DNA of 64,000 nucleotides. It comes from Psychromonas aquimarina ATCC BAA-1526. GTDB taxonomy: Bacteria > Pseudomonadota > Gammaproteobacteria > Enterobacterales > Psychromonadaceae. Positions within the stretch are counted from its first letter, which is position 1. Every line of letters begins with the position of its first letter. Below are positions 1 through 64,000 of this stretch, piece after piece. The notes beneath the pieces are model-generated. The model was given only the letters and a program-made list of their open reading frames with translations. It did no database searches and was not told the DNA's origin. Where the stretch lies: positions 364,234 to 428,233 of the forward strand of contig NZ_KE386792.1 of assembly GCF_000428725.1 (NCBI RefSeq). The letters are read 5' to 3'. The translations under genes and the position numbers were made by a program.

Positions 1-361
1 GCACAGCAAATAACTGAAAGTGAATTGCTGGAAATAAAAACTTACTGCCGACTAATTTTCCTAACCAATTGACCTCCAGTTTTTGGTCAGTATGGAGAAA
101 ACGTTTCATCGAACCTAGGGAGTTAGTAAGCACACCGCCAACCATATCCAATGCAAGGGCACTTGCGACAACAATTTGAAGAATAGTCCACCCTAAATTC
201 TGCCATGACAGGAAATACAGCACGACAGGTGCAATCAATGCGGCATAGTTCGCAATGGCACTCTCTGCCTTTGTCGAACCAAACCCTGCTGTAAAGCTAA
301 ATTTTCCTGTGCATGCCCAGTCAATAGGGGCATTTTTTATCGTTATTTGATCTTTTGACAT
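1..361 (-). CDS. Membrane protein of unknown function (partial, runs off the window start)
   Basis: An open frame runs on the minus strand from an ATG at 361 to the edge of the window, so only the first 120 residues are seen. The start has a good ribosome binding site (CCGGAG, six bases upstream). The fragment begins MSKDQITIKNAPIDW and contains at least one clear hydrophobic stretch around residues 40-75, so it is probably an integral membrane protein; I do not recognise the family. It is divergent from a TetR-type regulator, and three copies of one palindrome lie between them, which suggests that it is the regulator's target. Function is not assigned. Confidence 0.7.
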   Translation of the reverse strand, partial: MSKDQITIKNAPIDWACTGKFSFTAGFGSTKAESAIANYAALIAPVVLYFLSWQNLGWTILQIVVASALALDMVGGVLTNSLGSMKRFLHTDQKLEVNWLGKLVGSKFLFPAIHFQLFAV

Positions 362-457
362 GATTTACTCCGGTACTTGTTAAATATTCATTAGGTTGCG
401 CTTTTGTCGTATGAAAGTAGGGATTGGTTAGCCGTCTTTCACAACAACAAAAACTTT

Positions 458-593
458 ATAGTCCACTCGGACCAAATAATATTACTCTATATTTTTGCTG
501 TCAACCTTTTTAGTCCACCCGGTCCAAATAATCAAAGCAACATTTTGTAAAGTAGACTTTTTACTAGTGCTAACTTATAGTCCACTCGGACTT
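458..593. promoter_or_regulatory. Three copies of a TetR-type palindromic operator
   Basis: The core GTCC-N4-GGAC occurs at 461-472, 513-524 (variant GTCCACCCGGTC) and 580-591. All three are preceded by T/A-rich bases ending in TAG, and the first two are followed by CAAATAAT. They fill the spacer between the divergent membrane gene (start 361) and the TetR gene (start 607); the third lies just before the TetR ribosome binding site at 596-602. This is the usual arrangement for autoregulation plus control of the divergent gene. Binding is inferred from position and symmetry. Confidence 0.75.
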
Positions 594-606
594 TTAAGGA
601 GGAGTT

Positions 607-1149
607 ATGCCGAAAATTGTAGATCATGAAGCTTATCGTCAAGAGCTAGCTTTAAAAGCAGTCGATGTATTTTCTGAGCACGGATTTAACGGGCTTGGTA
701 TGCGGGGGATTGCTGAAGCGCTGGGGGTATCTAAAAGCGCACTTTATCATTACTTTCCCAGCAAAGAAGAGTTGTTTACCGCTTGTACAGAGTTGGTCTT
801 ACAACCTCACAGCCTCTATGGAGTCCCAGAAGGAAGCGATCTTCCAGAGGATAAAGAACAGGCAATTACTGGATTGCTCTCTGCCCTAGACAGCCGGTTT
901 CAAGGCGAAATGGTAGTGTTACTCGATTACGTAAAGAACAGAGACACAAAAGATGTCGCAAACGACACTTTGCTTAGAATGGCAGATAATCAATTTATCT
1001 CTGAGTTGACCAAATTAGTCGGCGAGTCTAACGCTAGTCAAGCTTACGCACTTTTGTTTGGTGGTTTGATGTTAAGGCTGTTGAACGGCAAGCAGACTGA
1101 AATTGAGGAGATTGCTTCCTGGATATCAGCGCTCTCTGTAAATGAGTAG
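607..1149 (+). CDS. TetR/AcrR family transcriptional regulator
   Basis: A 180-residue protein with the N-terminal TetR helix-turn-helix at about residues 10-55; the stretch GMRGIAEALGVSKSALYHYF is the typical recognition region followed by the Y-H-Y-F-P-S-K-E motif. The C-terminal ligand domain is short and not diagnostic, so the inducer is unknown. The ATG at 607 follows a strong AAGGAGG. Three matching palindromes immediately upstream suggest that it represses itself and the divergent membrane gene. A typical regulator of an efflux or detoxification function, but the target gene is cut off. Confidence 0.93.
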   Translation: MPKIVDHEAYRQELALKAVDVFSEHGFNGLGMRGIAEALGVSKSALYHYFPSKEELFTACTELVLQPHSLYGVPEGSDLPEDKEQAITGLLSALDSRFQGEMVVLLDYVKNRDTKDVANDTLLRMADNQFISELTKLVGESNASQAYALLFGGLMLRLLNGKQTEIEEIASWISALSVNE

Positions 1150-1270
1150 ACTAAATCATCTATTTACGGCGCAAACTTGAAAAGGTGGAGAATTTGATAG
1201 GCAGAAAATTTTAGTGCACAGGTTGTCGCTATGATTACATAGTTCAGATTAACGCCAATAAAACACCACG

Positions 1271-1291
1271 CTCGCTTTTCCCGAAAGCGAG
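1271..1291. other. Short perfect hairpin, no U-tract
   Basis: CTCGCTTT and AAAGCGAG form an 8-bp stem around a 5-base loop in the spacer between the TetR gene and the Lrp gene (both end here). It lacks a T-run on either side, so it is at best a weak bidirectional terminator for the two convergent genes. Confidence 0.35.
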
Positions 1292-1361
1292 CCGGATAAT
1301 TTAAATTGTTAAGATCCAAAACCTGCAGAGCCGTACTTAAGCATATTGACCAGCAGAACAC

Positions 1362-1838
1362 TCAATCCAGCGGCAGTTCGGTCTTTTTGACTACCTCTCT
1401 TAATACAAAACTAGAATGTACACCGGTAACCCCTTCTAACTTGGTTAAATGCCCGAGTAAAAACTTCTCGTAATGCTCCATATCACGCACCACCACTTTT
1501 AACAAAAAATCAGCCGTCTGCCCGGTTACAATCAGACATTCCAGTACCTCAGGTAAAGCGGCAATCGCACGTTCAAAGTTATCAAAACGGTCCGGTGTAT
1601 GGCGGTCCATTGAAATACCAATCATGGCAGTTAATTTTAAGCCTAGTACCGCGGGCTTCAATAAAGTGACATGTTTGTCGATTAGTCCTGATTCCTCCAG
1701 ACGTTTAACACGGCGTGAACAGGGTGTTGGTGATAAACCAACACTGTCGGCTAACTCTAGGTTACTGATACGCGCATTCCCCTGCATCAGCTTAAGAATT
1801 TTCTTGTCAGTACGGTCTAATTTGATTACTTCCTGCAT
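1362..1838 (-). CDS. Lrp/AsnC family transcriptional regulator
   Basis: A 158-residue protein of normal Lrp length. The N-terminal winged helix-turn-helix spans about residues 8-60 (LDRTDKKILKLMQ, then NLELADSVGLSPTPCSRRV), followed by the RAM/effector domain (residues 70-150) with the usual G-x-x-D-F-L segment. It is divergent from the 2-isopropylmalate synthase gene at 2086, which suggests feedback control of leucine synthesis, as is well known for Lrp-type regulators. It could equally be a local amino-acid-responsive paralogue and not global Lrp. Confidence 0.93.
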   Translation of the reverse strand: MQEVIKLDRTDKKILKLMQGNARISNLELADSVGLSPTPCSRRVKRLEESGLIDKHVTLLKPAVLGLKLTAMIGISMDRHTPDRFDNFERAIAALPEVLECLIVTGQTADFLLKVVVRDMEHYEKFLLGHLTKLEGVTGVHSSFVLREVVKKTELPLD

Positions 1839-1970
1839 ACTATTTTACCTATATGGTCATTTTCACTAACAATAGCACATTACCTAGTGAGTTGTTGCAT
1901 AAACAGGTTGAATTTAGAGTTACTTTGCAACCACTCTCTACGCCGTTCGTTCTATAGTTAACACATGGAT

Positions 1971-2033
1971 AGCGAGCGAAGTTTCTAACCGGAAACGGGC
2001 GGTAATACCCTTACAATGGTGCACCAACTCGCT
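1971..2033 (+). promoter_or_regulatory. Possible structured leader or operator upstream of leuA
   Basis: AGCGAG at 1971-1976 is complementary to CTCGCT at 2028-2033. The enclosed segment has further pairing options (ACCG with CGGT near 1988-2003; GGG with CCC near 1998-2010). It also holds the perfect 10-bp palindrome TGGTGCACCA at 2017-2026. The stretch ends about 50 bases before the leuA start. It does not match a riboswitch class I can name, and could be an Lrp-type DNA target instead. Confidence 0.35.
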
Positions 2034-2085
2034 AATTCATTCCTCTAAACATCTCCGCTGCTGAAGCTCTAAAAGGAAATGACTC

Positions 2086-3825
2086 GTGTCTAATATCTCT
2101 AACATCCACGCTAGTTTTAATCATAAAAAATACCGCGCCTATGCTCCAGTTCAAAAAGCGGACAGACGCTGGCCTAATCAAATTATTGAAGCAGCGCCTC
2201 AGTGGTGCAGTGTTGATCTGCGCGATGGTAATCAAGCTCTGATTGAACCTATGAGTCCAAGCCAGAAGCTGGATATGTTTAAACTGTTAGTAGATGTGGG
2301 GTTTAAAGAGATCGAAGTCGGTTTTCCCGCGGCATCGGCACCTGATTTTGATTTTGTGCGCCAGCTGATTGAACAGGATTTAATTCCAGACGATGTCACT
2401 ATCCAGGTATTAACCCAGGCACGCAAGCCTTTAATAGCGCGTAGCTTTGAAGCTTTAAAAGGCGCCAGAAAAGCCATTGTGCATTTATATAATTCAACCT
2501 CAACGGTACAGCGCGAGCAGGTATTTAAAAAATCGCGCGATGAAATTAAAGCAATTGCTGTACAGGGCGCACAATGGGTGCGTGATTTTGCGATTGCTCA
2601 GCCCGAAACAAGCTGGTCATTTCAATATTCACCCGAGAGTTTTACCGGCACCGAAATGGATTATGCCCTGGAGGTTTGTGATGCCGTTATTAATGTCTGG
2701 CAGCCGACACCTGAAAACAAGGTGATTATCAATTTACCCGCGACGGTTGAGGCATCAACGCCTAATGTCTACGCAGACCAGATTGAATGGATGTGTGACA
2801 ATATCAGCTCTCGTCAGTCAGTGACCATCAGTTTACATACTCACAACGACCGCGGCTGCGGCGTAGCTGCCGCTGAACTGGGCGTACTGGCCGGTGCGGA
2901 TCGTATCGAAGGCACATTACTGGGCAACGGCGAGCGTACCGGTAATATGGATATCGTTACTATGGCAATGAATATATATAGTCAAGGCATTGATCCGGAA
3001 CTAAATTTTGCTGATATGGACCGTATTATTGCAACCGTTGAGCGCTGCACGCAGTTAGCAGTACACCCACGTCATGCCTACGCAGGTGAATTAGTTTTTG
3101 CCGCTTTCTCCGGCAGCCATCAGGATGCAATTAATAAATGTATGGCGATTGATGCGGCGAAGCGGATCCATGATCCGCAGGCACACTGGCAGGTTGCTTA
3201 TCTGCCGATCGACCCGCGTGATTTAGGGCGAACTTATCAGCAGGTTATTCGTATCAACAGCCAGTCCGGCAAAGGCGGCGTGGCCTACGTACTAGAACAG
3301 GACTACGGTATTCAAATGCCGCGCTGGATGCAGGTCGACTTTAGTCCGCATGTGCAGCAGCATGCCGAAAATAGTGAAAGTGAAGTTTCATCGACTATTA
3401 TTCACGATATTTTTTCCAATACTTATTTAGCACCGCAGCAAAGCGCAAGTATCAACAGCTACAGCCTTAACCGTCAAGGTAATAAAGATATGCTGCAGGC
3501 ACAAATAGCCTCTGTTAACGGCTCAGTGACAATTGACGGTCAAGGTAAAGGTGTACTGGATGCTTTTGTCAGAGGTTTAAGTGAATCAATCGAAACTGAG
3601 ATTGTATTAATCGACTATAACGAGCACGCCCTTCCAAGCAGAAAAGGGGCTGAAAATGAACAGGCCGAAGCGATGGCTTATGTTCAGCTAAGCATTCAAG
3701 GCGCGCGTTACTGCGCAGCGGCTAAATGCGATGATATAGTCAGCGCTTCTCTGCAGGCAGTACTTAACGCTGTTAGTCGAAGCGGAGCCGGTATAAAGCA
3801 GCACAGCAGTTTAAAATTAGCCTAG
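2086..3825 (+). CDS. leuA: 2-isopropylmalate synthase (LeuA, long class)
   Basis: A 579-residue enzyme that condenses acetyl-CoA with 2-oxoisovalerate, the first committed step of leucine synthesis. The HMGL-like TIM barrel covers about residues 30-310. It includes LRDGNQ (metal ligand Asp47), the conserved EVGFPAAS segment and LHTHNDRG (metal ligands His251 and His253). The C-terminal part (about 430-570) is the allosteric leucine-binding domain. Length and motifs fit the long LeuA2 class found in Corynebacterium and many marine gammaproteobacteria. The start is GTG with AAAAGGA at 2071-2077. No leuBCD genes follow, so it stands alone, opposite an Lrp-type regulator. Confidence 0.93.
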   Translation: MSNISNIHASFNHKKYRAYAPVQKADRRWPNQIIEAAPQWCSVDLRDGNQALIEPMSPSQKLDMFKLLVDVGFKEIEVGFPAASAPDFDFVRQLIEQDLIPDDVTIQVLTQARKPLIARSFEALKGARKAIVHLYNSTSTVQREQVFKKSRDEIKAIAVQGAQWVRDFAIAQPETSWSFQYSPESFTGTEMDYALEVCDAVINVWQPTPENKVIINLPATVEASTPNVYADQIEWMCDNISSRQSVTISLHTHNDRGCGVAAAELGVLAGADRIEGTLLGNGERTGNMDIVTMAMNIYSQGIDPELNFADMDRIIATVERCTQLAVHPRHAYAGELVFAAFSGSHQDAINKCMAIDAAKRIHDPQAHWQVAYLPIDPRDLGRTYQQVIRINSQSGKGGVAYVLEQDYGIQMPRWMQVDFSPHVQQHAENSESEVSSTIIHDIFSNTYLAPQQSASINSYSLNRQGNKDMLQAQIASVNGSVTIDGQGKGVLDAFVRGLSESIETEIVLIDYNEHALPSRKGAENEQAEAMAYVQLSIQGARYCAAAKCDDIVSASLQAVLNAVSRSGAGIKQHSSLKLA

Positions 3826-3859
3826 TGTAGACTGGTTAAAATGAATTATTACGTGTTTA

Positions 3860-3884
3860 TTTTCTGCCCTGTCTGGGCGGAAAA
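3860..3884. terminator. Bidirectional hairpin between leuA and the antitoxin-like gene
   Basis: TTTTCTGCCC and GGGCGGAAAA pair (one G-U) around the loop TGTCT. It lies between the convergent ends of leuA (3825) and the minus-strand gene ending at 3897, so it can serve both. The T and A runs are inside the stem. Confidence 0.6.
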
Positions 3885-3896
3885 CAAACACAATCT

Positions 3897-4430
3897 CTAA
3901 ATATCATCGTCATCAACCTCGATTTCAAGCTGGTCTTTAGACTCTTCCACTACAGCCGCTAACTCAAGATCTTCAAACATATCAATTAACAGCTCATGAG
4001 CATTACCTCTCATTGCATCTAATGACGCACTGAAAGTTACCAGGCCGGCGGCCGTTTTTATCTGCTCGTTTGGTATGCTGTCTGTGCCCTTATTCGCGGT
4101 TCTCATAAAATACTGCATATTTCCCACATCCCCGTCCATTAGAGAGTAAAGAGAACGGTAACAGTGTACTAATAACAGGCTAAGTTCACCTGCTTTAGAT
4201 TTAGGATCTATACCGCAGCGGGAGATGCTGGCAAAATCTTGACCGATAATCTCTTCTGTAACTTCTTTAGGGAGGCCAAGGCTCTCAGCAGCGTTTAATA
4301 CAGACTTAGCCAGTACTGTTTGAACGTTGGTATTTTTATGCTTACCGCACATGACTTCAGCTGTTTCGTTTGTCATGCCCTGCATATCAACGACAAAGTG
4401 CTCCGGACGTTCAATCTCGTTTTGTGACAT
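3897..4430 (-). CDS. Xre/MbcA/ParS-type toxin-binding domain protein (DUF2384-like), no partner toxin
   Basis: A 177-residue cytoplasmic protein. Residues about 85-150 resemble the MbcA/ParS/Xre toxin-binding fold: a helical stretch with LLVHCYRSLYSLMDGD, then NMQYFMRTANKGTDSIPN and a closing segment ending in SLDAMRG. In known systems this domain follows an Xre-type DNA-binding region and neutralises a RES or ParT NAD-targeting toxin. No RES-domain gene lies beside this one, and the N-terminus lacks an obvious HTH. The C-terminus is very acidic, ending in a D/E run. It may be an orphan antitoxin or a domesticated regulator. The start has a good GGAGG. Confidence 0.6.
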   Translation of the reverse strand: MSQNEIERPEHFVVDMQGMTNETAEVMCGKHKNTNVQTVLAKSVLNAAESLGLPKEVTEEIIGQDFASISRCGIDPKSKAGELSLLLVHCYRSLYSLMDGDVGNMQYFMRTANKGTDSIPNEQIKTAAGLVTFSASLDAMRGNAHELLIDMFEDLELAAVVEESKDQLEIEVDDDDI

Positions 4431-4497
4431 ATTAACCTCCGTTTCCTGCTTTAATTATAGCTGTATTCAAGGATCTGCCCGTATGGATTAATTACAG

Positions 4498-4596
4498 GAG
4501 TACCGGATAGTGCAGGATAAAACAGAAGAGGTATTAACGTCAGCAAGCCCCCTTAGAAATATGAATGGGGTAGAAAATTAAGCGGATATAAAGCAG
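4498..4596. repeat. Intergenic repeat, copy A (partner at 7677-7762)
   Basis: This stretch can be aligned with 7677-7762. Shared blocks include GAGTAC, ATAAAACAG, ATTAACGTC and TTAGAAATATGAAT, separated by small insertions. Both copies lie upstream of minus-strand genes, 68 and 136 bases before the chosen starts. Nature unknown. Confidence 0.55.
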
Positions 4597-4631
4597 AGAC
4601 AGCTTCGTTCATTTCCGAAGGTGTCTCTGCT
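4592..4631. terminator. Long stable hairpin downstream of the amide hydrolase gene
   Basis: AGCAGAGACA (4592-4601) pairs with TGTCTCTGCT (4622-4631), and inside it CTTCG (4603-4607) pairs with CGAAG (4616-4620), giving about 15 pairs with one G-G mismatch. On the minus strand it is followed by TTTATAT. Possible terminator for the hydrolase transcript that reads through the MITE, or part of the neighbouring repeat. Confidence 0.45.
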
Positions 4632-4677
4632 AACGCGAATGTCAAGCTTACATAACCTGCCGAGCAGAAACTCTAAC

Positions 4678-4875
4678 TAACCTGAGCTCGGGATAATGGG
4701 CATTAAAGAACATTAAATTAACCTTATAATTCACAGTGTTAGATTCAATGCCGAAATTTTTGTTCCTATCAAGGCAAGTTTGTAAAGTAATAGCAGGCTA
4801 TTACAAGCAAACTTAACGCAGAGAGGGACGAAAAGAGCGGTATTGAGGAATGTCGCTTATCCCGAATTCAGGTTA
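4678..4875. mobile_element. MITE-like element with 19-bp terminal inverted repeats
   Basis: TAACCTGAGCTCGGGATAA at 4678-4696 is the inverse of TTATCCCGAATTCAGGTTA at 4857-4875 with two mismatches. The 198-bp element has no coding frame and contains an internal hairpin (GTAATAG / CTATTAC within AAGTTTG / CAAACTT, near 4780-4812). Its right end overlaps the stop codon of the hydrolase gene (TAA at 4875-4873). Size and structure are those of a non-autonomous miniature transposable element. Confidence 0.75.
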
Positions 4876-6000
4876 ACTAGCTGGTGTAATATTTTCGATC
4901 TCTTGAGCTTTGTTTTTGTCTAAAACAAGATGCCTGATCCCGTCTTCATTATCAGAGAAATCAATTTTATTAAGATCGACCATTCTCACCTTACGGTTGT
5001 TCTGGGTGTGATAATAATATTTAAGATTTTTACTGTCAGCAGCCGTTGTCCAGATAGTTGAACTTCTCATCCCTTTTAACAACTCAGGATCAGCATCCGG
5101 GCCTTCTGCAGCGCCCAGCGGCAGGTTAAAGTTATCCATAATGCGGAACACTTCATATATAGTTTCATCACCGTCTGAAGTATTCCTCGCAGTTTGAGTA
5201 AACGCTGTAGCACGAACAAAACGAGAAGGAGGCGTAAAATCACCAGGCATGCTAAGGAAACCACTTCCCGCTCCAATAGGTGAAAAGTCTAAGTTTTCCA
5301 GTTGCTTGGTTGGCAGTGAAACTGCTGACAAATTAATATAGTTACGCAGGTTTGTCATATGCCAGTCAAAGGCCGGGCTATTTGTCAGTACCCGCAGCGG
5401 GTTATCAAAAATGGTTAATTCCCCTTTCAAATATTCAACGACAATCGCTTTGCCGCTCGGTTCAATCACTGAAAGGTGAATTGGTGCGGCAATATTACCC
5501 AGAGCAGGCTCTGGAATTGGTACAACTCTAATATCCTCTAGTCCTTTACTTACTGCATCGACAGTTGAAAACATAGTAAGAACATAATTAGCTAATTCCA
5601 GTGGTCCCACAGAACGATCAGCGGAATCAGGCTCATACTCTTGATACTCCGCAAAACCAGGATGGTATAGCACCCCCACAACCAGGCCTTTTTCATTCAT
5701 TCCGTCGGTTAAATAATCCTTTTCCAAGGCATCCAGTGCAACGGCTCCGTATCGCGCTTTCCATTTGAGCCCCGCTTTACCATCAGGCGTATGTGCCGTA
5801 AATTCATGGCCTCGTGGAACGATTGCAACTCTCGAATTCAGATCAAAAGCTCCCCACTCCATCGTTCTGCCGTATACCACCGCACCATCATCTGCCTTTA
5901 ATGCAATGCTGGTACAGGCAAGTGCTGTACTGGTGCTGAAAGCAGGGATAAGTAATCCTATCAGCCCTATTTTTTTTACAGTTCTTTTTACAATATTCAT
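4873..6000 (-). CDS. Linear amide C-N hydrolase, choloylglycine hydrolase family (secreted)
   Basis: A 375-residue Ntn-hydrolase. A signal peptide (residues 1-28, ending in TALA) precedes Cys29, which becomes the N-terminal nucleophile after cleavage; the following VVYGRTMEW segment is typical of penicillin V acylases and bile salt hydrolases. Later conserved features include the NEKGL region and LRVLTNSPAFDWH. Members hydrolyse amide bonds such as penicillin V, conjugated bile salts or acyl-homoserine lactones. In a marine bacterium the natural substrate may be an N-acyl signal, but this is inference. The stop codon falls inside the end of a MITE-like element, so the last residues may differ from relatives. 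Confidence 0.88.
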   Translation of the reverse strand: MNIVKRTVKKIGLIGLLIPAFSTSTALACTSIALKADDGAVVYGRTMEWGAFDLNSRVAIVPRGHEFTAHTPDGKAGLKWKARYGAVALDALEKDYLTDGMNEKGLVVGVLYHPGFAEYQEYEPDSADRSVGPLELANYVLTMFSTVDAVSKGLEDIRVVPIPEPALGNIAAPIHLSVIEPSGKAIVVEYLKGELTIFDNPLRVLTNSPAFDWHMTNLRNYINLSAVSLPTKQLENLDFSPIGAGSGFLSMPGDFTPPSRFVRATAFTQTARNTSDGDETIYEVFRIMDNFNLPLGAAEGPDADPELLKGMRSSTIWTTAADSKNLKYYYHTQNNRKVRMVDLNKIDFSDNEDGIRHLVLDKNKAQEIENITPAS

Positions 6001-6145
6001 AAAACTTTTCCTCTATAGATAAAATAATTTATCAGGTTGCATTATAGGAACTCAATACCGCATAAAACTAAGCTGCATCATATATTTACAGCAGGTATCA
6101 AACTTAATATCACGACCAGACTGGCGCACATCAACAAGCCGCACC

Positions 6146-6538
6146 TTAATTGCGATTTTTTGTTTTAATAAAACTCTGCCGTATCAAAAGAATAAATCCA
6201 GCAGCTCCAACGCTGTTTACAGCGATCCCTGCATATCGCCAGAACTCTGAGGGCCAGTTATCTGCTGTCAGAGTGACTGCAGAATAAACAGCAAAAAATG
6301 CCGACGTTACAGCAAGTAAAGAAAGGGCACAGTAGCTTCTCTGAAAACCTCTATTTAACGATGTCCACATTCCTGACCAGGTCAGTACGAGAATTACAAT
6401 CAAAAGTAATGATGCTGTTGGACCAATTGACTGATATCCCAGACTAATTTGTATTACACCTATCAGATTCCAGATAATGCATAACAGTAAATGCGCTGCC
6501 TGAACCTTATAAGCGGGCTGATATAAACTTAATAACAT
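6146..6538 (-). CDS. Small integral membrane protein, unknown function
   Basis: About 130 residues with four hydrophobic segments (roughly residues 12-32, 38-58, 66-86 and 95-120 of the chosen protein), so a compact inner-membrane protein. I chose the ATG at 6538 because it has GGAGGGAG eight bases upstream; an ATG 24 bases further out (6562) lacks a good site. A short basic tail ends the protein. It lies between the hydrolase and a LysR regulator on the same strand. I do not recognise the family. Confidence 0.7.
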   Translation of the reverse strand: MLLSLYQPAYKVQAAHLLLCIIWNLIGVIQISLGYQSIGPTASLLLIVILVLTWSGMWTSLNRGFQRSYCALSLLAVTSAFFAVYSAVTLTADNWPSEFWRYAGIAVNSVGAAGFILLIRQSFIKTKNRN

Positions 6539-6607
6539 ATGTACTCCCTCCAGATGGGCCACTCTAATTTAGCCTGCGTATGGAAGCAAAACACAATCTG
6601 TTATTTA

Positions 6608-6637
6608 AGGGGGGATTTTCCCCCGCTAAAACGGGGT
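6608..6637 (-). terminator. GC-rich hairpins downstream of the LysR gene
   Basis: The segment contains two overlapping stems on the minus strand: CCCCG/CGGGG and GGGGG/CCCCC, the latter followed by TTAAAT. Just past the end of the LysR gene (6657), so a plausible terminator, although the U-tract is poor. Confidence 0.45.
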
Positions 6638-6656
6638 GAAATAACTTTATCGTTTA

Positions 6657-7541
6657 TCAGGAGAGGTTCGCCAGTAATGACTGAATATTATCTATCAGCC
6701 AGCGCTTAGCTTTACCTGTTGTCTGACCATGATGCCAGACGAGAATACGCCTGACGATGAGAGGATCTGTAGTATCAATATGAACAGGAAAAAAATGCTC
6801 TGACTCGGGGGGAATGTCATCCTTCGTTCCCAATGTCCAGGAGTTTTTCTGCCCGATTATCTGCAGCGCACACTCTCGGGAAAATACCCGGCGCATATTT
6901 TCAAATCTGTCGCTGCGAAATATTCTTTCCAGATCCGGATACACCAGAAGTGGTATTTCTCGCAGTTCATTGTGTTTAATCAGACTCGTTTTTACTTTAG
7001 GGTCCTTGCTGTTTATCAATCCGATTAGCTCTACATTATCAATGTGCAACACATGAAAATCTTCTGGAAGATTGTGGTTTTTAAATAACCGGATGTTCAG
7101 ATCGGTTTCACCTTCTGCAAGAGCTGCATCTAACTCTAATGTTGGAAGCCGTTTCCAGTGAAGCCGTAATGAAGGAAAAATAAGAGCGATTTGAGCATCA
7201 ATACCAGCAAGCTCTCTGGTAGAAGTAAAGCTGTCTATGCCAATAGTCAGCTCCGACTCTAAATTGGCAGACAGGTTACTGCTGAACTGACAGAAGGACT
7301 GATAATTCTCCAGCAGGGTTCGTGCTCTTCTGTATAAAGCATCCCCTTCCGGGGTGATGGATATAGCACGTCCGTTTCGCTCAAAAAGTGTAATACCAAG
7401 GTCAATCTCCAGATTTGAAACAGCCTGCCCTATAGAGCTGCGATCACGCCCGAGATGTCGTCCCGCAGCTGTAAAAGAGCCCTTTTCAACAACAGTGGTA
7501 AAGTAGTATAAATGTTCAATATTCGGGGATACCATAGCCAT
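6657..7541 (-). CDS. LysR family transcriptional regulator
   Basis: About 294 residues from the ATG at 7541, which has AAGGTG suitably placed; the frame is open to 7598 but that region is an unlikely extension. The N-terminal HTH spans about residues 5-65 (YYFTTVVEKGSFTAAGRHLG, then RDRSSIGQAVSNLE), followed by the effector-binding domain with the usual two alpha/beta lobes. No target is obvious: the neighbours on both sides are transcribed in the same direction and there is no divergent partner nearby. The effector cannot be predicted. Confidence 0.93.
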   Translation of the reverse strand: MAMVSPNIEHLYYFTTVVEKGSFTAAGRHLGRDRSSIGQAVSNLEIDLGITLFERNGRAISITPEGDALYRRARTLLENYQSFCQFSSNLSANLESELTIGIDSFTSTRELAGIDAQIALIFPSLRLHWKRLPTLELDAALAEGETDLNIRLFKNHNLPEDFHVLHIDNVELIGLINSKDPKVKTSLIKHNELREIPLLVYPDLERIFRSDRFENMRRVFSRECALQIIGQKNSWTLGTKDDIPPESEHFFPVHIDTTDPLIVRRILVWHHGQTTGKAKRWLIDNIQSLLANLS

Positions 7542-7676
7542 ACCCGGCACCTTTGCATGGAGATAATTTATTTGTTTATAGCAGAGTAAGATCAACATGT
7601 ATAGCTTAGGAAATTATCGAACATTGTTGACTTTCAGATCACTTATCACGGCAGTTGTCGAGCCATGTAAAATCGA

Positions 7677-7762
7677 GAGTACAGGGATATTACAAAATAA
7701 AACAGAGGAGTCATTAACGTCTTAGAAATATGAATTAAACGAAAATTAATTAGATAAAAAGG
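7677..7762. repeat. Intergenic repeat, copy B (partner at 4498-4596)
   Basis: Second copy of the repeat described at 4498-4596, lacking about 11 bases after ATTAACGTC. It lies upstream of the LysR gene and downstream of the secreted-protein gene at 7823. Its role is unknown. Confidence 0.55.
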
Positions 7763-7781
7763 CTTCATATACACTCTCTTA

Positions 7782-7813
7782 CACTCTCTGTTTATATAAC
7801 AAAACAGAGAGTG
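7782..7813 (-). terminator. Hairpin downstream of the secreted-protein gene
   Basis: CACTCTCTGTTT (7782-7793) and AAACAGAGAGTG (7802-7813) form a perfect 12-bp stem with an 8-base loop, directly after the stop of the minus-strand gene ending at 7823. The left arm's ACACTCTCT is also present as an adjacent direct copy at 7771-7779. There is no strong U-tract. Confidence 0.6.
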
Positions 7814-7822
7814 CGTTTAAGT

Positions 7823-8764
7823 TTATTTCCCTGGATACCAGAATACTGACTTGCCGCTTGCGGTACGCCCGGAATACATTCCTCCGCTGGATAATGTGCC
7901 TCGAGAGCCGTAGGATGAACCGTAGCCGTGAGTGACAGAACCGCTGGACTGCTGCTGTTGTGCTGCTTGTATAGCATTGACAATATTAACAATGGCATAG
8001 CCGCCGACCGGACCGAGATTTCCCTGAGCATCCAGCCAGTAATTACCTTTATAGGTAACACCAAACAGCTGCTGCAGGCCGCGCTGATCCATGGGATGAA
8101 TCTCGCGCCCATTGATAAAAATACCTGTTCCCCCTTTGGAAATATCAGCCGGCATCGGTCCGGGAAGATCCAGACCAGCCAGAATAAATCCAGTTGTCGG
8201 CCCGCCTTCCACTCCCCAGGCTCCACAAATATTATCATACCAGTAACGCCCGCTCTGGATGCGGGTTTGATATGCGGATTCCAGTGCATTTCTCTTATCA
8301 GGCGAGAGTTTTTTCCGGTTTATGTAAACAGCCCCGCTGTCACTCTGCTGTGCGGTCCCCCCCTGCTGTGAATAATAATCCGGACCGGCTGGCGCTTCCC
8401 CGCCGGCCCGGGATTGTCCCTTAGGTCTGAAGACAATTGATTCTCCATCTTCATCGGTGAAAACAAATGAACCGTCTGCCCGCGAAACCGCAGTAAATTG
8501 ATATACATCGCCATAATCATTGATGGTGCCGACCAGAAACTTTCCTGATTTATTTGCCGTCAGCGGCATTATTTCACCGTCAACACTCATTGTTCCATGG
8601 TAGTAGCCGTTCACCGGTGCATTCATTTTTATAGAATAATTATCATCATCGGCATATGCGGCAAATTCTCCGACAAACGGATCTGCAGCGGCTGCTGTGA
8701 CAAAAAACAGGCTCATAAATAAAATAACTATAAATGAACTTACTCTTGAATTAACCCAAAACAT
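7823..8764 (-). CDS. Secreted protein of unknown function with Tyr/Trp-Gly repeat segments
   Basis: A 313-residue protein with a clear signal peptide (residues 1-27, cleavage after TAAAA). Residues 28-110 look like a small beta-rich domain (FVGEFAAYADDDNYSI, then FVFTDEDGESIVFRP). A linker follows, then a conserved-looking region about 165-255 with GRYWYDNICGAWGVEGG and a weaker second copy KGNYWLDAQGNLGPVGG. The tail is Gly/Ser/Gln/Tyr-rich low complexity. I recognise the YWYD-type segments from uncharacterised secreted proteins but cannot name a function. A long inverted repeat lies in its upstream region. Confidence 0.75.
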   Translation of the reverse strand: MFWVNSRVSSFIVILFMSLFFVTAAAADPFVGEFAAYADDDNYSIKMNAPVNGYYHGTMSVDGEIMPLTANKSGKFLVGTINDYGDVYQFTAVSRADGSFVFTDEDGESIVFRPKGQSRAGGEAPAGPDYYSQQGGTAQQSDSGAVYINRKKLSPDKRNALESAYQTRIQSGRYWYDNICGAWGVEGGPTTGFILAGLDLPGPMPADISKGGTGIFINGREIHPMDQRGLQQLFGVTYKGNYWLDAQGNLGPVGGYAIVNIVNAIQAAQQQQSSGSVTHGYGSSYGSRGTLSSGGMYSGRTASGKSVFWYPGK

Positions 8765-8841
8765 AATTCAGCCCTCCTTTGTTTTAAATTGAAGAGGCGT
8801 TTTTTTTGAGTATAGGGTGAATAAAAAGCCTTTGCCCTGAG

Positions 8842-8899
8842 ATTTGATCCTTTTTAAGTCATTCCGTCCAGAGCGGCAGTACTAGTCAAAGGATCAAAT
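8842..8899. repeat. Perfect 12-bp inverted repeat upstream of the secreted-protein gene
   Basis: ATTTGATCCTTT (8842-8853) and AAAGGATCAAAT (8888-8899) are exact inverses separated by 34 bases. They lie 78-135 bases upstream of the gene starting at 8764. Could be a paired operator, an RNA stem in a leader, or a terminator of the rssA transcript arriving from upstream (rssA ends at 9004). Confidence 0.5.
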
Positions 8900-9003
8900 T
8901 CCTGCTCAAAACATACGAGCACTGCACACCTTGTTCAGGGCTGGATCGGAACAAAATGTTTGTTTTTAATATTCGCACAAACTAACTTGTTGTTCTGGCT
9001 TTT

Positions 9004-9909
9004 CTAATCCAGCCCGAGCTGATATTTAATCTGCTCCTCCACACGTTTTACACTGGCACGGCCTTCCGCAATTAATTCACTGCCGCGATGGTACTCCATT
9101 ATTCCAAAGTCACTCAATCTGGGCTCAATAATAATTTCCGGAGGTTCTGCAATCAATTTTGAGCGCGTAAGCCTGTCCTGCATAATTGCCAGAGAGCCTG
9201 TTATCGCTCCCAGCATACTGGGCGGTTTAGGTTGGGAATCATTATAGATATCTATACTAAACCACTGATTAATTACGCTTTTACTTTTTTCAAAAAAATC
9301 ATTGGTTTTTTCCTGGTTCTGCTGCAGAGCACTGCTGTTCTGCTCATATAAATGCGGCCGGTAATCCGAGTTTAAATTCACACCGATAACAAAGTCGGCT
9401 CCAAGATGACGGCATAAAGAGACAGGAACGGGATTAACCAGCGCACCGTCCACCAGCCAGCGCTGTTTACTCTTATGCCATACCGCTGGAAATAATGCCG
9501 GTATTGCACATGAGGCGCGTACGGCTTCAATCACGTCACCACTGGTAAACCATACTTCTTTACCACTATACAGATCAGTCGCCACAACACCCAAAGGCTT
9601 GTTTAACTGCTCAAATGTCGACGGCGAAAAATGCTGCTCCAGCTGTTTAAATACCCTTTCACCGCTGACTAGTCCTCCTCGATTTAAACCAACTCCCATC
9701 AGTCCCGCAACCTGCCATTCGGTGAAGCCGCCGACCCACTCTTTTAATTCACTTAGTTTGTTATTGGCATAAGCAGCGCCGACATAGGAGCCGATTGAGC
9801 AGCCGGCTACAACATCAATTTTTAAGCCTAAATCATTCAATGCCTCAATCACGCCGATATGCGCCCAGCCGCGTGCAGAGCCGCTTCCTAATGCCACTCC
9901 TATCTTCAT
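9004..9909 (-). CDS. rssA: Patatin-like phospholipase RssA
   Basis: A 301-residue patatin-family serine hydrolase. The oxyanion-hole motif GSGSARGWAHIG (residues 8-19) precedes the nucleophile elbow G36-C-S38-I-G40, and the second catalytic residue is Asp154 in DGALVNPVP. No signal peptide is seen, so it is cytoplasmic or peripheral to the membrane. The family hydrolyses acyl ester bonds of phospholipids; in Escherichia coli rssA sits upstream of rssB (hnr), but no response-regulator gene is next to it here. Catalytic Ser and Asp are both present, so it should be active. Confidence 0.92.
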   Translation of the reverse strand: MKIGVALGSGSARGWAHIGVIEALNDLGLKIDVVAGCSIGSYVGAAYANNKLSELKEWVGGFTEWQVAGLMGVGLNRGGLVSGERVFKQLEQHFSPSTFEQLNKPLGVVATDLYSGKEVWFTSGDVIEAVRASCAIPALFPAVWHKSKQRWLVDGALVNPVPVSLCRHLGADFVIGVNLNSDYRPHLYEQNSSALQQNQEKTNDFFEKSKSVINQWFSIDIYNDSQPKPPSMLGAITGSLAIMQDRLTRSKLIAEPPEIIIEPRLSDFGIMEYHRGSELIAEGRASVKRVEEQIKYQLGLD

Positions 9910-10279
9910 AAAAAAGTCACCTCAGTCATTAAGACATATAGAGAAAGTGTAGCGGATTAGTAAAACAATCCCGCTTTTACAGCCTTCCAGGCAAAATTTT
10001 TTCATCGTTTTGTGTGCCTAAGCAGCATTGACCGCAGCTTTACAACCCTGAGCTTAATTGGCTTTATCAGCCAAAACTAAACAGAAATTTATAGCTGAAG
10101 AATGCCAGAAAGAGCATTTAATGGTCGTGCTTTGACGGATAAAACAGCAGACAAAACATGTCCGCCAAATTACTAGGAATAAGTTACTTGCAGATCACAT
10201 AATATTGAATCAATTCATTTGATTTATTACATAAAAATCAACACCATATGAAATCCAACAATAATAATAAGGTTTTTTT
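9910..10279. other. Intergenic region rssA-dcuC
   Basis: About 370 bases with no coding frame of note. It must carry the divergent promoters of rssA and dcuC. I looked for an FNR box (TTGAT-N4-ATCAA), expected for an anaerobic dcu gene, and found TTGAT and ATCAA half-sites near 10203-10241 but not with the correct spacing. Confidence 0.5.
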
Positions 10280-11647
10280 ATGTTAGAGCTATTTATCGGC
10301 CTGGTGGTCACAATAGTTGTCGGTTACTTCATCGTTAAAGAGTATAAACCTGCAGGAGTTCTGCTCAGTGCAGGTATGCTTCTATTAATCATCACAGGTT
10401 TTATGGGGCATACGGTTTTACCGGAAAATGTCGCAAGCACGGGTAACTCTTTCTTGGATACACTGGAATTTGTGAAATACATGCTGCAGTACCGCGGCGG
10501 CGGTTTAGGTATGCAGATCATGCTGTTATGTGGTTTTGCAACCTACATGACGCATATCGGCGCCAACAATGTGGTGGTGAAACAATTCTCCCATCCGCTG
10601 GCATTTATTAAATCTCCCTACGTATTATTAGTAGCAGCTTACATCGTTGCCTGCTTAATGTCCTTGGCAGTAAGCTCTGCAACGGGTCTGGGTGTGCTGT
10701 TAATGGCCACTTTATTCCCGATGATGACCGCGATGGGCATATCCCGTCCGGCAGCTGTAGCAGTATGTGCATCACCAGCGGCGATTATACTTTCTCCCAC
10801 ATCGGGTGACGTGGTTATCGCGGCTGAAAAATCGGGTATACCGCTGCATGTATTCTCTGTGGAAACGGTACTGCCGGTATCAATCAGTGCAATTATCGTT
10901 ATGGCGGCTGCCGCCTTCTTCTGGAATAAGTATTTAGATAAAAAAGAAAATACCCCCATGGAGAAACTGGATGTCTCTCATATAAAAATAACGGCACCGG
11001 CTTATTACTCTATCCTGCCGTTCCTGCCGATCGTCGGTGTTTTTGTTTTCAATGGTAAAACCATTCCCGGCCTGGAACTAGATATCTACACTATCGTTGT
11101 TCTGTCGATATTTATAGGCGTGATGGTTGAATACTTTACTAGACGCTTTAACGGTAAAGAAACGCTCGAAGGTTTAGAAGTGTGTTACGAAGGCATGGCA
11201 GATGCTTTTAAAGGCGTGGTAATGCTGCTGATCGGAGCGGGGGTGTTTGCACAGGGGTTAATGTCAATCGGAGCAATTGATAACCTGATCGGTCTGGCTG
11301 AAGCCGCAGGCGCAGGCGGTTTCGCATTAATGATTCTGCTGACCTTAATAACGGTTGTCGCGGCTATCGCAACAGGCTCAGGTAACGCGCCGTTTTATGC
11401 TTTTGTAGAACTCGCCCCGACACTTGCGGCTAAATTAGGCCTAAGCCCGGCTTACCTTATTATTCCAATGCTCCAGGCATCAAATTTGGGCCGTACCATT
11501 TCACCGGTCTCGGGCGTGATTGTGGCAACCTCGGGTATGGCTAAAATCAGTCCCTTTGAAGTGGTTAAACGTACTTCCGTTCCAGTATTGTTCGGTTTGA
11601 TCACAGTAGTTTTAGGGACTATGCTGCTGGTGCCTATGTACGCTTAA
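10280..11647 (+). CDS. dcuC: Anaerobic C4-dicarboxylate transporter, DcuC family
   Basis: A 455-residue inner-membrane carrier with about 12 hydrophobic segments from residue 1 to the end. Conserved stretches include SSATGLGVLLMATLFPMM and SPTSGDVVIAA near residues 130-180 and SNLGRTISPVSGVIVATSG near 405-425, the hallmark of the DcuC/GntP-like fold. The family exchanges fumarate, aspartate or malate for succinate during fumarate respiration. It has its own terminator and is monocistronic. Together with the nos operon in this window it indicates growth without oxygen. The exact substrate preference is not readable from sequence. Confidence 0.92.
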   Translation: MLELFIGLVVTIVVGYFIVKEYKPAGVLLSAGMLLLIITGFMGHTVLPENVASTGNSFLDTLEFVKYMLQYRGGGLGMQIMLLCGFATYMTHIGANNVVVKQFSHPLAFIKSPYVLLVAAYIVACLMSLAVSSATGLGVLLMATLFPMMTAMGISRPAAVAVCASPAAIILSPTSGDVVIAAEKSGIPLHVFSVETVLPVSISAIIVMAAAAFFWNKYLDKKENTPMEKLDVSHIKITAPAYYSILPFLPIVGVFVFNGKTIPGLELDIYTIVVLSIFIGVMVEYFTRRFNGKETLEGLEVCYEGMADAFKGVVMLLIGAGVFAQGLMSIGAIDNLIGLAEAAGAGGFALMILLTLITVVAAIATGSGNAPFYAFVELAPTLAAKLGLSPAYLIIPMLQASNLGRTISPVSGVIVATSGMAKISPFEVVKRTSVPVLFGLITVVLGTMLLVPMYA

Positions 11648-11663
11648 TAAAAAATGTAATACC

Positions 11664-11690
11664 GCGGCTGCAGGGCAATCCTGCGGCCGC
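11664..11690. terminator. Hairpin between dcuC and the binding-protein gene
   Basis: GCGGCTGCAGG (11664-11674) pairs with CCTGCGGCCGC (11680-11690) with one G-U, loop GCAAT, followed by TGTGCTTTATT. It can end the dcuC transcript and possibly the convergent one. Confidence 0.7.
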
Positions 11691-11732
11691 TGTGCTTTAT
11701 TCAATCAAAGATTCGACACCTGCCTGACTGAA

Positions 11733-12566
11733 CTAATCACTTGATTTTGAGGTGTTGTAGGATTTAACCAGCGCCTTATATTGTGCTGAAGCACGTATAT
11801 CACCAACGGCATTCCAGATACACTCAGTCAACTGTGTATGTTTACCATAAAAGTCTTTAGAAAACATAAGGTAGCCGTATTTTGATTTGATCGCAGGCTG
11901 CAGTATTTCAATCTGCCGGGCAAAAAGCGGCTCACGATTAATGACTGCTTTAACATTGCCTTCAATAGTAGCCATGCCGTCCACCCGCCTGGCAGTCAGC
12001 ATCTGCAGCATATGCTGCTCATTATTCAACTCTACGGGCTGCAGGCCGAGATTTTTTACTATATCAACACCCGCAGAGCCGCGTTCTACAGCAATTTTTT
12101 TGCCCGATCCGCTTATCTTTTTTCCATCCCACTTTAAATCGCTCATCTTATGAATAAACAACAGGTAGGAGTAACCTCTTATAGCCCGATAGGTATCGGG
12201 TTTTCCGTCTTTCATGGGATAAGCGCCGTAGACAGCCCGCTCTGTTTTATAGCTGGAAGAAAATGCGGCATCTGCACCGCCGTGCTCAACAAGATGAAGC
12301 GCCCTCTTCCATGGAACTAAGGTAAATTTAATATCAGCATGGCATAACTTCCCCGCCTGCAGCAGCAGTTCGGCGCGATAACCTGGTCTATCGCTTAATC
12401 TTCCAATATTTTCATCATAAAAAAGCGGGCCTGCAGCTGATCCTGCAGCTGGTGTTGTAGCAATAACAATTGTTATATTGCTATTGTCTTTTACATTACT
12501 TGATAACAGCATAATCAGCAGTACGGAGCAAACTATGCTGACTATAATGCGTTTTAATCCTTTCAT
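11733..12566 (-). CDS. Periplasmic substrate-binding protein, SBP family 3 type, orphan
   Basis: A 277-residue protein with an N-terminal hydrophobic segment (residues 7-24) that is a signal peptide or anchor. The body resembles bacterial extracellular solute-binding proteins of family 3: the first lobe has an LVPWKRALHLVEHGGADAAF-like segment, and the second has IAVERGSAGVDIVKNLG and a hinge returning near residue 215. No permease or ATPase gene is adjacent, so it could serve a transporter elsewhere, or be a sensor-like orphan of the kind common in marine gammaproteobacteria. Ligand unknown. Confidence 0.8.
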   Translation of the reverse strand: MKGLKRIIVSIVCSVLLIMLLSSNVKDNSNITIVIATTPAAGSAAGPLFYDENIGRLSDRPGYRAELLLQAGKLCHADIKFTLVPWKRALHLVEHGGADAAFSSSYKTERAVYGAYPMKDGKPDTYRAIRGYSYLLFIHKMSDLKWDGKKISGSGKKIAVERGSAGVDIVKNLGLQPVELNNEQHMLQMLTARRVDGMATIEGNVKAVINREPLFARQIEILQPAIKSKYGYLMFSKDFYGKHTQLTECIWNAVGDIRASAQYKALVKSYNTSKSSD

Positions 12567-13086
12567 TAATCAATCCCTTTTCCTGCTGAGTCATAGGAAA
12601 ACCCGAGAAAGGCAGAACAGCCGAACTTTTCAGCAGAATTCAATATCAGCCGCATTAAACTTAGAAATGCAGCATGTATTTCAGTATAGATCTCAAAGGA
12701 TAAGCTGCTTTGCTGTTCTTATAGGTAAATTCAGAAAAAAGGCGCAGATAATATTGTCAGCGTTTACATGGTGTAAAAACTCCTTTCTGCATTCCTGCAA
12801 CTCGCTATAAACAAAGTCTTTTATCTCATCCGAAACAGTGCTGAAAAATTATTAGCAGGCGCATTACTTGGACAGCAGAGTAAGCTTCCTCTATAAAGCC
12901 AAGTACACCAGCCAGAGTAAACGTTTACCCTCATTAAGGCACCTTAAACAAGAACAAAGCCAGCTCACAACTCTCTTTAAAAACATAATGATAGAGCCAA
13001 ATATGCTTGAACCACAGAAGCAAAAACATTATCTTTTCGGCGTATAACATTCAATAAATAAACAAAATTTTAACAGGGACTGGGTC
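12567..13086. other. Long intergenic region before the GH31 gene
   Basis: About 520 bases that carry the divergent promoters of the binding-protein gene and the GH31 gene. The plus-strand frame at 12478-12810 is not supported by a ribosome binding site or a recognisable product. The only strong signal is the LacI-type palindrome listed separately. Confidence 0.5.
12917..12928. promoter_or_regulatory. LacI/GalR-type operator upstream of the GH31 gene
   Basis: GTAAACGTTTAC is a perfect 12-bp palindrome with the CG centre typical of LacI/GalR-family sites. It is 159 bases upstream of the GH31 start. It differs from the scr operators at 33-41 kb (GGGAACGTTTGC type), so a different, unlinked regulator is likely. 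Confidence 0.65.
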
Positions 13087-15600
13087 ATGCGTATTTTTGT
13101 ATTATTTTTAACCATATTATTCAGCAGCCAGAGCTGGGCAGATATTCAATGGCTGGCTAATGAACAGACATATAAACTCAATGGTGCGGCTTTATTCAAG
13201 CTGCGTAAACAGTTAAGCAAAGAAGAGCAGAATAGCCTTAAAACGCTGCGTAATGTTGTCTTTAATAACCGTGCTGAATTTGAACATGCGTTGGAGACGG
13301 CGATAGGCAAACAGCATGCCATGGCGGAAACATTAACCGGCAAAGCCGAGATGCCGGCGGTCAGCTACGGTATTGAAGGCAGAAACCCGCTGCTGAGCCT
13401 GGTTATCAGTGACGGTGATTATCAGCAGGATGAAAATACATTTACTCAACAAAGCTGGCTGCAGTTACCAGAGATCAATAAAACGCAGCAGCTGAAAGCC
13501 TCTTTCCGTAACCAGTGTATGCAGGTTACATCAAAAAACGTACAGCTGTTTGAGTTATGCTCAGGCTCGCAGAACGGTGAAAGCAAAAGCGCTTATCTGA
13601 AAACCGATGCAGATTCGATACTTGGTCTGGGACAAGAGTTTGTTAATCCGGGTGTTACTACGGCAAACCGCATAGGCGATACTAGAAACGGTAAAAACAC
13701 CATGAGCGGATTCAACCGCGGCTACAATGGTAATACCCTGTTCCCGATTGCCTATTTCGATTTTCCTGAAAGCGCACATAAACAGCCTTTTGCACTTATT
13801 CTCGATAACCGCTACCCGCAAAGCTGGGATTTTAGTGAAGCGCCTTATAAGCTCAGCGTAGAAGGCGGTGATTTTAAAGTTCACGTGCTTACCGGTAAAA
13901 CCCTTGCCGACATTCGCCGCAGCTATATGTTAATGGCCGGTACTCCTCTGCTTCCGCCTAAATCAGCATTTGGTTTATGGGTTTCAGAATACGGTTATGA
14001 AAACTGGGCAGAGCTTGATGATAAAATTGCAACACTAAAGAAAAACAACTTTCCGGTCAGCGGTGCAGTACTGGATCTGCAGTGGTTCGGCGGCATTACC
14101 GAAGATGCGGACAGCCAGATGGGCAGCCTCACCTGGGATCTGAAAAACTTTCCTAAGCCGGTAGATAAAATCGCGGCCTACAAGAAAGCTGATATTGATA
14201 TGATAGTGATCGAAGAATCCTATATCAGCAAGGGCCTGGATGAATACAAGGAGCTGGATAAACGCGGTTTTCTTGCTCATGACAATAAGGGAAACAGCCT
14301 GGATGTAACCGAGGAAGGTGCATGGTGGGGACATGGCGGCATGATGGACTGGAGCAATAAGGAAGGCCGGGATTTCTGGCATGACTACCGCCGTCAGGCT
14401 CTGGTTGATGCAGGTGTGACCGGTCACTGGACCGACCTTGGTGAGCCGGAAATGCATAATCCTGATTTCAAATACAGTGACGGACTGGATCATGAGATGA
14501 TTCATAATTCATTTAACATGATCTGGCTGCAGAGCATTTATGACGGTTATCAGCGTAATAATCCTGAAAAACGTCCGTTTATGATGTCCCGCTCGGGCGG
14601 CATAGGTATGCAGGCATTAGGTGCTGTTATCTGGTCCGGCGATATCGGCAGCGATTATGCGTCTCTGGCGGCGCAGATGCCGCAGCAGACACATATGATG
14701 TGGTCCGGTTTAGATTATTACGGCTCTGATATCGGCGGTTTCCACCGTAAAGCACTGCTCAATTCAGATATGGAGCAGACTAAAGAGCAGGCCATGGACG
14801 AACTGTATACGCAGTGGTTTGCCTATTCAAGCCTTTATGAAGTACCGGTACGAGCACACACAGAAAACCTGTGTAACTGCAAAGAAACAACGCCGGACCG
14901 TATCGGTGATATGGACAGTAACCGCGCCAGCATCAAGCTGCGCTATCAACTGCTGCCGTATTATTATTCATTAGCTTACCGTGCTTATTCACAGGCAGAA
15001 CCGCTTTTCCCGTCTCTGGAGTACTACTACCCTGATGATCAGCAGGCTAAAAACCTAGGTCAGATTAAAATGATCGGTCCGTTTCTAGTTGGTTCATCCG
15101 TCGCAGAGCAGGGACAGAAAGACAGCTCGACTTACCTGCCTAAAGGTACCTGGTTTGACTTCCGCTCAGGAAAACGCGTTGTTTCTCAAGGAGAGTGGTT
15201 TAAACAGGATCTGTATATTAATAACATTCTCACTCTGCCGTTATTTGCTAAACAAGGTGCACTGATTCCGCAAAGCACCAATAAAGATAACAGCTTAAAA
15301 ATATTCGGCTTTGGTCAGCAGCAGTTTACCTGGTATGACGATGACGGCGCGAGCAGTGCTTACCAGCAGGGCAAGTACCAGCAGATTCAGATGCACAGCA
15401 GAAATAAACAAGTACAGCTTTCCCGCGTTGCGGGCAGTAAATTAACCATTGATACTATCAACTGGATATTACCTTCAGACCAGAAAGTTAAAAGGGTTAG
15501 TTCAAACTTAGGCGGCCTGAAATTTGTGCAGCAGGGTACACAGCTGCACATCAAACTTCCTGAGTTCGATAAAGAGCTTAACCTGGAGTTAAAGTTCTAA
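13087..15600 (+). CDS. Secreted glycoside hydrolase family 31 enzyme (alpha-glucosidase/alpha-xylosidase type)
   Basis: An 837-residue protein with a signal peptide (residues 1-18, ending SQSWA). The N-terminal beta-sandwich leads into a (beta/alpha)8 barrel from about residue 290. The catalytic nucleophile is Asp450 in HWTDLGEPE and the general acid is Asp519 in WSGDIGSD; MMSRSGGIG precedes it, as in GH31 retaining enzymes. A distal beta domain ends the protein. GH31 includes alpha-glucosidases, alpha-xylosidases and sulfoquinovosidases; sequence alone does not choose between them. A LacI-type operator lies upstream, so expression is probably induced by the sugar released. Confidence 0.9.
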   Translation: MRIFVLFLTILFSSQSWADIQWLANEQTYKLNGAALFKLRKQLSKEEQNSLKTLRNVVFNNRAEFEHALETAIGKQHAMAETLTGKAEMPAVSYGIEGRNPLLSLVISDGDYQQDENTFTQQSWLQLPEINKTQQLKASFRNQCMQVTSKNVQLFELCSGSQNGESKSAYLKTDADSILGLGQEFVNPGVTTANRIGDTRNGKNTMSGFNRGYNGNTLFPIAYFDFPESAHKQPFALILDNRYPQSWDFSEAPYKLSVEGGDFKVHVLTGKTLADIRRSYMLMAGTPLLPPKSAFGLWVSEYGYENWAELDDKIATLKKNNFPVSGAVLDLQWFGGITEDADSQMGSLTWDLKNFPKPVDKIAAYKKADIDMIVIEESYISKGLDEYKELDKRGFLAHDNKGNSLDVTEEGAWWGHGGMMDWSNKEGRDFWHDYRRQALVDAGVTGHWTDLGEPEMHNPDFKYSDGLDHEMIHNSFNMIWLQSIYDGYQRNNPEKRPFMMSRSGGIGMQALGAVIWSGDIGSDYASLAAQMPQQTHMMWSGLDYYGSDIGGFHRKALLNSDMEQTKEQAMDELYTQWFAYSSLYEVPVRAHTENLCNCKETTPDRIGDMDSNRASIKLRYQLLPYYYSLAYRAYSQAEPLFPSLEYYYPDDQQAKNLGQIKMIGPFLVGSSVAEQGQKDSSTYLPKGTWFDFRSGKRVVSQGEWFKQDLYINNILTLPLFAKQGALIPQSTNKDNSLKIFGFGQQQFTWYDDDGASSAYQQGKYQQIQMHSRNKQVQLSRVAGSKLTIDTINWILPSDQKVKRVSSNLGGLKFVQQGTQLHIKLPEFDKELNLELKF

Positions 15601-15626
15601 GCTGGAAAAACACAGATAAATCAAAG

Positions 15627-15652
15627 GACCGCCCGCGAGGCGGTCTTTTTTT
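15627..15652 (+). terminator. Rho-independent terminator after the GH31 gene
   Basis: GACCGCC (15627-15633) and GGCGGTC (15639-15645) flank a CGCGA loop and are followed by seven T. A textbook terminator 27 bases after the stop. Confidence 0.92.
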
Positions 15653-15770
15653 GTCAGCGTATATCCCGCCCTATTCTTGTCATTACATATCAAGCACCTG
15701 ACAACTCATTCTTAATCAGTCAATCTGGCCTATACTCGACAGGTCTCCAGTGAATTTTTTAGGAGGGTAA

Positions 15771-16436
15771 ATGTTTTTTTACCGCTGCCTGCCGCTGCTA
15801 AGCAGGATGTTAACTGTTTTTATCTGCTTGACTGTCGGCGGCCCGGCGGCGGCGGCAGTATTAAAGATTCAGGCGATTAATCAACAGAGCAGACCCGTGG
15901 AAAATGCGGTTATTACTGCGACGCCGTTATTTTCTAAAGCTGAAACAGTTAAACAGACAAAAGTCATTGATCAGATTAATAAAGAATATATCCCCCGCGT
16001 TGTCATCATCAGCAAAGGCTCATCAGTCAAGTTTCCCAATAAAGATAATATAAGGCATCATGTTTATTCATTTTCCAAAGCTAAACAGTTTGAACTGCCG
16101 CTTTATAAAGGCAGTACAGCACCGCCGGTCGAATTTAACCGCGCAGGTACAGTTACTTTAGGCTGCAACATTCACGACTGGATGCGCGGCTACGTTTATA
16201 TCAGTGAGACACCTTTTACAGCGTTAACCGACAGCAAAGGTAGAGCTTCCATCAAGGATCTGACGGAAGAAACCTACCGGGTTGATATCTGGCATCCGCG
16301 CTTGAAAACAGCACTTATCTCCCGTGAGATTAAACTGCAGCAGGACTCTATTGAAACAATAAAAATCAGACTGCAGCTCAAACAGTTAATCAAGAAAAGA
16401 AAAAAAAGCAAACCCCGCTATACGCCCTCCGGCTAA
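15771..16436 (+). CDS. Periplasmic cupredoxin-like protein (methylamine-utilisation-like annotation)
   Basis: A 221-residue exported protein (signal peptide to about residue 28, AAAA). The body is a plastocyanin/azurin-like beta barrel: a type 1 copper site is suggested by His96/His97 in RHHVYSF and by C132-N-I-H135-D-W-M138, the classic Cys-His-Met ligand loop. The tail is very basic. Such proteins are often annotated as methylamine utilisation proteins, but no mau genes are here. Start chosen from AGGAGGG at 15761-15768. The gene is 15 bases upstream of a sensor-type nucleotide cyclase, so both probably belong to one operon and one signalling function. Confidence 0.85.
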   Translation: MFFYRCLPLLSRMLTVFICLTVGGPAAAAVLKIQAINQQSRPVENAVITATPLFSKAETVKQTKVIDQINKEYIPRVVIISKGSSVKFPNKDNIRHHVYSFSKAKQFELPLYKGSTAPPVEFNRAGTVTLGCNIHDWMRGYVYISETPFTALTDSKGRASIKDLTEETYRVDIWHPRLKTALISREIKLQQDSIETIKIRLQLKQLIKKRKKSKPRYTPSG

Positions 16437-16451
16437 CCATAAGACGGCATT

Positions 16452-18359
16452 ATGATAGTATTTAAACGCTTTCAAACCCGTCTGATCGTCTTTTTTGTTG
16501 CGCTGCTGGCGCTGCTGCAGCTGCTCGTCTTTACGGCCGTTAATGACGCGAATATTCGTAATGCCAAGCTGGTTATTAAAGAAAATCTACAACTCGGTGC
16601 AAGTGTATTTAACCGGCTGCTTGAAGAAAGAACACGCAATCTGTTCCAGCATGCCAGACTGATCTCTTCGGATTATGCTTTTAAACCGGCATTTTATTCT
16701 GGTGATCGACCTACAATTTTATCCGCCCTGGAAAATCACTTACAGCGTATTGAAGATGCCGACATTATGTTACTGGTTGATTTAGATTTAAAAATTATCG
16801 CCGATACCCGCAGCCCGGATCTAAAAAAAGAAACCGTTGCCTGGCCGGAGCTGATTGAACAGGCAGAGCAGAATGATTATGCCGAAGCGACCGGGGTCGT
16901 TCTGATCGATAATCTGCCTTTTCAGATAATTGTAGTGCCCTATCTTTCCCCCGATATTAATGCCTGGATATTATTAGGTTTTGCTATCGATCAGCAGGTT
17001 GCCGATGATCTGAAAATGATGATCAACAGTGAAATTTCATTCTTTGTTTCCTCTGACAGCAGGCACTGGGAGCTCACTAGAAGCACACTTGATAAAGATA
17101 AAACCAGCGCCTTAAAACACAAAAACCGGCTGCAGGAACTGTCTTTTAATCAGGGGCAGACTTTCACTCTGGAGAGCGAAGAATATATCGTTTTATATAC
17201 CCGGCTGGCAGAAAATAAAACCGTTATCGCCATGCTGCAGCGTTCGCTGGATCAGGCATTAAAACCTTACTTAAGGCTCAAACAGACATTACAGATATTA
17301 ATGCTGTTAGGACTGCTGCTGTCTTTGTTCGGCGCTTTATTTATTGCCAGAAAAGTAACCAAACCGGTTAAGGCCTTAACACTCAGTGTGCAGAAGATTG
17401 AACAGGGTGATTACCGCACAAAAATAATCACTGGGCAGAAAGATGAAATAGGCCAGCTGGCCGGCTCCTTTAACCAGATGGCAAAAGGACTCGAAGAAAA
17501 AGAAAAAGTCAGAAACCTGCTGGGAAAAGTTGTCTCTAAAGAAGTTGCAGAGGAGCTTCTGTGCAGAAAAATAGAGTTAGGCGGCGAAGAAAAACTGGCG
17601 ACCGTATTATTTTCCGATATTCGAGACTTTACCAGCCTTTGTGAGGGTGCCGCGGCACAGGAAATATTAGCCATGTTAAATGTTTATTTAACCGAAATGA
17701 GTTCGGTTATTGAATTTAATCATGGGGTTATTGATAAATATATAGGTGACGCCATTATGGCTCTTTTTGGTGTCCCCGTTAACCATGGTAATGACGCGCA
17801 TAATGCAGTTGCCACGGCAATGGCAATGAATCAGGTGCTGCAGAAACTAAATAAAGATAAATTCGGCAAAGCGATAAAAATAGGTATTGGTTTAAATACC
17901 GGCCGGGTAGTTGCAGGTAATATGGGCTCTCCCGACCGCCTTAATTACACCGTTATCGGTGATGATGTTAATCTGGCTTCAAGGCTTGAAGGTCTGACTA
18001 AATTTTATGATTTACCTGTCTTAGTCAGCGAATCAACCCGGAATGCCGCTGACAGCTTTGTTTATCAGGAGATTGACCGGGTCCGGGTAAAGGGTAAACA
18101 GAATGCAGTCGCGATCTTCAGACCTGTTGCTCTGTTGTCACAAATCAGCCAGTCACAGTGGCTCGAAATTGAAATATGCAGTGTTATGTTAAGCGCTTAC
18201 CGAGCTCAAAATTGGAAAAAAGCACAGGAGCAGCTGGATCAATTAGAATTAATCAAAGACAGCGAATTTTGTCGGATATACCGACAGCGGATTCAGATTT
18301 TTCAAACAACGCAGCCCCCTGATAACTGGGATTTTACTTTTGAGTTTACAGAAAAATAA
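16452..18359 (+). CDS. Membrane sensor class III adenylate/guanylate cyclase with HAMP domain
   Basis: A 635-residue protein. A transmembrane helix (about residues 10-30) leads into a periplasmic double-Cache-like sensor (about 35-275), a second helix (about 280-300), a HAMP domain (about 300-355) and a class III cyclase catalytic domain (about 375-560). The two metal-binding aspartates are present: Asp389 in FSDIRDF and Asp433 in GDAIMALFG. LNYTVIGDDVNLASRLEG is the conserved transition-state region. It should make cAMP (or cGMP) in response to a periplasmic signal. It is co-transcribed with a cupredoxin, which may supply a copper or redox signal; that link is inference. Confidence 0.92.
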   Translation: MIVFKRFQTRLIVFFVALLALLQLLVFTAVNDANIRNAKLVIKENLQLGASVFNRLLEERTRNLFQHARLISSDYAFKPAFYSGDRPTILSALENHLQRIEDADIMLLVDLDLKIIADTRSPDLKKETVAWPELIEQAEQNDYAEATGVVLIDNLPFQIIVVPYLSPDINAWILLGFAIDQQVADDLKMMINSEISFFVSSDSRHWELTRSTLDKDKTSALKHKNRLQELSFNQGQTFTLESEEYIVLYTRLAENKTVIAMLQRSLDQALKPYLRLKQTLQILMLLGLLLSLFGALFIARKVTKPVKALTLSVQKIEQGDYRTKIITGQKDEIGQLAGSFNQMAKGLEEKEKVRNLLGKVVSKEVAEELLCRKIELGGEEKLATVLFSDIRDFTSLCEGAAAQEILAMLNVYLTEMSSVIEFNHGVIDKYIGDAIMALFGVPVNHGNDAHNAVATAMAMNQVLQKLNKDKFGKAIKIGIGLNTGRVVAGNMGSPDRLNYTVIGDDVNLASRLEGLTKFYDLPVLVSESTRNAADSFVYQEIDRVRVKGKQNAVAIFRPVALLSQISQSQWLEIEICSVMLSAYRAQNWKKAQEQLDQLELIKDSEFCRIYRQRIQIFQTTQPPDNWDFTFEFTEK

Positions 18360-18460
18360 ATACAAGCCGTACTTTTCAGCACAGACATTAAATTATCTGT
18401 ACTGTCCACATCATAACAACCAAAACTAAGAACAAAGGCTCCTGAAACCGCCCGGCCTCA

Positions 18461-19408
18461 TTAATCACAGTGTGTGAGCAGTGTAATTTTTTGTTCTAAC
18501 TCTTCTAACCATAGATAACGGCGGCGATGCTGAGCACGCCGGGTACGCTTAATCTCTTTAATCGCCCGTAATTTCATAGATGTCGGCAGCGTCATCATGG
18601 TATCGTTAAAATGCCTGCCGTCATGCTCCTGCCACAAAGCATCGTAATCGAACTTTATTCTGCAGAACTTCTTACGGTATTTTCGACAATTGTAAACATG
18701 CGCATGGCTTTTTAAAGCGTATATTTCCTCACTTCCCAGTGCCTTAGCAATAAGCTTCATCACTGTAATAAGCAGCGGTTTGGGCCTTAATCCGTGTGCA
18801 GCTTTTGTTAAATCACGAACAACAGCCATCGGATCTTCAATACTAGGTTCCGGGCCTTGAATTGCTGTCATAATCATTGAACACTGCAACAGGCAGCCGC
18901 TAAGGACAAAAGCACAGCTGTATACACGCTGCCCCGATCGGTTTATCACCGACAATGTCAACTCCCCTTCACGGCGAAATGTCGGCTCAAATTTAATGAC
19001 TAGAGAAAATTCATCATCTAGATCAGTAATTAACAGCCCTTCTTCTAAATAAGCAGGCTGAATCCAGTGGGCAAGACGCAGCCTTAATAACTGATAATGG
19101 TTAGTCATTATCTCAATACGCTGCTGAGGCGTTGAAACAACTGAAAAATAAGGCCTAAGATGTTTAACCAGCTGTTCCGGGTAACGGGAGACAAATAACT
19201 CTAACTGCTGTTCCTGATAAAGTTCAAGTAGATGACGGGTGCTTTTCTTGTGCACTTTCATGCGCAGCCGGCATTTTAACCGGTTTTTTAGACTGTCGGG
19301 ATAAGCATAAGAAGCAATAGCTTTATAGGGAGCTGAAGAATTAAAAATGGACTGTGAGATAACCTTTGTAGTAACTGAATGACTGTTTTCGTTATTTAAT
19401 AACAGCAT
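18461..19408 (-). CDS. VirK/YbjX family protein (DUF535)
   Basis: A 315-residue protein. From about residue 90 the sequence has the family features: LRPYFSVVSTPQQRIEIMTNHY, later IQGPEP and VVRDLTKAAHGLRPKPLL, then a basic C-terminal part with KKFCRIKFDYDALWQE. VirK and YbjX affect outer-membrane and virulence traits or antimicrobial peptide resistance in enterobacteria, but the biochemical role is unknown. No signal peptide is seen. The first 50 residues are poorly conserved by appearance and the start may be internal (Met50). The gene stands alone, convergent with the cyclase gene. Confidence 0.85.
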   Translation of the reverse strand: MLLLNNENSHSVTTKVISQSIFNSSAPYKAIASYAYPDSLKNRLKCRLRMKVHKKSTRHLLELYQEQQLELFVSRYPEQLVKHLRPYFSVVSTPQQRIEIMTNHYQLLRLRLAHWIQPAYLEEGLLITDLDDEFSLVIKFEPTFRREGELTLSVINRSGQRVYSCAFVLSGCLLQCSMIMTAIQGPEPSIEDPMAVVRDLTKAAHGLRPKPLLITVMKLIAKALGSEEIYALKSHAHVYNCRKYRKKFCRIKFDYDALWQEHDGRHFNDTMMTLPTSMKLRAIKEIKRTRRAQHRRRYLWLEELEQKITLLTHCD

Positions 19409-19957
19409 AGTAAAATGATCCTACGGGATTAAAAGATAGTCATATTTGACTGTTTTGGACTTTGTTTTAGAGCAGCTGATTATAGGTTAGCGAGGTATTT
19501 TTTTGTGTATGTCTTGGTATCTGTTTGTACGGATTTGTATGAGTGCAGGGCCTTTATTGTTGAATTTACACAAAAAATAATTCCGACTGTATTCTAGAAG
19601 CGAAATACGCTTCAGTGCGGCAGAGAAGCACAACTGCAGAAGCAGATCTTTTATCCGCAGTAAAAAACACGTCAGTTCACATTTCACAGAGTTATGATGA
19701 AAACATGATTTTTACATAAATATATTTCAATCCTTAACGAATTGCCCCATAATCCCGCCCGTTCACAAATGTGAATAAATAACAGGTATTCATTACCTAA
19801 TTTTAACCCGGGTTATTTAATAATTTGTCAGCTCAGAACTTTCCACTTTTCTGCTGAGCAGACCGTTGTTTATTAAACGACCAGTCATCTTTATCTGTCT
19901 TCCTGAACATAATCAGGAGATATCTTGAAGGTGATGAAAAAAAAGTGAGTTATCCCC
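19409..19957. promoter_or_regulatory. Intergenic region with palindromes upstream of the purine permease
   Basis: About 550 bases without a supported gene (the frame at 19487-19687 has no ribosome binding site or recognisable product). Two dyads stand out: TTCACA-AA-TGTGAA at 19762-19775 and the perfect 12-mer TAACCCGGGTTA at 19804-19815, 183 and 143 bases before the permease start. Neither matches the PurR box I know, so the regulators are unknown. Confidence 0.45.
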
Positions 19958-21313
19958 ATGGAAACGGCTAGTCAATCTACACCTAATACAGAATCAATCA
20001 AAACCTCCGCTTTTGCATCCTTAATGGAAAAGCTGTTCAAATTAAAAGCCCACAATACTAATATAAAAACTGAAGTAACTGCCGGTATCACAACGTTTGT
20101 GACCATGGCTTACATCCTTTTTGTCAATCCGGATATCATGTCCATTGCCGGTATGGACTACCAGGCAGTATTTGTTGCTACGGCATTAAGTGCGGCCATA
20201 GGCTGTATCTTTATGGGCCTTTATGCAAACTGGCCTGTTGGTTTAGCACCGGGTATGGGGCTGAATGCCTTCTTTACCTTTGCTGTTGTAAAAGGGATGG
20301 AATATTCCTGGCAGGTCGCACTAGGCGCGGTATTTATCTCCAGTGTGGTTTTTGTCATTATGAGTGTGACTAAATTACGCAGCTGGATCATTGACAGTAT
20401 TCCAACAAGCCTGCGTTATGCTATGACCGCTGGTGTAGGTCTGTTTCTAGGTATTATCGGCTTAAAAGCCGCCGGTATTATTACAGCCAGTCCGGCGACA
20501 TTAGTTACCATGGGTGACTTTCATGATCCTAAGGTGGTATTAGGCGCATTAAGCTTCATCATCATTGCCGTACTGGCATCGCGTAAAGTATTCGGCTCAG
20601 TACTGATCGGCATTATTATTATTACTGCTGTCAGCTCCCTAATGGGATTAGTTGCACTGCCGGAACAGGTGGTGTCTTTACCAACAGGCTTATCAAAAAC
20701 ATTTATGCAGATGGATGTGATGGGTGCACTTGATGTTTCTATGGTCAGTATTATTTTAGCTTTCCTGTTTGTGAATATGTTTGATACTGCCGGTACGATG
20801 ATCGGTGTTGCTGACAGTGCTAATTTTTATAACAAAGACGGTAAAATTAAAAATCTCAATAAAGCGCTTACTGCCGACAGTGTTGCCAGTGTTGCCGGTG
20901 CGATGATCGGTTGTCCTCCAGTAACCAGCTATGTTGAAAGTAATGCCGGTATTGCAGAAGGCGGACGTACGGGTTTAACCGCAGTTGTTGTCGGCCTGTT
21001 ATTCCTAGCTGCCATGTTCTTTGCGCCGATAGCACAAATAGTTCCTGGTTATGCAACTGCAGGTGCTTTGATTTATGTTGCTTTCTTAATGGTCGGCAGC
21101 TTAAGCAAGGTAAACTGGGATGAGTTTACCGACTACGTGCCGGCAGCTATCACAGCAATTATGATGCCGCTTACTTACTCAATTGCAGACGGCATTATTT
21201 TAGGTTTCTTATCATTTGCCATTATCAAACATGCTACCGGACGCTCTAAAGACGTTTCTTTCGGTATGAACGTACTGGCTGTTGTGTTTATTGCTAAACT
21301 TGCATTTATATAA
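19958..21313 (+). CDS. NCS2 family purine permease (guanine/hypoxanthine/adenine type)
   Basis: A 451-residue inner-membrane transporter of the AzgA/PbuG branch of NCS2 (GhxP, GhxQ and AdeP relatives). It begins with an EVTAGITTFVTMAYILFVNP segment characteristic of the branch and has about 12 to 14 membrane helices. Signature stretches are GLAPGMGLNAFF (near residue 90), FVNMFDTAGTMIGVA (near 270) and PPVTSYVESNAGIAEGGRTG (near 320-340), which form the substrate site. It imports hypoxanthine, guanine or adenine by proton symport. The gene is alone; a purine-degrading nucleotidase follows it downstream, which fits nucleotide scavenging. Confidence 0.93.
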   Translation: METASQSTPNTESIKTSAFASLMEKLFKLKAHNTNIKTEVTAGITTFVTMAYILFVNPDIMSIAGMDYQAVFVATALSAAIGCIFMGLYANWPVGLAPGMGLNAFFTFAVVKGMEYSWQVALGAVFISSVVFVIMSVTKLRSWIIDSIPTSLRYAMTAGVGLFLGIIGLKAAGIITASPATLVTMGDFHDPKVVLGALSFIIIAVLASRKVFGSVLIGIIIITAVSSLMGLVALPEQVVSLPTGLSKTFMQMDVMGALDVSMVSIILAFLFVNMFDTAGTMIGVADSANFYNKDGKIKNLNKALTADSVASVAGAMIGCPPVTSYVESNAGIAEGGRTGLTAVVVGLLFLAAMFFAPIAQIVPGYATAGALIYVAFLMVGSLSKVNWDEFTDYVPAAITAIMMPLTYSIADGIILGFLSFAIIKHATGRSKDVSFGMNVLAVVFIAKLAFI

Positions 21314-21335
21314 ACATCAAATAAGCCTGTTAACT

Positions 21336-21354
21336 GCAGCCCTGCGCTGCTTTT
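21336..21354 (+). terminator. Short hairpin plus T-run after the purine permease
   Basis: GCAGC (21336-21340) and GCTGC (21346-21350) with a 5-base loop and TTTT. A weak terminator close to the stop codon. Confidence 0.5.
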
Positions 21355-21376
21355 AAAACTTATAACGGGTATATAT

Positions 21377-21414
21377 CACCAGGCATATGAAGTGCATCTT
21401 CATATGCCTGGGTG
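21377..21414. repeat. Strong isolated hairpin, 14-16 bp stem
   Basis: CCAGGCATATGAAG (21379-21392) and CTTCATATGCCTGG (21398-21411) pair exactly around TGCAT; the stem extends to CACC/GGTG with one bulged G. It follows the weak terminator of the permease gene but has no T-run. It may be a second terminator, a 3' mRNA-stabilising element or a dyad DNA site. Confidence 0.6.
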
Positions 21415-21659
21415 TACCTCACTCACCATCACATCAGCAATGTCTTTAAAATCAAAATGTTACCAACCAACCAAGTGAAACAGCCCCCATTCTAGCGCTA
21501 AGTCTTGTTAAACCTTAAACACCTCCAATATTTTTACAACCGGATCGTCTGACAGTTAAAACAAATGACACTCACTGCTCATATGATTAATGGAAACGCT
21601 GCCATTTAATCAGTTATGCGAGGGTTATCACAAACAAGCAGTTATGATTCAATACCATG

Positions 21660-21675
21660 TGTGAAACCTATCACG
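21660..21675 (+). promoter_or_regulatory. CRP (cAMP receptor protein) site upstream of the nucleotidase gene
   Basis: TGTGA-AACCTA-TCACG matches the CRP consensus TGTGA-N6-TCACA at nine of ten positions. It is about 105-120 bases before the chosen start (21781), a normal place for activation. CRP control of extracellular nucleotide scavenging is well known in vibrios and relatives. Confidence 0.75.
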
Positions 21676-21677
21676 GC

Positions 21678-21704
21678 ACAATTGTTACACTTCCTTACAA
21701 TTGT
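21678..21704 (+). promoter_or_regulatory. Pair of identical ACAATTGT palindromes
   Basis: ACAATTGT occurs at 21678-21685 and again at 21697-21704, 19 bases apart (nearly two helical turns), directly after the CRP site and inside the likely promoter. This spacing suits a dimeric regulator binding one DNA face. The regulator is not identified. Confidence 0.45.
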
Positions 21705-21780
21705 CTGCGTTAAATAACCTTAGTTAAAAAAGGTTAATAATATTTTCTCTGTATTTATAATTAATAAGATGGAATTTATA

Positions 21781-23985
21781 ATGAAATTAATAAACCGCAG
21801 TGTGCTGTGTTTAGCTGTTCTTACCGCGTTGGGCGGATGTTCAACTGACGAAAAAATTGTCACTAACGAAAAAATCGTCGTTGAAGAAACCGTAATAGAA
21901 AAAATCGTCACTACCGACAATGGTTATGCACCGGTTGTAACCGAAGGTAAAACACTGAGCAACACACCTGATATTATCGTTAAAAGTGAAAATGTTGTTG
22001 ATGATGGTGATGAAATTACCATCAGCATAGGGGCAACATCGGATCTTCACGGGCGAATTTTCGGTTATGATTATGCGTTAGATGCCGAAGATTCCGATGC
22101 AGGTTTAACCCGAATTGCGACTCTGCTGGAAGCAGAAAAAGCAGCTAATCCAAATATAATCCTGCTTGATATCGGTGACACGGTGCAGGGTAACTCAGCA
22201 CAGCTGTTTAATGATGACCCGACTCACCCTGTAGTAGCAACACTGAATGCATTAGACTTTGACCTATGGGTTCCAGGCAACCATGAATTTAACTTTGAAC
22301 GCTCTTTTGTTGATCGTAATCTGAAACATTTTAACGGCGCAGTCGTTTCTAATAATATCAAATGGGAATCAAACGATGCCAACTATATTCGTGCCTTCCA
22401 GGTATTTGAAGTAGACGGCGCAAAAGTAGCGATTGTCGGTTTGTCTCCATCAAATATCCCGAACTGGGAAGCATCAGCTCCAAGCCATTTTTCCGGTCTA
22501 AAGTTTGATGAAGAGCTGGCCTCTACCCGCACCGCTGTTGATGAGCTGATCAATAAACACAGCCCGGATGTTATTATCGGTGCTTTCCATATCGGACGCA
22601 GCGCAGAAGGCGGCGCCGGAGTACATAAAATTGCCGCAGAAATGGCCGATAAATTCGATGTCATCTTAGCCGGTCATGAACATGCAACCTACATCGAAAG
22701 CGTAGCTAAAGGCGACGCTGCCGAAGGTACTGATATTTCAACCGACGGTAAAGGCGCCAGCGAAGATAAAACACTTGCCGGTACAACATACAATGAATCT
22801 AACCGCGCCCAGAGCGTGAAGATCATGGAACCGGGCAAATGGGGTTCAGCACTAGCCAGAGCTGATATTAAACTGAAGAAAAATGCAGACAAATGGGAGA
22901 TGGTTGATACCACTCTGGCAAATATCAGCTCTAAAAATGTCACTCAAGATCCGGGCTTAAGCGCACAGTTTAAGTATGTTGATGATATGGCTAAAACTGA
23001 TGCTCAGGAAGTGATCGGTAAAGTTTCCGGTGTATTTACACCCGGCGGCGGCGGCGGTGAAGCAACCGGCGAAGACTACAACAATGAAGTCGGCCGTTTA
23101 TATTCAACCATTCATACCGCTAAAGTTGTTGATACACCGCTGATGGACTTTATCAATCAGATTCAACTGCAGAAATCAGGAGCAACTATTTCAGCGGCTT
23201 CTTTATTCTCCGACAGCTCGAATCTGCTTGACGGTCAGGATTACGCCAAAAAAGACTCTACTAACTTGTACAAGTACGATAATACGCTGATCGCTATTAA
23301 CATGACGGGTGCAAACCTGAAACGTTATATGGAATGGTCCTACGCTTATTTTAACGGTTATCAAGATGGTGACCTGACTGTATCGTTCAAAAAAGGCGCT
23401 AAAGCTTATATGTACGATCAGTTCGACGGCGCCATTAACTTTGTTGTGGACTTGACCGGTGAGCCGCTGACCATGGATGATACTTACACGGTTACCAATG
23501 AAGGCAGCCGTATCGAAATCTCTGATATCGACGGTAAAGCGTTTGATAAAGACGCAGTTTATAAAGTGGCACTGAACAGTTACCGCTGGGGCTCGAATAT
23601 CAAGAAATTCGGCTGGGCATCTGCCGAGGATGTTTTCTACGATTCAGTGAACGAGCAGGTTTACGCTATCCGTGACATGCTGACTGCAGAAGTTATCAGC
23701 AAAAACGGTGTTACTGCATCAGAATTCAGTAACCCTAACTGGGAATTTAAACAATACCAGGCAGATGGTGCTATCACTGCGCTGCGCAGCGACGGCGGTG
23801 CGGGAGAAGCTCTATGGAACCAGCTGGTTAACAAAGAAATCTGTATTAACATTGACATGGACAACCCTAAATATCCAGGGATTGTACAAGCAGTGAATGT
23901 TAATGACAGCAGTTCATACTTCGCAAATCCAAACAAAGATTCAGCGGTTCCGCTGGAAGTGTACCAAGGTTGTGTCGTCGAGTAA
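21781..23985 (+). CDS. Bifunctional 2',3'-cyclic-nucleotide phosphodiesterase / 5'-nucleotidase lipoprotein
   Basis: A 734-residue lipoprotein: signal peptide ending LGGC, so Cys20 is lipidated. After a charged linker with an EKIV repeat, the metallophosphatase domain (about residues 75-390) has TSDLHGRIF, GDTVQGN, GNHEFNF and AGHEHATY, the metal ligands of the UshA/CpdB family. The C-terminal 5'-nucleotidase domain (about 420-690) binds the nucleoside. It dephosphorylates extracellular nucleotides for uptake, which fits the adjacent purine permease. I chose the ATG at 21781 because it begins the lipoprotein signal and has GGAA in place; another ATG lies at 21769. Confidence 0.9.
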   Translation: MKLINRSVLCLAVLTALGGCSTDEKIVTNEKIVVEETVIEKIVTTDNGYAPVVTEGKTLSNTPDIIVKSENVVDDGDEITISIGATSDLHGRIFGYDYALDAEDSDAGLTRIATLLEAEKAANPNIILLDIGDTVQGNSAQLFNDDPTHPVVATLNALDFDLWVPGNHEFNFERSFVDRNLKHFNGAVVSNNIKWESNDANYIRAFQVFEVDGAKVAIVGLSPSNIPNWEASAPSHFSGLKFDEELASTRTAVDELINKHSPDVIIGAFHIGRSAEGGAGVHKIAAEMADKFDVILAGHEHATYIESVAKGDAAEGTDISTDGKGASEDKTLAGTTYNESNRAQSVKIMEPGKWGSALARADIKLKKNADKWEMVDTTLANISSKNVTQDPGLSAQFKYVDDMAKTDAQEVIGKVSGVFTPGGGGGEATGEDYNNEVGRLYSTIHTAKVVDTPLMDFINQIQLQKSGATISAASLFSDSSNLLDGQDYAKKDSTNLYKYDNTLIAINMTGANLKRYMEWSYAYFNGYQDGDLTVSFKKGAKAYMYDQFDGAINFVVDLTGEPLTMDDTYTVTNEGSRIEISDIDGKAFDKDAVYKVALNSYRWGSNIKKFGWASAEDVFYDSVNEQVYAIRDMLTAEVISKNGVTASEFSNPNWEFKQYQADGAITALRSDGGAGEALWNQLVNKEICINIDMDNPKYPGIVQAVNVNDSSSYFANPNKDSAVPLEVYQGCVVE

Positions 23986-23994
23986 GCGGCGTTT

Positions 23995-24030
23995 AATCAA
24001 AGTCCGCCTGTGCGGGCTTTGATTTTTTTT
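23995..24030 (+). terminator. Rho-independent terminator after the nucleotidase gene
   Basis: AATCAAAGTCCGC and GCGGGCTTTGATT form a 13-bp stem (one G-U) followed by seven or more T. A strong terminator within 50 bases of the stop. Confidence 0.92.
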
Positions 24031-24036
24031 ATACCC

Positions 24037-24082
24037 GCAGAGTCTGACAGATAATTCTGTCAGGCTCTGCCTTATTGTTTTT
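24037..24082 (+). terminator. Second tandem terminator
   Basis: GCAGAGTCTGACAG (24037-24050) and CTGTCAGGCTCTGC (24057-24070) pair with one G-U and are followed by CTTATTGTTTTTC. It backs up the preceding terminator and insulates the yibE/F-like gene, which starts at 24102. Confidence 0.8.
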
Positions 24083-24101
24083 CAACTAAGTAACCAATGC
24101 T

Positions 24102-25268
24102 ATGCTTCGAACCTACCGATTTGCTATATTTATCACCCTTATTTCCACTCTGATATTTCAGTTTTCTCCTAGTCTGAGTGAATCATTCCGCCCGCAGTCC
24201 CCGCTTAAACAGGAATTCGTGGAAGCGCAGGTGGTCAGTATTATCTCCAGCAATCTGGCGCCGGATGCCAGAGTCCCGTCGATTAAAACCGGCAAGCAGA
24301 TATTTACCGCCACAATTTTAGAAGGTCAGCAGCAGGGGAAAACGGTCGAGGTGAGCAACCCGCTCAGCCGTCAGCATAATGTTCTGGTCGAGGAAGGTGA
24401 TCATTTCATTATGATGGTCCGGGAAACGGTTAACGGTGATGTCTACTGGGCTTATAATCACAAACGTTCAACCGCCATCTACTGGATGTGCCTGGCTTTT
24501 TTACTGCTGCTGTTATCCTTCGGCAGAAAAGAGGGTTTGAACTCTGTTGTTTCTTTATATTTCACCGCCGCATTAATTGTCGGCGTACTGATCCCGTCGA
24601 TATTTGCCGGATGGAATCCAGTGCTGATCACCATAGCACTGATGGGATTAAAGATTGTGGTTAACTTTATTCTAGTCTCCGGTTATAACAAAAAGAGCTT
24701 CTGTGCCATGGCCGGCACCCTGCTGGGGGTGATAGCTGCCGGAATTATGGCCCAGGTGTTCGGTGAATTTGCGAACTTGTCCGGCATATATCTGGATAAA
24801 GGTGAAGATGTGATCTATCTGGCAACCCAGCCGATTCAGATCCGCTGGTTAATGTTTGTCGCTATTATGGTCTCCGCACTTGGCGCGGTGATGGATGTCG
24901 CCATCTCTATTGCTTCTGCTTATAACGAACTGCGGGCGGCCGACCCTAAACTCAGCCCGAAACAGCTTATGCAGTCGAGCATGAATATAGGCCGTGATAT
25001 TATGGGGACTATGACTAATACACTGATTCTGGCATTTGCAGGCAGCTCACTAACCACCATCATGATGGTCTGGGGACTGGATATGCCGCTGACCCAGTTT
25101 CTCAATACGCCGGTCATTGCATTAAGTATTATTCATGCATTAGCCGGCAGCGTCGGCATCGTATTAACCATTCCGATCACCGCCTGGCTGGCTCGTTACA
25201 TGCTCAATTCCGATGAACTGCCGCAAAGCACACAAAGTGTCTCAGCTGCTGAGCAGAGCGTTTTATAA
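24102..25268 (+). CDS. YibE/F family multi-pass membrane protein
   Basis: A 388-residue protein with an N-terminal helix (residues 7-25), an extracytoplasmic beta-rich region (about 40-120; note FTATILEGQQQGKTVEVSNP), then seven or eight membrane helices. The motif ALGAVMDVAISIASAYNEL, followed by IGRDIMGTMTNTLILAFAGS, is the signature of the YibE/F family. Members have been discussed as membrane transporters or exporters, but no activity is firmly established. The gene has terminators on both sides and so appears monocistronic. The ribosome binding site is weak, so the exact start is less certain than the family. Confidence 0.88.
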   Translation: MLRTYRFAIFITLISTLIFQFSPSLSESFRPQSPLKQEFVEAQVVSIISSNLAPDARVPSIKTGKQIFTATILEGQQQGKTVEVSNPLSRQHNVLVEEGDHFIMMVRETVNGDVYWAYNHKRSTAIYWMCLAFLLLLLSFGRKEGLNSVVSLYFTAALIVGVLIPSIFAGWNPVLITIALMGLKIVVNFILVSGYNKKSFCAMAGTLLGVIAAGIMAQVFGEFANLSGIYLDKGEDVIYLATQPIQIRWLMFVAIMVSALGAVMDVAISIASAYNELRAADPKLSPKQLMQSSMNIGRDIMGTMTNTLILAFAGSSLTTIMMVWGLDMPLTQFLNTPVIALSIIHALAGSVGIVLTIPITAWLARYMLNSDELPQSTQSVSAAEQSVL

Positions 25269-25290
25269 GATAACAATTCAACTGCACAAC

Positions 25291-25334
25291 CTGCCTTTCT
25301 GTTATCACAGCTAAAAGGCAGTGTTTCTCTTTTT
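25291..25334 (+). terminator. Terminator after the YibE/F gene
   Basis: CTGCCTTT (25291-25298) and AAAGGCAG (25314-25321) form the stem, followed by TGTTTCTCTTTTT. Loop 15 bases. Confidence 0.6.
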
Positions 25335-25431
25335 ACTATCCCGCTTTTCCAGCATGCTTTTGTCCCCTGCCTCTTTCCCATGAAACTAAAAATATTTTTA
25401 CAAAAATGATATTTTTATCACCTACATCAAA

Positions 25432-25445
25432 TCATGTTGACATGA
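25432..25445 (+). promoter_or_regulatory. Palindrome upstream of the DUF2167 gene
   Basis: TCATGT-TG-ACATGA is a perfect dyad 74-87 bases before the chosen start of the next gene. A candidate operator; no matching regulator family identified. Confidence 0.35.
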
Positions 25446-25518
25446 ATCATCAGAAAAATACAATACGGCCGTTACAATGATTTTTTTATCACTAAAAATA
25501 GATCAAAAAGGAACTTTG

Positions 25519-26400
25519 ATGAATATTAAACACCTGCTTCTTTCACTGTTATTAATAACGCCGCTTGCTGTTTGTGCCGGCACGGGAAACGAGCTTAGCG
25601 AAGAGGAGCAATACACTGCATGGGCAGATGGAATATTAGACTCTCTTAACCCTCAGACTGGAGAAATTAAACTGCCGGGAGCAGCGGCTGTATTAAATGT
25701 TCCCGATGATTTTTATTATTTAAGTCCGGCCGATGCCGATAAAATACTCGTTGATGTCTGGGGTAACCCGCCTCAAAAAAACAATCTCGGCATGTTATTT
25801 CCAGCTGGCATAACCCCATTTGATATGGAGTCATGGGCAGTCACCATCGAATACGAAGAAGACGGTTATGTTTCCGATAAAGACGCTAATAAGATTGATT
25901 ATGCCGATCTGTTAGAACAGATGCAGTCTGATACAGCCGATGCCAGTAAAGAACGTATTAACCAGGGCTATGAAGAAGTTGAACTGATAGGATGGGCTTC
26001 AGCACCTTTTTATGATGCGCAGAGCCACAAACTGCACTGGGCTAAAGAAATCAGGTTCGGCAATGCTCCTGTTAATACACTTAATTACAACATAAGAGTA
26101 TTAGGCAGAAAAGGCGTACTGGTGCTTAATTTTATTGCGCAAATTGACCAGAAACAGCTTATTGAATCGAAGTTAGACACAGTTCTAGCACTCGCTGAAT
26201 TTGAAGCGAATGCCAAATATGAAAATTTTGACCCGCAGGTTGATCAGATGGCGGCCTACGGTCTGGGTGCGCTGGTTGCCGGAAAAGTGCTGGCAAAAAC
26301 CGGATTTTTAGCCATGGGCCTGATCTTCTTTAAAAAATTCGGCATCTTTTTAGCCGCAGCTGCTGGTGTATTTATTAAGAAAATTTTCCAACGCCGCTAA
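25519..26400 (+). CDS. DUF2167 family membrane protein
   Basis: About 293 residues from the ATG at 25519, which has AAAAAGGA and begins a signal peptide (to about residue 20, ending VCAG); a longer frame from 25477 lacks both. The exported body carries the DUF2167 pattern: a dominant N-terminal beta region (PGAAAVLNVPDDFYYL), then GMLFPAG, WAVTIEYEEDGYV and a Trp-rich stretch near residues 160-180 (LIGWASAPFYDAQSHKLHW). C-terminal helices (about 250-285) anchor it to the membrane. The family is widespread but has no known function. It has its own hairpin downstream and stands alone. Confidence 0.85.
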   Translation: MNIKHLLLSLLLITPLAVCAGTGNELSEEEQYTAWADGILDSLNPQTGEIKLPGAAAVLNVPDDFYYLSPADADKILVDVWGNPPQKNNLGMLFPAGITPFDMESWAVTIEYEEDGYVSDKDANKIDYADLLEQMQSDTADASKERINQGYEEVELIGWASAPFYDAQSHKLHWAKEIRFGNAPVNTLNYNIRVLGRKGVLVLNFIAQIDQKQLIESKLDTVLALAEFEANAKYENFDPQVDQMAAYGLGALVAGKVLAKTGFLAMGLIFFKKFGIFLAAAAGVFIKKIFQRR

Positions 26401-26409
26401 CTACAGCGA

Positions 26410-26438
26410 TTTCTCGGACTCTCATCAAGTCCGAGAAA
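26410..26438 (+). terminator. Hairpin after the DUF2167 gene
   Basis: TTTCTCGGACT (26410-26420) and AGTCCGAGAAA (26428-26438) pair perfectly around CTCATCA. No T-run follows, but the A/T end of the stem could contribute. Confidence 0.55.
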
Positions 26439-26593
26439 AACACTTCCCGCCTACACTTTAACTATTTGAAAAATCAACGGATAAACACTTTATCTGGCGC
26501 AGAACAATTATCAAAAATGCGAAGCAGCTTAAGCATCTGCTCAGCTCTTCCTATACAATCAAAATAATCAGACGGTTATTCAAAAGGTTATTT

Positions 26594-27451
26594 ATGAGCA
26601 TTGTATTTTTAAACGGCGAGTATCTGCCGATGCAGGAAGCTAAAATTTCACCGATGGACCGCGGTTTTTTATTTGGAGACGGTATTTACGAAGTGATCCC
26701 CTCTTACGATGGGAAACTGGTCGGTTTTGCGCCGCATATCCAGCGCTTAAATGAGGGGCTGCAGTTAATCGGCATAAACTGCAGACGAGAGCAGAGAGAA
26801 TGGCGGGAAATTTGTGAGAGACTTATTGAAAAAAACAGCGGTCTCAATCTAGGCATTTATCTGCATATAAGCCGCGGCGCCGATACTAAGCGCTTCCATG
26901 CTTACCCTGAAGATCTACCCGCCACTATTTATGCATTTGCCTTTGAGATCCCGGCGGCGAACATCGCAGACAAAAGTAAAGCGAAAGCTTATAAGGTATC
27001 AACCACAGAAGATCTGCGCTGGCAGCGCTGTAATATAAAATCAACGGCGCTTTTAGGTAATGTGATGCATTTTCAGCACGGCTTCAGCCGCGGCTGCAAT
27101 GAAACCATACTGTTTAATAACAATAATGAAATGACCGAAGGCAGTGCATGCAACGCATATATAGTTAAAAACAGTGTGGTCATTACTCCGCCTCTGGATA
27201 ATCAGATACTGCCCGGCATTACACGCTTTATGCTGCTTGATATTCTTTCCCGCCACAGCAGTATTAAAGTCGAAGAACGCATTGTCACTATGGATGAAGT
27301 CTTTGATGCAGATGAAGTCTGGTTAACAAGCTCAAGTAAAGAGATTGCACCGGTTGTTGAAATTGACGGCAAAACCGTGGGTAACGGTCAAATAGGCGAT
27401 CTATGGCTGACGGCACAGACTTTATACAGTGCACATAAAGCAGATTATTAG
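26594..27451 (+). CDS. dat: D-amino acid aminotransferase (class IV PLP)
   Basis: A 285-residue fold-type IV aminotransferase. MDRGFLFGDGIYEVIPSYDG (residues 22-41) is the conserved N-terminal active-site region, and the PLP Schiff-base lysine is Lys149 in CNIKSTALLGN. LPGITR (about 214-219) and a TSSSKEIAPV segment bind the cofactor phosphate. The similarity is to D-alanine aminotransferase more than to BCAT, but 4-amino-4-deoxychorismate lyase is a near relative, so the substrate is uncertain. It would make D-Glu or D-Ala for the cell wall or break them down. A terminator follows the stop. Confidence 0.87.
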   Translation: MSIVFLNGEYLPMQEAKISPMDRGFLFGDGIYEVIPSYDGKLVGFAPHIQRLNEGLQLIGINCRREQREWREICERLIEKNSGLNLGIYLHISRGADTKRFHAYPEDLPATIYAFAFEIPAANIADKSKAKAYKVSTTEDLRWQRCNIKSTALLGNVMHFQHGFSRGCNETILFNNNNEMTEGSACNAYIVKNSVVITPPLDNQILPGITRFMLLDILSRHSSIKVEERIVTMDEVFDADEVWLTSSSKEIAPVVEIDGKTVGNGQIGDLWLTAQTLYSAHKADY

Positions 27452-27491
27452 ACCCGGCTGTTGAACACTTAATGCTGCCGGGTTATATTTT
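27452..27491 (+). terminator. Terminator after the aminotransferase gene
   Basis: ACCCGGC (27452-27458) and GCCGGGT (27477-27483) form the stem, then TATATTTT. It begins immediately after the stop codon. Confidence 0.7.
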
Positions 27492-27551
27492 CAGCTGGCA
27501 CTGCCTGTGCCTGCATGCGGCTGCGCATGATATCTTACTGGAGTTTAGAGA

Positions 27552-28181
27552 GTGACTATAGATACCCTGACTGCCTTCGCCGGCATCGTTTTTTTACTAG
27601 CAGTTATTCCCGGCCCAAACGCACTGCTTATTTTGTACACCTCTTTAGCACAGGGTAAACGCCTTGCCTTTGTCAATATATTAGGTGTAGGTTTTGGTTT
27701 TCTTGTCCATGCTTTTGTATCGGCACAAGGGTTAAGCCTGCTGCTGGCACAATCATCTCTGGCTTTTCATATTTTTAAGTGGTTTGGTGTCGCTTATTTA
27801 TTATGGCTGGGGCTGACTAATATTAGAAACGGTTTACAGATATCGAATCTGAAATTAAAAACCGATCCGGGCGGCATTAACCCGTCTCTGGCCGGCAGTT
27901 TCTACAAAGGACTGCTCACTAATCTACTCAACCCCAAAATTGTACTGTTTTATCTGTCGATTTTTCCTCAGTTTGTTTCTCCGCAGCATATATTAGAACA
28001 AAGCCTGATTTTAGGTCTGGTTCAGGCGCTGGTTGTTGCCGGCTGGTTTTTAGTGGTGATCCTGTTTGCAGCGAAGCTGAAAACACTGCTGACCACAGCT
28101 AAAATATCTAAGTGGCTGAATTATATAAGCGGTGGACTTTTTATCGGTTTCGGTACAACGCTGGCCGCTGCAAGGTTATAA
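27552..28181 (+). CDS. LysE/RhtB family amino acid exporter
   Basis: A 209-residue inner-membrane protein with six hydrophobic segments. The N-terminal FLLAVIPGPNALLILYTSLAQG-like region (IPGPN) and GFYKGLLTNLLNPK-like segment (here AGSFYKGLLTNLLNPK, near residue 115-130) are the LysE/RhtB signature. Members export lysine, homoserine, threonine or other amino acids. Start is GTG at 27552 with TGGAG at 27539-27543. It has its own terminator and no regulator beside it. Substrate cannot be predicted. Confidence 0.92.
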   Translation: MTIDTLTAFAGIVFLLAVIPGPNALLILYTSLAQGKRLAFVNILGVGFGFLVHAFVSAQGLSLLLAQSSLAFHIFKWFGVAYLLWLGLTNIRNGLQISNLKLKTDPGGINPSLAGSFYKGLLTNLLNPKIVLFYLSIFPQFVSPQHILEQSLILGLVQALVVAGWFLVVILFAAKLKTLLTTAKISKWLNYISGGLFIGFGTTLAAARL

Positions 28182-28193
28182 TCATTTTTATTT

Positions 28194-28226
28194 AAAGAGG
28201 GTTTGTAACTTTCCAGCCCTCTTTTC
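28194..28226 (+). terminator. Rho-independent terminator after the LysE-type gene
   Basis: AAAGAGGG (28194-28201) and CCCTCTTT (28217-28224) form the stem, followed by TTCTATTT. Just upstream of the next gene. Confidence 0.75.
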
Positions 28227-28249
28227 TATTTACTTTCAGCTGGAATATT

Positions 28250-28783
28250 ATGACAAATATTGTGTATATCGCCTGCAGTTTAGACGGCTATATTGCTGGC
28301 AAAAACGGCACACTCGACTGGCTTGACTGCGCGCCTAATCCAGAGAATTCTGACTTTGGTTTTGCCGATTTTATGCAGGATATTGATGCTCTGGTGATGG
28401 GACGAAATACCTTTGATACAGTGGCCGCTTTTGCAGGCCCCTGGCCGTACACTAAACCGGTTTTTGTATTAAGTACTTCAATGAGCAGTATCCCCGAGGG
28501 TTATCAGGATAAAATACAGCTGCTTAACGGCCCCTTACGTGAAGTACTCGAGGATTTAGATAATAAAGGGTTTAACAATTTATATATCGACGGCGGTAAA
28601 ACTATTCAAAACTTCTTAAACGAAGACTTAATTGATAAGATGATTATTACAACAATTCCCGTTTTGCTAGGCGGTGGTACTTCATTATTTGCACAACTCC
28701 GCAGCCCGCTGTTTTTTACCCATGTAAAAACCGAGATTTTATTAAAGGCTATGGTGAAAAATACATACTCTAGAAAACGTTAA
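28250..28783 (+). CDS. Dihydrofolate reductase family protein (RibD C-terminal domain type)
   Basis: A 177-residue single-domain protein. It begins VYIACSLDGYIAGKNGTLDW, the classic start of the RibD-C/DHFR-like fold, and has ALVMGRNTFDTV (about residues 44-55), LYIDGGKTIQNFL (about 114-126) and a PVLLGGGTSLF loop (about 140-150) that binds NADPH. Members reduce pteridine- or pyrimidine-like substrates; the true substrate is unknown. It has no riboflavin or folate genes next to it. Confidence 0.9.
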   Translation: MTNIVYIACSLDGYIAGKNGTLDWLDCAPNPENSDFGFADFMQDIDALVMGRNTFDTVAAFAGPWPYTKPVFVLSTSMSSIPEGYQDKIQLLNGPLREVLEDLDNKGFNNLYIDGGKTIQNFLNEDLIDKMIITTIPVLLGGGTSLFAQLRSPLFFTHVKTEILLKAMVKNTYSRKR

Positions 28784-28806
28784 CAGCAGATTCACTGTAT
28801 CTATAT

Positions 28807-29775
28807 TTACTTTTCGCAGCTGACTGGTATCCAGCTTTGCCAGAGCTTTTGATAACTGTCAATCCACTGCTTAGCCGCTTCGTCATAGGTCATATTATTC
28901 GCATCTATAAAGGCAGCTATTTCAGAAAGCATTTCATTATTAAAATTTATATTTTTTAAAGTGTTGAAAGCGCATGGCCAGTCATCAGGAAAATTGACAG
29001 ATGTTACTTTTTTTAACCATCCATCTGTAGGATTACCGCAGTCCCACAACCATTTTTGACTCAGTCCCCATTCTGGAATGGTTTCACATGCAGGCGTATA
29101 TTCGGGAAACTCTATAAATTTTCCATCATAGCGGGCATCAACCCAGTTAGGAGTCCAGTTAAATAATACAATCGGCTTCTTCTGAGCAGCTGCTTTTTCT
29201 AATTCAACCCATAATTCATCACCATGTTTTACTCTAATAATTTCAAAATCTAAGCTTAGCGCTCTAACTCTAACCTTATCACGTTTTTCCCATGGACCTC
29301 CAAGATAGCGCCCTTTGGGGGTTGTTTCCGGCGTTGCGAATAACTCAGCACAGTTATTTAATGCTTTCCAGTCAGGCAGACCTGGGCACTGCTGTTCAAC
29401 ATAACTTGGATACCACCATTCCTCTCTAGTTTTAGCATCATGATTTCCTGCATCAATAATGCGTTTTTCTTCGAGCAGCTGGTTAACTTTAACAGCCATG
29501 GTTCCTTCCCAAGCCTCAACCTGCACATGTAATTTTTCGGATTTCAATCTAAACCACTGATCATTAGATTTAGACGCTATATATTCAACCTTGTATCCAA
29601 GTGTTCGGAATATCTCACCAGTTATTTTTGCTAGAACAATTTGGCTCGACCAGTTATTAATAATAATTTTGATCGGTTTCTGATTCTTACTGGCGGCTAA
29701 AGCCTGTGACGAGTTACTGAAAACAACAACTAATATGAAGGTCATAATGATGGTCTTAATTTTAAATCCCTCCAT
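28807..29775 (-). CDS. Glycine betaine/choline-type ABC transporter substrate-binding protein (ProX/OpuAC-like), orphan
   Basis: A 322-residue periplasmic protein with a signal peptide (residues 1-27, ending ALAAS). The OpuAC-like fold is seen from KIIINNWSSQIVLAKITGEI, with the aromatic-rich region WEGTMAVKV, REEWWYPSYVEQQCPG and VLFNWTPNWVDARYDGKFIEF, which in this family form the Trp/Tyr cage for quaternary amines. Disulphide-type cysteines are present (about residues 118 to 131 and others). No permease or ATPase gene is near, so it would have to work with a transporter encoded elsewhere. A strong dyad is upstream, which suggests osmotic or substrate control. Confidence 0.87.
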   Translation of the reverse strand: MEGFKIKTIIMTFILVVVFSNSSQALAASKNQKPIKIIINNWSSQIVLAKITGEIFRTLGYKVEYIASKSNDQWFRLKSEKLHVQVEAWEGTMAVKVNQLLEEKRIIDAGNHDAKTREEWWYPSYVEQQCPGLPDWKALNNCAELFATPETTPKGRYLGGPWEKRDKVRVRALSLDFEIIRVKHGDELWVELEKAAAQKKPIVLFNWTPNWVDARYDGKFIEFPEYTPACETIPEWGLSQKWLWDCGNPTDGWLKKVTSVNFPDDWPCAFNTLKNINFNNEMLSEIAAFIDANNMTYDEAAKQWIDSYQKLWQSWIPVSCEK

Positions 29776-29830
29776 ATCTCACTCCATTGACAGGTGTTTA
29801 AAGTTAACGCTAAAGACTGACTTCAATGTA

Positions 29831-29859
29831 TTTAAACCTATTGAAACAATAGGCTTAAA
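29831..29859 (-). promoter_or_regulatory. 29-bp near-perfect dyad upstream of the betaine-binding protein gene
   Basis: CCTATTG-AAA-CAATAGG (29837-29853) is exact, and the flanking TTTAA / TTAAA continue the symmetry with one mismatch. It is 56-84 bases before the start at 29775. A likely operator for a local repressor such as a BetI- or MarR-type protein; which one is not clear. Confidence 0.6.
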
Positions 29860-29975
29860 TACAATCACAACTAATTATAGTTCTCGAAAATGAGCAGAAG
29901 GCAAAAAAACAAAAGCAAAATCTCATTTGCTTTAAAAAACTTTACGGGATGAATTAAAGAATGAAAATCGACAGA

Positions 29976-30272
29976 TCAATTCCGGAGTGAAGCGGCCTCT
30001 TTTGCCACTAACCCGTTGCGCACTAAACCGCGACGGACATTTTTACATAATTTTGCAAAGCGGGATATTTCCCCCAGATCAGGCAGCTCTCCCCGATCAA
30101 TAACCGACTCCCAATGCATAATTTCGGTTTCCACTAACTCCAGTAATTTTTTAGGGCAGCCGACGCAGCTGGTGCCGCATATCTGCCTGTCAGGATCATC
30201 AAAGGGGAAGTCATCTTTAACCATTTCAATAATATTCAGCATGGCTGTTTTACGATCAGGTTTTTTACTCAT
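29976..30272 (-). CDS. Small protein with a Cys-x3-Cys-x2-Cys motif, unknown function
   Basis: A 98-residue cytoplasmic protein. Residues 30-42 carry Cys32, Cys36 and Cys39 in QICGTSCVGCPKKL, a spacing that could bind a metal or Fe-S cluster; no fourth Cys is nearby except Cys76. The rest is helical and charged (KLLELVETEIMHWESVIDRG). Similar short proteins with this motif occur in Vibrio and Shewanella as uncharacterised genes. Function unknown. It lies between two binding-protein genes on the same strand but does not overlap either. Confidence 0.75.
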   Translation of the reverse strand: MSKKPDRKTAMLNIIEMVKDDFPFDDPDRQICGTSCVGCPKKLLELVETEIMHWESVIDRGELPDLGEISRFAKLCKNVRRGLVRNGLVAKEAASLRN

Positions 30273-30366
30273 ATTTATTCTTACATTAAAAAAGAGCAGA
30301 TATTGTAACGTATTTTTTAAACAGCAAAATAAATAAGATCAGTGCAGTTAAGAAGTATCTCCACAG

Positions 30367-31134
30367 TTATTCCTCTTGATAGGGGGATTTTTTAAGATAA
30401 AGATCGGCCATTTCTTTGAACTTTCCAGAACGTTTAATGGCCTCTAATGCGCTGTTCCACTTTTTGACCTCCTGATCAGCAATATTTTTAGACAGAGCAA
30501 GATAAACATTTCCTGAAAGTACCACTACCGAAGTCTGTCGGACATGCTGAGAGCGGATATTTGTCTGCATTAATTTATCTTCAATGGTATCGTTCGATGT
30601 GATCGCTAAATCGACTCTATGGAGTTTTAACATTTTAAAACAGTTAGCATAATCTGAATTTCTACTGAGTTTAGTAAAATGCATTTTAGACAGCAGTGAA
30701 TCATGGACCGAGCCGTTTAATACGCAGACTCTAAGATTTTTAGCATCCTCAAGTTTTTTTATACCGGTAGGCCGGCTTCGCCATTCATAAAAGTAATCCT
30801 GTGCCTGTGATATAGGGCCAACCCATTTCACTGTATTTTCTCTGGCGGCGGTTCGCTGCACAGCAAAAAAGAACACATTGTCCTCTTTCTGGACATTGTG
30901 TAAACCACGCTTAAAAGAAACTTCGCGCATTTTATTCTCATGGTGCAGGGCACTTGTCAGCTCATTGATAACTTCAACGTAAAAACTTCTTTTCCCCTGA
31001 TGTGGTTTTCCCTTGCAAATAAAGTTTTCACATTCTACCTGCCCGGATAAATTATGAGTGAATATAGTTATATGGTCTGCGGCTGCGGGCGGTAGATAAA
31101 ACAACAGCAGAATAATTGATATACTTAACCTCAT
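30367..31134 (-). CDS. Periplasmic binding protein, family 3 type, orphan
   Basis: A 255-residue protein with a signal peptide (residues 1-19, ending AAAD). It has the layout of family 3 solute-binding proteins: a first-lobe EVINELTSALHHENKMREVS segment, an interdomain FFFAVQRTAARENTVKWVGP region and a return near LSRNSDYANCFKMLKLHRVD. The last quarter is Lys-rich (IKRSGKFKEMADLYLKKS). There is no ABC permease near, like the other orphan binding proteins in this window. Ligand unknown. Confidence 0.8.
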   Translation of the reverse strand: MRLSISIILLLFYLPPAAADHITIFTHNLSGQVECENFICKGKPHQGKRSFYVEVINELTSALHHENKMREVSFKRGLHNVQKEDNVFFFAVQRTAARENTVKWVGPISQAQDYFYEWRSRPTGIKKLEDAKNLRVCVLNGSVHDSLLSKMHFTKLSRNSDYANCFKMLKLHRVDLAITSNDTIEDKLMQTNIRSQHVRQTSVVVLSGNVYLALSKNIADQEVKKWNSALEAIKRSGKFKEMADLYLKKSPYQEE

Positions 31135-31492
31135 TCCCCTTCCTTATCCGCGTATCAATAACACAGTTGAATTTATCCTGAATACAGGCAGCGGCCTTGC
31201 TGTCAGACGAAATATTCTTTAAAAGCAGATAAAATAGATCTTAATACACAATATGAAAATAACATCAAAAAAGGCAGTTAATAATCACAGTTGTGACTCA
31301 ACTAAATATTTAACAGCCTTAGCCGAGGCCAGGTTAAACGAACAGCGCACTTAGCTGGTTTTAGGGGGATTTACAAATTTGAGCATTGCTGGGGCAAGAA
31401 GGAAATAGACAGCAGCATTCAAGCAGAAAAAGATAAAATGCAGCAGTTGCGGCCGCATATTTTACAAAACAGCGGCCGCTATTCTTTGTACT
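31135..31492. other. Intergenic region with paired GCGGCCGC sites
   Basis: About 358 bases between the binding-protein and scrB genes (same strand). GCGGCCGC occurs twice, at 31449-31456 and 31472-31479, 15 bases apart; because each is palindromic they can form a stem. It lies just downstream of scrB and may be its terminator, although the U-tract is poor. Nothing else stands out. Confidence 0.45.
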
Positions 31493-33103
31493 TTAGTATA
31501 ACCAGCAGTCGACTATATCAACCAGCCCTTCCCGGCTGAATCTGGTGGCATCGGGCGCGCTGAAAATACGTGCCGACATAACCGCTTCACCGTTATTAAT
31601 GAATATTTCCAGCGAAGAGTTATCGGATAAAATCTGTAACTGTACCGAGTCTGAATCAGTCAGGACTAATTCACGCAGCTTGTCACCTTCACGGTTCAGA
31701 GTATTAGATCTGTCTAAAAACAAAGTATTAACGGCTTTATCTAAACGAATTTCACAGTATCCCTGCTCCCATTGGTGTAAACGCAGCGAGCTTCCCCAGG
31801 CCATTGATACTTTCAACTCAAAGGTTTTACTTTCTAAATCAAAAGACTTTGCCTGCGGCGGTACACTAAGCGGTTTTAAGCGTAACTTCTGCAGCTCTTT
31901 AAGCGGCTTTTGTATCAGCCTGCCGTTTTCATAGGTCAATTCACGAAGCGCCGTTAACTGGTGTATCCAACCGTTATCTGAGCTGGGGTGATCAACTTCA
32001 TCGGGCAGGCCCATCCAGGCAGACATAATTCTGCGTCCATCCGGTGTCTGCAGAGACTGCGGTGCATAAAAATCAAAGCCATGGTCTAAATTCTGAAAAT
32101 CAGATAACAACACCTGACCGTTTTTAGAAAATTTCGCTTTAACAATACCGTTATGATGCGCAACGGTATGGCTTGGGCTGTCCGATTCAATGCCCTGCGG
32201 GCCGACAACAATAAAATCCTGATTGTTTAAATTGAAGAAATCCGGGCATTCCCACATATAACCGAAGTCACCTAACTCATCGCCGCACAGAGTAAGAAAT
32301 GTCCAGTTTTTAAGATCCTCTGACTGGTAAACAGCCAGGCGCCCTATGTTGTCTTCACGCTGCACACCCAGCAGCATTAACCAGTGATCGTTATGACGAA
32401 TAATTTTAGGATCGCGGCAGTGGGCAGTCACACCCGGCGGCAGATCAGGAACCACCGGCCCGTGTTTAGTAAAATTAATACCGTCTTCTGAAGTGGCTAA
32501 ACACTGCGTAGTATGTCTGTCTCTCTGCTTATCAATACGCACATTACCCGTATAGAAAAGCATTAACTGCTCATCGTGACTGAGTGCATGACCGGAGAAA
32601 ACACCATGGCTGTCAAACCAGTCTGACGGTGTTAAAGCAACAGGCTGGCGTTCCCAGTTAATTAAATCTTTGCTGGTTAAATGTGCCCAGTACTTATCTT
32701 TATGCACACAGGCATAGGGATACCACTGGTAAAACAGGTGATACAGACCCTGGTGATAAATAAAACCATTGGGATCATTTAATAACCCCTGCGGAGGAGA
32801 GATATGCCAGGCGGGACGAAACTCACACTCAACTTCCTGAGTATAAGGAGCACTGTCCAGCAGCTGCTGCTGAGTAAGCAGCCGGCCTGCCTGTAATAAC
32901 TGCAGTTCTAATTCTTTTTTATCTGCAGCGATATTTTTACTATAGGTAAGCTGCTTGAGAGCTTCATTGTAAGTTTGCTGTTTTGCCTGAGCGGATAACA
33001 GATCGACATCCCGAACCTCCACAATAATACGAGAATCCGGGTTCAGAACACGGACCACATTACTAATACCACCACACTCTTCAATAATTGATAATAACGA
33101 CAT
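31493..33103 (-). CDS. scrB: Sucrose-6-phosphate hydrolase, GH32
   Basis: A 536-residue GH32 enzyme that splits the phosphorylated sucrose delivered by the PTS into glucose-6-phosphate and fructose. The catalytic nucleophile is Asp110 in GLLNDPNGF; CRDPKI supplies the transition-state stabilising Asp and MWECPDF the acid/base Glu. The five-bladed propeller is followed by a C-terminal beta-sandwich ending near VMSARIFSA. About 95 residues precede the catalytic domain; this extension has a compact alpha/beta look and is longer than in the simplest members. A scr operator lies just upstream, and the gene is divergent in function from scrA and scrK. Confidence 0.95.
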   Translation of the reverse strand: MSLLSIIEECGGISNVVRVLNPDSRIIVEVRDVDLLSAQAKQQTYNEALKQLTYSKNIAADKKELELQLLQAGRLLTQQQLLDSAPYTQEVECEFRPAWHISPPQGLLNDPNGFIYHQGLYHLFYQWYPYACVHKDKYWAHLTSKDLINWERQPVALTPSDWFDSHGVFSGHALSHDEQLMLFYTGNVRIDKQRDRHTTQCLATSEDGINFTKHGPVVPDLPPGVTAHCRDPKIIRHNDHWLMLLGVQREDNIGRLAVYQSEDLKNWTFLTLCGDELGDFGYMWECPDFFNLNNQDFIVVGPQGIESDSPSHTVAHHNGIVKAKFSKNGQVLLSDFQNLDHGFDFYAPQSLQTPDGRRIMSAWMGLPDEVDHPSSDNGWIHQLTALRELTYENGRLIQKPLKELQKLRLKPLSVPPQAKSFDLESKTFELKVSMAWGSSLRLHQWEQGYCEIRLDKAVNTLFLDRSNTLNREGDKLRELVLTDSDSVQLQILSDNSSLEIFINNGEAVMSARIFSAPDATRFSREGLVDIVDCWLY

Positions 33104-33131
33104 ACTTCACCTGCAACAGCCAATAAAAAAC

Positions 33132-33143
33132 GGGAACGTTCCC
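33132..33143 (-). promoter_or_regulatory. ScrR operator upstream of scrB
   Basis: GGGAACGTTCCC is a perfect palindrome 29 bases before the scrB start. It shares the GGGAACG half-site with the operators of scrR, scrA and scrY, so all belong to one regulon. Confidence 0.85.
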
Positions 33144-33251
33144 AAGATATGTAAAAGCGGCTGACTTTGCAATAGCCGCGAGAAAATAACAGCACTAATA
33201 TTGAGTGAGGGCAGTCAAAAAGTGATCTAAGTAGTATTCTTCCGGTGCAGC

Positions 33252-34241
33252 TCAGCAGCTTTGACGAGAGATATTTTCAAAGCTCATCACCAGTTTACTA
33301 ACGTCCGCCTGCTTATTTTCAATTAAATCCAGCAGTACCTGAGCTGATTTTTTCCCCGATAAATCAAAGGCATAGTTAAATGTTGATAAACTAGGAGTAC
33401 ACACCTGGCCAAGCTCATCATTACCGACGCCAAGCACTTTGATATCTTTACCTGGTATTTTATTCGCTTCCGAGATGGCCTTCATCGCGCCGATTGCTAT
33501 TCGGTCTGTCGCACAAAACAAACCGTCTAGCTGCGGCCAGTCCGTTAACAGCTGCTTTGTCTGCTGATAGCCGGACTCAATAGTAAATTCGCCACGGCTG
33601 TGGAACAAAGCAGAGATCTGCTTCGAGTGCTGCAGCGACTGTGTCAGCCCCTGAAAACGACACTGATCAACCGCAATATCCTGGCTGTTTACACCGATAA
33701 AACCAATATTTGATGCCCCGGCTTCAACAAGTCTCATGCCGGCACTAAAGCCGACCCCGACATCATCATGGATAATACTCGGAATATTAAACAAAGAGCC
33801 GTCCTGACCGATTAACACAACCGGTACAGTAGACTGCTTTATTGCTTTTACCAGTGCCTTGTCTAGATGCGTTGCATAAAGCAGTATTCCTTCAACACGC
33901 TTCTGATTAAAACGCTTTATATATTCAATCTCTTTTTCATTATCCTGCTGGCTGTTTGCCAGTAAAACATGCTTGCCCGCCTGCTCAATCACTGAGCTTA
34001 AACCGTCCAGTCCTTTGGCAGTAGCATTGGAAGACATACGCGGCACAATCACGCCGATCAGGTTGGTTTTCTGTAATTTAAGATCTCTGGCAACCTGGTT
34101 AGCAACATAGCCGCATTCATCAATGGCTTTCTGCACCTTTTCTTTGGTACTTGCTTTTACACCGTATTCATTATTAATCACGCGGGAGACCGTAGATTTC
34201 GATACTCCTGATAATTTTGCTACTTCATGCAGTCCTGCCAT
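33252..34241 (-). CDS. scrR: Sucrose operon repressor, LacI family
   Basis: A 329-residue LacI/GalR regulator. The HTH with hinge helix spans residues 1-60: LHEVAKLSGVSKSTVSRVIN is the recognition region, followed by YVANQVARDLKLQKT. The ligand domain (about 62-329) is the periplasmic-binding-protein fold. It is divergent from scrA and follows scrB. Operators of the GGGAACGTTTGC type lie in front of scrR, scrB, scrA and scrY. In related bacteria ScrR is released by fructose or fructose phosphates. It probably also represses itself, since an operator is 18-33 bases before its start. Confidence 0.93.
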   Translation of the reverse strand: MAGLHEVAKLSGVSKSTVSRVINNEYGVKASTKEKVQKAIDECGYVANQVARDLKLQKTNLIGVIVPRMSSNATAKGLDGLSSVIEQAGKHVLLANSQQDNEKEIEYIKRFNQKRVEGILLYATHLDKALVKAIKQSTVPVVLIGQDGSLFNIPSIIHDDVGVGFSAGMRLVEAGASNIGFIGVNSQDIAVDQCRFQGLTQSLQHSKQISALFHSRGEFTIESGYQQTKQLLTDWPQLDGLFCATDRIAIGAMKAISEANKIPGKDIKVLGVGNDELGQVCTPSLSTFNYAFDLSGKKSAQVLLDLIENKQADVSKLVMSFENISRQSC

Positions 34242-34258
34242 GAGCTGTTTCCTAGTTA

Positions 34259-34274
34259 TTGGGAATGTTTGCAG
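34259..34274. promoter_or_regulatory. ScrR operator in front of scrR
   Basis: TTGGGAATGTTTGCAG matches the scr operator with one change in the centre. It is adjacent to the scrR start (34241), giving autorepression. Confidence 0.8.
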
Positions 34275-34410
34275 TAATCATAACAAAACTCACCATCTCA
34301 ATGATGAAAAGATCGCACCGCCAGGTCATTTATCACACAAAAAGAAGATGCAAATCACACTTACCCCATAATGCGCTTGAAGAAATGAAATAATTGTTTA
34401 AAACTTATTT

Positions 34411-34427
34411 CTGCAAACGTTCCCAAA
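34411..34427 (+). promoter_or_regulatory. ScrR operator in front of scrA
   Basis: CTGCAAACGTTCCCAAA (34411-34427) is the inverse of the TTGGGAACGTTTGCAG site found in front of scrY. It is 60-76 bases before the scrA start. The surrounding 34320-34430 is homologous to the region upstream of scrY (41370-41470 on the other strand). Confidence 0.88.
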
Positions 34428-34486
34428 GAATGCCGAATATCATTTTTGCAGCTAAAGGAATAGATACGTTCACTAGGAGAGAAGTT

Positions 34487-35944
34487 ATGAATTATCCAAA
34501 AGTCGCCAGCCAGCTAATCGATATGCTTGGTGGTAAAACTAATATTAAAGCACTGGCCCATTGTGCTACCCGGTTACGTCTGGCAGTGGAAGATGAGTCT
34601 CTGATTAATGAGAAAGGCATAGAGGATCTTGAAGGTGTTAAAGGCCAGTTTAAAGTTGCCGGTCAGTACCAGATTATTTTCGGCTCCGGTATTGTTAACC
34701 AGGTTTATGCGCAGATGGCCAAACTAACCGGCCTGGAAGAGATGAGTACCAAAGACGTAGCTTCTGCCGGAACGGAAAAACAGAACATTGTGCAGCAGGC
34801 GGTAAAAGGTCTGTCAGATATCTTTGTACCGATTATTCCCGCGATTGTTGCCGGTGGTCTGTTAATGGGTCTGTTTAATGTATTAGTGGCACCGGGATTA
34901 TTTATTGACGGCAAATCACTGGTTGATGCTAACCCGGGATTAGCCGACTTAGCAGCTATGATTAATACCTTTGCTAATGCGCCTTTTGTTTATCTGCCTA
35001 TCTTATTAGCATTTTCAGCCAGTAAAAAATTCGGCGGTAACCCGTTCTTAGGTGCAGCATTAGGTATGTTGATGGTACATCCAGATCTGCTTAACGGCTG
35101 GGGATTCGGCGGCGCTGCTGTTTCTGGCAATATCCCGGTGTGGAACATTCTCGGTTTTGAAATCCAGAAAGTAGGTTATCAGGGCTCAGTGTTGCCGGTA
35201 TTAGTCGCAGCATTTATTTTAGCGAAAGTTGAAAATGGTCTGCGTAAGTTTATTCCGTCTGTATTAGATAATCTGCTGACCCCGCTGCTGGCTATTTTTA
35301 TCACAGGTGTGATTACCTTTACCATAGTCGGTCCGTTCACCCGTGATATCGGCTTTCTATTAGGTGACGGTTTAAACTGGTTATACGATTCTGCAGGTTT
35401 TATCGGCGGCGCACTGTTTGGTTTTATCTATGCGCCTTTTGTAATTACCGGTATGCACCATAGCTTTATCGCTATTGAAATACAGCTGCTGGCAGATATT
35501 GCAGTGACCGGCGGTACGTTTATCTTCCCTATTGCGGCTATGTCTAATATTGCTCAAGGCGGCGCGGCATTAGCGGTTGGGTTTACCACCAAAGATATTA
35601 AAACTAAAGGTATTGCTATTCCATCAGGCGTAACTGCGCTACTGGGGATTACTGAGCCGGCTATGTTTGGTGTTAACTTAAAAATGCGCTATCCATTCAT
35701 TGCGGCTATTATCGCAGCGGCATCTTCAAGCGCATTTATCACCCTGTTTAATGTAAAAGCTGGAGCATTAGGTGCGGCGGGTCTGCCGGGTATTATCTCA
35801 ATTCGTCCTGAAGATGTAATGCCTTACGTATTCGGCATGCTGATTTCATTCGCAGTGGCATTTGCACTAACCATAGTATTAGGTGCCCGCGATAAAGCGA
35901 AAAAAGAAAAACAGGTAAAAGAGATGCAGCAAGCTTCAGCATAA
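34487..35944 (+). CDS. scrA: PTS sucrose transporter subunit IIBC, first copy
   Basis: A 485-residue inner-membrane PTS permease. The EIIB domain (residues 1-90) carries the phosphorylated Cys26 in ALAHCATRLRLAV; the EIIC domain (about 105-460) has ten or so helices with a conserved GMHHSFIAIE region. It takes up sucrose and phosphorylates it at the glucose 6-position. No EIIA domain is fused, so it relies on the general EIIA-Glc (Crr). The start at 34487 has AGGAGAG; the open frame extends upstream to 34394 but without a ribosome binding site. A second, nearly identical copy is at 38324. It is followed by a strong terminator, then a MITE-like element and scrK. Confidence 0.95.
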   Translation: MNYPKVASQLIDMLGGKTNIKALAHCATRLRLAVEDESLINEKGIEDLEGVKGQFKVAGQYQIIFGSGIVNQVYAQMAKLTGLEEMSTKDVASAGTEKQNIVQQAVKGLSDIFVPIIPAIVAGGLLMGLFNVLVAPGLFIDGKSLVDANPGLADLAAMINTFANAPFVYLPILLAFSASKKFGGNPFLGAALGMLMVHPDLLNGWGFGGAAVSGNIPVWNILGFEIQKVGYQGSVLPVLVAAFILAKVENGLRKFIPSVLDNLLTPLLAIFITGVITFTIVGPFTRDIGFLLGDGLNWLYDSAGFIGGALFGFIYAPFVITGMHHSFIAIEIQLLADIAVTGGTFIFPIAAMSNIAQGGAALAVGFTTKDIKTKGIAIPSGVTALLGITEPAMFGVNLKMRYPFIAAIIAAASSSAFITLFNVKAGALGAAGLPGIISIRPEDVMPYVFGMLISFAVAFALTIVLGARDKAKKEKQVKEMQQASA

Positions 35945-35966
35945 TCTCAATTATTATAATAACCAG

Positions 35967-35994
35967 ACCAGTAATGCAGATTACTGGTTTTTTT
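35967..35994 (+). terminator. Rho-independent terminator after scrA
   Basis: ACCAGTAAT (35967-35975) and ATTACTGGT (35980-35988) enclose GCAG and run into seven T. It means scrK, 290 bases further on, needs read-through or its own promoter. Confidence 0.88.
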
Positions 35995-35999
35995 GCATA

Positions 36000-36264
36000 T
36001 ATACCCAAGCCACTTGAAGGTGCAGGAATCAGCAAGTCGAGAGGTGACTAGATTCAAGGCATAAAGCCGCAGGTCTAGCATTCTACATCAAGGTTTTATA
36101 ACACTGAAGATGGTTGACTCTCGCCTTGCCCTGCGGGAGCCTAGCTCGAAAATCAGCACGGCGTTACAATATTTGAAAAGGGAATAACCATTCTCTGCAT
36201 ATTGTGCCTTGTTCTGACTTCCGAGCTAAGCTCTGAATCTGCATATTCAAGTGGTTTGGGTATA
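36000..36264. mobile_element. MITE-like palindromic element between scrA and scrK
   Basis: TATACCCAAGCCACTTGAA at 36000-36018 is the inverse of TTCAAGTGGTTTGGGTATA at 36246-36264 with one mismatch. The symmetry continues inward imperfectly (TGCAGGAATCAG against CTGAATCTGCA). The 265-bp element has no coding frame. Similar TATACCCAA...TTGGGTATA elements occur in intergenic DNA of Vibrio-like genomes. It ends 15 bases before the scrK start, so the scrK ribosome binding site lies beside its edge. Confidence 0.75.
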
Positions 36265-36279
36265 AAATAAGGTCTTATC

Positions 36280-37203
36280 ATGAATAGAGTTTGGGTTACC
36301 GGTGATGCCGTTGTTGATTTAATTCCAGATGGTGAAAATAGTTATTTAAAATGTCCAGGCGGTGCTCCGGCTAATGTGGCGGCTGCTGTATCCCGCTTAG
36401 GCGGAGACAGTGCATTTTTCGGTCGTGTCGGTCAGGATCCGCTTGGCCGCTTTATGAAAAAAACGCTTAAGAATGAAGGTGTAAATACAGATTTTATGCT
36501 GCTTGATGAAGCGCAGCGTACTTCCACTGTCATTGTTGATTTAGACGATGCGGGTGAGCGCAGTTTCACCTTTATGGTAAAACCCAGTGCCGATCAGTTT
36601 ATGCTGTCGACTGATATACCGGCTTTTTCAGCAGATCAGTGGCTGCATGTCTGTTCCATTGCGCTTGCTAATGAACCCAGCCGCAGCAGTACTTTTCAGG
36701 CAATGCGCCGGATAAAAGAAGCAGGCGGATTTATCAGCTTTGATCCGAACCTACGTGATGAAGTCTGGGCAGATCCTAGTGAAATAAAATCAGTAGTATT
36801 AAAAGCGGCTGCAATGGCTGATGTGCTTAAATTTTCAGATGATGAGTTATTGTTTTTAACTGAAACAAAAACCATAGAGGCAGGACTTGAGGCAGTCAAA
36901 CACTACCGGAATACTCTTACTTTAATTACTCAGGGGGCAAAAGGCGCATTAGTCATTACCCAGGGTAAACAGGAGCTTATCACCGGTAAAACAGTAAAAG
37001 CAGTTGACACAACGGGTGCTGGAGATGCATTTGTCGGCGGCTTAATTAGTTATCTGGCACAAAACAGTTCATGGAGCAGCTCACAGCATATTCGTGATGC
37101 GGTAAAATGGGCCAACGGCTGCGGCGCTTTGGCCACGACTCAGAAAGGGGCTATGACCGCACTGCCTACAAGTGCTGAGCTTAGCCGCTATCTAAGCGAT
37201 TAA
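36280..37203 (+). CDS. scrK: Fructokinase, PfkB family
   Basis: A 307-residue ribokinase-fold kinase that phosphorylates the fructose released by ScrB. The N-terminal CPGGAPANVAAAVSRLGG (about residues 25-42) is the sugar-binding start of the family and DTTGAGDAFVGG carries the catalytic Asp249. GRVGQDPLGRFM and LRDEVW are further family positions. The start at 36280 follows TAAGG directly past the end of a MITE-like element, which may have replaced or carried its promoter. Part of the sucrose regulon by function and position. Confidence 0.93.
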   Translation: MNRVWVTGDAVVDLIPDGENSYLKCPGGAPANVAAAVSRLGGDSAFFGRVGQDPLGRFMKKTLKNEGVNTDFMLLDEAQRTSTVIVDLDDAGERSFTFMVKPSADQFMLSTDIPAFSADQWLHVCSIALANEPSRSSTFQAMRRIKEAGGFISFDPNLRDEVWADPSEIKSVVLKAAAMADVLKFSDDELLFLTETKTIEAGLEAVKHYRNTLTLITQGAKGALVITQGKQELITGKTVKAVDTTGAGDAFVGGLISYLAQNSSWSSSQHIRDAVKWANGCGALATTQKGAMTALPTSAELSRYLSD

Positions 37204-37218
37204 TAACAATTACCCAGA

Positions 37219-37252
37219 AGCCGGAAGCTAACCGCTGACGGCTCCTTTTCTT
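37219..37252 (+). terminator. Terminator after scrK
   Basis: AGCCG-GA-AGC and GCT-GA-CGGCT form a stem with a tandem G-A mismatch pair around TAACC, followed by CCTTTTCTT. Sixteen bases after the stop. Confidence 0.6.
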
Positions 37253-37593
37253 AGTTTGATTAAACGCTTCCCCTCCTATACTCCCCTCTATCTACATCAT
37301 TGCTTTTAAACAAATCCACTGAAAATGTCATTGTACTGCTTTGTCAGATTTATTAATTACTGTGCTAACCGCGGATATTACCTGCAGCAGCTTCCGTTTT
37401 TAACAGAGAATTACAGGCAGGAAAAACTGTCCTTTAATAAAACAAAACATAACAGTGCTTTAATAAGAGAGAAGCAGAAACAGGAAAAATACAGCGGTAT
37501 TTTACAAAGGTAAAACCAAAGGCGTAAAGAAGAACACTGCAGTCTTTTACAAAGGCTGCATTAGGGGGAAAAAGAAGGAGGCTCAAGAAAAGA
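37253..37593. other. Intergenic region without a supported gene
   Basis: About 340 bases between the convergent scrK and DUF4328 genes. An open frame at 37325-37513 (62 codons) has no ribosome binding site or recognisable product, so I leave it out. No repeat or regulatory site recognised. Confidence 0.5.
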
Positions 37594-37609
37594 GACGGCC
37601 GCAGCCGTC
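37594..37609 (-). terminator. Terminator after the DUF4328 gene
   Basis: GACGGC (37594-37599) and GCCGTC (37604-37609) with loop CGCA. On the minus strand the stem is followed by TCTTTTCTT. Confidence 0.75.
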
Positions 37610-37621
37610 CAAATAAACAGC

Positions 37622-38278
37622 TTACTTACAGCGGTTCTGCATAGACTCAATGCTGTTTAGCAGCAGCAGCGTCACTATCGCCAGAGGAATATCCAGTACA
37701 TTAGAAACCTGCGAGAGCATATTTAAATTCAATAATTCAGGCAGTGTCTGTGTTTCTGCCGATAACCTGAAAATAGACTGGCCTAACATATTCGATGTAA
37801 GCCACAGAGCCCACCATATGGGCACAACAATACTTACTTTATTAGAAGAGCAGTCCTGAGGGTTAGCACTGGCCTGCCAGAGCTCCTTCATTGCCTGGTA
37901 CGGTTTCCATAGATTAAAAACAGGAATAAAAAAGTAAGCAATGGACCAGGCTGGCGTATAAGTCATATTCTCTGCGCCAAGCTGGCGGACATTATAATTG
38001 GCCCGATATATCCACTGAACAATTAACAGTGCAGAGCCAATAAAGACTATAAGAGAAAGGATACCTACCCCCTGCAGTATATTAATGGCAGTTTCACCAG
38101 CGGCAAAGGCCTGCTCCAGCGAAGTATAAAGCCCGTCCTGGAAAGCTGATAATAACTGATACTCGACAGTTCCGAATATAATCGCTAAAACAGCAGTCAC
38201 TATCTGTGCATAAAGCACATATCTGATCCATATGGTCAGTTTTTGTGAATGTTTAAACTCATTTTTTACACTTAACAA
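37622..38278 (-). CDS. DUF4328 family membrane protein
   Basis: A 218-residue inner-membrane protein with four hydrophobic segments (about residues 17-40, 68-95, 118-135 and 190-210). The signature of the family is the IYRANYNVRQLGAENM segment at about 98-113, then PAWSIAYFFIPVFNLWKPYQ. Function unknown. It lies immediately downstream of the second scrA copy on the same strand (46 bases), so it may be co-transcribed with it, possibly by chance. Confidence 0.83.
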   Translation of the reverse strand: MLSVKNEFKHSQKLTIWIRYVLYAQIVTAVLAIIFGTVEYQLLSAFQDGLYTSLEQAFAAGETAINILQGVGILSLIVFIGSALLIVQWIYRANYNVRQLGAENMTYTPAWSIAYFFIPVFNLWKPYQAMKELWQASANPQDCSSNKVSIVVPIWWALWLTSNMLGQSIFRLSAETQTLPELLNLNMLSQVSNVLDIPLAIVTLLLLNSIESMQNRCK

Positions 38279-38323
38279 TTGCAGTTCTCCTTGCTAGTCT
38301 GCGTTTTTTTATTCTGATCTTCT

Positions 38324-39748
38324 TTATTTACTTTGCCTGGCTGCGCGTGCTCCTAATAATAGAGTTAAAGCGAATGCAGCAGTAAACGAAATCAGCATGC
38401 CGAAAATATAAGGCATCACATCTTCAGGGCGAATGGAGATAATGCCCGGCAGCCCGGCAGCACCTAAAGCTCCAGCCTTTACATTAAACAGGGTAATAAA
38501 TGCGCTTGAGCATGCGGCTGCAGTAACGGCGGCAATAAACGGGTAGCGCAGTTTTAAGTTCACCCCGAACATTGCCGGCTCGGTAATCCCCAGCAGCGCT
38601 GTTACGCCTGACGGAATGGCAATACCTTTAGTTTTAATATCTTGACTGCTGAATCCGACCGCTAATGCCGCCCCGCCCTGAGCAATATTAGACATAGCTG
38701 CAATCGGGAAGATAAAGGTACCGCCGGTCACAGCAATATCAGCCAGCAGCTGTATTTCAATGGCGATAAAACTATGATGCATACCGGTAATAACAAAAGG
38801 CGCATAGATAAAACCAAACAGTGCGCCGCCGATAAAACCTGCAGAATCGTATAACCAGTTTAAACCGTCACCTAATAGAAAGCCGATATCACGAGTAAAC
38901 GGCCCCACTATGGTAAAGGTAATCACACCTGTGATAAAAATAGCCAGCAGCGGGGTGAGCAGGTTATCTAATACGGAAGGAATAAATTTACGCAGGCCGT
39001 TTTCAACTTTAGCTAAGATAAATGCGGCAACTAATACCGGTAGAACGGAGCCCTGATAACCGACTTTTTGGATCTCAAACCCGAGTATATTCCACACAGG
39101 AATGGAGCCGGAAACACTGGCGCCGCCGAATCCCCAGCCGTTAAGCAGATCCGGATGTACCATCAACATGCCTAATGCAGCACCTAAGAAGGGGTTACCT
39201 CCGAATTTTTTACTGGCTGAAAATGCTAATAAGATAGGCAGATATACAAAAGGTGCATTAGCAAAAGTGTTAATCATAGCTGCCAGATCGGCTAGTCCCG
39301 GATTGGCATCAACCAGTGATTTTCCATCAATAAATAATCCCGGGGCTGCTAATACATTAAAAATCCCCATTAACAAGCCGCCGGCAACAATAGCGGGGAT
39401 AATCGGTACAAAGATATCTGACAGACCTTTAACTGCCTGCTGTACGATATTCTGTTTTTCAGTTCCGGCAGAAGTCACATCTTTGGTGCTCATCTCTTCC
39501 AGACCGGTTTGTTTTGCCATCTGGGTATAAACCTGGTTAACAATACCTGAGCCGAAAATTATCTGATACTGGCCGGCTACTTTAAACTGGCCTTTAACAC
39601 CTTCAAGATCTTCAATGGCTTTGTCGTTTATCAGTGACTCATCTTCCACAGCAAGGCGTAAACGGGTAGCACAATGAGCCAGTGCTTTAATATTATTTTT
39701 ACCGCCAAGCATATCGATCAGCTGACTGGCGGTTTTGCCATAATTCAT
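38324..39748 (-). CDS. scrA: PTS sucrose transporter subunit IIBC, second copy
   Basis: A 474-residue PTS permease nearly identical to the first scrA copy: I count about 24 differences, clustered near both ends, and the central stretch of roughly 160 residues from SIPVWNILG onward shows none. The EIIB Cys26 in ALAHCATRLRLAV and the GMHHSFIAIE region are intact, so it should work. The C-terminus is shorter and differs (ends GARAARQSK). It lies downstream of scrY on the same strand but a strong terminator separates them, and I find no scr operator in the 92 bases before its start. It could be a recent duplicate held under selection, or diverging toward another sugar. Confidence 0.94.
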   Translation of the reverse strand: MNYGKTASQLIDMLGGKNNIKALAHCATRLRLAVEDESLINDKAIEDLEGVKGQFKVAGQYQIIFGSGIVNQVYTQMAKQTGLEEMSTKDVTSAGTEKQNIVQQAVKGLSDIFVPIIPAIVAGGLLMGIFNVLAAPGLFIDGKSLVDANPGLADLAAMINTFANAPFVYLPILLAFSASKKFGGNPFLGAALGMLMVHPDLLNGWGFGGASVSGSIPVWNILGFEIQKVGYQGSVLPVLVAAFILAKVENGLRKFIPSVLDNLLTPLLAIFITGVITFTIVGPFTRDIGFLLGDGLNWLYDSAGFIGGALFGFIYAPFVITGMHHSFIAIEIQLLADIAVTGGTFIFPIAAMSNIAQGGAALAVGFSSQDIKTKGIAIPSGVTALLGITEPAMFGVNLKLRYPFIAAVTAAACSSAFITLFNVKAGALGAAGLPGIISIRPEDVMPYIFGMLISFTAAFALTLLLGARAARQSK

Positions 39749-39840
39749 AACTTTCTCCGAATAAACAGTGCTGTTTGGTTAGTCAGCAATAAGTCAGACA
39801 GTTGTAGATATAACTTTAATATAAAAAGAAAAAATAAAAC

Positions 39841-39861
39841 GCGGCGGCTCAGGGCCGCCGC
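39841..39861 (-). terminator. Terminator after scrY
   Basis: GCGGCGGC (39841-39848) and GCCGCCGC (39854-39861) form a perfect 8-bp GC stem, loop TCAGG. On the minus strand it is followed by GTTTTATTTTTTC. It separates scrY from the second scrA. Confidence 0.9.
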
Positions 39862-39942
39862 AAAAAAGTATAACCAACACACTCAATGAGTATAAATATA
39901 ACTAGGAATAATGCGCCGGATAAGGCGCAGTTCTGCGCTTAA

Positions 39943-41355
<1,413 letters not shown>

Positions 41356-41368
41356 TCAAAGCACGCTT

Positions 41369-41384
41369 TTGGGAACGTTTGCAG
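41369..41384 (-). promoter_or_regulatory. ScrR operator in front of scrY
   Basis: TTGGGAACGTTTGCAG, 56-71 bases before the scrY start at 41313. Identical in type to the sites at 33132, 34259 and 34411. Confidence 0.88.
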
Positions 41385-41522
41385 AAAGGAGTTTTAAATA
41401 ATTAAAGCGTATCATCAAGCAGATCATGGGTTAAATGTGATTAAGATCTTTGTTTTGTGTGATAAATGACCGATAAAGACGATCTTTTGACTATGAAATG
41501 TTTTATTTAGCCCTGAATATTT

Positions 41523-41537
41523 TGCAAACGATCCCAG
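41523..41537 (+). promoter_or_regulatory. Orphan scr-type operator pointing at decayed DNA
   Basis: TTGCAAACGATCCCAG around 41522-41537 matches the scrA operator in the plus orientation with one central change. No intact gene follows: next come an IS3-family remnant (41609-41770) and a scrB-like scrap. It could also serve as a second operator for scrY (209 bases from the start), allowing looping. Confidence 0.55.
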
Positions 41538-41608
41538 AGGTATTTCTAAAATAACGCTAAAAAGTACCTGCTACATTAAGGTAGATGAAACGAAACGATT
41601 AACAGCTT

Positions 41609-41770
41609 ATGCCTGTAATCAAAATAGCTAAGGCAGCGAATCCGCCCAAGGGTTCAGATCAATGTGTTCAATATGCGGGTGATAAATATCGCAAACCGCT
41701 TAAAAATCATAAGTTAATTGGGAGCATGAACAAAAAAGCTATTGTTGAGATAATGCGCCAGCAGCAGTGC
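41609..41770 (+). pseudogene. IS3-family transposase (OrfB) remnant
   Basis: The plus strand reads PPKG-SDQ-CVQYAGDKYRKPLKNHKLIGSMNKK from 41642. This matches the DDE region of IS3-family OrfB: the family has PPKG-(few residues)-HSDxGxQY, K-LK-H-LIGSM and then KGNCWDN. Here about four residues are missing before SDQ. After 41737 one base is lost, so the NCWDN part is out of frame and also has a stop (TGA for Trp). No other part of the IS or its ends is seen. A dead fragment. The left limit is approximate. Confidence 0.75.
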
Positions 41771-41806
41771 TGAAAATATACGCCGACATAACTAGCCACC
41801 GTAACA
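41769..41806 (-). pseudogene. Possible scrap of a second scrB 3' end
   Basis: On the minus strand 41771-41792 reads VMSAYIF-like codons and matches 19 of 22 bases of scrB near 31561-31582 (VMSARIF, in the C-terminal beta-sandwich), with CACCGT following in both. The match is short, so chance is not excluded. If real, it suggests that a duplicated scrB once stood here, next to scrY. Confidence 0.4.
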
Positions 41807-42231
41807 CCCTGTTATCAAAGACATTAACTTAATAGAAGATTATTAACTGTCTATTTTAGTTACAATTATGCCTTTATTTCTTACACTTTTTCTCCTCTAT
41901 ATGAGGCTTAACACATTGACTTCATTTGTTTTTCTAAGTAAATTCTAAAAAATACTTTATTAATAACCAAAGATAATATCAAACGGCTTTATAAACCCGG
42001 CAATGCTTACCATTCGTCCTAGTGCACCACCTCAATGAGCCCTGATTCAGGTAAGAATACTGTATGTTTATCAGCAGTTAATTTCGATTAAATGTAGTTA
42101 GAGTTATCAATGCCGTTTATTGCTAATAAACCAGATGCTGAATTTACTCGCAAATCAATCAATTACTCCACAGATACACTGTGGAAATAAGTCTGCGCTA
42201 AAAAGCAAAAAAATAGAAACAAGGAGAATTT
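41807..42231. other. Intergenic region before the yqiJ-like operon
   Basis: About 425 A/T-rich bases with no supported gene. It must hold the promoter of the flotillin operon (start 42232). No repeat or recognised operator found. Confidence 0.45.
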
Positions 42232-42867
42232 GTGGAACAATTTCTAATAAATATCACTAGCTACCCCACTATCATTTACACCGTGTTACTGCTAATTGTT
42301 ATTGTGTTTTGGTTACTCACTGTAATCGGCCTTTTTGATATGGATGTTTTAGAGCTGGATATCGATATTGACGTCTCAAATGTCGGCGGTGCCTTAGGCG
42401 TATTAGTAACATTAGGCTTAACCGGCGTCCCTATAACTCTGGTCATTAGTATTCTCATACTTTACGGCTGGACAATTACCTCAATACTTGTGTCCCTGAC
42501 AAGCTTTATCAGCATTGAAAATAGTCTGTTTATGTTTATTTTCAACAGCATTGTACTGCTGCTGGCAGCTGCAGTTTCAATCCCCCTCAGCGCGTTTACA
42601 ATCAGGCCGTTAAGAAAGTTATTTCGCTCGGCCAATCGAGGTCCAGTGCAGGAGTCTCTGACGGGTAAAACCTGTCGCGTGCGCAGTACTATAATTGACC
42701 ACCAGTTTGGTGAAATTGAATGCCAAAAAGACGGGGCCAGTTTAATCCTCAATGCTCGAGCGAATAAAGGCTGCCGATACAAAACCGATCAACAAGTCGT
42801 TATCATCGACTATTCAGAAGAACAAAACACCTATTTTGTCGTTAGCGAAAAAGAATTTAATCAATAA
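42232..42867 (+). CDS. yqiJ: YqiJ-like NfeD/OB-fold membrane protein
   Basis: A 211-residue inner-membrane protein with three or four helices (about residues 9-32, 48-68, 70-90 and 96-120) and a C-terminal OB-fold domain (about 140-205, SLTGKTCRVRSTIIDHQFG, then VVIIDYSEEQNTYFVV). This layout is that of YqiJ and NfeD proteins, which are partners of flotillins. Here the flotillin gene follows after 15 bases. The GTG start is preceded by AAGGAGA. In Escherichia coli yqiJ and yqiK form such a pair; their role is tied to membrane organisation but poorly defined. Confidence 0.85.
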   Translation: MEQFLINITSYPTIIYTVLLLIVIVFWLLTVIGLFDMDVLELDIDIDVSNVGGALGVLVTLGLTGVPITLVISILILYGWTITSILVSLTSFISIENSLFMFIFNSIVLLLAAAVSIPLSAFTIRPLRKLFRSANRGPVQESLTGKTCRVRSTIIDHQFGEIECQKDGASLILNARANKGCRYKTDQQVVIIDYSEEQNTYFVVSEKEFNQ

Positions 42868-42882
42868 ATGGAGCTCAAACTT

Positions 42883-44877
42883 ATGGATGTAAGCATCTTA
42901 TACACTATTGGAACATTCGTGATCATTGCCGTCGCAGTCATTGTATTCCTGGCAATGACATTCAGTGCCTTTTATAAAAAAATAAGTCAGGGGCATGCAA
43001 TGATTGTCAATGATATGTCCTCTAAACCAAAAGTACATTTTACCGGCGGCATGGTATTACCTGTTGTTCACAAAATGGAAATTATGAAAATTTCACTGAT
43101 CACCCTTGAAATTGATCGACGTAGTAACGACGGTTTGATCTGTAAAGACAATTTACGTGCAGATATTACCGTTGCATTCTATTTACGCGTTAATGAAACC
43201 CGTGATGATGTTTTAAAAGTAGCAAAATCAATCGGTGTTGAGCGCGCATCAGATAAACAAGCTGTGAACGAACTGTTTAACGCTAAATTCTCTGAAGCAT
43301 TAAAAACCGTAGGTAAGAAGATGAACTTTCTTGAGCTGTTTGAAAACCGCATTCAATTCCGTGAAGAGATCATTAAAGTGGTCGGCAGCGATCTGAATGG
43401 TTATGCTTTAGAAGATGTTGCCATTGACTACTTAGAGCAGACACCAAAAGCAAGCTTAGATGCAAATAACATTCTGGATGCAGAGGGGATCCGTAAAATT
43501 ACCGAGATAACCGCAGTACAAAATATTGAAACCAATCGCCTGGAAAAAGATGAGTCCCTTTCCATCACTAAAAAGAACGTCGAAACCAGAGAGGCTATGC
43601 TGGCTTTAGAGCGTCAGCAGATTGATGCCGAATCAAAGCAGGAACGCGAAATTGAAACGGTTAAAGCACGCGAAGAAGCAGAAACCCAAAAAGTTCAGCA
43701 GGAAGAACGCGCAAGAGCAGAGCAGGCCAGATTAGAAACCGATGAGCAGATCGCTATTCGCGAACAGGTAAAATTACGCCAGGTTGAAGTTGCAGAGCAG
43801 AGCAGAGCCCGTGCTGTTGTTATCGAAAAAGAAAAAGTGATCCGCGCCCAGCAGATGGAGGTGGTTAATCGTGAGCGGGAAGTTGCGCTGTCTGAAATTG
43901 ATAAAGACAAAGCGTTAGAAGAAGAACGTAAAGTTATTGCACAAACCATTAGTGAACGTATTGCAGTGGATCGCAAAGTGGCCGAAGAAGAGGAGCGAAT
44001 CAAAGAAGTTCAAGAGGTTTCCGAAGCCGACCGGCTTAAGCAGATTACCATCTTAGAAGCTGAAGCAAAAGCACAGGAAGAGTTATTACATGTAGTAAAA
44101 CAAGCGGAAGCTGAAGAACAAAAAGCGCAGCATAAAGCGCGTGAAATTAACTTAATGGCCCAGGCAAAATTAGAAGCGGCATCAAAAGAAGCAGAGGCGG
44201 TTAAGAAACTTGCGGAAGGTACACAGGCAGAAGAAGCAGCTCAAGGTTTAGCAGAAGCCAAAGTGTTAATTGCCAAAGCCGACGCAAACGAAAAAGACGG
44301 TTTAGCGCAGGCGCGGGTCCAGGAAGCACAAGCTAAAGCAAGTGAAACAGCAGGACTTGCACAAGCTAAAGTACTTGAAGAAAAACTGACTGCCGAAGCA
44401 CGCGGTAACGAAGAACTAGGCAAAGCACAAGCAGTGGCGACAAAAGAGGTCGGCTTAAGCGAAGCTGAAATATTAAGAGAAAAAGGCAAAGCAGAAGCTG
44501 ATGCATTAATTGATAAATTTGCCGCGATGAACAATATGAATAAGGAAAGTAAAGAATTTGAAGAGTTCCGCATGAACCTTGAAATTCAGTTCAAAGAAAC
44601 CATCGCTAATATCGAAGCAAATAAAGAGATTTCCAGCGATCAGGCGAATGTTCTCGCGTCGGCACTCAAGCATGCCAATATCGACATTGTCGGTGGTCAA
44701 GGTGATTATTTTGACAAATTGTCTAAAGGACTAGGCGCAGGTAATGCACTTAATGGATTTTTAGAGAAGAGCCCTGTTATTCAAAGCCTGATGGAAAAGT
44801 TATTAGGCGGCTCAGCTAACGAAAAAGAGATTAATCAGCCAATAGCGGCTGATAATGTAGCTGACTCTGAAGTTTAA
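42883..44877 (+). CDS. yqiK: Flotillin-family membrane scaffold protein, YqiK-like
   Basis: About 664 residues from the ATG at 42883, which has GGAG nine bases upstream; an ATG at 42868 touches the previous stop but has no site. One N-terminal membrane helix (about residues 5-30) leads to an SPFH domain (about 35-220; MVLPVVHKMEIMKISLITLE, then ADITVAFYLRVNE). A long Glu/Ala/Lys/Arg-rich coiled coil follows (about 220-560) and a C-terminal region with an NALNGFLEKSPVIQ-like end. Flotillins oligomerise in ordered membrane patches. The gene sits between yqiJ and the giant ATPase, which makes a functional complex likely. Confidence 0.92.
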   Translation: MDVSILYTIGTFVIIAVAVIVFLAMTFSAFYKKISQGHAMIVNDMSSKPKVHFTGGMVLPVVHKMEIMKISLITLEIDRRSNDGLICKDNLRADITVAFYLRVNETRDDVLKVAKSIGVERASDKQAVNELFNAKFSEALKTVGKKMNFLELFENRIQFREEIIKVVGSDLNGYALEDVAIDYLEQTPKASLDANNILDAEGIRKITEITAVQNIETNRLEKDESLSITKKNVETREAMLALERQQIDAESKQEREIETVKAREEAETQKVQQEERARAEQARLETDEQIAIREQVKLRQVEVAEQSRARAVVIEKEKVIRAQQMEVVNREREVALSEIDKDKALEEERKVIAQTISERIAVDRKVAEEEERIKEVQEVSEADRLKQITILEAEAKAQEELLHVVKQAEAEEQKAQHKAREINLMAQAKLEAASKEAEAVKKLAEGTQAEEAAQGLAEAKVLIAKADANEKDGLAQARVQEAQAKASETAGLAQAKVLEEKLTAEARGNEELGKAQAVATKEVGLSEAEILREKGKAEADALIDKFAAMNNMNKESKEFEEFRMNLEIQFKETIANIEANKEISSDQANVLASALKHANIDIVGGQGDYFDKLSKGLGAGNALNGFLEKSPVIQSLMEKLLGGSANEKEINQPIAADNVADSEV

Positions 44878-44941
44878 TTTAACTATCACAAGTCAGCGGC
44901 TTTGCCCTGACTTGTCGAATAATGCAGTTTAGGAAATCATT

Positions 44942-47900
44942 GTGACCGATAAATCAACTATTGTAGAACAGGCAGTAGCGCAAGGCGGCGCCTATGAAAT
45001 TATTCGTAAACGCCTTGAGGAGCAAGGCACTCAACTAGATAGTTTAACCCAAAAACTTAACCGGGACAGGCAGGAAGAGTTCGGCTCGACAGAAATGAAA
45101 GTGCTGGGCCGTGCCCGCATTCGTACTGAGCATAACTGCCAGGCCTCTGATTTAGTGATCGTTGGTGACCATGTTTTATTTGGTTACAATGTTTTTCTCG
45201 GCTTAAAAAAACAGACAGAGTTAAGCGATGTTCTTTCATTATTCAAGTTAGAACAAATTGATACTCAATATGAGTTAAAACCCGTTGAACTAGACAACTC
45301 TTTTTTAGCTGACCCGCGTTTTATCAGTGAATTTAACGAACTTTACGCCTATTACAAAGATGCAGTATTATCACAGCTGGTACTTCGAGATAACAAGCTG
45401 CTTGCCGCTTTTCAAATCGGTGAAAAACTCTCTGATATTCGAGTATTTCGCTGGCAGGTAAACGGCAGCGATATTGAATATATCGACAATCGCGGCGAGC
45501 GTGACTTACGCCTGCCCGATACCCATGACTTTAAATGGCGGCAGTGCACCCGGGAAGATGTTGTTGACGGACGCAATCCGCATATCAATATATTAGATAC
45601 ACTATTTATAGACAGTTTACGTGGTGATATCACGGTAAAAATCGAAAACAATACCAATGTAGGTCAAGGGATCTACAGTGAGCCTGTTGAAGAAAGCAAT
45701 CAGTCAATCAATGATACTGAATTTTATTATGCAGATCTTGATCCGATCATTCTGCTTAAGATCAAACCTTACCAGGAAAAGAATTTCCGCTATCTCATCT
45801 TTAATAAAAATAACCAGCATATACAGCGTATTGATGCGATTGGTGATTCATGCCGGCAGCTCCCGGAAAATCACGGCATCATTTTTCCAGGCGGCTACTA
45901 CCTGACCACTGGTGAATATAAAACCTTTGAAGATAATCTAGAAGGTCTGGTTTTCAAACGCTCCATGAAGTCGCCTAACGGCGAAGACGTGCTGTTTATT
46001 TTTTATCAGCCGCATACCAATGTAGTTGCGTTATACCCTTATAATTTAATTAATAAAACCCTGCAGAATCCCATGCTAGGTCACGGTTTTGGTTTCTTGG
46101 ACGACGGCCGTATGATCATATTTTATGCCGAAAAAGAGCCAAGTCGTATTCATCCCGTGCAGATATGGCAGACCGCCTATTATTCTGATCTTTTTGCCAG
46201 CCGGCAGGTACAGTCATCCAGCTTCTTCGGCAAAATCGGCAATACAGATTTAGTACGTGGTATTTCCGAGCTCTACAGTATTTCCAAAAGCATTCAGCAG
46301 CAGGAGGTCTCAGCCAATCATTACAACGAGTTAAGTAAACACTGCTCAACTATCTTTGATGCCTATTACTGGCTGGACAGCAGTGAATTAGCTGAGATCA
46401 GCGCGCTGCTGCACACAGTGAAAGAGACCTCAGAATCGGTTATCGACGAGTATGAAAAAGTAGAAAGCATTCGTCAGCAGTCGGATCTGGCACTTGCTGA
46501 AGCAAAAAACAGACAAGCTGAAATATTACGCCAGATACAGCCTAACAGCTGGCATACTCCGCAAGATTTTGTAGATGGACTTAATAAAATATCTGCCCAG
46601 CAGGGCCACTTATTAACCATTCGAGAATACCGCTATATTGATGTTGCTTTGATTGATGAGCTTAACCAGCAGCTGGCTGAAACCAGTGACGATCTGAATA
46701 CTGAAACGGTTAACTTCTTATCATCAGATGATGCACTGCAGACTTATTACAGCGATCTTGAGCAGATAACGACTAACAGCGCTCGAGCGCAGTCAACTGC
46801 AGAGTTAACACCGCAGATTGAAGCACTGAACAGCATATCGCAGGGGTTAGATTTAATCAGCCAGATTATGGCGAGTTTAAAGGTTTCTGATGCAGCGATG
46901 CAGACCCAAATCGTTGATGCTGTTTCCACTTTATACAGCAAAATTAACCAGCAGAAAGCACAGCTCAGCCACCAGCAGAAAAGCTTCGGCAGTCACGAAG
47001 CCCAGGCACAATTTTCGGCACGTTTAAAATTAATAAATCAAAGTATCCACAATGCGCTGAGCCTCTCAACAACGCCAGATAAGTGCGATGAGCAGTCGGC
47101 AAGACTGCTCATCCAGATTGAAGAGCTGGAAAGTGAATTCAGCGACTATGATGACTTTATCGGCGATATTATCAGCAAACGTGATGAGATATTTGACTCC
47201 TTTGAAAGCCATAAACAGTCATTAATCGAAGCCAGACAACGTAAAGCACAATCCTTAGAGGATGCAGGCAAACGAATACTCAAATCCATTACAAAACGTA
47301 TTAACCGCTTTGATCAAGCCGATGAAATGAACGCATTTTTTGCGGCTGACAGTTTAGTTAACAAAATACGCGATATTATCTCGCAGTTAACCCGGCTTGA
47401 TAATTCGGTAAAAGCCGAAGACTTAGACGCGAAGTTAAAAGCGATTAACGCACAGGCATTACGCTCGTTACGTGATAAGAGTGATCTCTTTGAAGACGGC
47501 GGTAATGTGATTAAACTCGGCCCTCGTCATAAGTTTTCGGTTAATAAACAAGCCTTAGATTTAAGCATCCTGCCCAAAGATGAACAGCTGTATGTGCGTT
47601 TATCGGGCACAGATTATATGCAGCCCCTGCATAACGAACCATTAGCGCAGTTAAAACCCTATTGGAATATTCACCTGCCTTCTGAGTCGGCGCAGTTATA
47701 CCGCAGTGAATTTTTAGCCAATGCCATTCTCCAGGCGGCCGTCCAGCAGCAGGATAACTTAACCTGGCAGACACTTAAATCGGTAATGGCAAGTCAAAAG
47801 CAGCTCGCTGAACTGGTCAGCGAATTTGCCGGCACCCGCTTTAAGGAAGGTTATGAAAAAGGCATTCATGACTTTGATGCAGCCTTAATACTAGAGAAAT

Positions 47901-50113
47901 TACTTCCCGCCTATGAATCGGCTGGTGTTTTTATCCACAGCCCTTTTGCCAGAGGTCTTGCGTGTATTTTCTGGGCCAATACACAAACAGAAAAACAGCA
48001 GGTTTTATGGTTACAGTCTTGTAAAAATGCAGCACAGATGCAGCAGGTATTCGGGCAGCTCACCGCCAAAGAAAATATTATCAGTGAAATTACCCGCTCT
48101 TTAACGGCTTTTTTACAGCTGCATCAGCTGCATATTGATCCGCAAACCATCAGTCGTGCCGCTGAATATTTAAGTGAAGAGCTGGCTAATGAACAGCTAA
48201 GCTTCGCCACCAGTAAATACGCACGCAGATTATGTGATGAGTTTAAAACCCATTTAAGCAGCCGCAATGTCTGGCAGGACTACCAGCAGTTACTAAATGA
48301 GCTGCAGGGACAGACGGGCAGACGCTGGCAGCTGACCGAGAGCTGGCTTGCAGCCTATGTTGAGTCACAGGACAAAAGCGGTTTAGTCGATTTTATCGGA
48401 GAAGCTATTGGTATTCTCAATGCAGAACAACGCATTGACAGAAACGATCGTGAGGTCGATATTCAGTTTACCGTCACCGGTTTATTAGGTACGCACAGCA
48501 GCATTCAGCAGCAGAGTCTGAGCATACAGCTGCCCGATTTCCTAGACCGTAATAGTTATTTCAACCAGCAGGTATTACCCAACTATCTGGATTATTTAAC
48601 CCTTCGTCAGCAGGTCATGGATGAGCAGAGGGAATTATTACGTCTTCACGAGTTTAAAGCGAAACCACTCTCTTCTTTTGTGCGAAACCGCTTAATTTCA
48701 GATGCTTATCTGCCTATTATTGGCGATAATCTTGCTAAACAGATAGGCACGGCAGGCAGTAAAAAACGTACCGATCTGATGGGGCTGTTATTAATGATCT
48801 CCCCGCCTGGTTACGGTAAAACCACATTAATGGAATACGTGGCCGATCGTCTTGGTCTGATTTTCATGAAAATTAACTGCCCTGTTATCGGTCATACGGT
48901 GACTTCTGTGGATCCGGCCGGCGCAGAAGACAGTGCAGCTAGACAAGAGTTAGAGAAGCTTAATCTTGCCTTAGAGATGGGCAGTAACGTCATGCTTTAC
49001 CTCGATGATATTCAGCACACCAATTCCGAATTTCTACAGAAATTTATTTCCCTTTGTGATGGAACTCGAAAAATAGAGGGGGTATGGCAGGGCAAAACCA
49101 AAACCTATGATATGCGCGGCAAAAAGTTCTGTGTGGTCATGGCGGGTAACCCTTACACAGAAACGGGCGAAACTTTCCAAATTCCAGATATGCTTGCCAA
49201 CCGTGCCGATATTTATAATCTAGGTGACGTGCTCAGCGGTAAAGAGGAGGTGTTTAATTTAAGCTATATAGAAAACGCATTAACCTCCAACGCCGTATTA
49301 GCACCATTAGCCACCCGCGATATGCAGGATGTTTATAAATTTGTCGATATGGCCAAGGGTAAAGAGGTTGCCGGCACCGACTTCAGCCATCAATACAGTG
49401 GTGCTGAAATTAAAGAAATTGTGACTGTTTTACAAAAACTGCAGCGTATACAAACGGTGGTTGCTTTAGTTAACCGACAGTATATAAGCTCAAGTGCACA
49501 AGATACAAAATACCGCACAGAGCCGCCGTTTAAGCTGCAGGGATCCTATCGTAATATGAATAAAATGGCTGAAAAAGTGTCCTCCATCATGACCGATGCG
49601 GAATTAAACGATTTGATAGATGACCACTACCAGGGTGAATCACAATTGTTAACCAGCGGTACTGAAGCCAATTTACTCAAATTAGCTGAGCTGCGTGAGC
49701 AGTTAAGCGAAGAGCAGCGAGTGCGCTGGGCATCGATAAAAGCTGATTTTAAGCGTAATGTTGCCATGGGCGGGGATGACACTGACAGCGGTCAAAAAAT
49801 TGTCGGGCAGTTAAACGATATCGTCACCGCCATCAACAGCCAGCGTGACAGCCAAATGGCGCTTCAGAAACAAAACAGCAGTAACGATACCTTTGCTGAA
49901 ATAGAACAATTGATAACCCGTCTTGGTGAAGTGTTAAATAAAGATCTCTCTAAGAGCCTGGATGCCAATCAAAACCGCCTGGTTAAAGTACTGACCGGCA
50001 CGTTTGACCCGCTGGCACAGTTAATTACTGGAAAAACAGATTATGACCAGGGTATCTGTAAAAGTATCGAGGAGATAAACCAGAAACTCGAGCAGCTTGT
50101 GAGGGGGACTTAA
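44942..50113 (+). CDS. Giant AAA+ ATPase of the 'DNA repair ATPase' family
   Basis: A 1723-residue protein. The first ~400 residues are beta-rich and not recognised (a GRARIRTEHNCQASDLVIVG segment opens it); about 440-1250 is largely helical with long coiled-coil-like stretches rich in Gln, Glu and Leu. The AAA+ module follows: Walker A SPPGYGKTTL at about 1286-1294, Walker B VMLYLDDIQ at about 1349-1357 and a sensor 1 region FCVVMAGNPYTETGE at about 1400. The helical tail is 1500-1723. Database relatives are often called DNA repair ATPases, a name that rests on weak evidence. The operon context with flotillin suggests a membrane-linked remodelling role. Start is GTG. Confidence 0.8.
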   Translation: MTDKSTIVEQAVAQGGAYEIIRKRLEEQGTQLDSLTQKLNRDRQEEFGSTEMKVLGRARIRTEHNCQASDLVIVGDHVLFGYNVFLGLKKQTELSDVLSLFKLEQIDTQYELKPVELDNSFLADPRFISEFNELYAYYKDAVLSQLVLRDNKLLAAFQIGEKLSDIRVFRWQVNGSDIEYIDNRGERDLRLPDTHDFKWRQCTREDVVDGRNPHINILDTLFIDSLRGDITVKIENNTNVGQGIYSEPVEESNQSINDTEFYYADLDPIILLKIKPYQEKNFRYLIFNKNNQHIQRIDAIGDSCRQLPENHGIIFPGGYYLTTGEYKTFEDNLEGLVFKRSMKSPNGEDVLFIFYQPHTNVVALYPYNLINKTLQNPMLGHGFGFLDDGRMIIFYAEKEPSRIHPVQIWQTAYYSDLFASRQVQSSSFFGKIGNTDLVRGISELYSISKSIQQQEVSANHYNELSKHCSTIFDAYYWLDSSELAEISALLHTVKETSESVIDEYEKVESIRQQSDLALAEAKNRQAEILRQIQPNSWHTPQDFVDGLNKISAQQGHLLTIREYRYIDVALIDELNQQLAETSDDLNTETVNFLSSDDALQTYYSDLEQITTNSARAQSTAELTPQIEALNSISQGLDLISQIMASLKVSDAAMQTQIVDAVSTLYSKINQQKAQLSHQQKSFGSHEAQAQFSARLKLINQSIHNALSLSTTPDKCDEQSARLLIQIEELESEFSDYDDFIGDIISKRDEIFDSFESHKQSLIEARQRKAQSLEDAGKRILKSITKRINRFDQADEMNAFFAADSLVNKIRDIISQLTRLDNSVKAEDLDAKLKAINAQALRSLRDKSDLFEDGGNVIKLGPRHKFSVNKQALDLSILPKDEQLYVRLSGTDYMQPLHNEPLAQLKPYWNIHLPSESAQLYRSEFLANAILQAAVQQQDNLTWQTLKSVMASQKQLAELVSEFAGTRFKEGYEKGIHDFDAALILEKLLPAYESAGVFIHSPFARGLACIFWANTQTEKQQVLWLQSCKNAAQMQQVFGQLTAKENIISEITRSLTAFLQLHQLHIDPQTISRAAEYLSEELANEQLSFATSKYARRLCDEFKTHLSSRNVWQDYQQLLNELQGQTGRRWQLTESWLAAYVESQDKSGLVDFIGEAIGILNAEQRIDRNDREVDIQFTVTGLLGTHSSIQQQSLSIQLPDFLDRNSYFNQQVLPNYLDYLTLRQQVMDEQRELLRLHEFKAKPLSSFVRNRLISDAYLPIIGDNLAKQIGTAGSKKRTDLMGLLLMISPPGYGKTTLMEYVADRLGLIFMKINCPVIGHTVTSVDPAGAEDSAARQELEKLNLALEMGSNVMLYLDDIQHTNSEFLQKFISLCDGTRKIEGVWQGKTKTYDMRGKKFCVVMAGNPYTETGETFQIPDMLANRADIYNLGDVLSGKEEVFNLSYIENALTSNAVLAPLATRDMQDVYKFVDMAKGKEVAGTDFSHQYSGAEIKEIVTVLQKLQRIQTVVALVNRQYISSSAQDTKYRTEPPFKLQGSYRNMNKMAEKVSSIMTDAELNDLIDDHYQGESQLLTSGTEANLLKLAELREQLSEEQRVRWASIKADFKRNVAMGGDDTDSGQKIVGQLNDIVTAINSQRDSQMALQKQNSSNDTFAEIEQLITRLGEVLNKDLSKSLDANQNRLVKVLTGTFDPLAQLITGKTDYDQGICKSIEEINQKLEQLVRGT

Positions 50114-50114
50114 G

Positions 50115-50399
50115 ATGGCAGTGATTAATATTACAAGAGAGCATAAGCTTACCTTAACCGAACTCAAGCAGAAAATTAATGCTATAGCGATTGAGTTAGA
50201 ACAGCAGTATCAACTGCAAAGCGAATGGGAAGAAAACTGCCTTTTCTTTCGCCGCAAAGGAGCCAGCGGCAGTATTGAAATTGATGAGCAGCAGTTAGAA
50301 TTAAATCTAACCCTTGGCTCATTATTCAAAATAGCGAAAAGTAAAATAGAGGAAGAGATAAAAACAATGCTGGATAAGCAGTTACCTAGAAGCTGTTAA
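50115..50399 (+). CDS. Small protein resembling the polyhydroxyalkanoate granule-region family (PHA_gran_rgn)
   Basis: A 94-residue soluble protein directly after the giant ATPase (the ATG is one base past its stop; the ribosome binding site GAGGGGGACT lies in the end of the previous gene). The pattern ITREHKLTLTELKQKINAIA, then a W-E-E-N-x-L-x-F-x-R-K-G segment, a GSIEID turn and a closing LGSLFKIAKSKIEEEIKTML helix fits the family of small proteins encoded next to PHA synthesis genes. In this context no PHA synthase is present. Its role with the ATPase is unknown; a small lipid or granule surface factor is a guess. Confidence 0.6.
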   Translation: MAVINITREHKLTLTELKQKINAIAIELEQQYQLQSEWEENCLFFRRKGASGSIEIDEQQLELNLTLGSLFKIAKSKIEEEIKTMLDKQLPRSC

Positions 50400-50440
50400 T
50401 CTTTGAATAGTGCTTTTTAAAAACACGATAAAAACTAAAA

Positions 50441-50473
50441 AACAGCACTCCTATACAAAACAGGAGTGCTGTT
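50441..50473 (-). terminator. Terminator between the flotillin operon and the RND operon
   Basis: AACAGCACTCCT (50441-50452) and AGGAGTGCTGTT (50462-50473) form a 12-bp stem. On the minus strand it is followed by TTTTTAGTTTTTA, so it mainly ends the efflux operon; it can also act on the convergent operon. Confidence 0.85.
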
Positions 50474-50501
50474 AATCAGTATTGATAGCGACCAGTCTGA
50501 T

Positions 50502-53500
50502 TTATACGGGTTCCCTGTATTGAGCTTTATAGAAAATAGCATATAAAACAGGAATAATTATCAGAGTCAGAATCGTTGCAAAGCCGAGTCCGGCCATAAT
50601 AGTGATCGCCATATTGACAAAGAACACATCCACTAACAGCGGTATTAATCCTAATATTGTCGTTGATGCGGCCATTAATACCGGACGCATTCTGGCAACT
50701 GATGATTCAATAACTGCCGCAAACAGCTCTTTGCCCTGCTCTTTCTGCAGATCGATCTCCTCGATCAGGACAATGGCATTTTTAATCAGTAAACCAACCA
50801 GACTCAGTGCGCCTAATAACGCCATAAAATCAAAGGCGCCGCCGGTCATCAGCAGGCCGGCAGTAATACCGATAACCGCCATAGGCACAACCAGCCAGAT
50901 AATCAACGGCTGACGTATTCTGCCGAATAATAAAAGGGTGGTAATAATCATCAGCAGAAAAGCCCCCGGCAGCGCGGCAAACAGAGGTTCAGAAGCATTA
51001 ACACCGTCTTCATACTCTCCCCCCCATTCAAGCATATAACCCGACGGCAGCTGTATTGCTTCAATCTGCGGTCTTAACCTGTTAAACAATGGTGAAGCCA
51101 GCGCCTGTTTAGGGTTGCATGAGGCTATAATGGTATGCGCACGATTACGGTTGCGTATAATATTATTTTCCCATACGGTTTCAAAATGACTGACCACCTG
51201 GCCCATTGGAATTGAACGGTTAAGCACCTGGCTGAACACCTGTATATCACTCAATTTAGCAACATCTTCCCGCTCATCAAGCGGAGCACGCAGAACAATA
51301 TCTAATAAACGATTACCGTCTCTAAAAGTACCTACACTGCTGCCTACTGAAGAACGCTGCAGTGCTTCGGTGAGATCTTTGCGGCTGATACCCAGCTGGC
51401 GCGCAACCTGCTCATTAAATATCGGACGAATAACTTTAACCGGCTGGCGCCAGTCATCACGAATATCTCGAGCATCACTGTCCTTAAACATAATCTCCTG
51501 AGCCTGTTCAGAAAGCTGACGCAGTATTTTCTGATCCGGTCCGGAAAACCGCGCTTCAATTTTTGCATCTCGTCCCGGGCCGATACGCAGGTTTTTGACC
51601 TTAGGCTCGGTATCGGGCAGTTCAATACGCATAAACTCGCTTACTTTTTCCTGAAGAGCTGCAATCTGCTCTCTGTTCTCTGTTTTCACAATAATCTGCG
51701 CATAGGAACTGGTCGCTGACTCAGGCCCGTAAACCAGCGTAAAGCGTGTTGCGCCGCCGCCGACAACCGTGGTGGTTGAAACAACTCCCGGCTGCGCTAA
51801 TAAAAACTGCTCAACTTTAAGTGCATCATCTCGGGTATCGCGGATATCCGTGCCTTCCACTTCCCATAGATCAACAAAAAACATCGGTGTATTGGAGTCG
51901 GGGAAAAATCCCTGCTTGATATAACCGAAACCAACCACAGAAGATACAAAAAGAGTGACAACCAGCGTCACAGTTATCCAGCGAAAGCGCAGTGCGGTTA
52001 ACAATAGTTTTTTATACCCCTGAAACAGCGCACCTGCATAGGGATCTTTAGGCTCTTCTCCCTGCGGTTTTTTATCGCCTTTAATAAACATGGCGCACAA
52101 CAGAGGTGTGGTAGTAATTGCGGTAAACCAGGAAAGACTAAGGGATATTAATATGACCCAGAACAGACTGCCGGCAAACTCGCCGACACTGCTGATTGAA
52201 AAACCAATACCGGAAAAAGCCAGAATACCGATAACAGTACCGCCCAGCAGCGGCCAGATGGTCTGATCAACGGTTTCCCCGGCGGCTGCCGAAGCATCCA
52301 TCCCTCCTTTAATGCGCACCAGCATACCTTCCGCGACAACAATGGCATTATCCACCAGCATGCCTAAAGCAATAATTAATGCCCCGAGAGAGATACGCTG
52401 CAGCTCCATACCGGCCATCTGCATGATCCAGATAGTACCGGCTACCGTTATCAACAGTACCGCACCAATAATTAAACCGACACGAACGCCCATAAAAAAC
52501 AGCAACACAACCACCACTATCAGCAGCGCCTGAACAACACTAATGATAAAACCTTTAACTGAGTTATCAACTTCATGGGGCTGATCATAAACGGCCTCAA
52601 TCTGCATACCCACCGGGGTTATCGGCAGTAATTCTGCAAATCGTTTGTTTAAACGTTCTCCCACCGCAACCACATTTACACCTGACTGCATTGAAATGCC
52701 TAGAGTAAGAGCGGGTTTGCCGCTGCGGTAATAAAGCATATTAGGCTCATCAATATAGCGGCGTTCAATCGCGGCAATATCTTTCAAGCGGACCAGCTGC
52801 TTACCTTCACCGGCAATCAGCACATCACCAATTGCCGATACTGATTTCAATTCTCCGGTCGGATGAATACGAATATAGTCACTTTCCACGCGAATTTTAC
52901 CTGCCGGACTGGCAACATTCTGCGACTGCAGCACAGAGGCTATCTGATCCGGGTTAATACCCAGCTCTGCTAATTTACTGCGGGAAAGAAAGATATTAAC
53001 CTGCTCTTTCTGTTCTCCGCCGATAACAATTTTTCGTACTCCATCCACCAGTACCAGCTGTTTTTTCAGTATGTCAGCAAAATCTTTGAGATCCCGGTAA
53101 CTGTAACCATCTCCTGAAAGGGTCAAAAATAACCCGTAAACATCAGCAAAATCATCATAAATAATGGGTGTCATAGCCCCGGGAGGCAGTTTATTTTCCA
53201 TATCAGTTATTTTACGACGAACTTCGTCATAAATAGCCGGCATAGAATCAAGTTTATATTTATCCTGAAACTCTATAGTTACTTCTGAATAACCAGGGCG
53301 GTTAACCGTCATTTTCAACTGCTTTAACTGCTCCATCTGCTGCAGAGCATCTTCAACATGAAAGGTAACTTCAGATTCCACCTCTTCAGCTGTGGCCCCG
53401 GGATAAAGCGTGATAACTTTCGCTTCTTTAATGGTAAAAGCAGGATCTTCCAGCTTACCGATTTTATCATAGGCGCTGAATCCGCCTCCAAGCAGGATGA

Positions 53501-53555
53501 TAACCACCAGCCAGGTAACAACTTTGTTAGCTATTGAGTATTGTGCGATATTCAT
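50502..53555 (-). CDS. RND family efflux transporter, inner-membrane permease
   Basis: A 1017-residue AcrB-like pump with 12 membrane helices in two repeats (about residues 10-30, 335-540, 525-560 and 850-1010) and two large periplasmic loops. In helix 4 the motif GMLVDNAIVVAEGM has Asp-Asn where AcrB has Asp-Asp, a known variant in one branch of the family; Lys in LLIKNAIVLIEE of helix 10 is present. It drives drug or metabolite export with proton energy. Together with the adaptor at 53592 (36 bases upstream) it forms an operon; no outer-membrane TolC gene is nearby, so the general one may be used. Confidence 0.93.
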   Translation of the reverse strand: MNIAQYSIANKVVTWLVVIILLGGGFSAYDKIGKLEDPAFTIKEAKVITLYPGATAEEVESEVTFHVEDALQQMEQLKQLKMTVNRPGYSEVTIEFQDKYKLDSMPAIYDEVRRKITDMENKLPPGAMTPIIYDDFADVYGLFLTLSGDGYSYRDLKDFADILKKQLVLVDGVRKIVIGGEQKEQVNIFLSRSKLAELGINPDQIASVLQSQNVASPAGKIRVESDYIRIHPTGELKSVSAIGDVLIAGEGKQLVRLKDIAAIERRYIDEPNMLYYRSGKPALTLGISMQSGVNVVAVGERLNKRFAELLPITPVGMQIEAVYDQPHEVDNSVKGFIISVVQALLIVVVVLLFFMGVRVGLIIGAVLLITVAGTIWIMQMAGMELQRISLGALIIALGMLVDNAIVVAEGMLVRIKGGMDASAAAGETVDQTIWPLLGGTVIGILAFSGIGFSISSVGEFAGSLFWVILISLSLSWFTAITTTPLLCAMFIKGDKKPQGEEPKDPYAGALFQGYKKLLLTALRFRWITVTLVVTLFVSSVVGFGYIKQGFFPDSNTPMFFVDLWEVEGTDIRDTRDDALKVEQFLLAQPGVVSTTTVVGGGATRFTLVYGPESATSSYAQIIVKTENREQIAALQEKVSEFMRIELPDTEPKVKNLRIGPGRDAKIEARFSGPDQKILRQLSEQAQEIMFKDSDARDIRDDWRQPVKVIRPIFNEQVARQLGISRKDLTEALQRSSVGSSVGTFRDGNRLLDIVLRAPLDEREDVAKLSDIQVFSQVLNRSIPMGQVVSHFETVWENNIIRNRNRAHTIIASCNPKQALASPLFNRLRPQIEAIQLPSGYMLEWGGEYEDGVNASEPLFAALPGAFLLMIITTLLLFGRIRQPLIIWLVVPMAVIGITAGLLMTGGAFDFMALLGALSLVGLLIKNAIVLIEEIDLQKEQGKELFAAVIESSVARMRPVLMAASTTILGLIPLLVDVFFVNMAITIMAGLGFATILTLIIIPVLYAIFYKAQYREPV

Positions 53556-53591
53556 TAAATTAGCCTCCGTGAGTAAGTGCCGTCAGTTCAG

Positions 53592-54689
53592 TTATGGCGC
53601 AGTGGCCGGATCGGCCTGCTCAACTTCGGGTAATACAGTCACTTTCTGGCCCTCTCGTAAAAATGCTATACCAGCAGTAACAACACGCTCTCCAATATTA
53701 ATACCTTCAATCACTTTTATTTTAGAGCCTGTCATATCGGCTACTTTTACTGTTCTGGCTTGTACAGTACTGCTTTCAGGATCAACAACAAAGACCGTCG
53801 GCGACAGATCTGCAGCCCCTTTAACTGCGCTCAGTGGTAATAAAAAAACACTGCCGGCCTGTGAAGATTTTTTTCCTATCTGCACAACCACACTGGTAGT
53901 CATACCGGGCAATAAACTCAACTCATCCGGCTGAGGCATAACAAAGGTTATTTCAAAGGTCTGAGTCTGCGGATCAGCAGTTTTTGCAATTTCTTTTAAG
54001 GAAAGCGGGAAATTCGTAGAGCTTGAATTGGGAAAAGTAGCAAAAACTTTAAAATCAGCTGTCGCTTCATCAGTCATTCTAACCAGGTGTTCCGGCACAT
54101 GTATTTTGACCTCAAGCTGCGAAATATCATTTAAGTTGAATATTTCCTGCTTAGCCTGAATCTCTTCATGGTTCTGTACATAACGTTTACCGATCACACC
54201 GGAAAATGACGCCTTTAATTTGGTGTACTTAAGATCGTTTTTTGCTTGATTAAGAAGTGACTTAGCAGAAGCATAATCGGCTTTCATTTTGTCATACTGC
54301 GTTTTGGAAATAAAACCGTCTTTAACTAGTTCAGTGCCTCGAGTAAAATCGGCTTTTGTACGATCAAAGGTCGCTTTTTTATCATTTAATGCCACCTGAA
54401 AATCAGTCGGATCCAGCTCAGCAAGCACATCGCCTTTTTCTACTATATCCCCCTCTTTAACGTGAATTTTATATAACTTACCCGGCACCCTGAATGAAAC
54501 CTGTGCATGCTGTACAGCGCCGATCACCCCCGGAAAATTTCGATCCCCTAAATACTGACTGTCCATAATTACAAAGGTTTTAACAGGCCTGATATCAGGC
54601 ACCTCAACCGTTTTTTCTTTTTTACCGCACCCCCCAAGCCCTGTAAAAACGAATATAATCAGCAGCAGTTTAAAATATGAATGTCTCAT
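53592..54689 (-). CDS. RND efflux periplasmic adaptor (membrane fusion protein)
   Basis: A 365-residue lipoprotein (lipobox GLGGC, lipidated Cys21). Typical adaptor layout: a barrel-sandwich (lipoyl-like) domain split around a helical hairpin (about residues 85-165, DVLAELDPTDFQVALNDKKA before it), then a beta-barrel and a membrane-proximal domain ending near VVTAGIAFLREGQKV. It joins the RND permease at 50502 to an outer-membrane channel. The gene is first in the operon; its regulator is not visible beside it. Confidence 0.93.
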   Translation of the reverse strand: MRHSYFKLLLIIFVFTGLGGCGKKEKTVEVPDIRPVKTFVIMDSQYLGDRNFPGVIGAVQHAQVSFRVPGKLYKIHVKEGDIVEKGDVLAELDPTDFQVALNDKKATFDRTKADFTRGTELVKDGFISKTQYDKMKADYASAKSLLNQAKNDLKYTKLKASFSGVIGKRYVQNHEEIQAKQEIFNLNDISQLEVKIHVPEHLVRMTDEATADFKVFATFPNSSSTNFPLSLKEIAKTADPQTQTFEITFVMPQPDELSLLPGMTTSVVVQIGKKSSQAGSVFLLPLSAVKGAADLSPTVFVVDPESSTVQARTVKVADMTGSKIKVIEGINIGERVVTAGIAFLREGQKVTVLPEVEQADPATAP

Positions 54690-54970
54690 CGAATTCCCTT
54701 ATCAAAAAAGTCATAATCTTCAAGTGAGAATAGGTTATGCAACTGATAAAACAAATATTTAGGTCAAATAATGATGTATACGCATCACATATATACCTTT
54801 TAAACAAAACTAGTAAAAACAGGCAGAAACTCAAAAATCATTTCCGCAAATTTTGATATAGAGATGCTTCAGAACAAATTTTATAAACTTGAGGGGAAAT
54901 ATATATAGAGAGCTGAAGGGTCTAAATCAGCACTCCTGTAAGGGAACAAGAGTGCGGCTGTTTGATGGTA
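54690..54970 (-). other. Intergenic region upstream of the RND operon, with a weak hairpin
   Basis: About 280 A/T-rich bases. At 54929-54960 the minus strand has CGCACTC and GAGTGCTG arms around a 14-base loop, downstream of the small gene at 54971, possibly its terminator. The promoter of the RND operon must lie here; no operator was recognised. Confidence 0.4.
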
Positions 54971-55354
54971 TTAGTGCAGTCTAAAAACATTTAAGCGTAA
55001 TAAAGCCTGCTCTATCACAGGTGCGGCTGCTTTTTCCTGAATTTCTTTCACTTCATAATTATTAAATAACTCACCCAGAAAAGCACATAAATAGGTTAAC
55101 GGCGCGTTAACAAACAGTTTTGGATTAGCAAAAAAATCACACCCGCATCTCTGCATCCATACAGAATTATCGTGTTCTTTCATAAAGTTAGAATCAACAA
55201 CAGTTTTTTTCATCTGAGTTAATAGAGTAGTGTAGTCAAAATTCAGGGTATTAAACTCATGGCTGAATAGTGCAACAGAATTAATTGCCTGCTGCTGAGG
55301 CAGGATAGCAAGAGTATGGATGGTATGAATATTATGAAGAGTATGCATGTTCAA
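54971..55354 (-). CDS. Small protein of unknown function with a His-rich N-terminus
   Basis: A 127-residue protein. It starts MNMHTLHNIHTIHTLAI, with four His in the first 13 residues, and has Cys at about 70 and 72 in MQRCGCDFFANP. The remainder is helical (LTYLCAFLGELFNN, then KEIQEKAAAPVIEQALLRL). No signal peptide. It lies between nosL and the RND operon on the same strand; its relation to either is not clear. The His and Cys residues could bind a metal such as copper, which would fit a nos neighbour, but this is speculation. I do not recognise the family. Confidence 0.6.
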   Translation of the reverse strand: MNMHTLHNIHTIHTLAILPQQQAINSVALFSHEFNTLNFDYTTLLTQMKKTVVDSNFMKEHDNSVWMQRCGCDFFANPKLFVNAPLTYLCAFLGELFNNYEVKEIQEKAAAPVIEQALLRLNVFRLH

Positions 55355-55562
55355 TTCTCCTTATTGTTTAAAACGATATAATTAACGCTCACATAATATG
55401 GGAATCTCAGCGGCTGAAACTGCATTCGGCAGCTGAGTGAAATTTGACCTATATTGTGCACAAATTCGCACCAATTTAATAGCAAAAAAGTGTAAAGACA
55501 GAAACTATTTTTACACTTATTTGATATATAACCGTTCTAAAAAACTGAACTACTGCTTAGGA

Positions 55563-56060
55563 TTACAACAGATCCATAGTGATCTCGTCAAAAGGGTAAA
55601 CCATACCGCCGAACTCTTTACTGAAAGCGAGTGCATCATCCTGTCTGCTGAAACTTGCTAATGTTTTCCCCATAGCCCCTTTTTTACTTGAGCCCACCAC
55701 AAACCATGCTTTACGTGCATCGATAAAATACTCGTCATTAAGCTTATTCCATGGCGTTTTACTCATATCATGGACAAAAATATGCTGCGCCTGACGTTTA
55801 TTTTCCGGCTGCAGAAGATAACTGAACATATCTCGGGTTGAACAGAATTTAGCCGCCTGCTCGGAACCTTTCTCAAAAATTTCACCTTTAGGACCGGGGT
55901 AGTTAGTAATGATCATACCGCAGAGATGGCATTCATCGCTGTTCTCAATAGCGGCGGCCTGCTTTACCATCTGCTGCTGCGTATCAGCTTCACTGCAGCC
56001 GAGTAATAGTGATAAAAAAGTGAATATAAAAACAGTTTTACACAAAGCAAATTTTTTCAT
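55563..56060 (-). CDS. nosL: NosL, copper-binding lipoprotein for nitrous oxide reductase maturation
   Basis: A 165-residue outer- or inner-membrane lipoprotein: the signal ends LLGC with Cys22 lipidated. The conserved motif CHLCGMIITNYPGPKGEIF-like stretch begins at about residue 40 and includes the Cys and Met residues that bind Cu(I) in NosL. It delivers copper to NosZ, with NosDFY. It is the last gene of the operon and is 34 bases downstream of nosY. Confidence 0.93.
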   Translation of the reverse strand: MKKFALCKTVFIFTFLSLLLGCSEADTQQQMVKQAAAIENSDECHLCGMIITNYPGPKGEIFEKGSEQAAKFCSTRDMFSYLLQPENKRQAQHIFVHDMSKTPWNKLNDEYFIDARKAWFVVGSSKKGAMGKTLASFSRQDDALAFSKEFGGMVYPFDEITMDLL

Positions 56061-56094
56061 TTTAAGTCCTTTATTATTAGATGGTTGAAATTTA

Positions 56095-56913
56095 TTAAAT
56101 TGTTTTTCTACTAAAAATAGTCATTGCGGCAAGCAGAGGTGCAATGACCCAGGCGAGCATCACCAGCAGTAAACTCACAGCTGAATGACTGCTGTTAACC
56201 GCAACGGCTAATACACCGTTAACATCTCCAGTATCTAAAGCGGCCAGGTTAATCAAGCGAAACAGATCCGCCGGATTGAACATCATGAGCTGCACTAAGC
56301 CCTGCTGGCTTACGCCGTTTTCAATACCTATTAATAACGCCAGCAGCACCAGATCAAATACCAGGATAAAGAACAGCCAGACTATTAACGATAAACCGGC
56401 CGCTTTGGATTTCTCGGAAACCGATAAACTAATAACAAAAGCAAAACCGACAAAAGTAAGCCCAAGCAGTATCGAAGTTAAGATAAACAGAGAAAATGCA
56501 GGTAATACGGCGGCAAAACTTGAATTAAAACCCAGCAGTAATGCTGCACTGCCGAAACCAAGCACCGTTGCCAGGGTGATGATACTGCCCATGCCTAAGA
56601 ACTTTCCTAACAGCAGCTGCCCATGGCTGATTGGATAAGTTAATAATAACAGTAAGGTGCCGGACTCCTGCTCGCCGACAAAACTGTCATAACAAAGCAG
56701 CAGCGCAATTAATGGAATAATAAAGACCGACAGACTGGATAAGCTGGCAATCGTAGTTGACAGCGAAGGCGCAGTAATCTGCCCAGATGCAGCCGAGCCG
56801 TAATAACTCAAACCGATCGACAACACAGAAAAAATTAAAGTAATGGAGATAAACCAGCGGTTCCTAAGGCCGTCTTGAAACTCTTTTAATGCCACTGCCA
56901 GAATAGGATTCAT
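56095..56913 (-). CDS. nosY: NosY, ABC transporter permease for nitrous oxide reductase maturation
   Basis: A 272-residue inner-membrane protein with six helices (about residues 20-40, 58-78, 95-120, 125-160, 170-195 and 240-265). The start overlaps the end of nosF by four bases (ATGA), showing translational coupling. With the ATPase NosF and the periplasmic NosD it forms the NosDFY complex that hands copper or sulfur to NosZ. The N-terminal ALKEFQDGLRNRWFISI is typical. Confidence 0.92.
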   Translation of the reverse strand: MNPILAVALKEFQDGLRNRWFISITLIFSVLSIGLSYYGSAASGQITAPSLSTTIASLSSLSVFIIPLIALLLCYDSFVGEQESGTLLLLLTYPISHGQLLLGKFLGMGSIITLATVLGFGSAALLLGFNSSFAAVLPAFSLFILTSILLGLTFVGFAFVISLSVSEKSKAAGLSLIVWLFFILVFDLVLLALLIGIENGVSQQGLVQLMMFNPADLFRLINLAALDTGDVNGVLAVAVNSSHSAVSLLLVMLAWVIAPLLAAMTIFSRKTI

Positions 56914-57830
56914 AGTTTACTCCCCTGCTCTATCGAGCTCTTATTATCTGCAAGATAATGCTGATAGATATGCTCCAGACTGGCAGCTTCGACCTGAATA
57001 TCGCTGATATTTTCAAATTCCATTAACTGACGGATAATCTGCACCTTCTGTGATTCAGGCACCAGCAGATGATTATGGGCCACCATAAAACCAGCTAACT
57101 GTTCATTGTTTTTAAGTGCACCGTTAATGCCCTGGGTTTTAATCGAAACCGGCAGCCGGGCGGCATCACGCAAAGCCGATAACGTACCTATGGCGGCAGA
57201 TTTTCCAGCTGATAAAATCATTGCCCGGTCAATATGCTGCTCAACCCCGGGCAGTACATGCGAGCAGAGAATAATACTTGCGCCGCTGCTTTTAAGCTGA
57301 TCAACGCTGCTGTAAAACTCCTGTGTGGCACTCGGATCCAGACCGACGGTCGGTTCATCAAGCAGCAGCAGTTTCGGATCACCTAAAAATGCCTGTGCTA
57401 AACCTAAACGCTGTCTCATTCCTTTTGAATAGGTTTTAACGGCGCGATCTTTAGCATCAGCAAGCCCCACTTTTTCTAATAACTCCACAATCTGATTTTT
57501 TGGTGCTGATTTTAAACGAGCAAAATAGGTCAGCACTTCAGTTCCGCTAAGCTGATCATAAAAACTTACATTTTCCGGTAAATAACCTATTTTTTTACGG
57601 CTCGCCCAGGCCTGTTTATCTAAAGGATCCAGACCAAATACCGATACATTTCCAGCAGATACTTTAATAATGCCTAAAATCAGTTTCATCATGGTTGTTT
57701 TACCAGCACCGTTATGACCAAACAGCCCGAGCACTTCTCCGGCCTCAAGGCGCAGATCAATGTTCTGTAACGCTTTAATCTTCTGATAATGCTTATTTAC
57801 CTGCTCTAATAATACAATCGTCTCACTCAT
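56910..57830 (-). CDS. nosF: NosF, ABC transporter ATP-binding subunit
   Basis: A 306-residue ATPase. Walker A GHNGAGKTT at residues 38-46, the ABC signature YSKGMRQRLGLAQ at about 135-147 and Walker B LLLLDEPTVGLDP at about 153-165 are all intact. It powers NosY. The gene starts seven bases after nosD and overlaps nosY by four. Confidence 0.95.
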   Translation of the reverse strand: MSETIVLLEQVNKHYQKIKALQNIDLRLEAGEVLGLFGHNGAGKTTMMKLILGIIKVSAGNVSVFGLDPLDKQAWASRKKIGYLPENVSFYDQLSGTEVLTYFARLKSAPKNQIVELLEKVGLADAKDRAVKTYSKGMRQRLGLAQAFLGDPKLLLLDEPTVGLDPSATQEFYSSVDQLKSSGASIILCSHVLPGVEQHIDRAMILSAGKSAAIGTLSALRDAARLPVSIKTQGINGALKNNEQLAGFMVAHNHLLVPESQKVQIIRQLMEFENISDIQVEAASLEHIYQHYLADNKSSIEQGSKL

Positions 57831-57837
57831 AAATTTA

Positions 57838-59142
57838 TTATCCTGTAATCACTGCAGAAGTCAGCGGCGGCACCTGAGAGTCGGGTTGAGACATCAGCGG
57901 AAAACTGTCTTTTACCCCGGATGGTTTTAAAATAGGAAACTGTTTCTGTATCCAGCGAAGCATCAGTACCGAGGGGCTGTCGAGCAGTACTTTCGCTTCA
58001 GGATATACCCAGATAAGCTTATCAATACCGTCATTGGGCTCAAAAGGTGTATCGCCGGTACCGCTGTTATCTAAATCCCAGCCGAGATAGTTACTCCAGA
58101 AGTTGCCCATACCGTCCTGGCTCCATTCCTGCTCTCTGTTGGAGACATATTTAACCTGCACCGGATTATTTATAAAACTATTGGCGAATATTCTGCCTTT
58201 TTCAGAGCCGGCAGTTAAATGGATACCAATTTCAGCCGTATTGATAACGTTATAACTAATTGTATTGTATCCGGAGTTGTAAACAAAAAAGCCCTTGCCC
58301 TCGCGTCCTACGACTTTGTTTTCCGGACGAGTCCATACATCTTGAATATGGTTATAGCTGATGTCTGAATAAGTAATAAAGTTCATCAGCATGCCGTAAT
58401 CTTCACTATTGACAGTTTTATTCCCCAAAACAGTCAGATACTTAGAGCTCATTAAGGCGTAGCCAGCACGCGTATTATAAGCCTGATTATTTAATACTTT
58501 ATTATGGTGAGAATACATATAATGCACACCATAACGAAGATCGTGCATAGTATTGCCGCGCAGTTCACTGTCCTGACTGGAGATAATATATAAACCGTCA
58601 CGCGTAAAACTCACCTCATTGCCGACCACCAGCGCATTTGTTACCACGGACAGCTGAATACCGTTACCCCGGTCAGCAGAGCGCAGCGCCGGATTCCCCT
58701 TAATACGGTTATCTGTAATTAAAACTTGATCTGCTCTTTGTACCCAGACGGCAAATCCGTCACCTTTTAAGCTGTTATTTTTAATACTGATGTTCTGTGA
58801 TTTTTTATCCGAATAGATACCGGAATTCTGCTCGGTTAAATCACTTCCCCAGTTAATGATATTAAGATTTTCTATGCTGATATTTGAATTTAATAATGTA
58901 ATAGCATGACCTTTTCCTGAGCCGTTAATGACCGGATTATCTTTGCCGCGAAGGGTAATACTACGGTGAATAATAAAGTTACCACTGTATTCTCCTGCAT
59001 TTAAAATAACGGTATCACCGTCTGATGCCGAGTCTAATGTTAACTGCAGATCATCACCGTTATTCACCTGCAGCACAGCGGCGGAGACAAAGCAGTGGAA
59101 CAGACTTAATATCGCAGTCAGTAAAGCTGTTTTTATATTCAA
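57838..59142 (-). CDS. nosD: NosD, periplasmic copper-chaperone scaffold of nitrous oxide reductase maturation
   Basis: A 434-residue secreted protein with a signal peptide (residues 1-21, SAA). Residues about 40-330 form a right-handed beta helix with repeated turns (NSGIYSDKKSQNISIKNN, RADQVLITDNRIKGN), as in the CASH/carbohydrate-binding fold. It ends with a charged region. In the NosDFY complex it docks NosZ in the periplasm and supports delivery of copper. It follows nosZ after 112 bases that contain a hairpin. Confidence 0.94.
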   Translation of the reverse strand: MNIKTALLTAILSLFHCFVSAAVLQVNNGDDLQLTLDSASDGDTVILNAGEYSGNFIIHRSITLRGKDNPVINGSGKGHAITLLNSNISIENLNIINWGSDLTEQNSGIYSDKKSQNISIKNNSLKGDGFAVWVQRADQVLITDNRIKGNPALRSADRGNGIQLSVVTNALVVGNEVSFTRDGLYIISSQDSELRGNTMHDLRYGVHYMYSHHNKVLNNQAYNTRAGYALMSSKYLTVLGNKTVNSEDYGMLMNFITYSDISYNHIQDVWTRPENKVVGREGKGFFVYNSGYNTISYNVINTAEIGIHLTAGSEKGRIFANSFINNPVQVKYVSNREQEWSQDGMGNFWSNYLGWDLDNSGTGDTPFEPNDGIDKLIWVYPEAKVLLDSPSVLMLRWIQKQFPILKPSGVKDSFPLMSQPDSQVPPLTSAVITG

Positions 59143-59220
59143 ATGATTATTTATCCTGAATAAGGCGGATTCTCAGTACTGCTCAGCATAACAAAGAACC
59201 CGGTTTAGAAATCTTAATGA

Positions 59221-59247
59221 AGTGAGCAGCGGCTCTGCTCACTTTTA
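59221..59247 (-). promoter_or_regulatory. Hairpin between nosZ and nosD
   Basis: AGTGAGCAG (59221-59229) and CTGCTCACT (59235-59243) form a perfect 9-bp stem, loop CGGCT. On the minus strand no clear U-tract follows, so it may be a leaky terminator or a stabilising element that keeps nosZ mRNA above the maturation genes. Confidence 0.6.
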
Positions 59248-59254
59248 TTACCTC

Positions 59255-61147
59255 TTAGGCTTCGACCAGCATACGGCCGCGCATCTCCATATGTAGTGCA
59301 TGACAGAACCAGTTACAGTAATACCACTGTACACCGGGTTTATCAGCGATAAAGGTAATTGATGCTGTCGCCTGTGGACCAATCTCCATCTGTGCGCCAT
59401 GGTTTGTCATACAGAAGCCATGGGTCACATCCTCGACCATATCTAAGTTGGTCACCACAACCGTTACTTCGTCGCCTAGTTTCACTTTAAATTCATTTAA
59501 GCCGAAAATAGGTGCCACCGATGTCATATAAACGCGCACTTTTTTACCGTCACGGATCACCTTATTCTGAGTCATCACGTCAACACCGTCTTTTTTGGCC
59601 ATGGCAACGGTCTCAGCAAAAAGAGGATCATCACGTGTCCATAAGCGCTTAGGTTTTAGCTTGCTGCGGTGTACAATCATACAGTCATGCGGTTCGGCAA
59701 ATGTCGGACCGTCATGCACCAGCTTCATCTCATCACCGGAAATATCTATCAGCTGATCATTCTCAGGACGAAGCGGGCCAACCGGCAGGAAGCGGTCTTT
59801 AGAGAACTTACACAGCGAAATCAGCCACTTACCATCAGCATCTCGAGTTTCACCCTGCGATGTATGGTTATGACCAGGCTGGTAATGCACATCGAGTTTC
59901 TGGCGAAGATAATTCACCTTTTCACCGTTATGCGCTTTAATGGCATCTTCTACATTCCATTTTGCAATCTGGCTGTCCAGGAACAGGGTGGTGTAGGCGT
60001 TGCCGCGGTTGTCAAATGCAGTATGCAGCGGCCCTAAACCTAATTCAGGCTCGGCAACAACTGTTTCACGGCCTTTGATTTTGTCAGCAAACAGATCGTC
60101 TAACTTATCGATGGCAATAACTGAAACAGTAGGAGACAACTTGCCGTTAGCCACAAAGTATTTACCGTCTGATGAGGTATTGAGACCATGCGGTGATTTT
60201 GGTACTGGAATATAACGGGTAACATCTGAACCTTTACGGCCGTCTATTACCGGCACATTATTACCGTTGTAGGTTTTAAATTTCCCCGCTTTGACAGCAG
60301 CTTCACAACGCTGCAGATTAAATACAACCACATGATCACGTTCAGCAGAAATCATCTCCCCCAGCGTCATACCCATTTCTGAGTTATAACAGGTAGAAGC
60401 AAAATATTTACCGTCATAATCCGCATCGGTATTATCTAAGTTGCCGTCAACCATTACCTGGAAAGCAACTTCCATAGATTCAGCATCAATAACATTAAAT
60501 AAAGAACGGTAAGTACTAACATCTTCCAGCGTAGATTTGCCGTTATTATCCATGGGAATTTCAAATTCACTGTTACAGATAACATATTTTGTGTAGGGCA
60601 CTTTCTGTACACGCATACCATGAATCGCCTGCACATTCGGAATGGTGATCATCTTATCGGTTTTCATCACATCACAGCGAATACGTGCAACACGGCTGTT
60701 GGCTTTATCATTAATAAACACGTATTTACCGTTGTAGTGCCCGTCAGTCATACTCATATGCGGGTGATGAGAATCACCGGCGAGAAGATGCGCACTGTCA
60801 CCTTTAACACGTTTACTTTCGTTAGTTAATCCCCATCCCGTCGCACTGTCGATATTAAAAACAGGAATACGCATTAACTCGCGCATTGACGGAAGGCCCA
60901 TAATACGAACTTCACCTGAGTGACCGCCGCTCCAGAAACCGTAATATTCATCCAGATCGCCGGGATGGACAAAGGGACTGTTGCCAGCTTCCGCTGCATT
61001 GGCTTTCGCCGTCGCTGCAAACATAGCGGCAGTCATCGGAGCCGCGGCTACACCGACACCAATAGCAGCTGTTTTACCAAAAAACTTACGCCTCTCTGCA
61101 TTCGGCAGTGTCTCTTCTTGTGGTAGATCAGTTTTATCTTCACTCAT
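59255..61147 (-). CDS. nosZ: NosZ, nitrous oxide reductase (clade I, Tat-exported)
   Basis: A 630-residue periplasmic copper enzyme that reduces N2O to N2, the last step of denitrification. The Tat signal has ERRKFFGKT near residues 18-26, which places it in clade I. The seven-bladed propeller binds the CuZ cluster through histidines such as those in SHHPHMS and HGMRV. The C-terminal cupredoxin domain binds CuA with [12 protein letters not shown] (Cys-x3-Cys-His-x3-Met). The start has GGAG upstream. The gene follows nosR after a spacer filled with decayed copies of the end of nosR. Confidence 0.97.
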
Positions 61148-61268
61148 GCTTACATCTCCATCCTGTTGTTGTATATGACTGTGATTAACCTGCTGTTCAT
61201 ACTTACTGAAACTAAAATCAATATTAAAAATCTCATTAGAAACTTTAGCTGATCAATAAACTTCTGCT

Positions 61269-61521
61269 TTATACTTCCTTGATTTCTATCTCTGACTTAT
61301 CTTTTTTACGTTTTTTTATAAGCTGACTTTTTCTTTATAGCTGCCGGGCACTTTTACACTTCCTTGATTTCTATCTCTAATGCTTGTTTTTTACGTTTTC
61401 CATAAGCTGACTTTTTCTCTACAGATGCCGGACACTATTACACCTCTTTTATCTCTATCTCTAACTTATCTTTTTTACGTCTTTCATAAACTGATTTTTT
61501 CTCTACAGATGCCGGGCACTA
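61269..61521 (-). repeat. Three tandem copies of the nosR 3' end, 84-85 bp period
   Basis: The last ~20 codons of nosR (LKKMAYKKRKKQALEREIKE plus stop) recur three times downstream with periods 84, 84 and 85. Equivalent stop codons are at 61522 (nosR), 61438, 61354 and 61269 (as TTA on the plus strand). In the first two copies the frame is kept: each reads a CPASVEKKS lead, then SVYERRKKDKLEIEIKEV or SAYGKRKKQALEIEIKEV and a stop. The third has a one-base insertion. The unit includes the spacer between stop and next copy. Confidence 0.88.
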
Positions 61522-63648
61522 TTACACTTCCTTGATTTCTCTCTCTAATGCTTGTTTTTTACGCTTTTTATAAGCCATTTTTTTCAGCGGCGGACATTTA
61601 TCTTCATTGTAATAAGTGATCTGGCAGTCTAAGCAGTAATGGCATTCACGCATATTAATTACCCCGTCAGGATGAATAGCCTGAATTTCACACTCCTTAG
61701 CACAAGTCTTACAAGGCGAACCACACTCAGGACGGCGCTTTAACCAGTCAAATAAACGCACACTGTTAGAAACAGATAAAGCGGCGCCTAAGGGACATAA
61801 ATAACGGCAGAAAGATTTACGGTTAAACAGATTGACTGTCAGCAGCAGCAGAGCCCAGGCGACAAACGGCCATTCACGGTCAAATTTAAGCAGGAAGGTC
61901 GTTTTGAAAGGTTCAACTTCAGCAAACTGTTCAGCAAGCGCTAAGGAGTCTAATGAAATACCAAACAGAGCTAATAAAATAAGATATTTAATCGCCCATA
62001 AACGTTCATGCACAGCCCATGGAAGCTCTACCTGCGGGAGCTTAATATGACGAGCAAACACATTGAGTAACTCCTGCAGCGCGCCGAATGGGCATAACCA
62101 GCCGCAGTAAACCGCACGTCCCCACAACAACATAGTCGCGGCGGCAGCACACCATAAAATAAAGATAACCGGATCTAATAAAAACAGGTCCCATGAAAAA
62201 CCTTTAAACAGAGCCTGCAGGAAGGTAAATACATTAACCACGGAAAGCTGCCCTCCCCATGACCAGCCGATAAATACTACCGTTACCGCTAAAAATCCAT
62301 GACGCAGGTTATGCATAAATGTGGGATGTCGAACCAGGATATCCTGGAAAAACAGGATCAGCAGCAGTATTACAATCAAAGCAGTCAGTACAATCACTTC
62401 AACTTGATGCTCAAGCCAGACCTGCTCACTTAAAGTCAGCTCAGGCTCAGGATAAACAGCAGGCGGTGTATCCACATACTGCGCCAAAACATCATAACTG
62501 CCTTTAAAACTACTGAACAAGCTGTCAACCGGACCGGTTTGTCTGCGCACCAGCAGCTCTATCTGCCAGGAGGCACCGGGATCAAACTCATGAAAATCCT
62601 GTACTTTAAATACCGACATCTCTTTAAATTTCGGGGCGCCGCTGCTGAAAAGATCAGTTACACGGCTATGGTCTAAATCTCTAAAAGAAATTTCATTATT
62701 ATTCTGATGAAGCTGAATACGGTCGAAAATACCGCCGCGTACATAACCTGAACCTTTAAAAGAATAACCGTTACCAAATACTGCAATTAAATGCTCACCC
62801 GCTTTTAACTCCCTGGTTAACCAGGCATAGTCGGAATCACTGAAAAGGTTTTTACCTATGCTGGGAATATCAGCAACAGCATAATAGAGCTCGGCAAACA
62901 TCGCTTTATTTTCAGAAACTGGCACATTATCAACATCTTCGGCTTGTGTGCCGACAAACGCTTTTTGTACTGCCTCATTGGTTAAATACAGTTTTCTAAT
63001 TGAACCGTCACCAGTCAGCTCCAGCCAGTCTTTTTTTACAAAAACATCTTTTTTAATGGTGGAAACAGGCTGGATAACATCGGACTTTTTCTCAATTAAG
63101 CCAAGAGATACAGCGGCTTTGGAGGCTGCTTTAGTAATCGCTGAATTCATCACCATCACAGTAACTGTTGCCCCTGATAAACCGTCAACAGGTACATATC
63201 CCTGACTGGCTTTACCTCCCACTTTTATACGGTCAGAGATCAGAAGACCGGCATACTGATCTACAAAATCCCATAGTTTCTTCTCTGGAATACCCGCTAA
63301 AATAATCGGCTCATGGTGCTCTAATACTTTTGCTGTGACATATTTTCCAGCAGGATCAATGATTACCAGCATATTGACCGGTTCACCAGAATAAGCAGGA
63401 ATTTTTGCAATATCGTTGGTTTCAAACGCATAACCTAATATCTGCGAGTCCTGATAGATGGTCCATAAAAGCGGATCACCTTGTTTCTCGGAAATTTTAG
63501 TTAACTGCGGAAAAGCTTCCTGAATAAATGGAACGGGATCCTTAGGCGGGCTGACAAACAGAGCAAATGCGCAAAAAGAGCTGCTGATAAAAAACAGAAA
63601 GAGCATCAGCAGCCGCAGTGCGGCTTTATAGACTTGTGAAAAATTCAT
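61522..63648 (-). CDS. nosR: NosR, membrane flavo-iron-sulfur protein for N2O reduction
   Basis: A 708-residue membrane protein needed for nosZ expression and electron supply. Signal/helix at residues 10-30; a periplasmic FMN-binding domain (about 70-200) with the conserved DGLSGATVTV; then six helices (about 410-640) with the CGWLCPFGALQEL and CRYLCPLGA polyferredoxin-like loops; then two 4Fe-4S sites, CGSPCKTCAKECEIQ and CHYCLDCQ, near residues 650-690. The C-terminus is very basic (KKRKKQ). A FNR/DNR-type box lies 75-88 bases upstream of the start, and three decayed copies of its 3' end lie downstream. Confidence 0.95.
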   Translation of the reverse strand: MNFSQVYKAALRLLMLFLFFISSSFCAFALFVSPPKDPVPFIQEAFPQLTKISEKQGDPLLWTIYQDSQILGYAFETNDIAKIPAYSGEPVNMLVIIDPAGKYVTAKVLEHHEPIILAGIPEKKLWDFVDQYAGLLISDRIKVGGKASQGYVPVDGLSGATVTVMVMNSAITKAASKAAVSLGLIEKKSDVIQPVSTIKKDVFVKKDWLELTGDGSIRKLYLTNEAVQKAFVGTQAEDVDNVPVSENKAMFAELYYAVADIPSIGKNLFSDSDYAWLTRELKAGEHLIAVFGNGYSFKGSGYVRGGIFDRIQLHQNNNEISFRDLDHSRVTDLFSSGAPKFKEMSVFKVQDFHEFDPGASWQIELLVRRQTGPVDSLFSSFKGSYDVLAQYVDTPPAVYPEPELTLSEQVWLEHQVEVIVLTALIVILLLILFFQDILVRHPTFMHNLRHGFLAVTVVFIGWSWGGQLSVVNVFTFLQALFKGFSWDLFLLDPVIFILWCAAAATMLLWGRAVYCGWLCPFGALQELLNVFARHIKLPQVELPWAVHERLWAIKYLILLALFGISLDSLALAEQFAEVEPFKTTFLLKFDREWPFVAWALLLLTVNLFNRKSFCRYLCPLGAALSVSNSVRLFDWLKRRPECGSPCKTCAKECEIQAIHPDGVINMRECHYCLDCQITYYNEDKCPPLKKMAYKKRKKQALEREIKEV

Positions 63649-64000
63649 AACTTAACTTCCAATGTTTTGTACAGCATACGAATACCCGAGTGAAATAGTA
63701 AGACTCATTTGCAGCGGCTAAATTGACCGCAGTCAATAAAGTTACCAGTTTGTTATTAACAGCCGGTGCTTTTGTGATCCAGCAGTGCCGGGAAATACCC
63801 TTAAAAAGCAAGTGGTTATTGCTAACAGGCATAATCAGCATCATTTTGTAACGCACTGCACCCAACAATTAATTAACACAAAAACGAAGATAAGGCGGGA
63901 ATAAGAGGCTGCTGTTAAAGCTCCAAAATTTACAGCAGCTTTACAGATAAACTCACAGCATCCCCAGTCTAGCCATAATAGTTCCACAATGAGTATAGAA
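63649..64000. other. Upstream region of nosR to the window end
   Basis: About 350 bases with no supported gene (the frame at 63626-63868 overlaps nosR and has no recognisable product). It carries the nosR promoter and the FNR-type site listed separately. The gene on the far side lies outside the window. Confidence 0.5.
63723..63736 (-). promoter_or_regulatory. FNR/DNR-type box upstream of nosR
   Basis: TTGAC-CGCA-GTCAA is a perfect dyad with the FNR-family half-site spacing (N4) and the C variant typical of DNR/NNR targets. It is 75-88 bases before the nosR start, suited to activation under low oxygen and in the presence of nitric oxide. Confidence 0.82.

What the first reader, a model, noticed from the sequence alone, without database searches (positions are those of the whole stretch)
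42232..50399. Flotillin plus giant AAA+ ATPase operon (YqiJ-YqiK-ATPase-PHA_gran_rgn-like)
Four genes are tightly packed on one strand: NfeD/OB-fold membrane protein, flotillin, a 1723-residue AAA+ protein with intact Walker motifs and a 94-residue protein of the PHA granule-region type. Seen: gene order, spacing (15, 64 and 1 base), motifs. Known: NfeD-like and flotillin proteins form membrane patches. Inference: the ATPase is recruited to a flotillin scaffold and remodels membrane, lipid or DNA there; stress or phage defence are possible. The label DNA repair ATPase gives no mechanism. I know of no described role for this four-gene set.
Basis: partly seen in the sequence, partly recalled or inferred. 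Interest (0 to 1): 0.75.

Follow-up and report, generated by a model that had tools for sequence, protein, structure and literature searches.

The report
Flotillin and giant ATPase membrane operon
This is a bacterial membrane-stress gene set (a membrane platform plus a giant ATP-driven motor protein) of a kind described in 2024, here carrying an extra small protein from a family otherwise seen beside fat- and plastic-storage genes, which may dock the motor on lipid surfaces.

Summary
The first three (YqiJ-like membrane protein, flotillin, 1723-aa AAA+ protein with Pfam DUF3686) are one conserved unit: colinear in 81 of 83 loci with enough upstream sequence. Ravi et al. 2024 already described it, often with PspA and a CesT/Tir-type DUF2170 protein; 50 of 78 loci here have that pair nearby, and in the window's genome it lies on another contig. 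The matching Pseudomonas aeruginosa genes are reported as co-transcribed (bacA-F) and, in another study, as raised by phage infection (PA3728-PA3732). Best reading: a PSP-type envelope-stress system, not a defence system. The fourth gene (PHA_gran_rgn family) is no general partner (3 of 86 loci). It is fixed in one ATPase clade: nine genomes, two families, same four-gene order; the three tested have no PHA synthase over cut-off. Its modest model resembles KA1 domains among others, and the clade shares a basic hairpin. Elsewhere the family often sits beside phasins or wax-ester/triacylglycerol synthases. The ATPase module looks like NorQ/CbbQ, dynein and RuvB in structure; short sequence matches favour p97-type proteins. 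New variant of a known kind.

The parts
42232..42867 (+). YqiJ-like (NfeD2 type) membrane protein, 211 aa
   Evidence: family profile vs E. coli YqiJ: hhalign probability 92, E 6e-07; no Pfam match
42883..44877 (+). flotillin of the ATPase-linked subfamily, 664 aa (ORF can start at 42868)
   Evidence: 28% identity over 472 columns to E. coli YqiK, E 3e-44; Band_7 matched in 3 of 22 relatives, not in this one
44942..50113 (+). giant AAA+ protein, 1723 aa
45035..46369 (+). DUF3686 region, residues 32-476 (Ravi et al. [quoted passage not shown] not modelled here)
   Evidence: for the published reading
46730..46981 (+). DUF7902 region, residues 597-680
48800..48823 (+). Walker A SPPGYGKT, residues 1287-1294
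   Evidence: all eight residues 1.0 conserved
48995..49009 (+). Walker B LYLDD, residues 1352-1356
   Evidence: both Asp 1.0 conserved
49070..49111 (+). predicted beta-hairpin before the sensor-1 strand, residues 1377-1390
   Evidence: secondary structure of the model
50115..50399 (+). PHA_gran_rgn family protein, 94 aa, KA1-like predicted fold

Best explanation
A PSP-type envelope-stress operon. YqiJ and the flotillin form a platform on the inner membrane (inferred from the YqiJK/YuaF-FloT families). The 1723-aa protein is held there by its long N-terminal and helical regions and uses its single C-terminal AAA+ module, which has a predicted pre-sensor-1 hairpin, to pull apart or rebuild protein assemblies at the membrane; the PspA/DUF2170 pair encoded elsewhere in this genome is the likeliest client (inferred). 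In this clade the 94-aa protein was added once: a small KA1-like domain that binds an anionic lipid surface and docks or regulates the machine there (inferred). Shown: conserved linkage, one origin of the four-gene form on the trees made, homologies, presence of the PspA pair, no PHA synthase over cut-off in the three genomes tested. Inferred: platform, client, lipid binding, energy use.
For: Colinear YqiJ-flotillin-ATPase in 81 of 83 loci. PspA and DUF2170 nearby in 50 of 78 loci (one representative of each family checked by Pfam); one adjacent pair in this genome on contig C12. Published: the same unit with PspA (passages); P. aeruginosa bacABCDEF co-transcribed by RT-PCR, with a putative sigma54 site and a bacA mutant with biofilm effects (passages); PA3728-PA3732 up in all phage-infected samples (one passage); PA3728 labelled ATPase (one table passage). 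AAA+ module: best VIA matches NorQ Z 14.8, CbbQ 14.3, dynein 14.2. Small protein: KA1 domains lead the VIA list, SAD kinase Z 10.3 over 82 residues, Chk1 9.7, Kcc4p 8.7; nine linked copies form one clade, with Lys/Arg at position 48 in 9 of 9 against 2 of 36 unlinked. That KA1 domains bind acidic phospholipids is recalled.
Against: No direct interaction evidence; the PspA pair is not near the operon here, nor in L021 or L027. No sigma54-like site upstream of YqiJ. Walker B has Asp-Asp, so hydrolysis may be weak. The published P. aeruginosa flotillin deletion (paFlo3) has only mild effects (passages). Foldseek puts RuvB first for the AAA+ module (E 1.6e-05, CbbQ third at 2.1e-05), and a sequence profile matches NVL/p97-type AAA best, over about 33 residues (E 1.8e-04). 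The small-protein model has mean pLDDT 75.6 from two sequences; Foldseek's best E is 5.9e-3; non-KA1 proteins (spermine synthase Z 9.2, Integrator 9.1) stand among the KA1 rows. Its net charge is not basic (13 K+R, 15 D+E), and the position-48 trait may be one event, as the nine are one clade.
Confidence: 0.5

Rival explanations
1. Activase of a membrane enzyme: the AAA+ ring works like NorQ/CbbQ, loading cofactor into or reactivating a specific membrane complex gathered by the flotillin, and PspA is only a co-regulated neighbour.
For: NorQ and CbbQ are the best VIA matches of the AAA+ module and among the best in Foldseek; in Shewanella the classic YqiK-type protein SO1377 affects iron metabolism (passages); a nitrous-oxide reductase-like gene cluster lies about 5 kb downstream in this window (by eye).
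Against: No VWA-domain gene was recognised among the recurrent neighbour families, but part of that list was cut from view and only five families were identified by Pfam. No strand pair is predicted for the helix-2 insert of MoxR proteins (the feature is recalled).
Confidence: 0.22
2. Lipid-inclusion machine: the operon handles storage-lipid or PHA granules and the small protein is a true granule-surface protein.
For: Elsewhere PHA_gran_rgn genes sit beside wax ester/diacylglycerol acyltransferases (12 of 21 unlinked loci of the order and 1 of 15 of the class) and phasins (5 of 21 and 3 of 15); neighbours were picked by eye and then confirmed by Pfam, so these are lower bounds. YqiK overproduction gave opaque, possibly lipid inclusions (unpublished data told in PMC2636767, passage).
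Against: No PhaC over cut-off in the three operon-bearing genomes tested. 83 of 86 ATPase loci with downstream room lack the small gene. Whether this genome has a wax ester/TAG synthase was not tested.
Confidence: 0.15
3. Anti-phage defence system.
For: Patchy presence (DUF3686 in 2 of 24 genomes of the genus, own included) and nesting of the window's ATPase inside another family's copies suggest transfer; PA3728-PA3732 is up in phage-infected samples (one passage).
Against: No PADLOC family at a convincing score (best E 0.0046, a partial ZorB match of the small protein). The recurrent neighbours identified are PspA, DUF2170, PLD-like, rhomboid and an EF-hand-like protein. A systematic defence-island test was not run.
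Confidence: 0.07

Closest known systems
YqiJ/YuaF - Band-7/flotillin - AAA+ operons with or without PspA and CesT/Tir (Ravi et al. 2024, PMC11237479)
   Same: Same three proteins; PspA/DUF2170 pair present in this genome though unlinked, as that paper suggests for 'abbreviated' operons
   Different: Fourth gene of the PHA_gran_rgn family, not named in that paper's main text (no hit for 'polyhydroxyalkanoic' or 'granule'; its supplements were not seen)
P. aeruginosa bacABCDEF / PA3732-PA3728 (PMC10948618, PMC13086221)
   Same: Short NfeD, flotillin (PaFlo3) and, by gene order in P. composti L037 and the label, the same ATPase (inference)
   Different: PspA and DUF2170 inside the operon; in P. 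composti L037 a small EF-hand-like gene lies between flotillin and ATPase and no PHA_gran_rgn gene was found
Classic yqiJK (E. coli, Shewanella SO1376-SO1377)
   Same: YqiJ beside the flotillin, in 13 of 13 classic loci fetched (13 of the 14 classic genomes)
   Different: Flotillin only 26-31% identical and no DUF3686 gene in those 14 genomes
MoxR-type AAA+ ATPases NorQ and CbbQ
   Same: Best VIA matches of the AAA+ module
   Different: Fused to large N-terminal regions, no VWA partner recognised, helix-2 insert not seen, Walker B Asp-Asp
KA1 domains of MARK/SAD/Chk1 kinases
   Same: Predicted beta-alpha-beta4-alpha fold, Z about 8-10
   Different: About 5-17% identity, stand-alone bacterial protein, lipid binding untested; other proteins of this general fold score nearly as high

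Membership tests
Ravi et al. 2024 YqiJ-flotillin-AAA+ operon | AAA+ protein with a long N-terminal region (here DUF3686) and C-terminal AAA+ module | tested here: met
   that their 'novel AAA+ ATPase' is this Pfam family is inferred from architecture and neighbours
Ravi et al. 2024 YqiJ-flotillin-AAA+ operon | beta-propeller repeats and coiled coil in the N-terminal part | not tested
   only residues 846-1640 were modelled
Ravi et al. 2024 YqiJ-flotillin-AAA+ operon | flotillin of the YqiK kind next to it | tested here: met
   homology to YqiK; colinear in 81 of 83 loci
Ravi et al. 2024 YqiJ-flotillin-AAA+ operon | YqiJ/YuaF-type membrane protein | tested here: met
   hhalign probability 92 to E. 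coli YqiJ
Ravi et al. 2024 YqiJ-flotillin-AAA+ operon | PspA-CesT/Tir pair inside the operon (full form only) | tested here: not met
   absent nearby, present on another contig; so the abbreviated form
PHA_gran_rgn (PF09650 / TIGR02610) | score above the curated cut-offs | tested here: met
   84.6 bits vs 26.6; 66.1 vs 40.25
PHA granule system | PHA synthase in the genome | tested here: not met
   no PhaC_N match; for PHA_synth_III_C nothing over cut-off in G000, G009, G333, only fragments at E 7.8e-04 (G000) and 2.3e-05 (G333)
KA1 domain | beta-alpha-beta4-alpha fold with anionic-lipid binding | tested here: inconclusive
   fold similarity on a pLDDT 75.6 model; lipid binding not testable here
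MoxR AAA+ family | pre-sensor-1 beta-hairpin (shared with other clades) | tested here: met
   strands 1377-1382 and 1385-1390 between the helix after Walker B and the sensor-1 strand of the model
MoxR AAA+ family | helix-2 insert and VWA partner | tested here: inconclusive
   no strand pair predicted between the second strand and Walker B; no VWA gene recognised among recurrent neighbours, list partly cut
classical AAA (Vps4/p97 type) | match above other clades | tested here: inconclusive
   for: Pfam AAA E 2.3e-05 and short NVL/p97 sequence matches, best E 1.8e-04; against: none in the 50 rows
RuvB (DNA repair) | full-length RuvB match | tested here: not met
   NCBIfam RuvB 19.4 bits against a cut-off of 282, over about 50 residues; RuvB is nonetheless Foldseek's first row for the AAA+ module
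known anti-phage systems | match to a PADLOC model | tested here: not met
   three proteins without match, small protein only E 0.0046

The most novel reading that the evidence does not exclude
PHA_gran_rgn proteins are bacterial KA1-like lipid-surface modules. In the Aliikangiella-type clade one became a fixed subunit that brings a flotillin-tethered, MoxR-like ATPase to anionic membrane or lipid-body surfaces, joining the PSP stress response to neutral-lipid biology. The four genes move between families as one cassette.
Probability: 0.2. Interest if true: 0.7.

Novelty: new variant of a known kind. Interest (0 to 1): 0.45.

Why it matters
Few energy-using partners of bacterial flotillins are known (recalled). 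A flotillin subfamily bound to one giant AAA+ ATPase in at least three phyla (Pseudomonadota, Myxococcota, Planctomycetota among the loci), with PspA as a frequent neighbour, is a testable bacterial counterpart of ATP-driven membrane remodelling. The extra gene gives a handle on PHA_gran_rgn, a family named after its neighbours, and suggests a lipid-surface role that does not need PHA.

Tried and rejected
DNA repair: the Pfam text 'ATPase involved in DNA repair' found no support here beyond fold: RuvB is a weak local sequence match and Foldseek's first row (E 1.6e-05), which I read as a shared AAA+ superclade, not function. The literature search for DUF3686 gave 0 papers.

PHA granule role from the label alone: set aside for this genome because no PHA synthase over cut-off was found. 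In the class sample 10 of 16 PHA_gran_rgn genomes do have one (6 by PF07167, 4 by TIGR01836, an eleventh below cut-off); the other 5, this genome included, show none or only faint fragments.

sigma54 promoter: 28 sites with up to 2 mismatches in the window, fewer than the 41.6 expected, none in 41314-42231. sigma70-like (19, mean of shuffles 19.5) and terminator-like (11, mean 9.9) counts do not exceed shuffles.

A first neighbour count with a greedy gene caller lost real genes (Flot 59, YqiJ 62 of 92); replaced by six-frame profiles (87 and 81 of 92) and by the room-corrected count. Loci that miss both despite room: L023 and L084. Close species remain among the 92 and some may be one genome under two handles; no two ATPases were identical over their last 1000 residues. 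In one search at most 20 candidates a genome were scored. In one search L178 was dropped as the same place as L143.

Solved-structure sequence searches for flotillin and YqiJ found nothing useful; for the small protein nothing below E 0.13; for the AAA+ part only short matches, p97/NVL type first, RuvB at 0.0014. Foldseek gave the small protein no match under 0.001. Vps4 and p97 are not in the 50 VIA rows; that is no evidence against them, and the AAA+ domain was not folded alone.

Literature for the gene set; none of the listings or passages seen links PHA_gran_rgn with a flotillin or this ATPase. Supplementary files were not open to me.
Full report
Observation. The four ORFs, strand and spacing are as stated. 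Pfam gives DUF3686, DUF7902 and weak AAA matches for the 1723-aa protein and PHA_gran_rgn for the 94-aa protein. The YqiJ and flotillin ORFs have no Pfam match of their own, but E. coli YqiK aligns to the flotillin with 28% identity over 472 columns and the YqiJ family profile matches E. coli YqiJ (hhalign probability 92). The Walker motifs are present in a family-specific form (SPPGYGKT; LYLDDIQ), conserved over the relatives aligned.

The three-gene core. Of the 83 with at least 2.7 kb before the ATPase, 81 have YqiJ and flotillin, all 81 colinear on one strand; L023 and L084 lack both. Among 60 genomes (own included), the flotillins with 49% identity or more occur in the same 8 genomes as DUF3686, while 14 other genomes show only a classic YqiK at 26-31% identity. 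The family is patchy: 7 of 276 gammaproteobacterial genomes.

Wider partners. PspA was found upstream in 52 of 92 loci and DUF2170 in 52 of 92, 48 of each on the ATPase's strand (one representative each checked); both are present in 50 of 78 loci with at least 2.5 kb before YqiJ. PLD-like (24 of 92) and rhomboid (19 of 92) proteins also recur. In the window's genome PspA and DUF2170 lie together on contig C12.

What is in print. Ravi et al. [quoted passage not shown] Wallart et al. 2024 (passages) show the six-gene bac operon of P. aeruginosa by RT-PCR. A 2026 paper (passages) names its flotillin PaFlo3 and reports about 20% less biofilm in its mutant. That bacF is the ATPase is my inference from the gene order in P. 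composti L037 and the label 'ATPase' for PA3728 (one table passage). PA3728-PA3732 were up in all phage-infected samples in one study (one passage).

The ATPase. The model of residues 846-1640 (58 sequences, pLDDT 87.4) has a beta-hairpin just before the sensor-1 strand. Best VIA matches are NorQ (Z 14.8, rmsd 4.0, 239 residues), CbbQ, dynein and ClpA-type domains. Foldseek alone puts RuvB first (1.6e-05), then CbbQ and NorQ among MCM, Lon and ClpX rows. That these share the pre-sensor-1 hairpin is recalled knowledge. Against this, the sequence profile's best solved-structure matches are NVL and p97 types, over about 33 residues around Walker A. I lean to the hairpin superclade, without claiming MoxR membership.

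The fourth gene. PHA_gran_rgn follows the ATPase in 3 of 86 loci with downstream room. A search of 394 genomes of the order found the family in 40; of the 30 whose loci I could read, 9 have the ATPase directly upstream; 10 were not read. The nine (window; eight others) have the full four-gene order; from the ATPase's last sense codon to the small ORF the eight others show -50 to 146 bases. Their ATPases are one clade (100/100), as are their small proteins (98/94). In the ATPase tree the window's genus, where 2 of 24 genomes carry DUF3686, is sister to G542 inside family f8 (99/88). In the small-protein tree it also falls among f8 rows but with a different sister and weaker support (93/78). Family f8 holds G640, whose match has the same coordinates as that of Aliikangiella marina's genome (G333). 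This suggests transfer of the whole cassette. The gene order has outlasted a fall of the small protein to 34% identity (L188), which argues for selection to stay together.

What the fourth protein may do. Its model (two sequences, pLDDT 75.6) is beta-alpha-beta4-alpha. KA1 domains of several kinases head the VIA list, Z about 8 to 10.3, above the 7-8 that the tool calls typical for unmatched models, but spermine synthase (9.2) and Integrator (9.1) stand among them, and Foldseek alone is weak. Among unlinked loci, wax ester/diacylglycerol acyltransferases lie beside it in 12 of 21 loci of the order (seven of them from one family, f25) and 1 of 15 of the class, phasins in 5 of 21 and 3 of 15; these were picked by eye before the Pfam check, so they are lower bounds. 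No PHA synthase over cut-off was found in the three operon-bearing genomes tested. Linked copies have Lys or Arg at position 48 in 9 of 9, unlinked in 2 of 36; as the nine are one clade this may be a single change. I infer a lipid-surface adaptor; net charge is not basic in the window's copy and nothing here tests binding.

Verdict. A real, conserved unit; three genes already described; the added fourth gene and its single-origin, transferable form were not met in print in my searches of the library held.

Noticed in passing
window 55563-63648, - strand: By eye a nitrous-oxide reductase (nos) type gene cluster: NosL-, NosY-, NosF-, NosD-, NosZ- and NosR-like ORFs; not checked with a library.
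   Followed up: no
window 31493-41313: By eye a sugar PTS cluster with two similar PTS transporters (34394-35944 +, 38324-39748 -), a LacI-type regulator, a sugar kinase and a porin.
   Followed up: no
L140 8022-10300 (own genome contig C12): DUF2170 and PspA pair followed by two further same-strand ORFs; one resembles, by eye, neighbour family 11.
   Followed up: partly
L023 and L084: ATPase without YqiJ or flotillin within reach (L084 is Moraxella boevrei): exceptions that could show whether the ATPase works alone.
   Followed up: no
L037 9536-9808: Small EF-hand-like protein (below Pfam cut-offs) between flotillin and ATPase in a Pseudomonas locus; 14 of 92 loci hold the family.
   Followed up: partly
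L120, L122 (G283, G184): Divergent PHA_gran_rgn genes, unlinked to the ATPase, in genomes with DUF3686 and no PHA synthase over cut-off; TetR and phasin-like neighbours confirmed by Pfam in G283 only.
   Followed up: partly
L019 (G029): ATPase ORF broken into two pieces (one TGA inside the DUF3686 match); possible pseudogene or sequencing error.
   Followed up: no
literature, PA3728: PA3728 appears in tables of genes repeatedly mutated in cystic fibrosis isolates of P. aeruginosa (table passages).
   Followed up: no
window 50441-50473: Terminator-like stem between the small gene and the convergent RND gene, with its T-run on the - strand, so it fits the RND gene.
   Followed up: no
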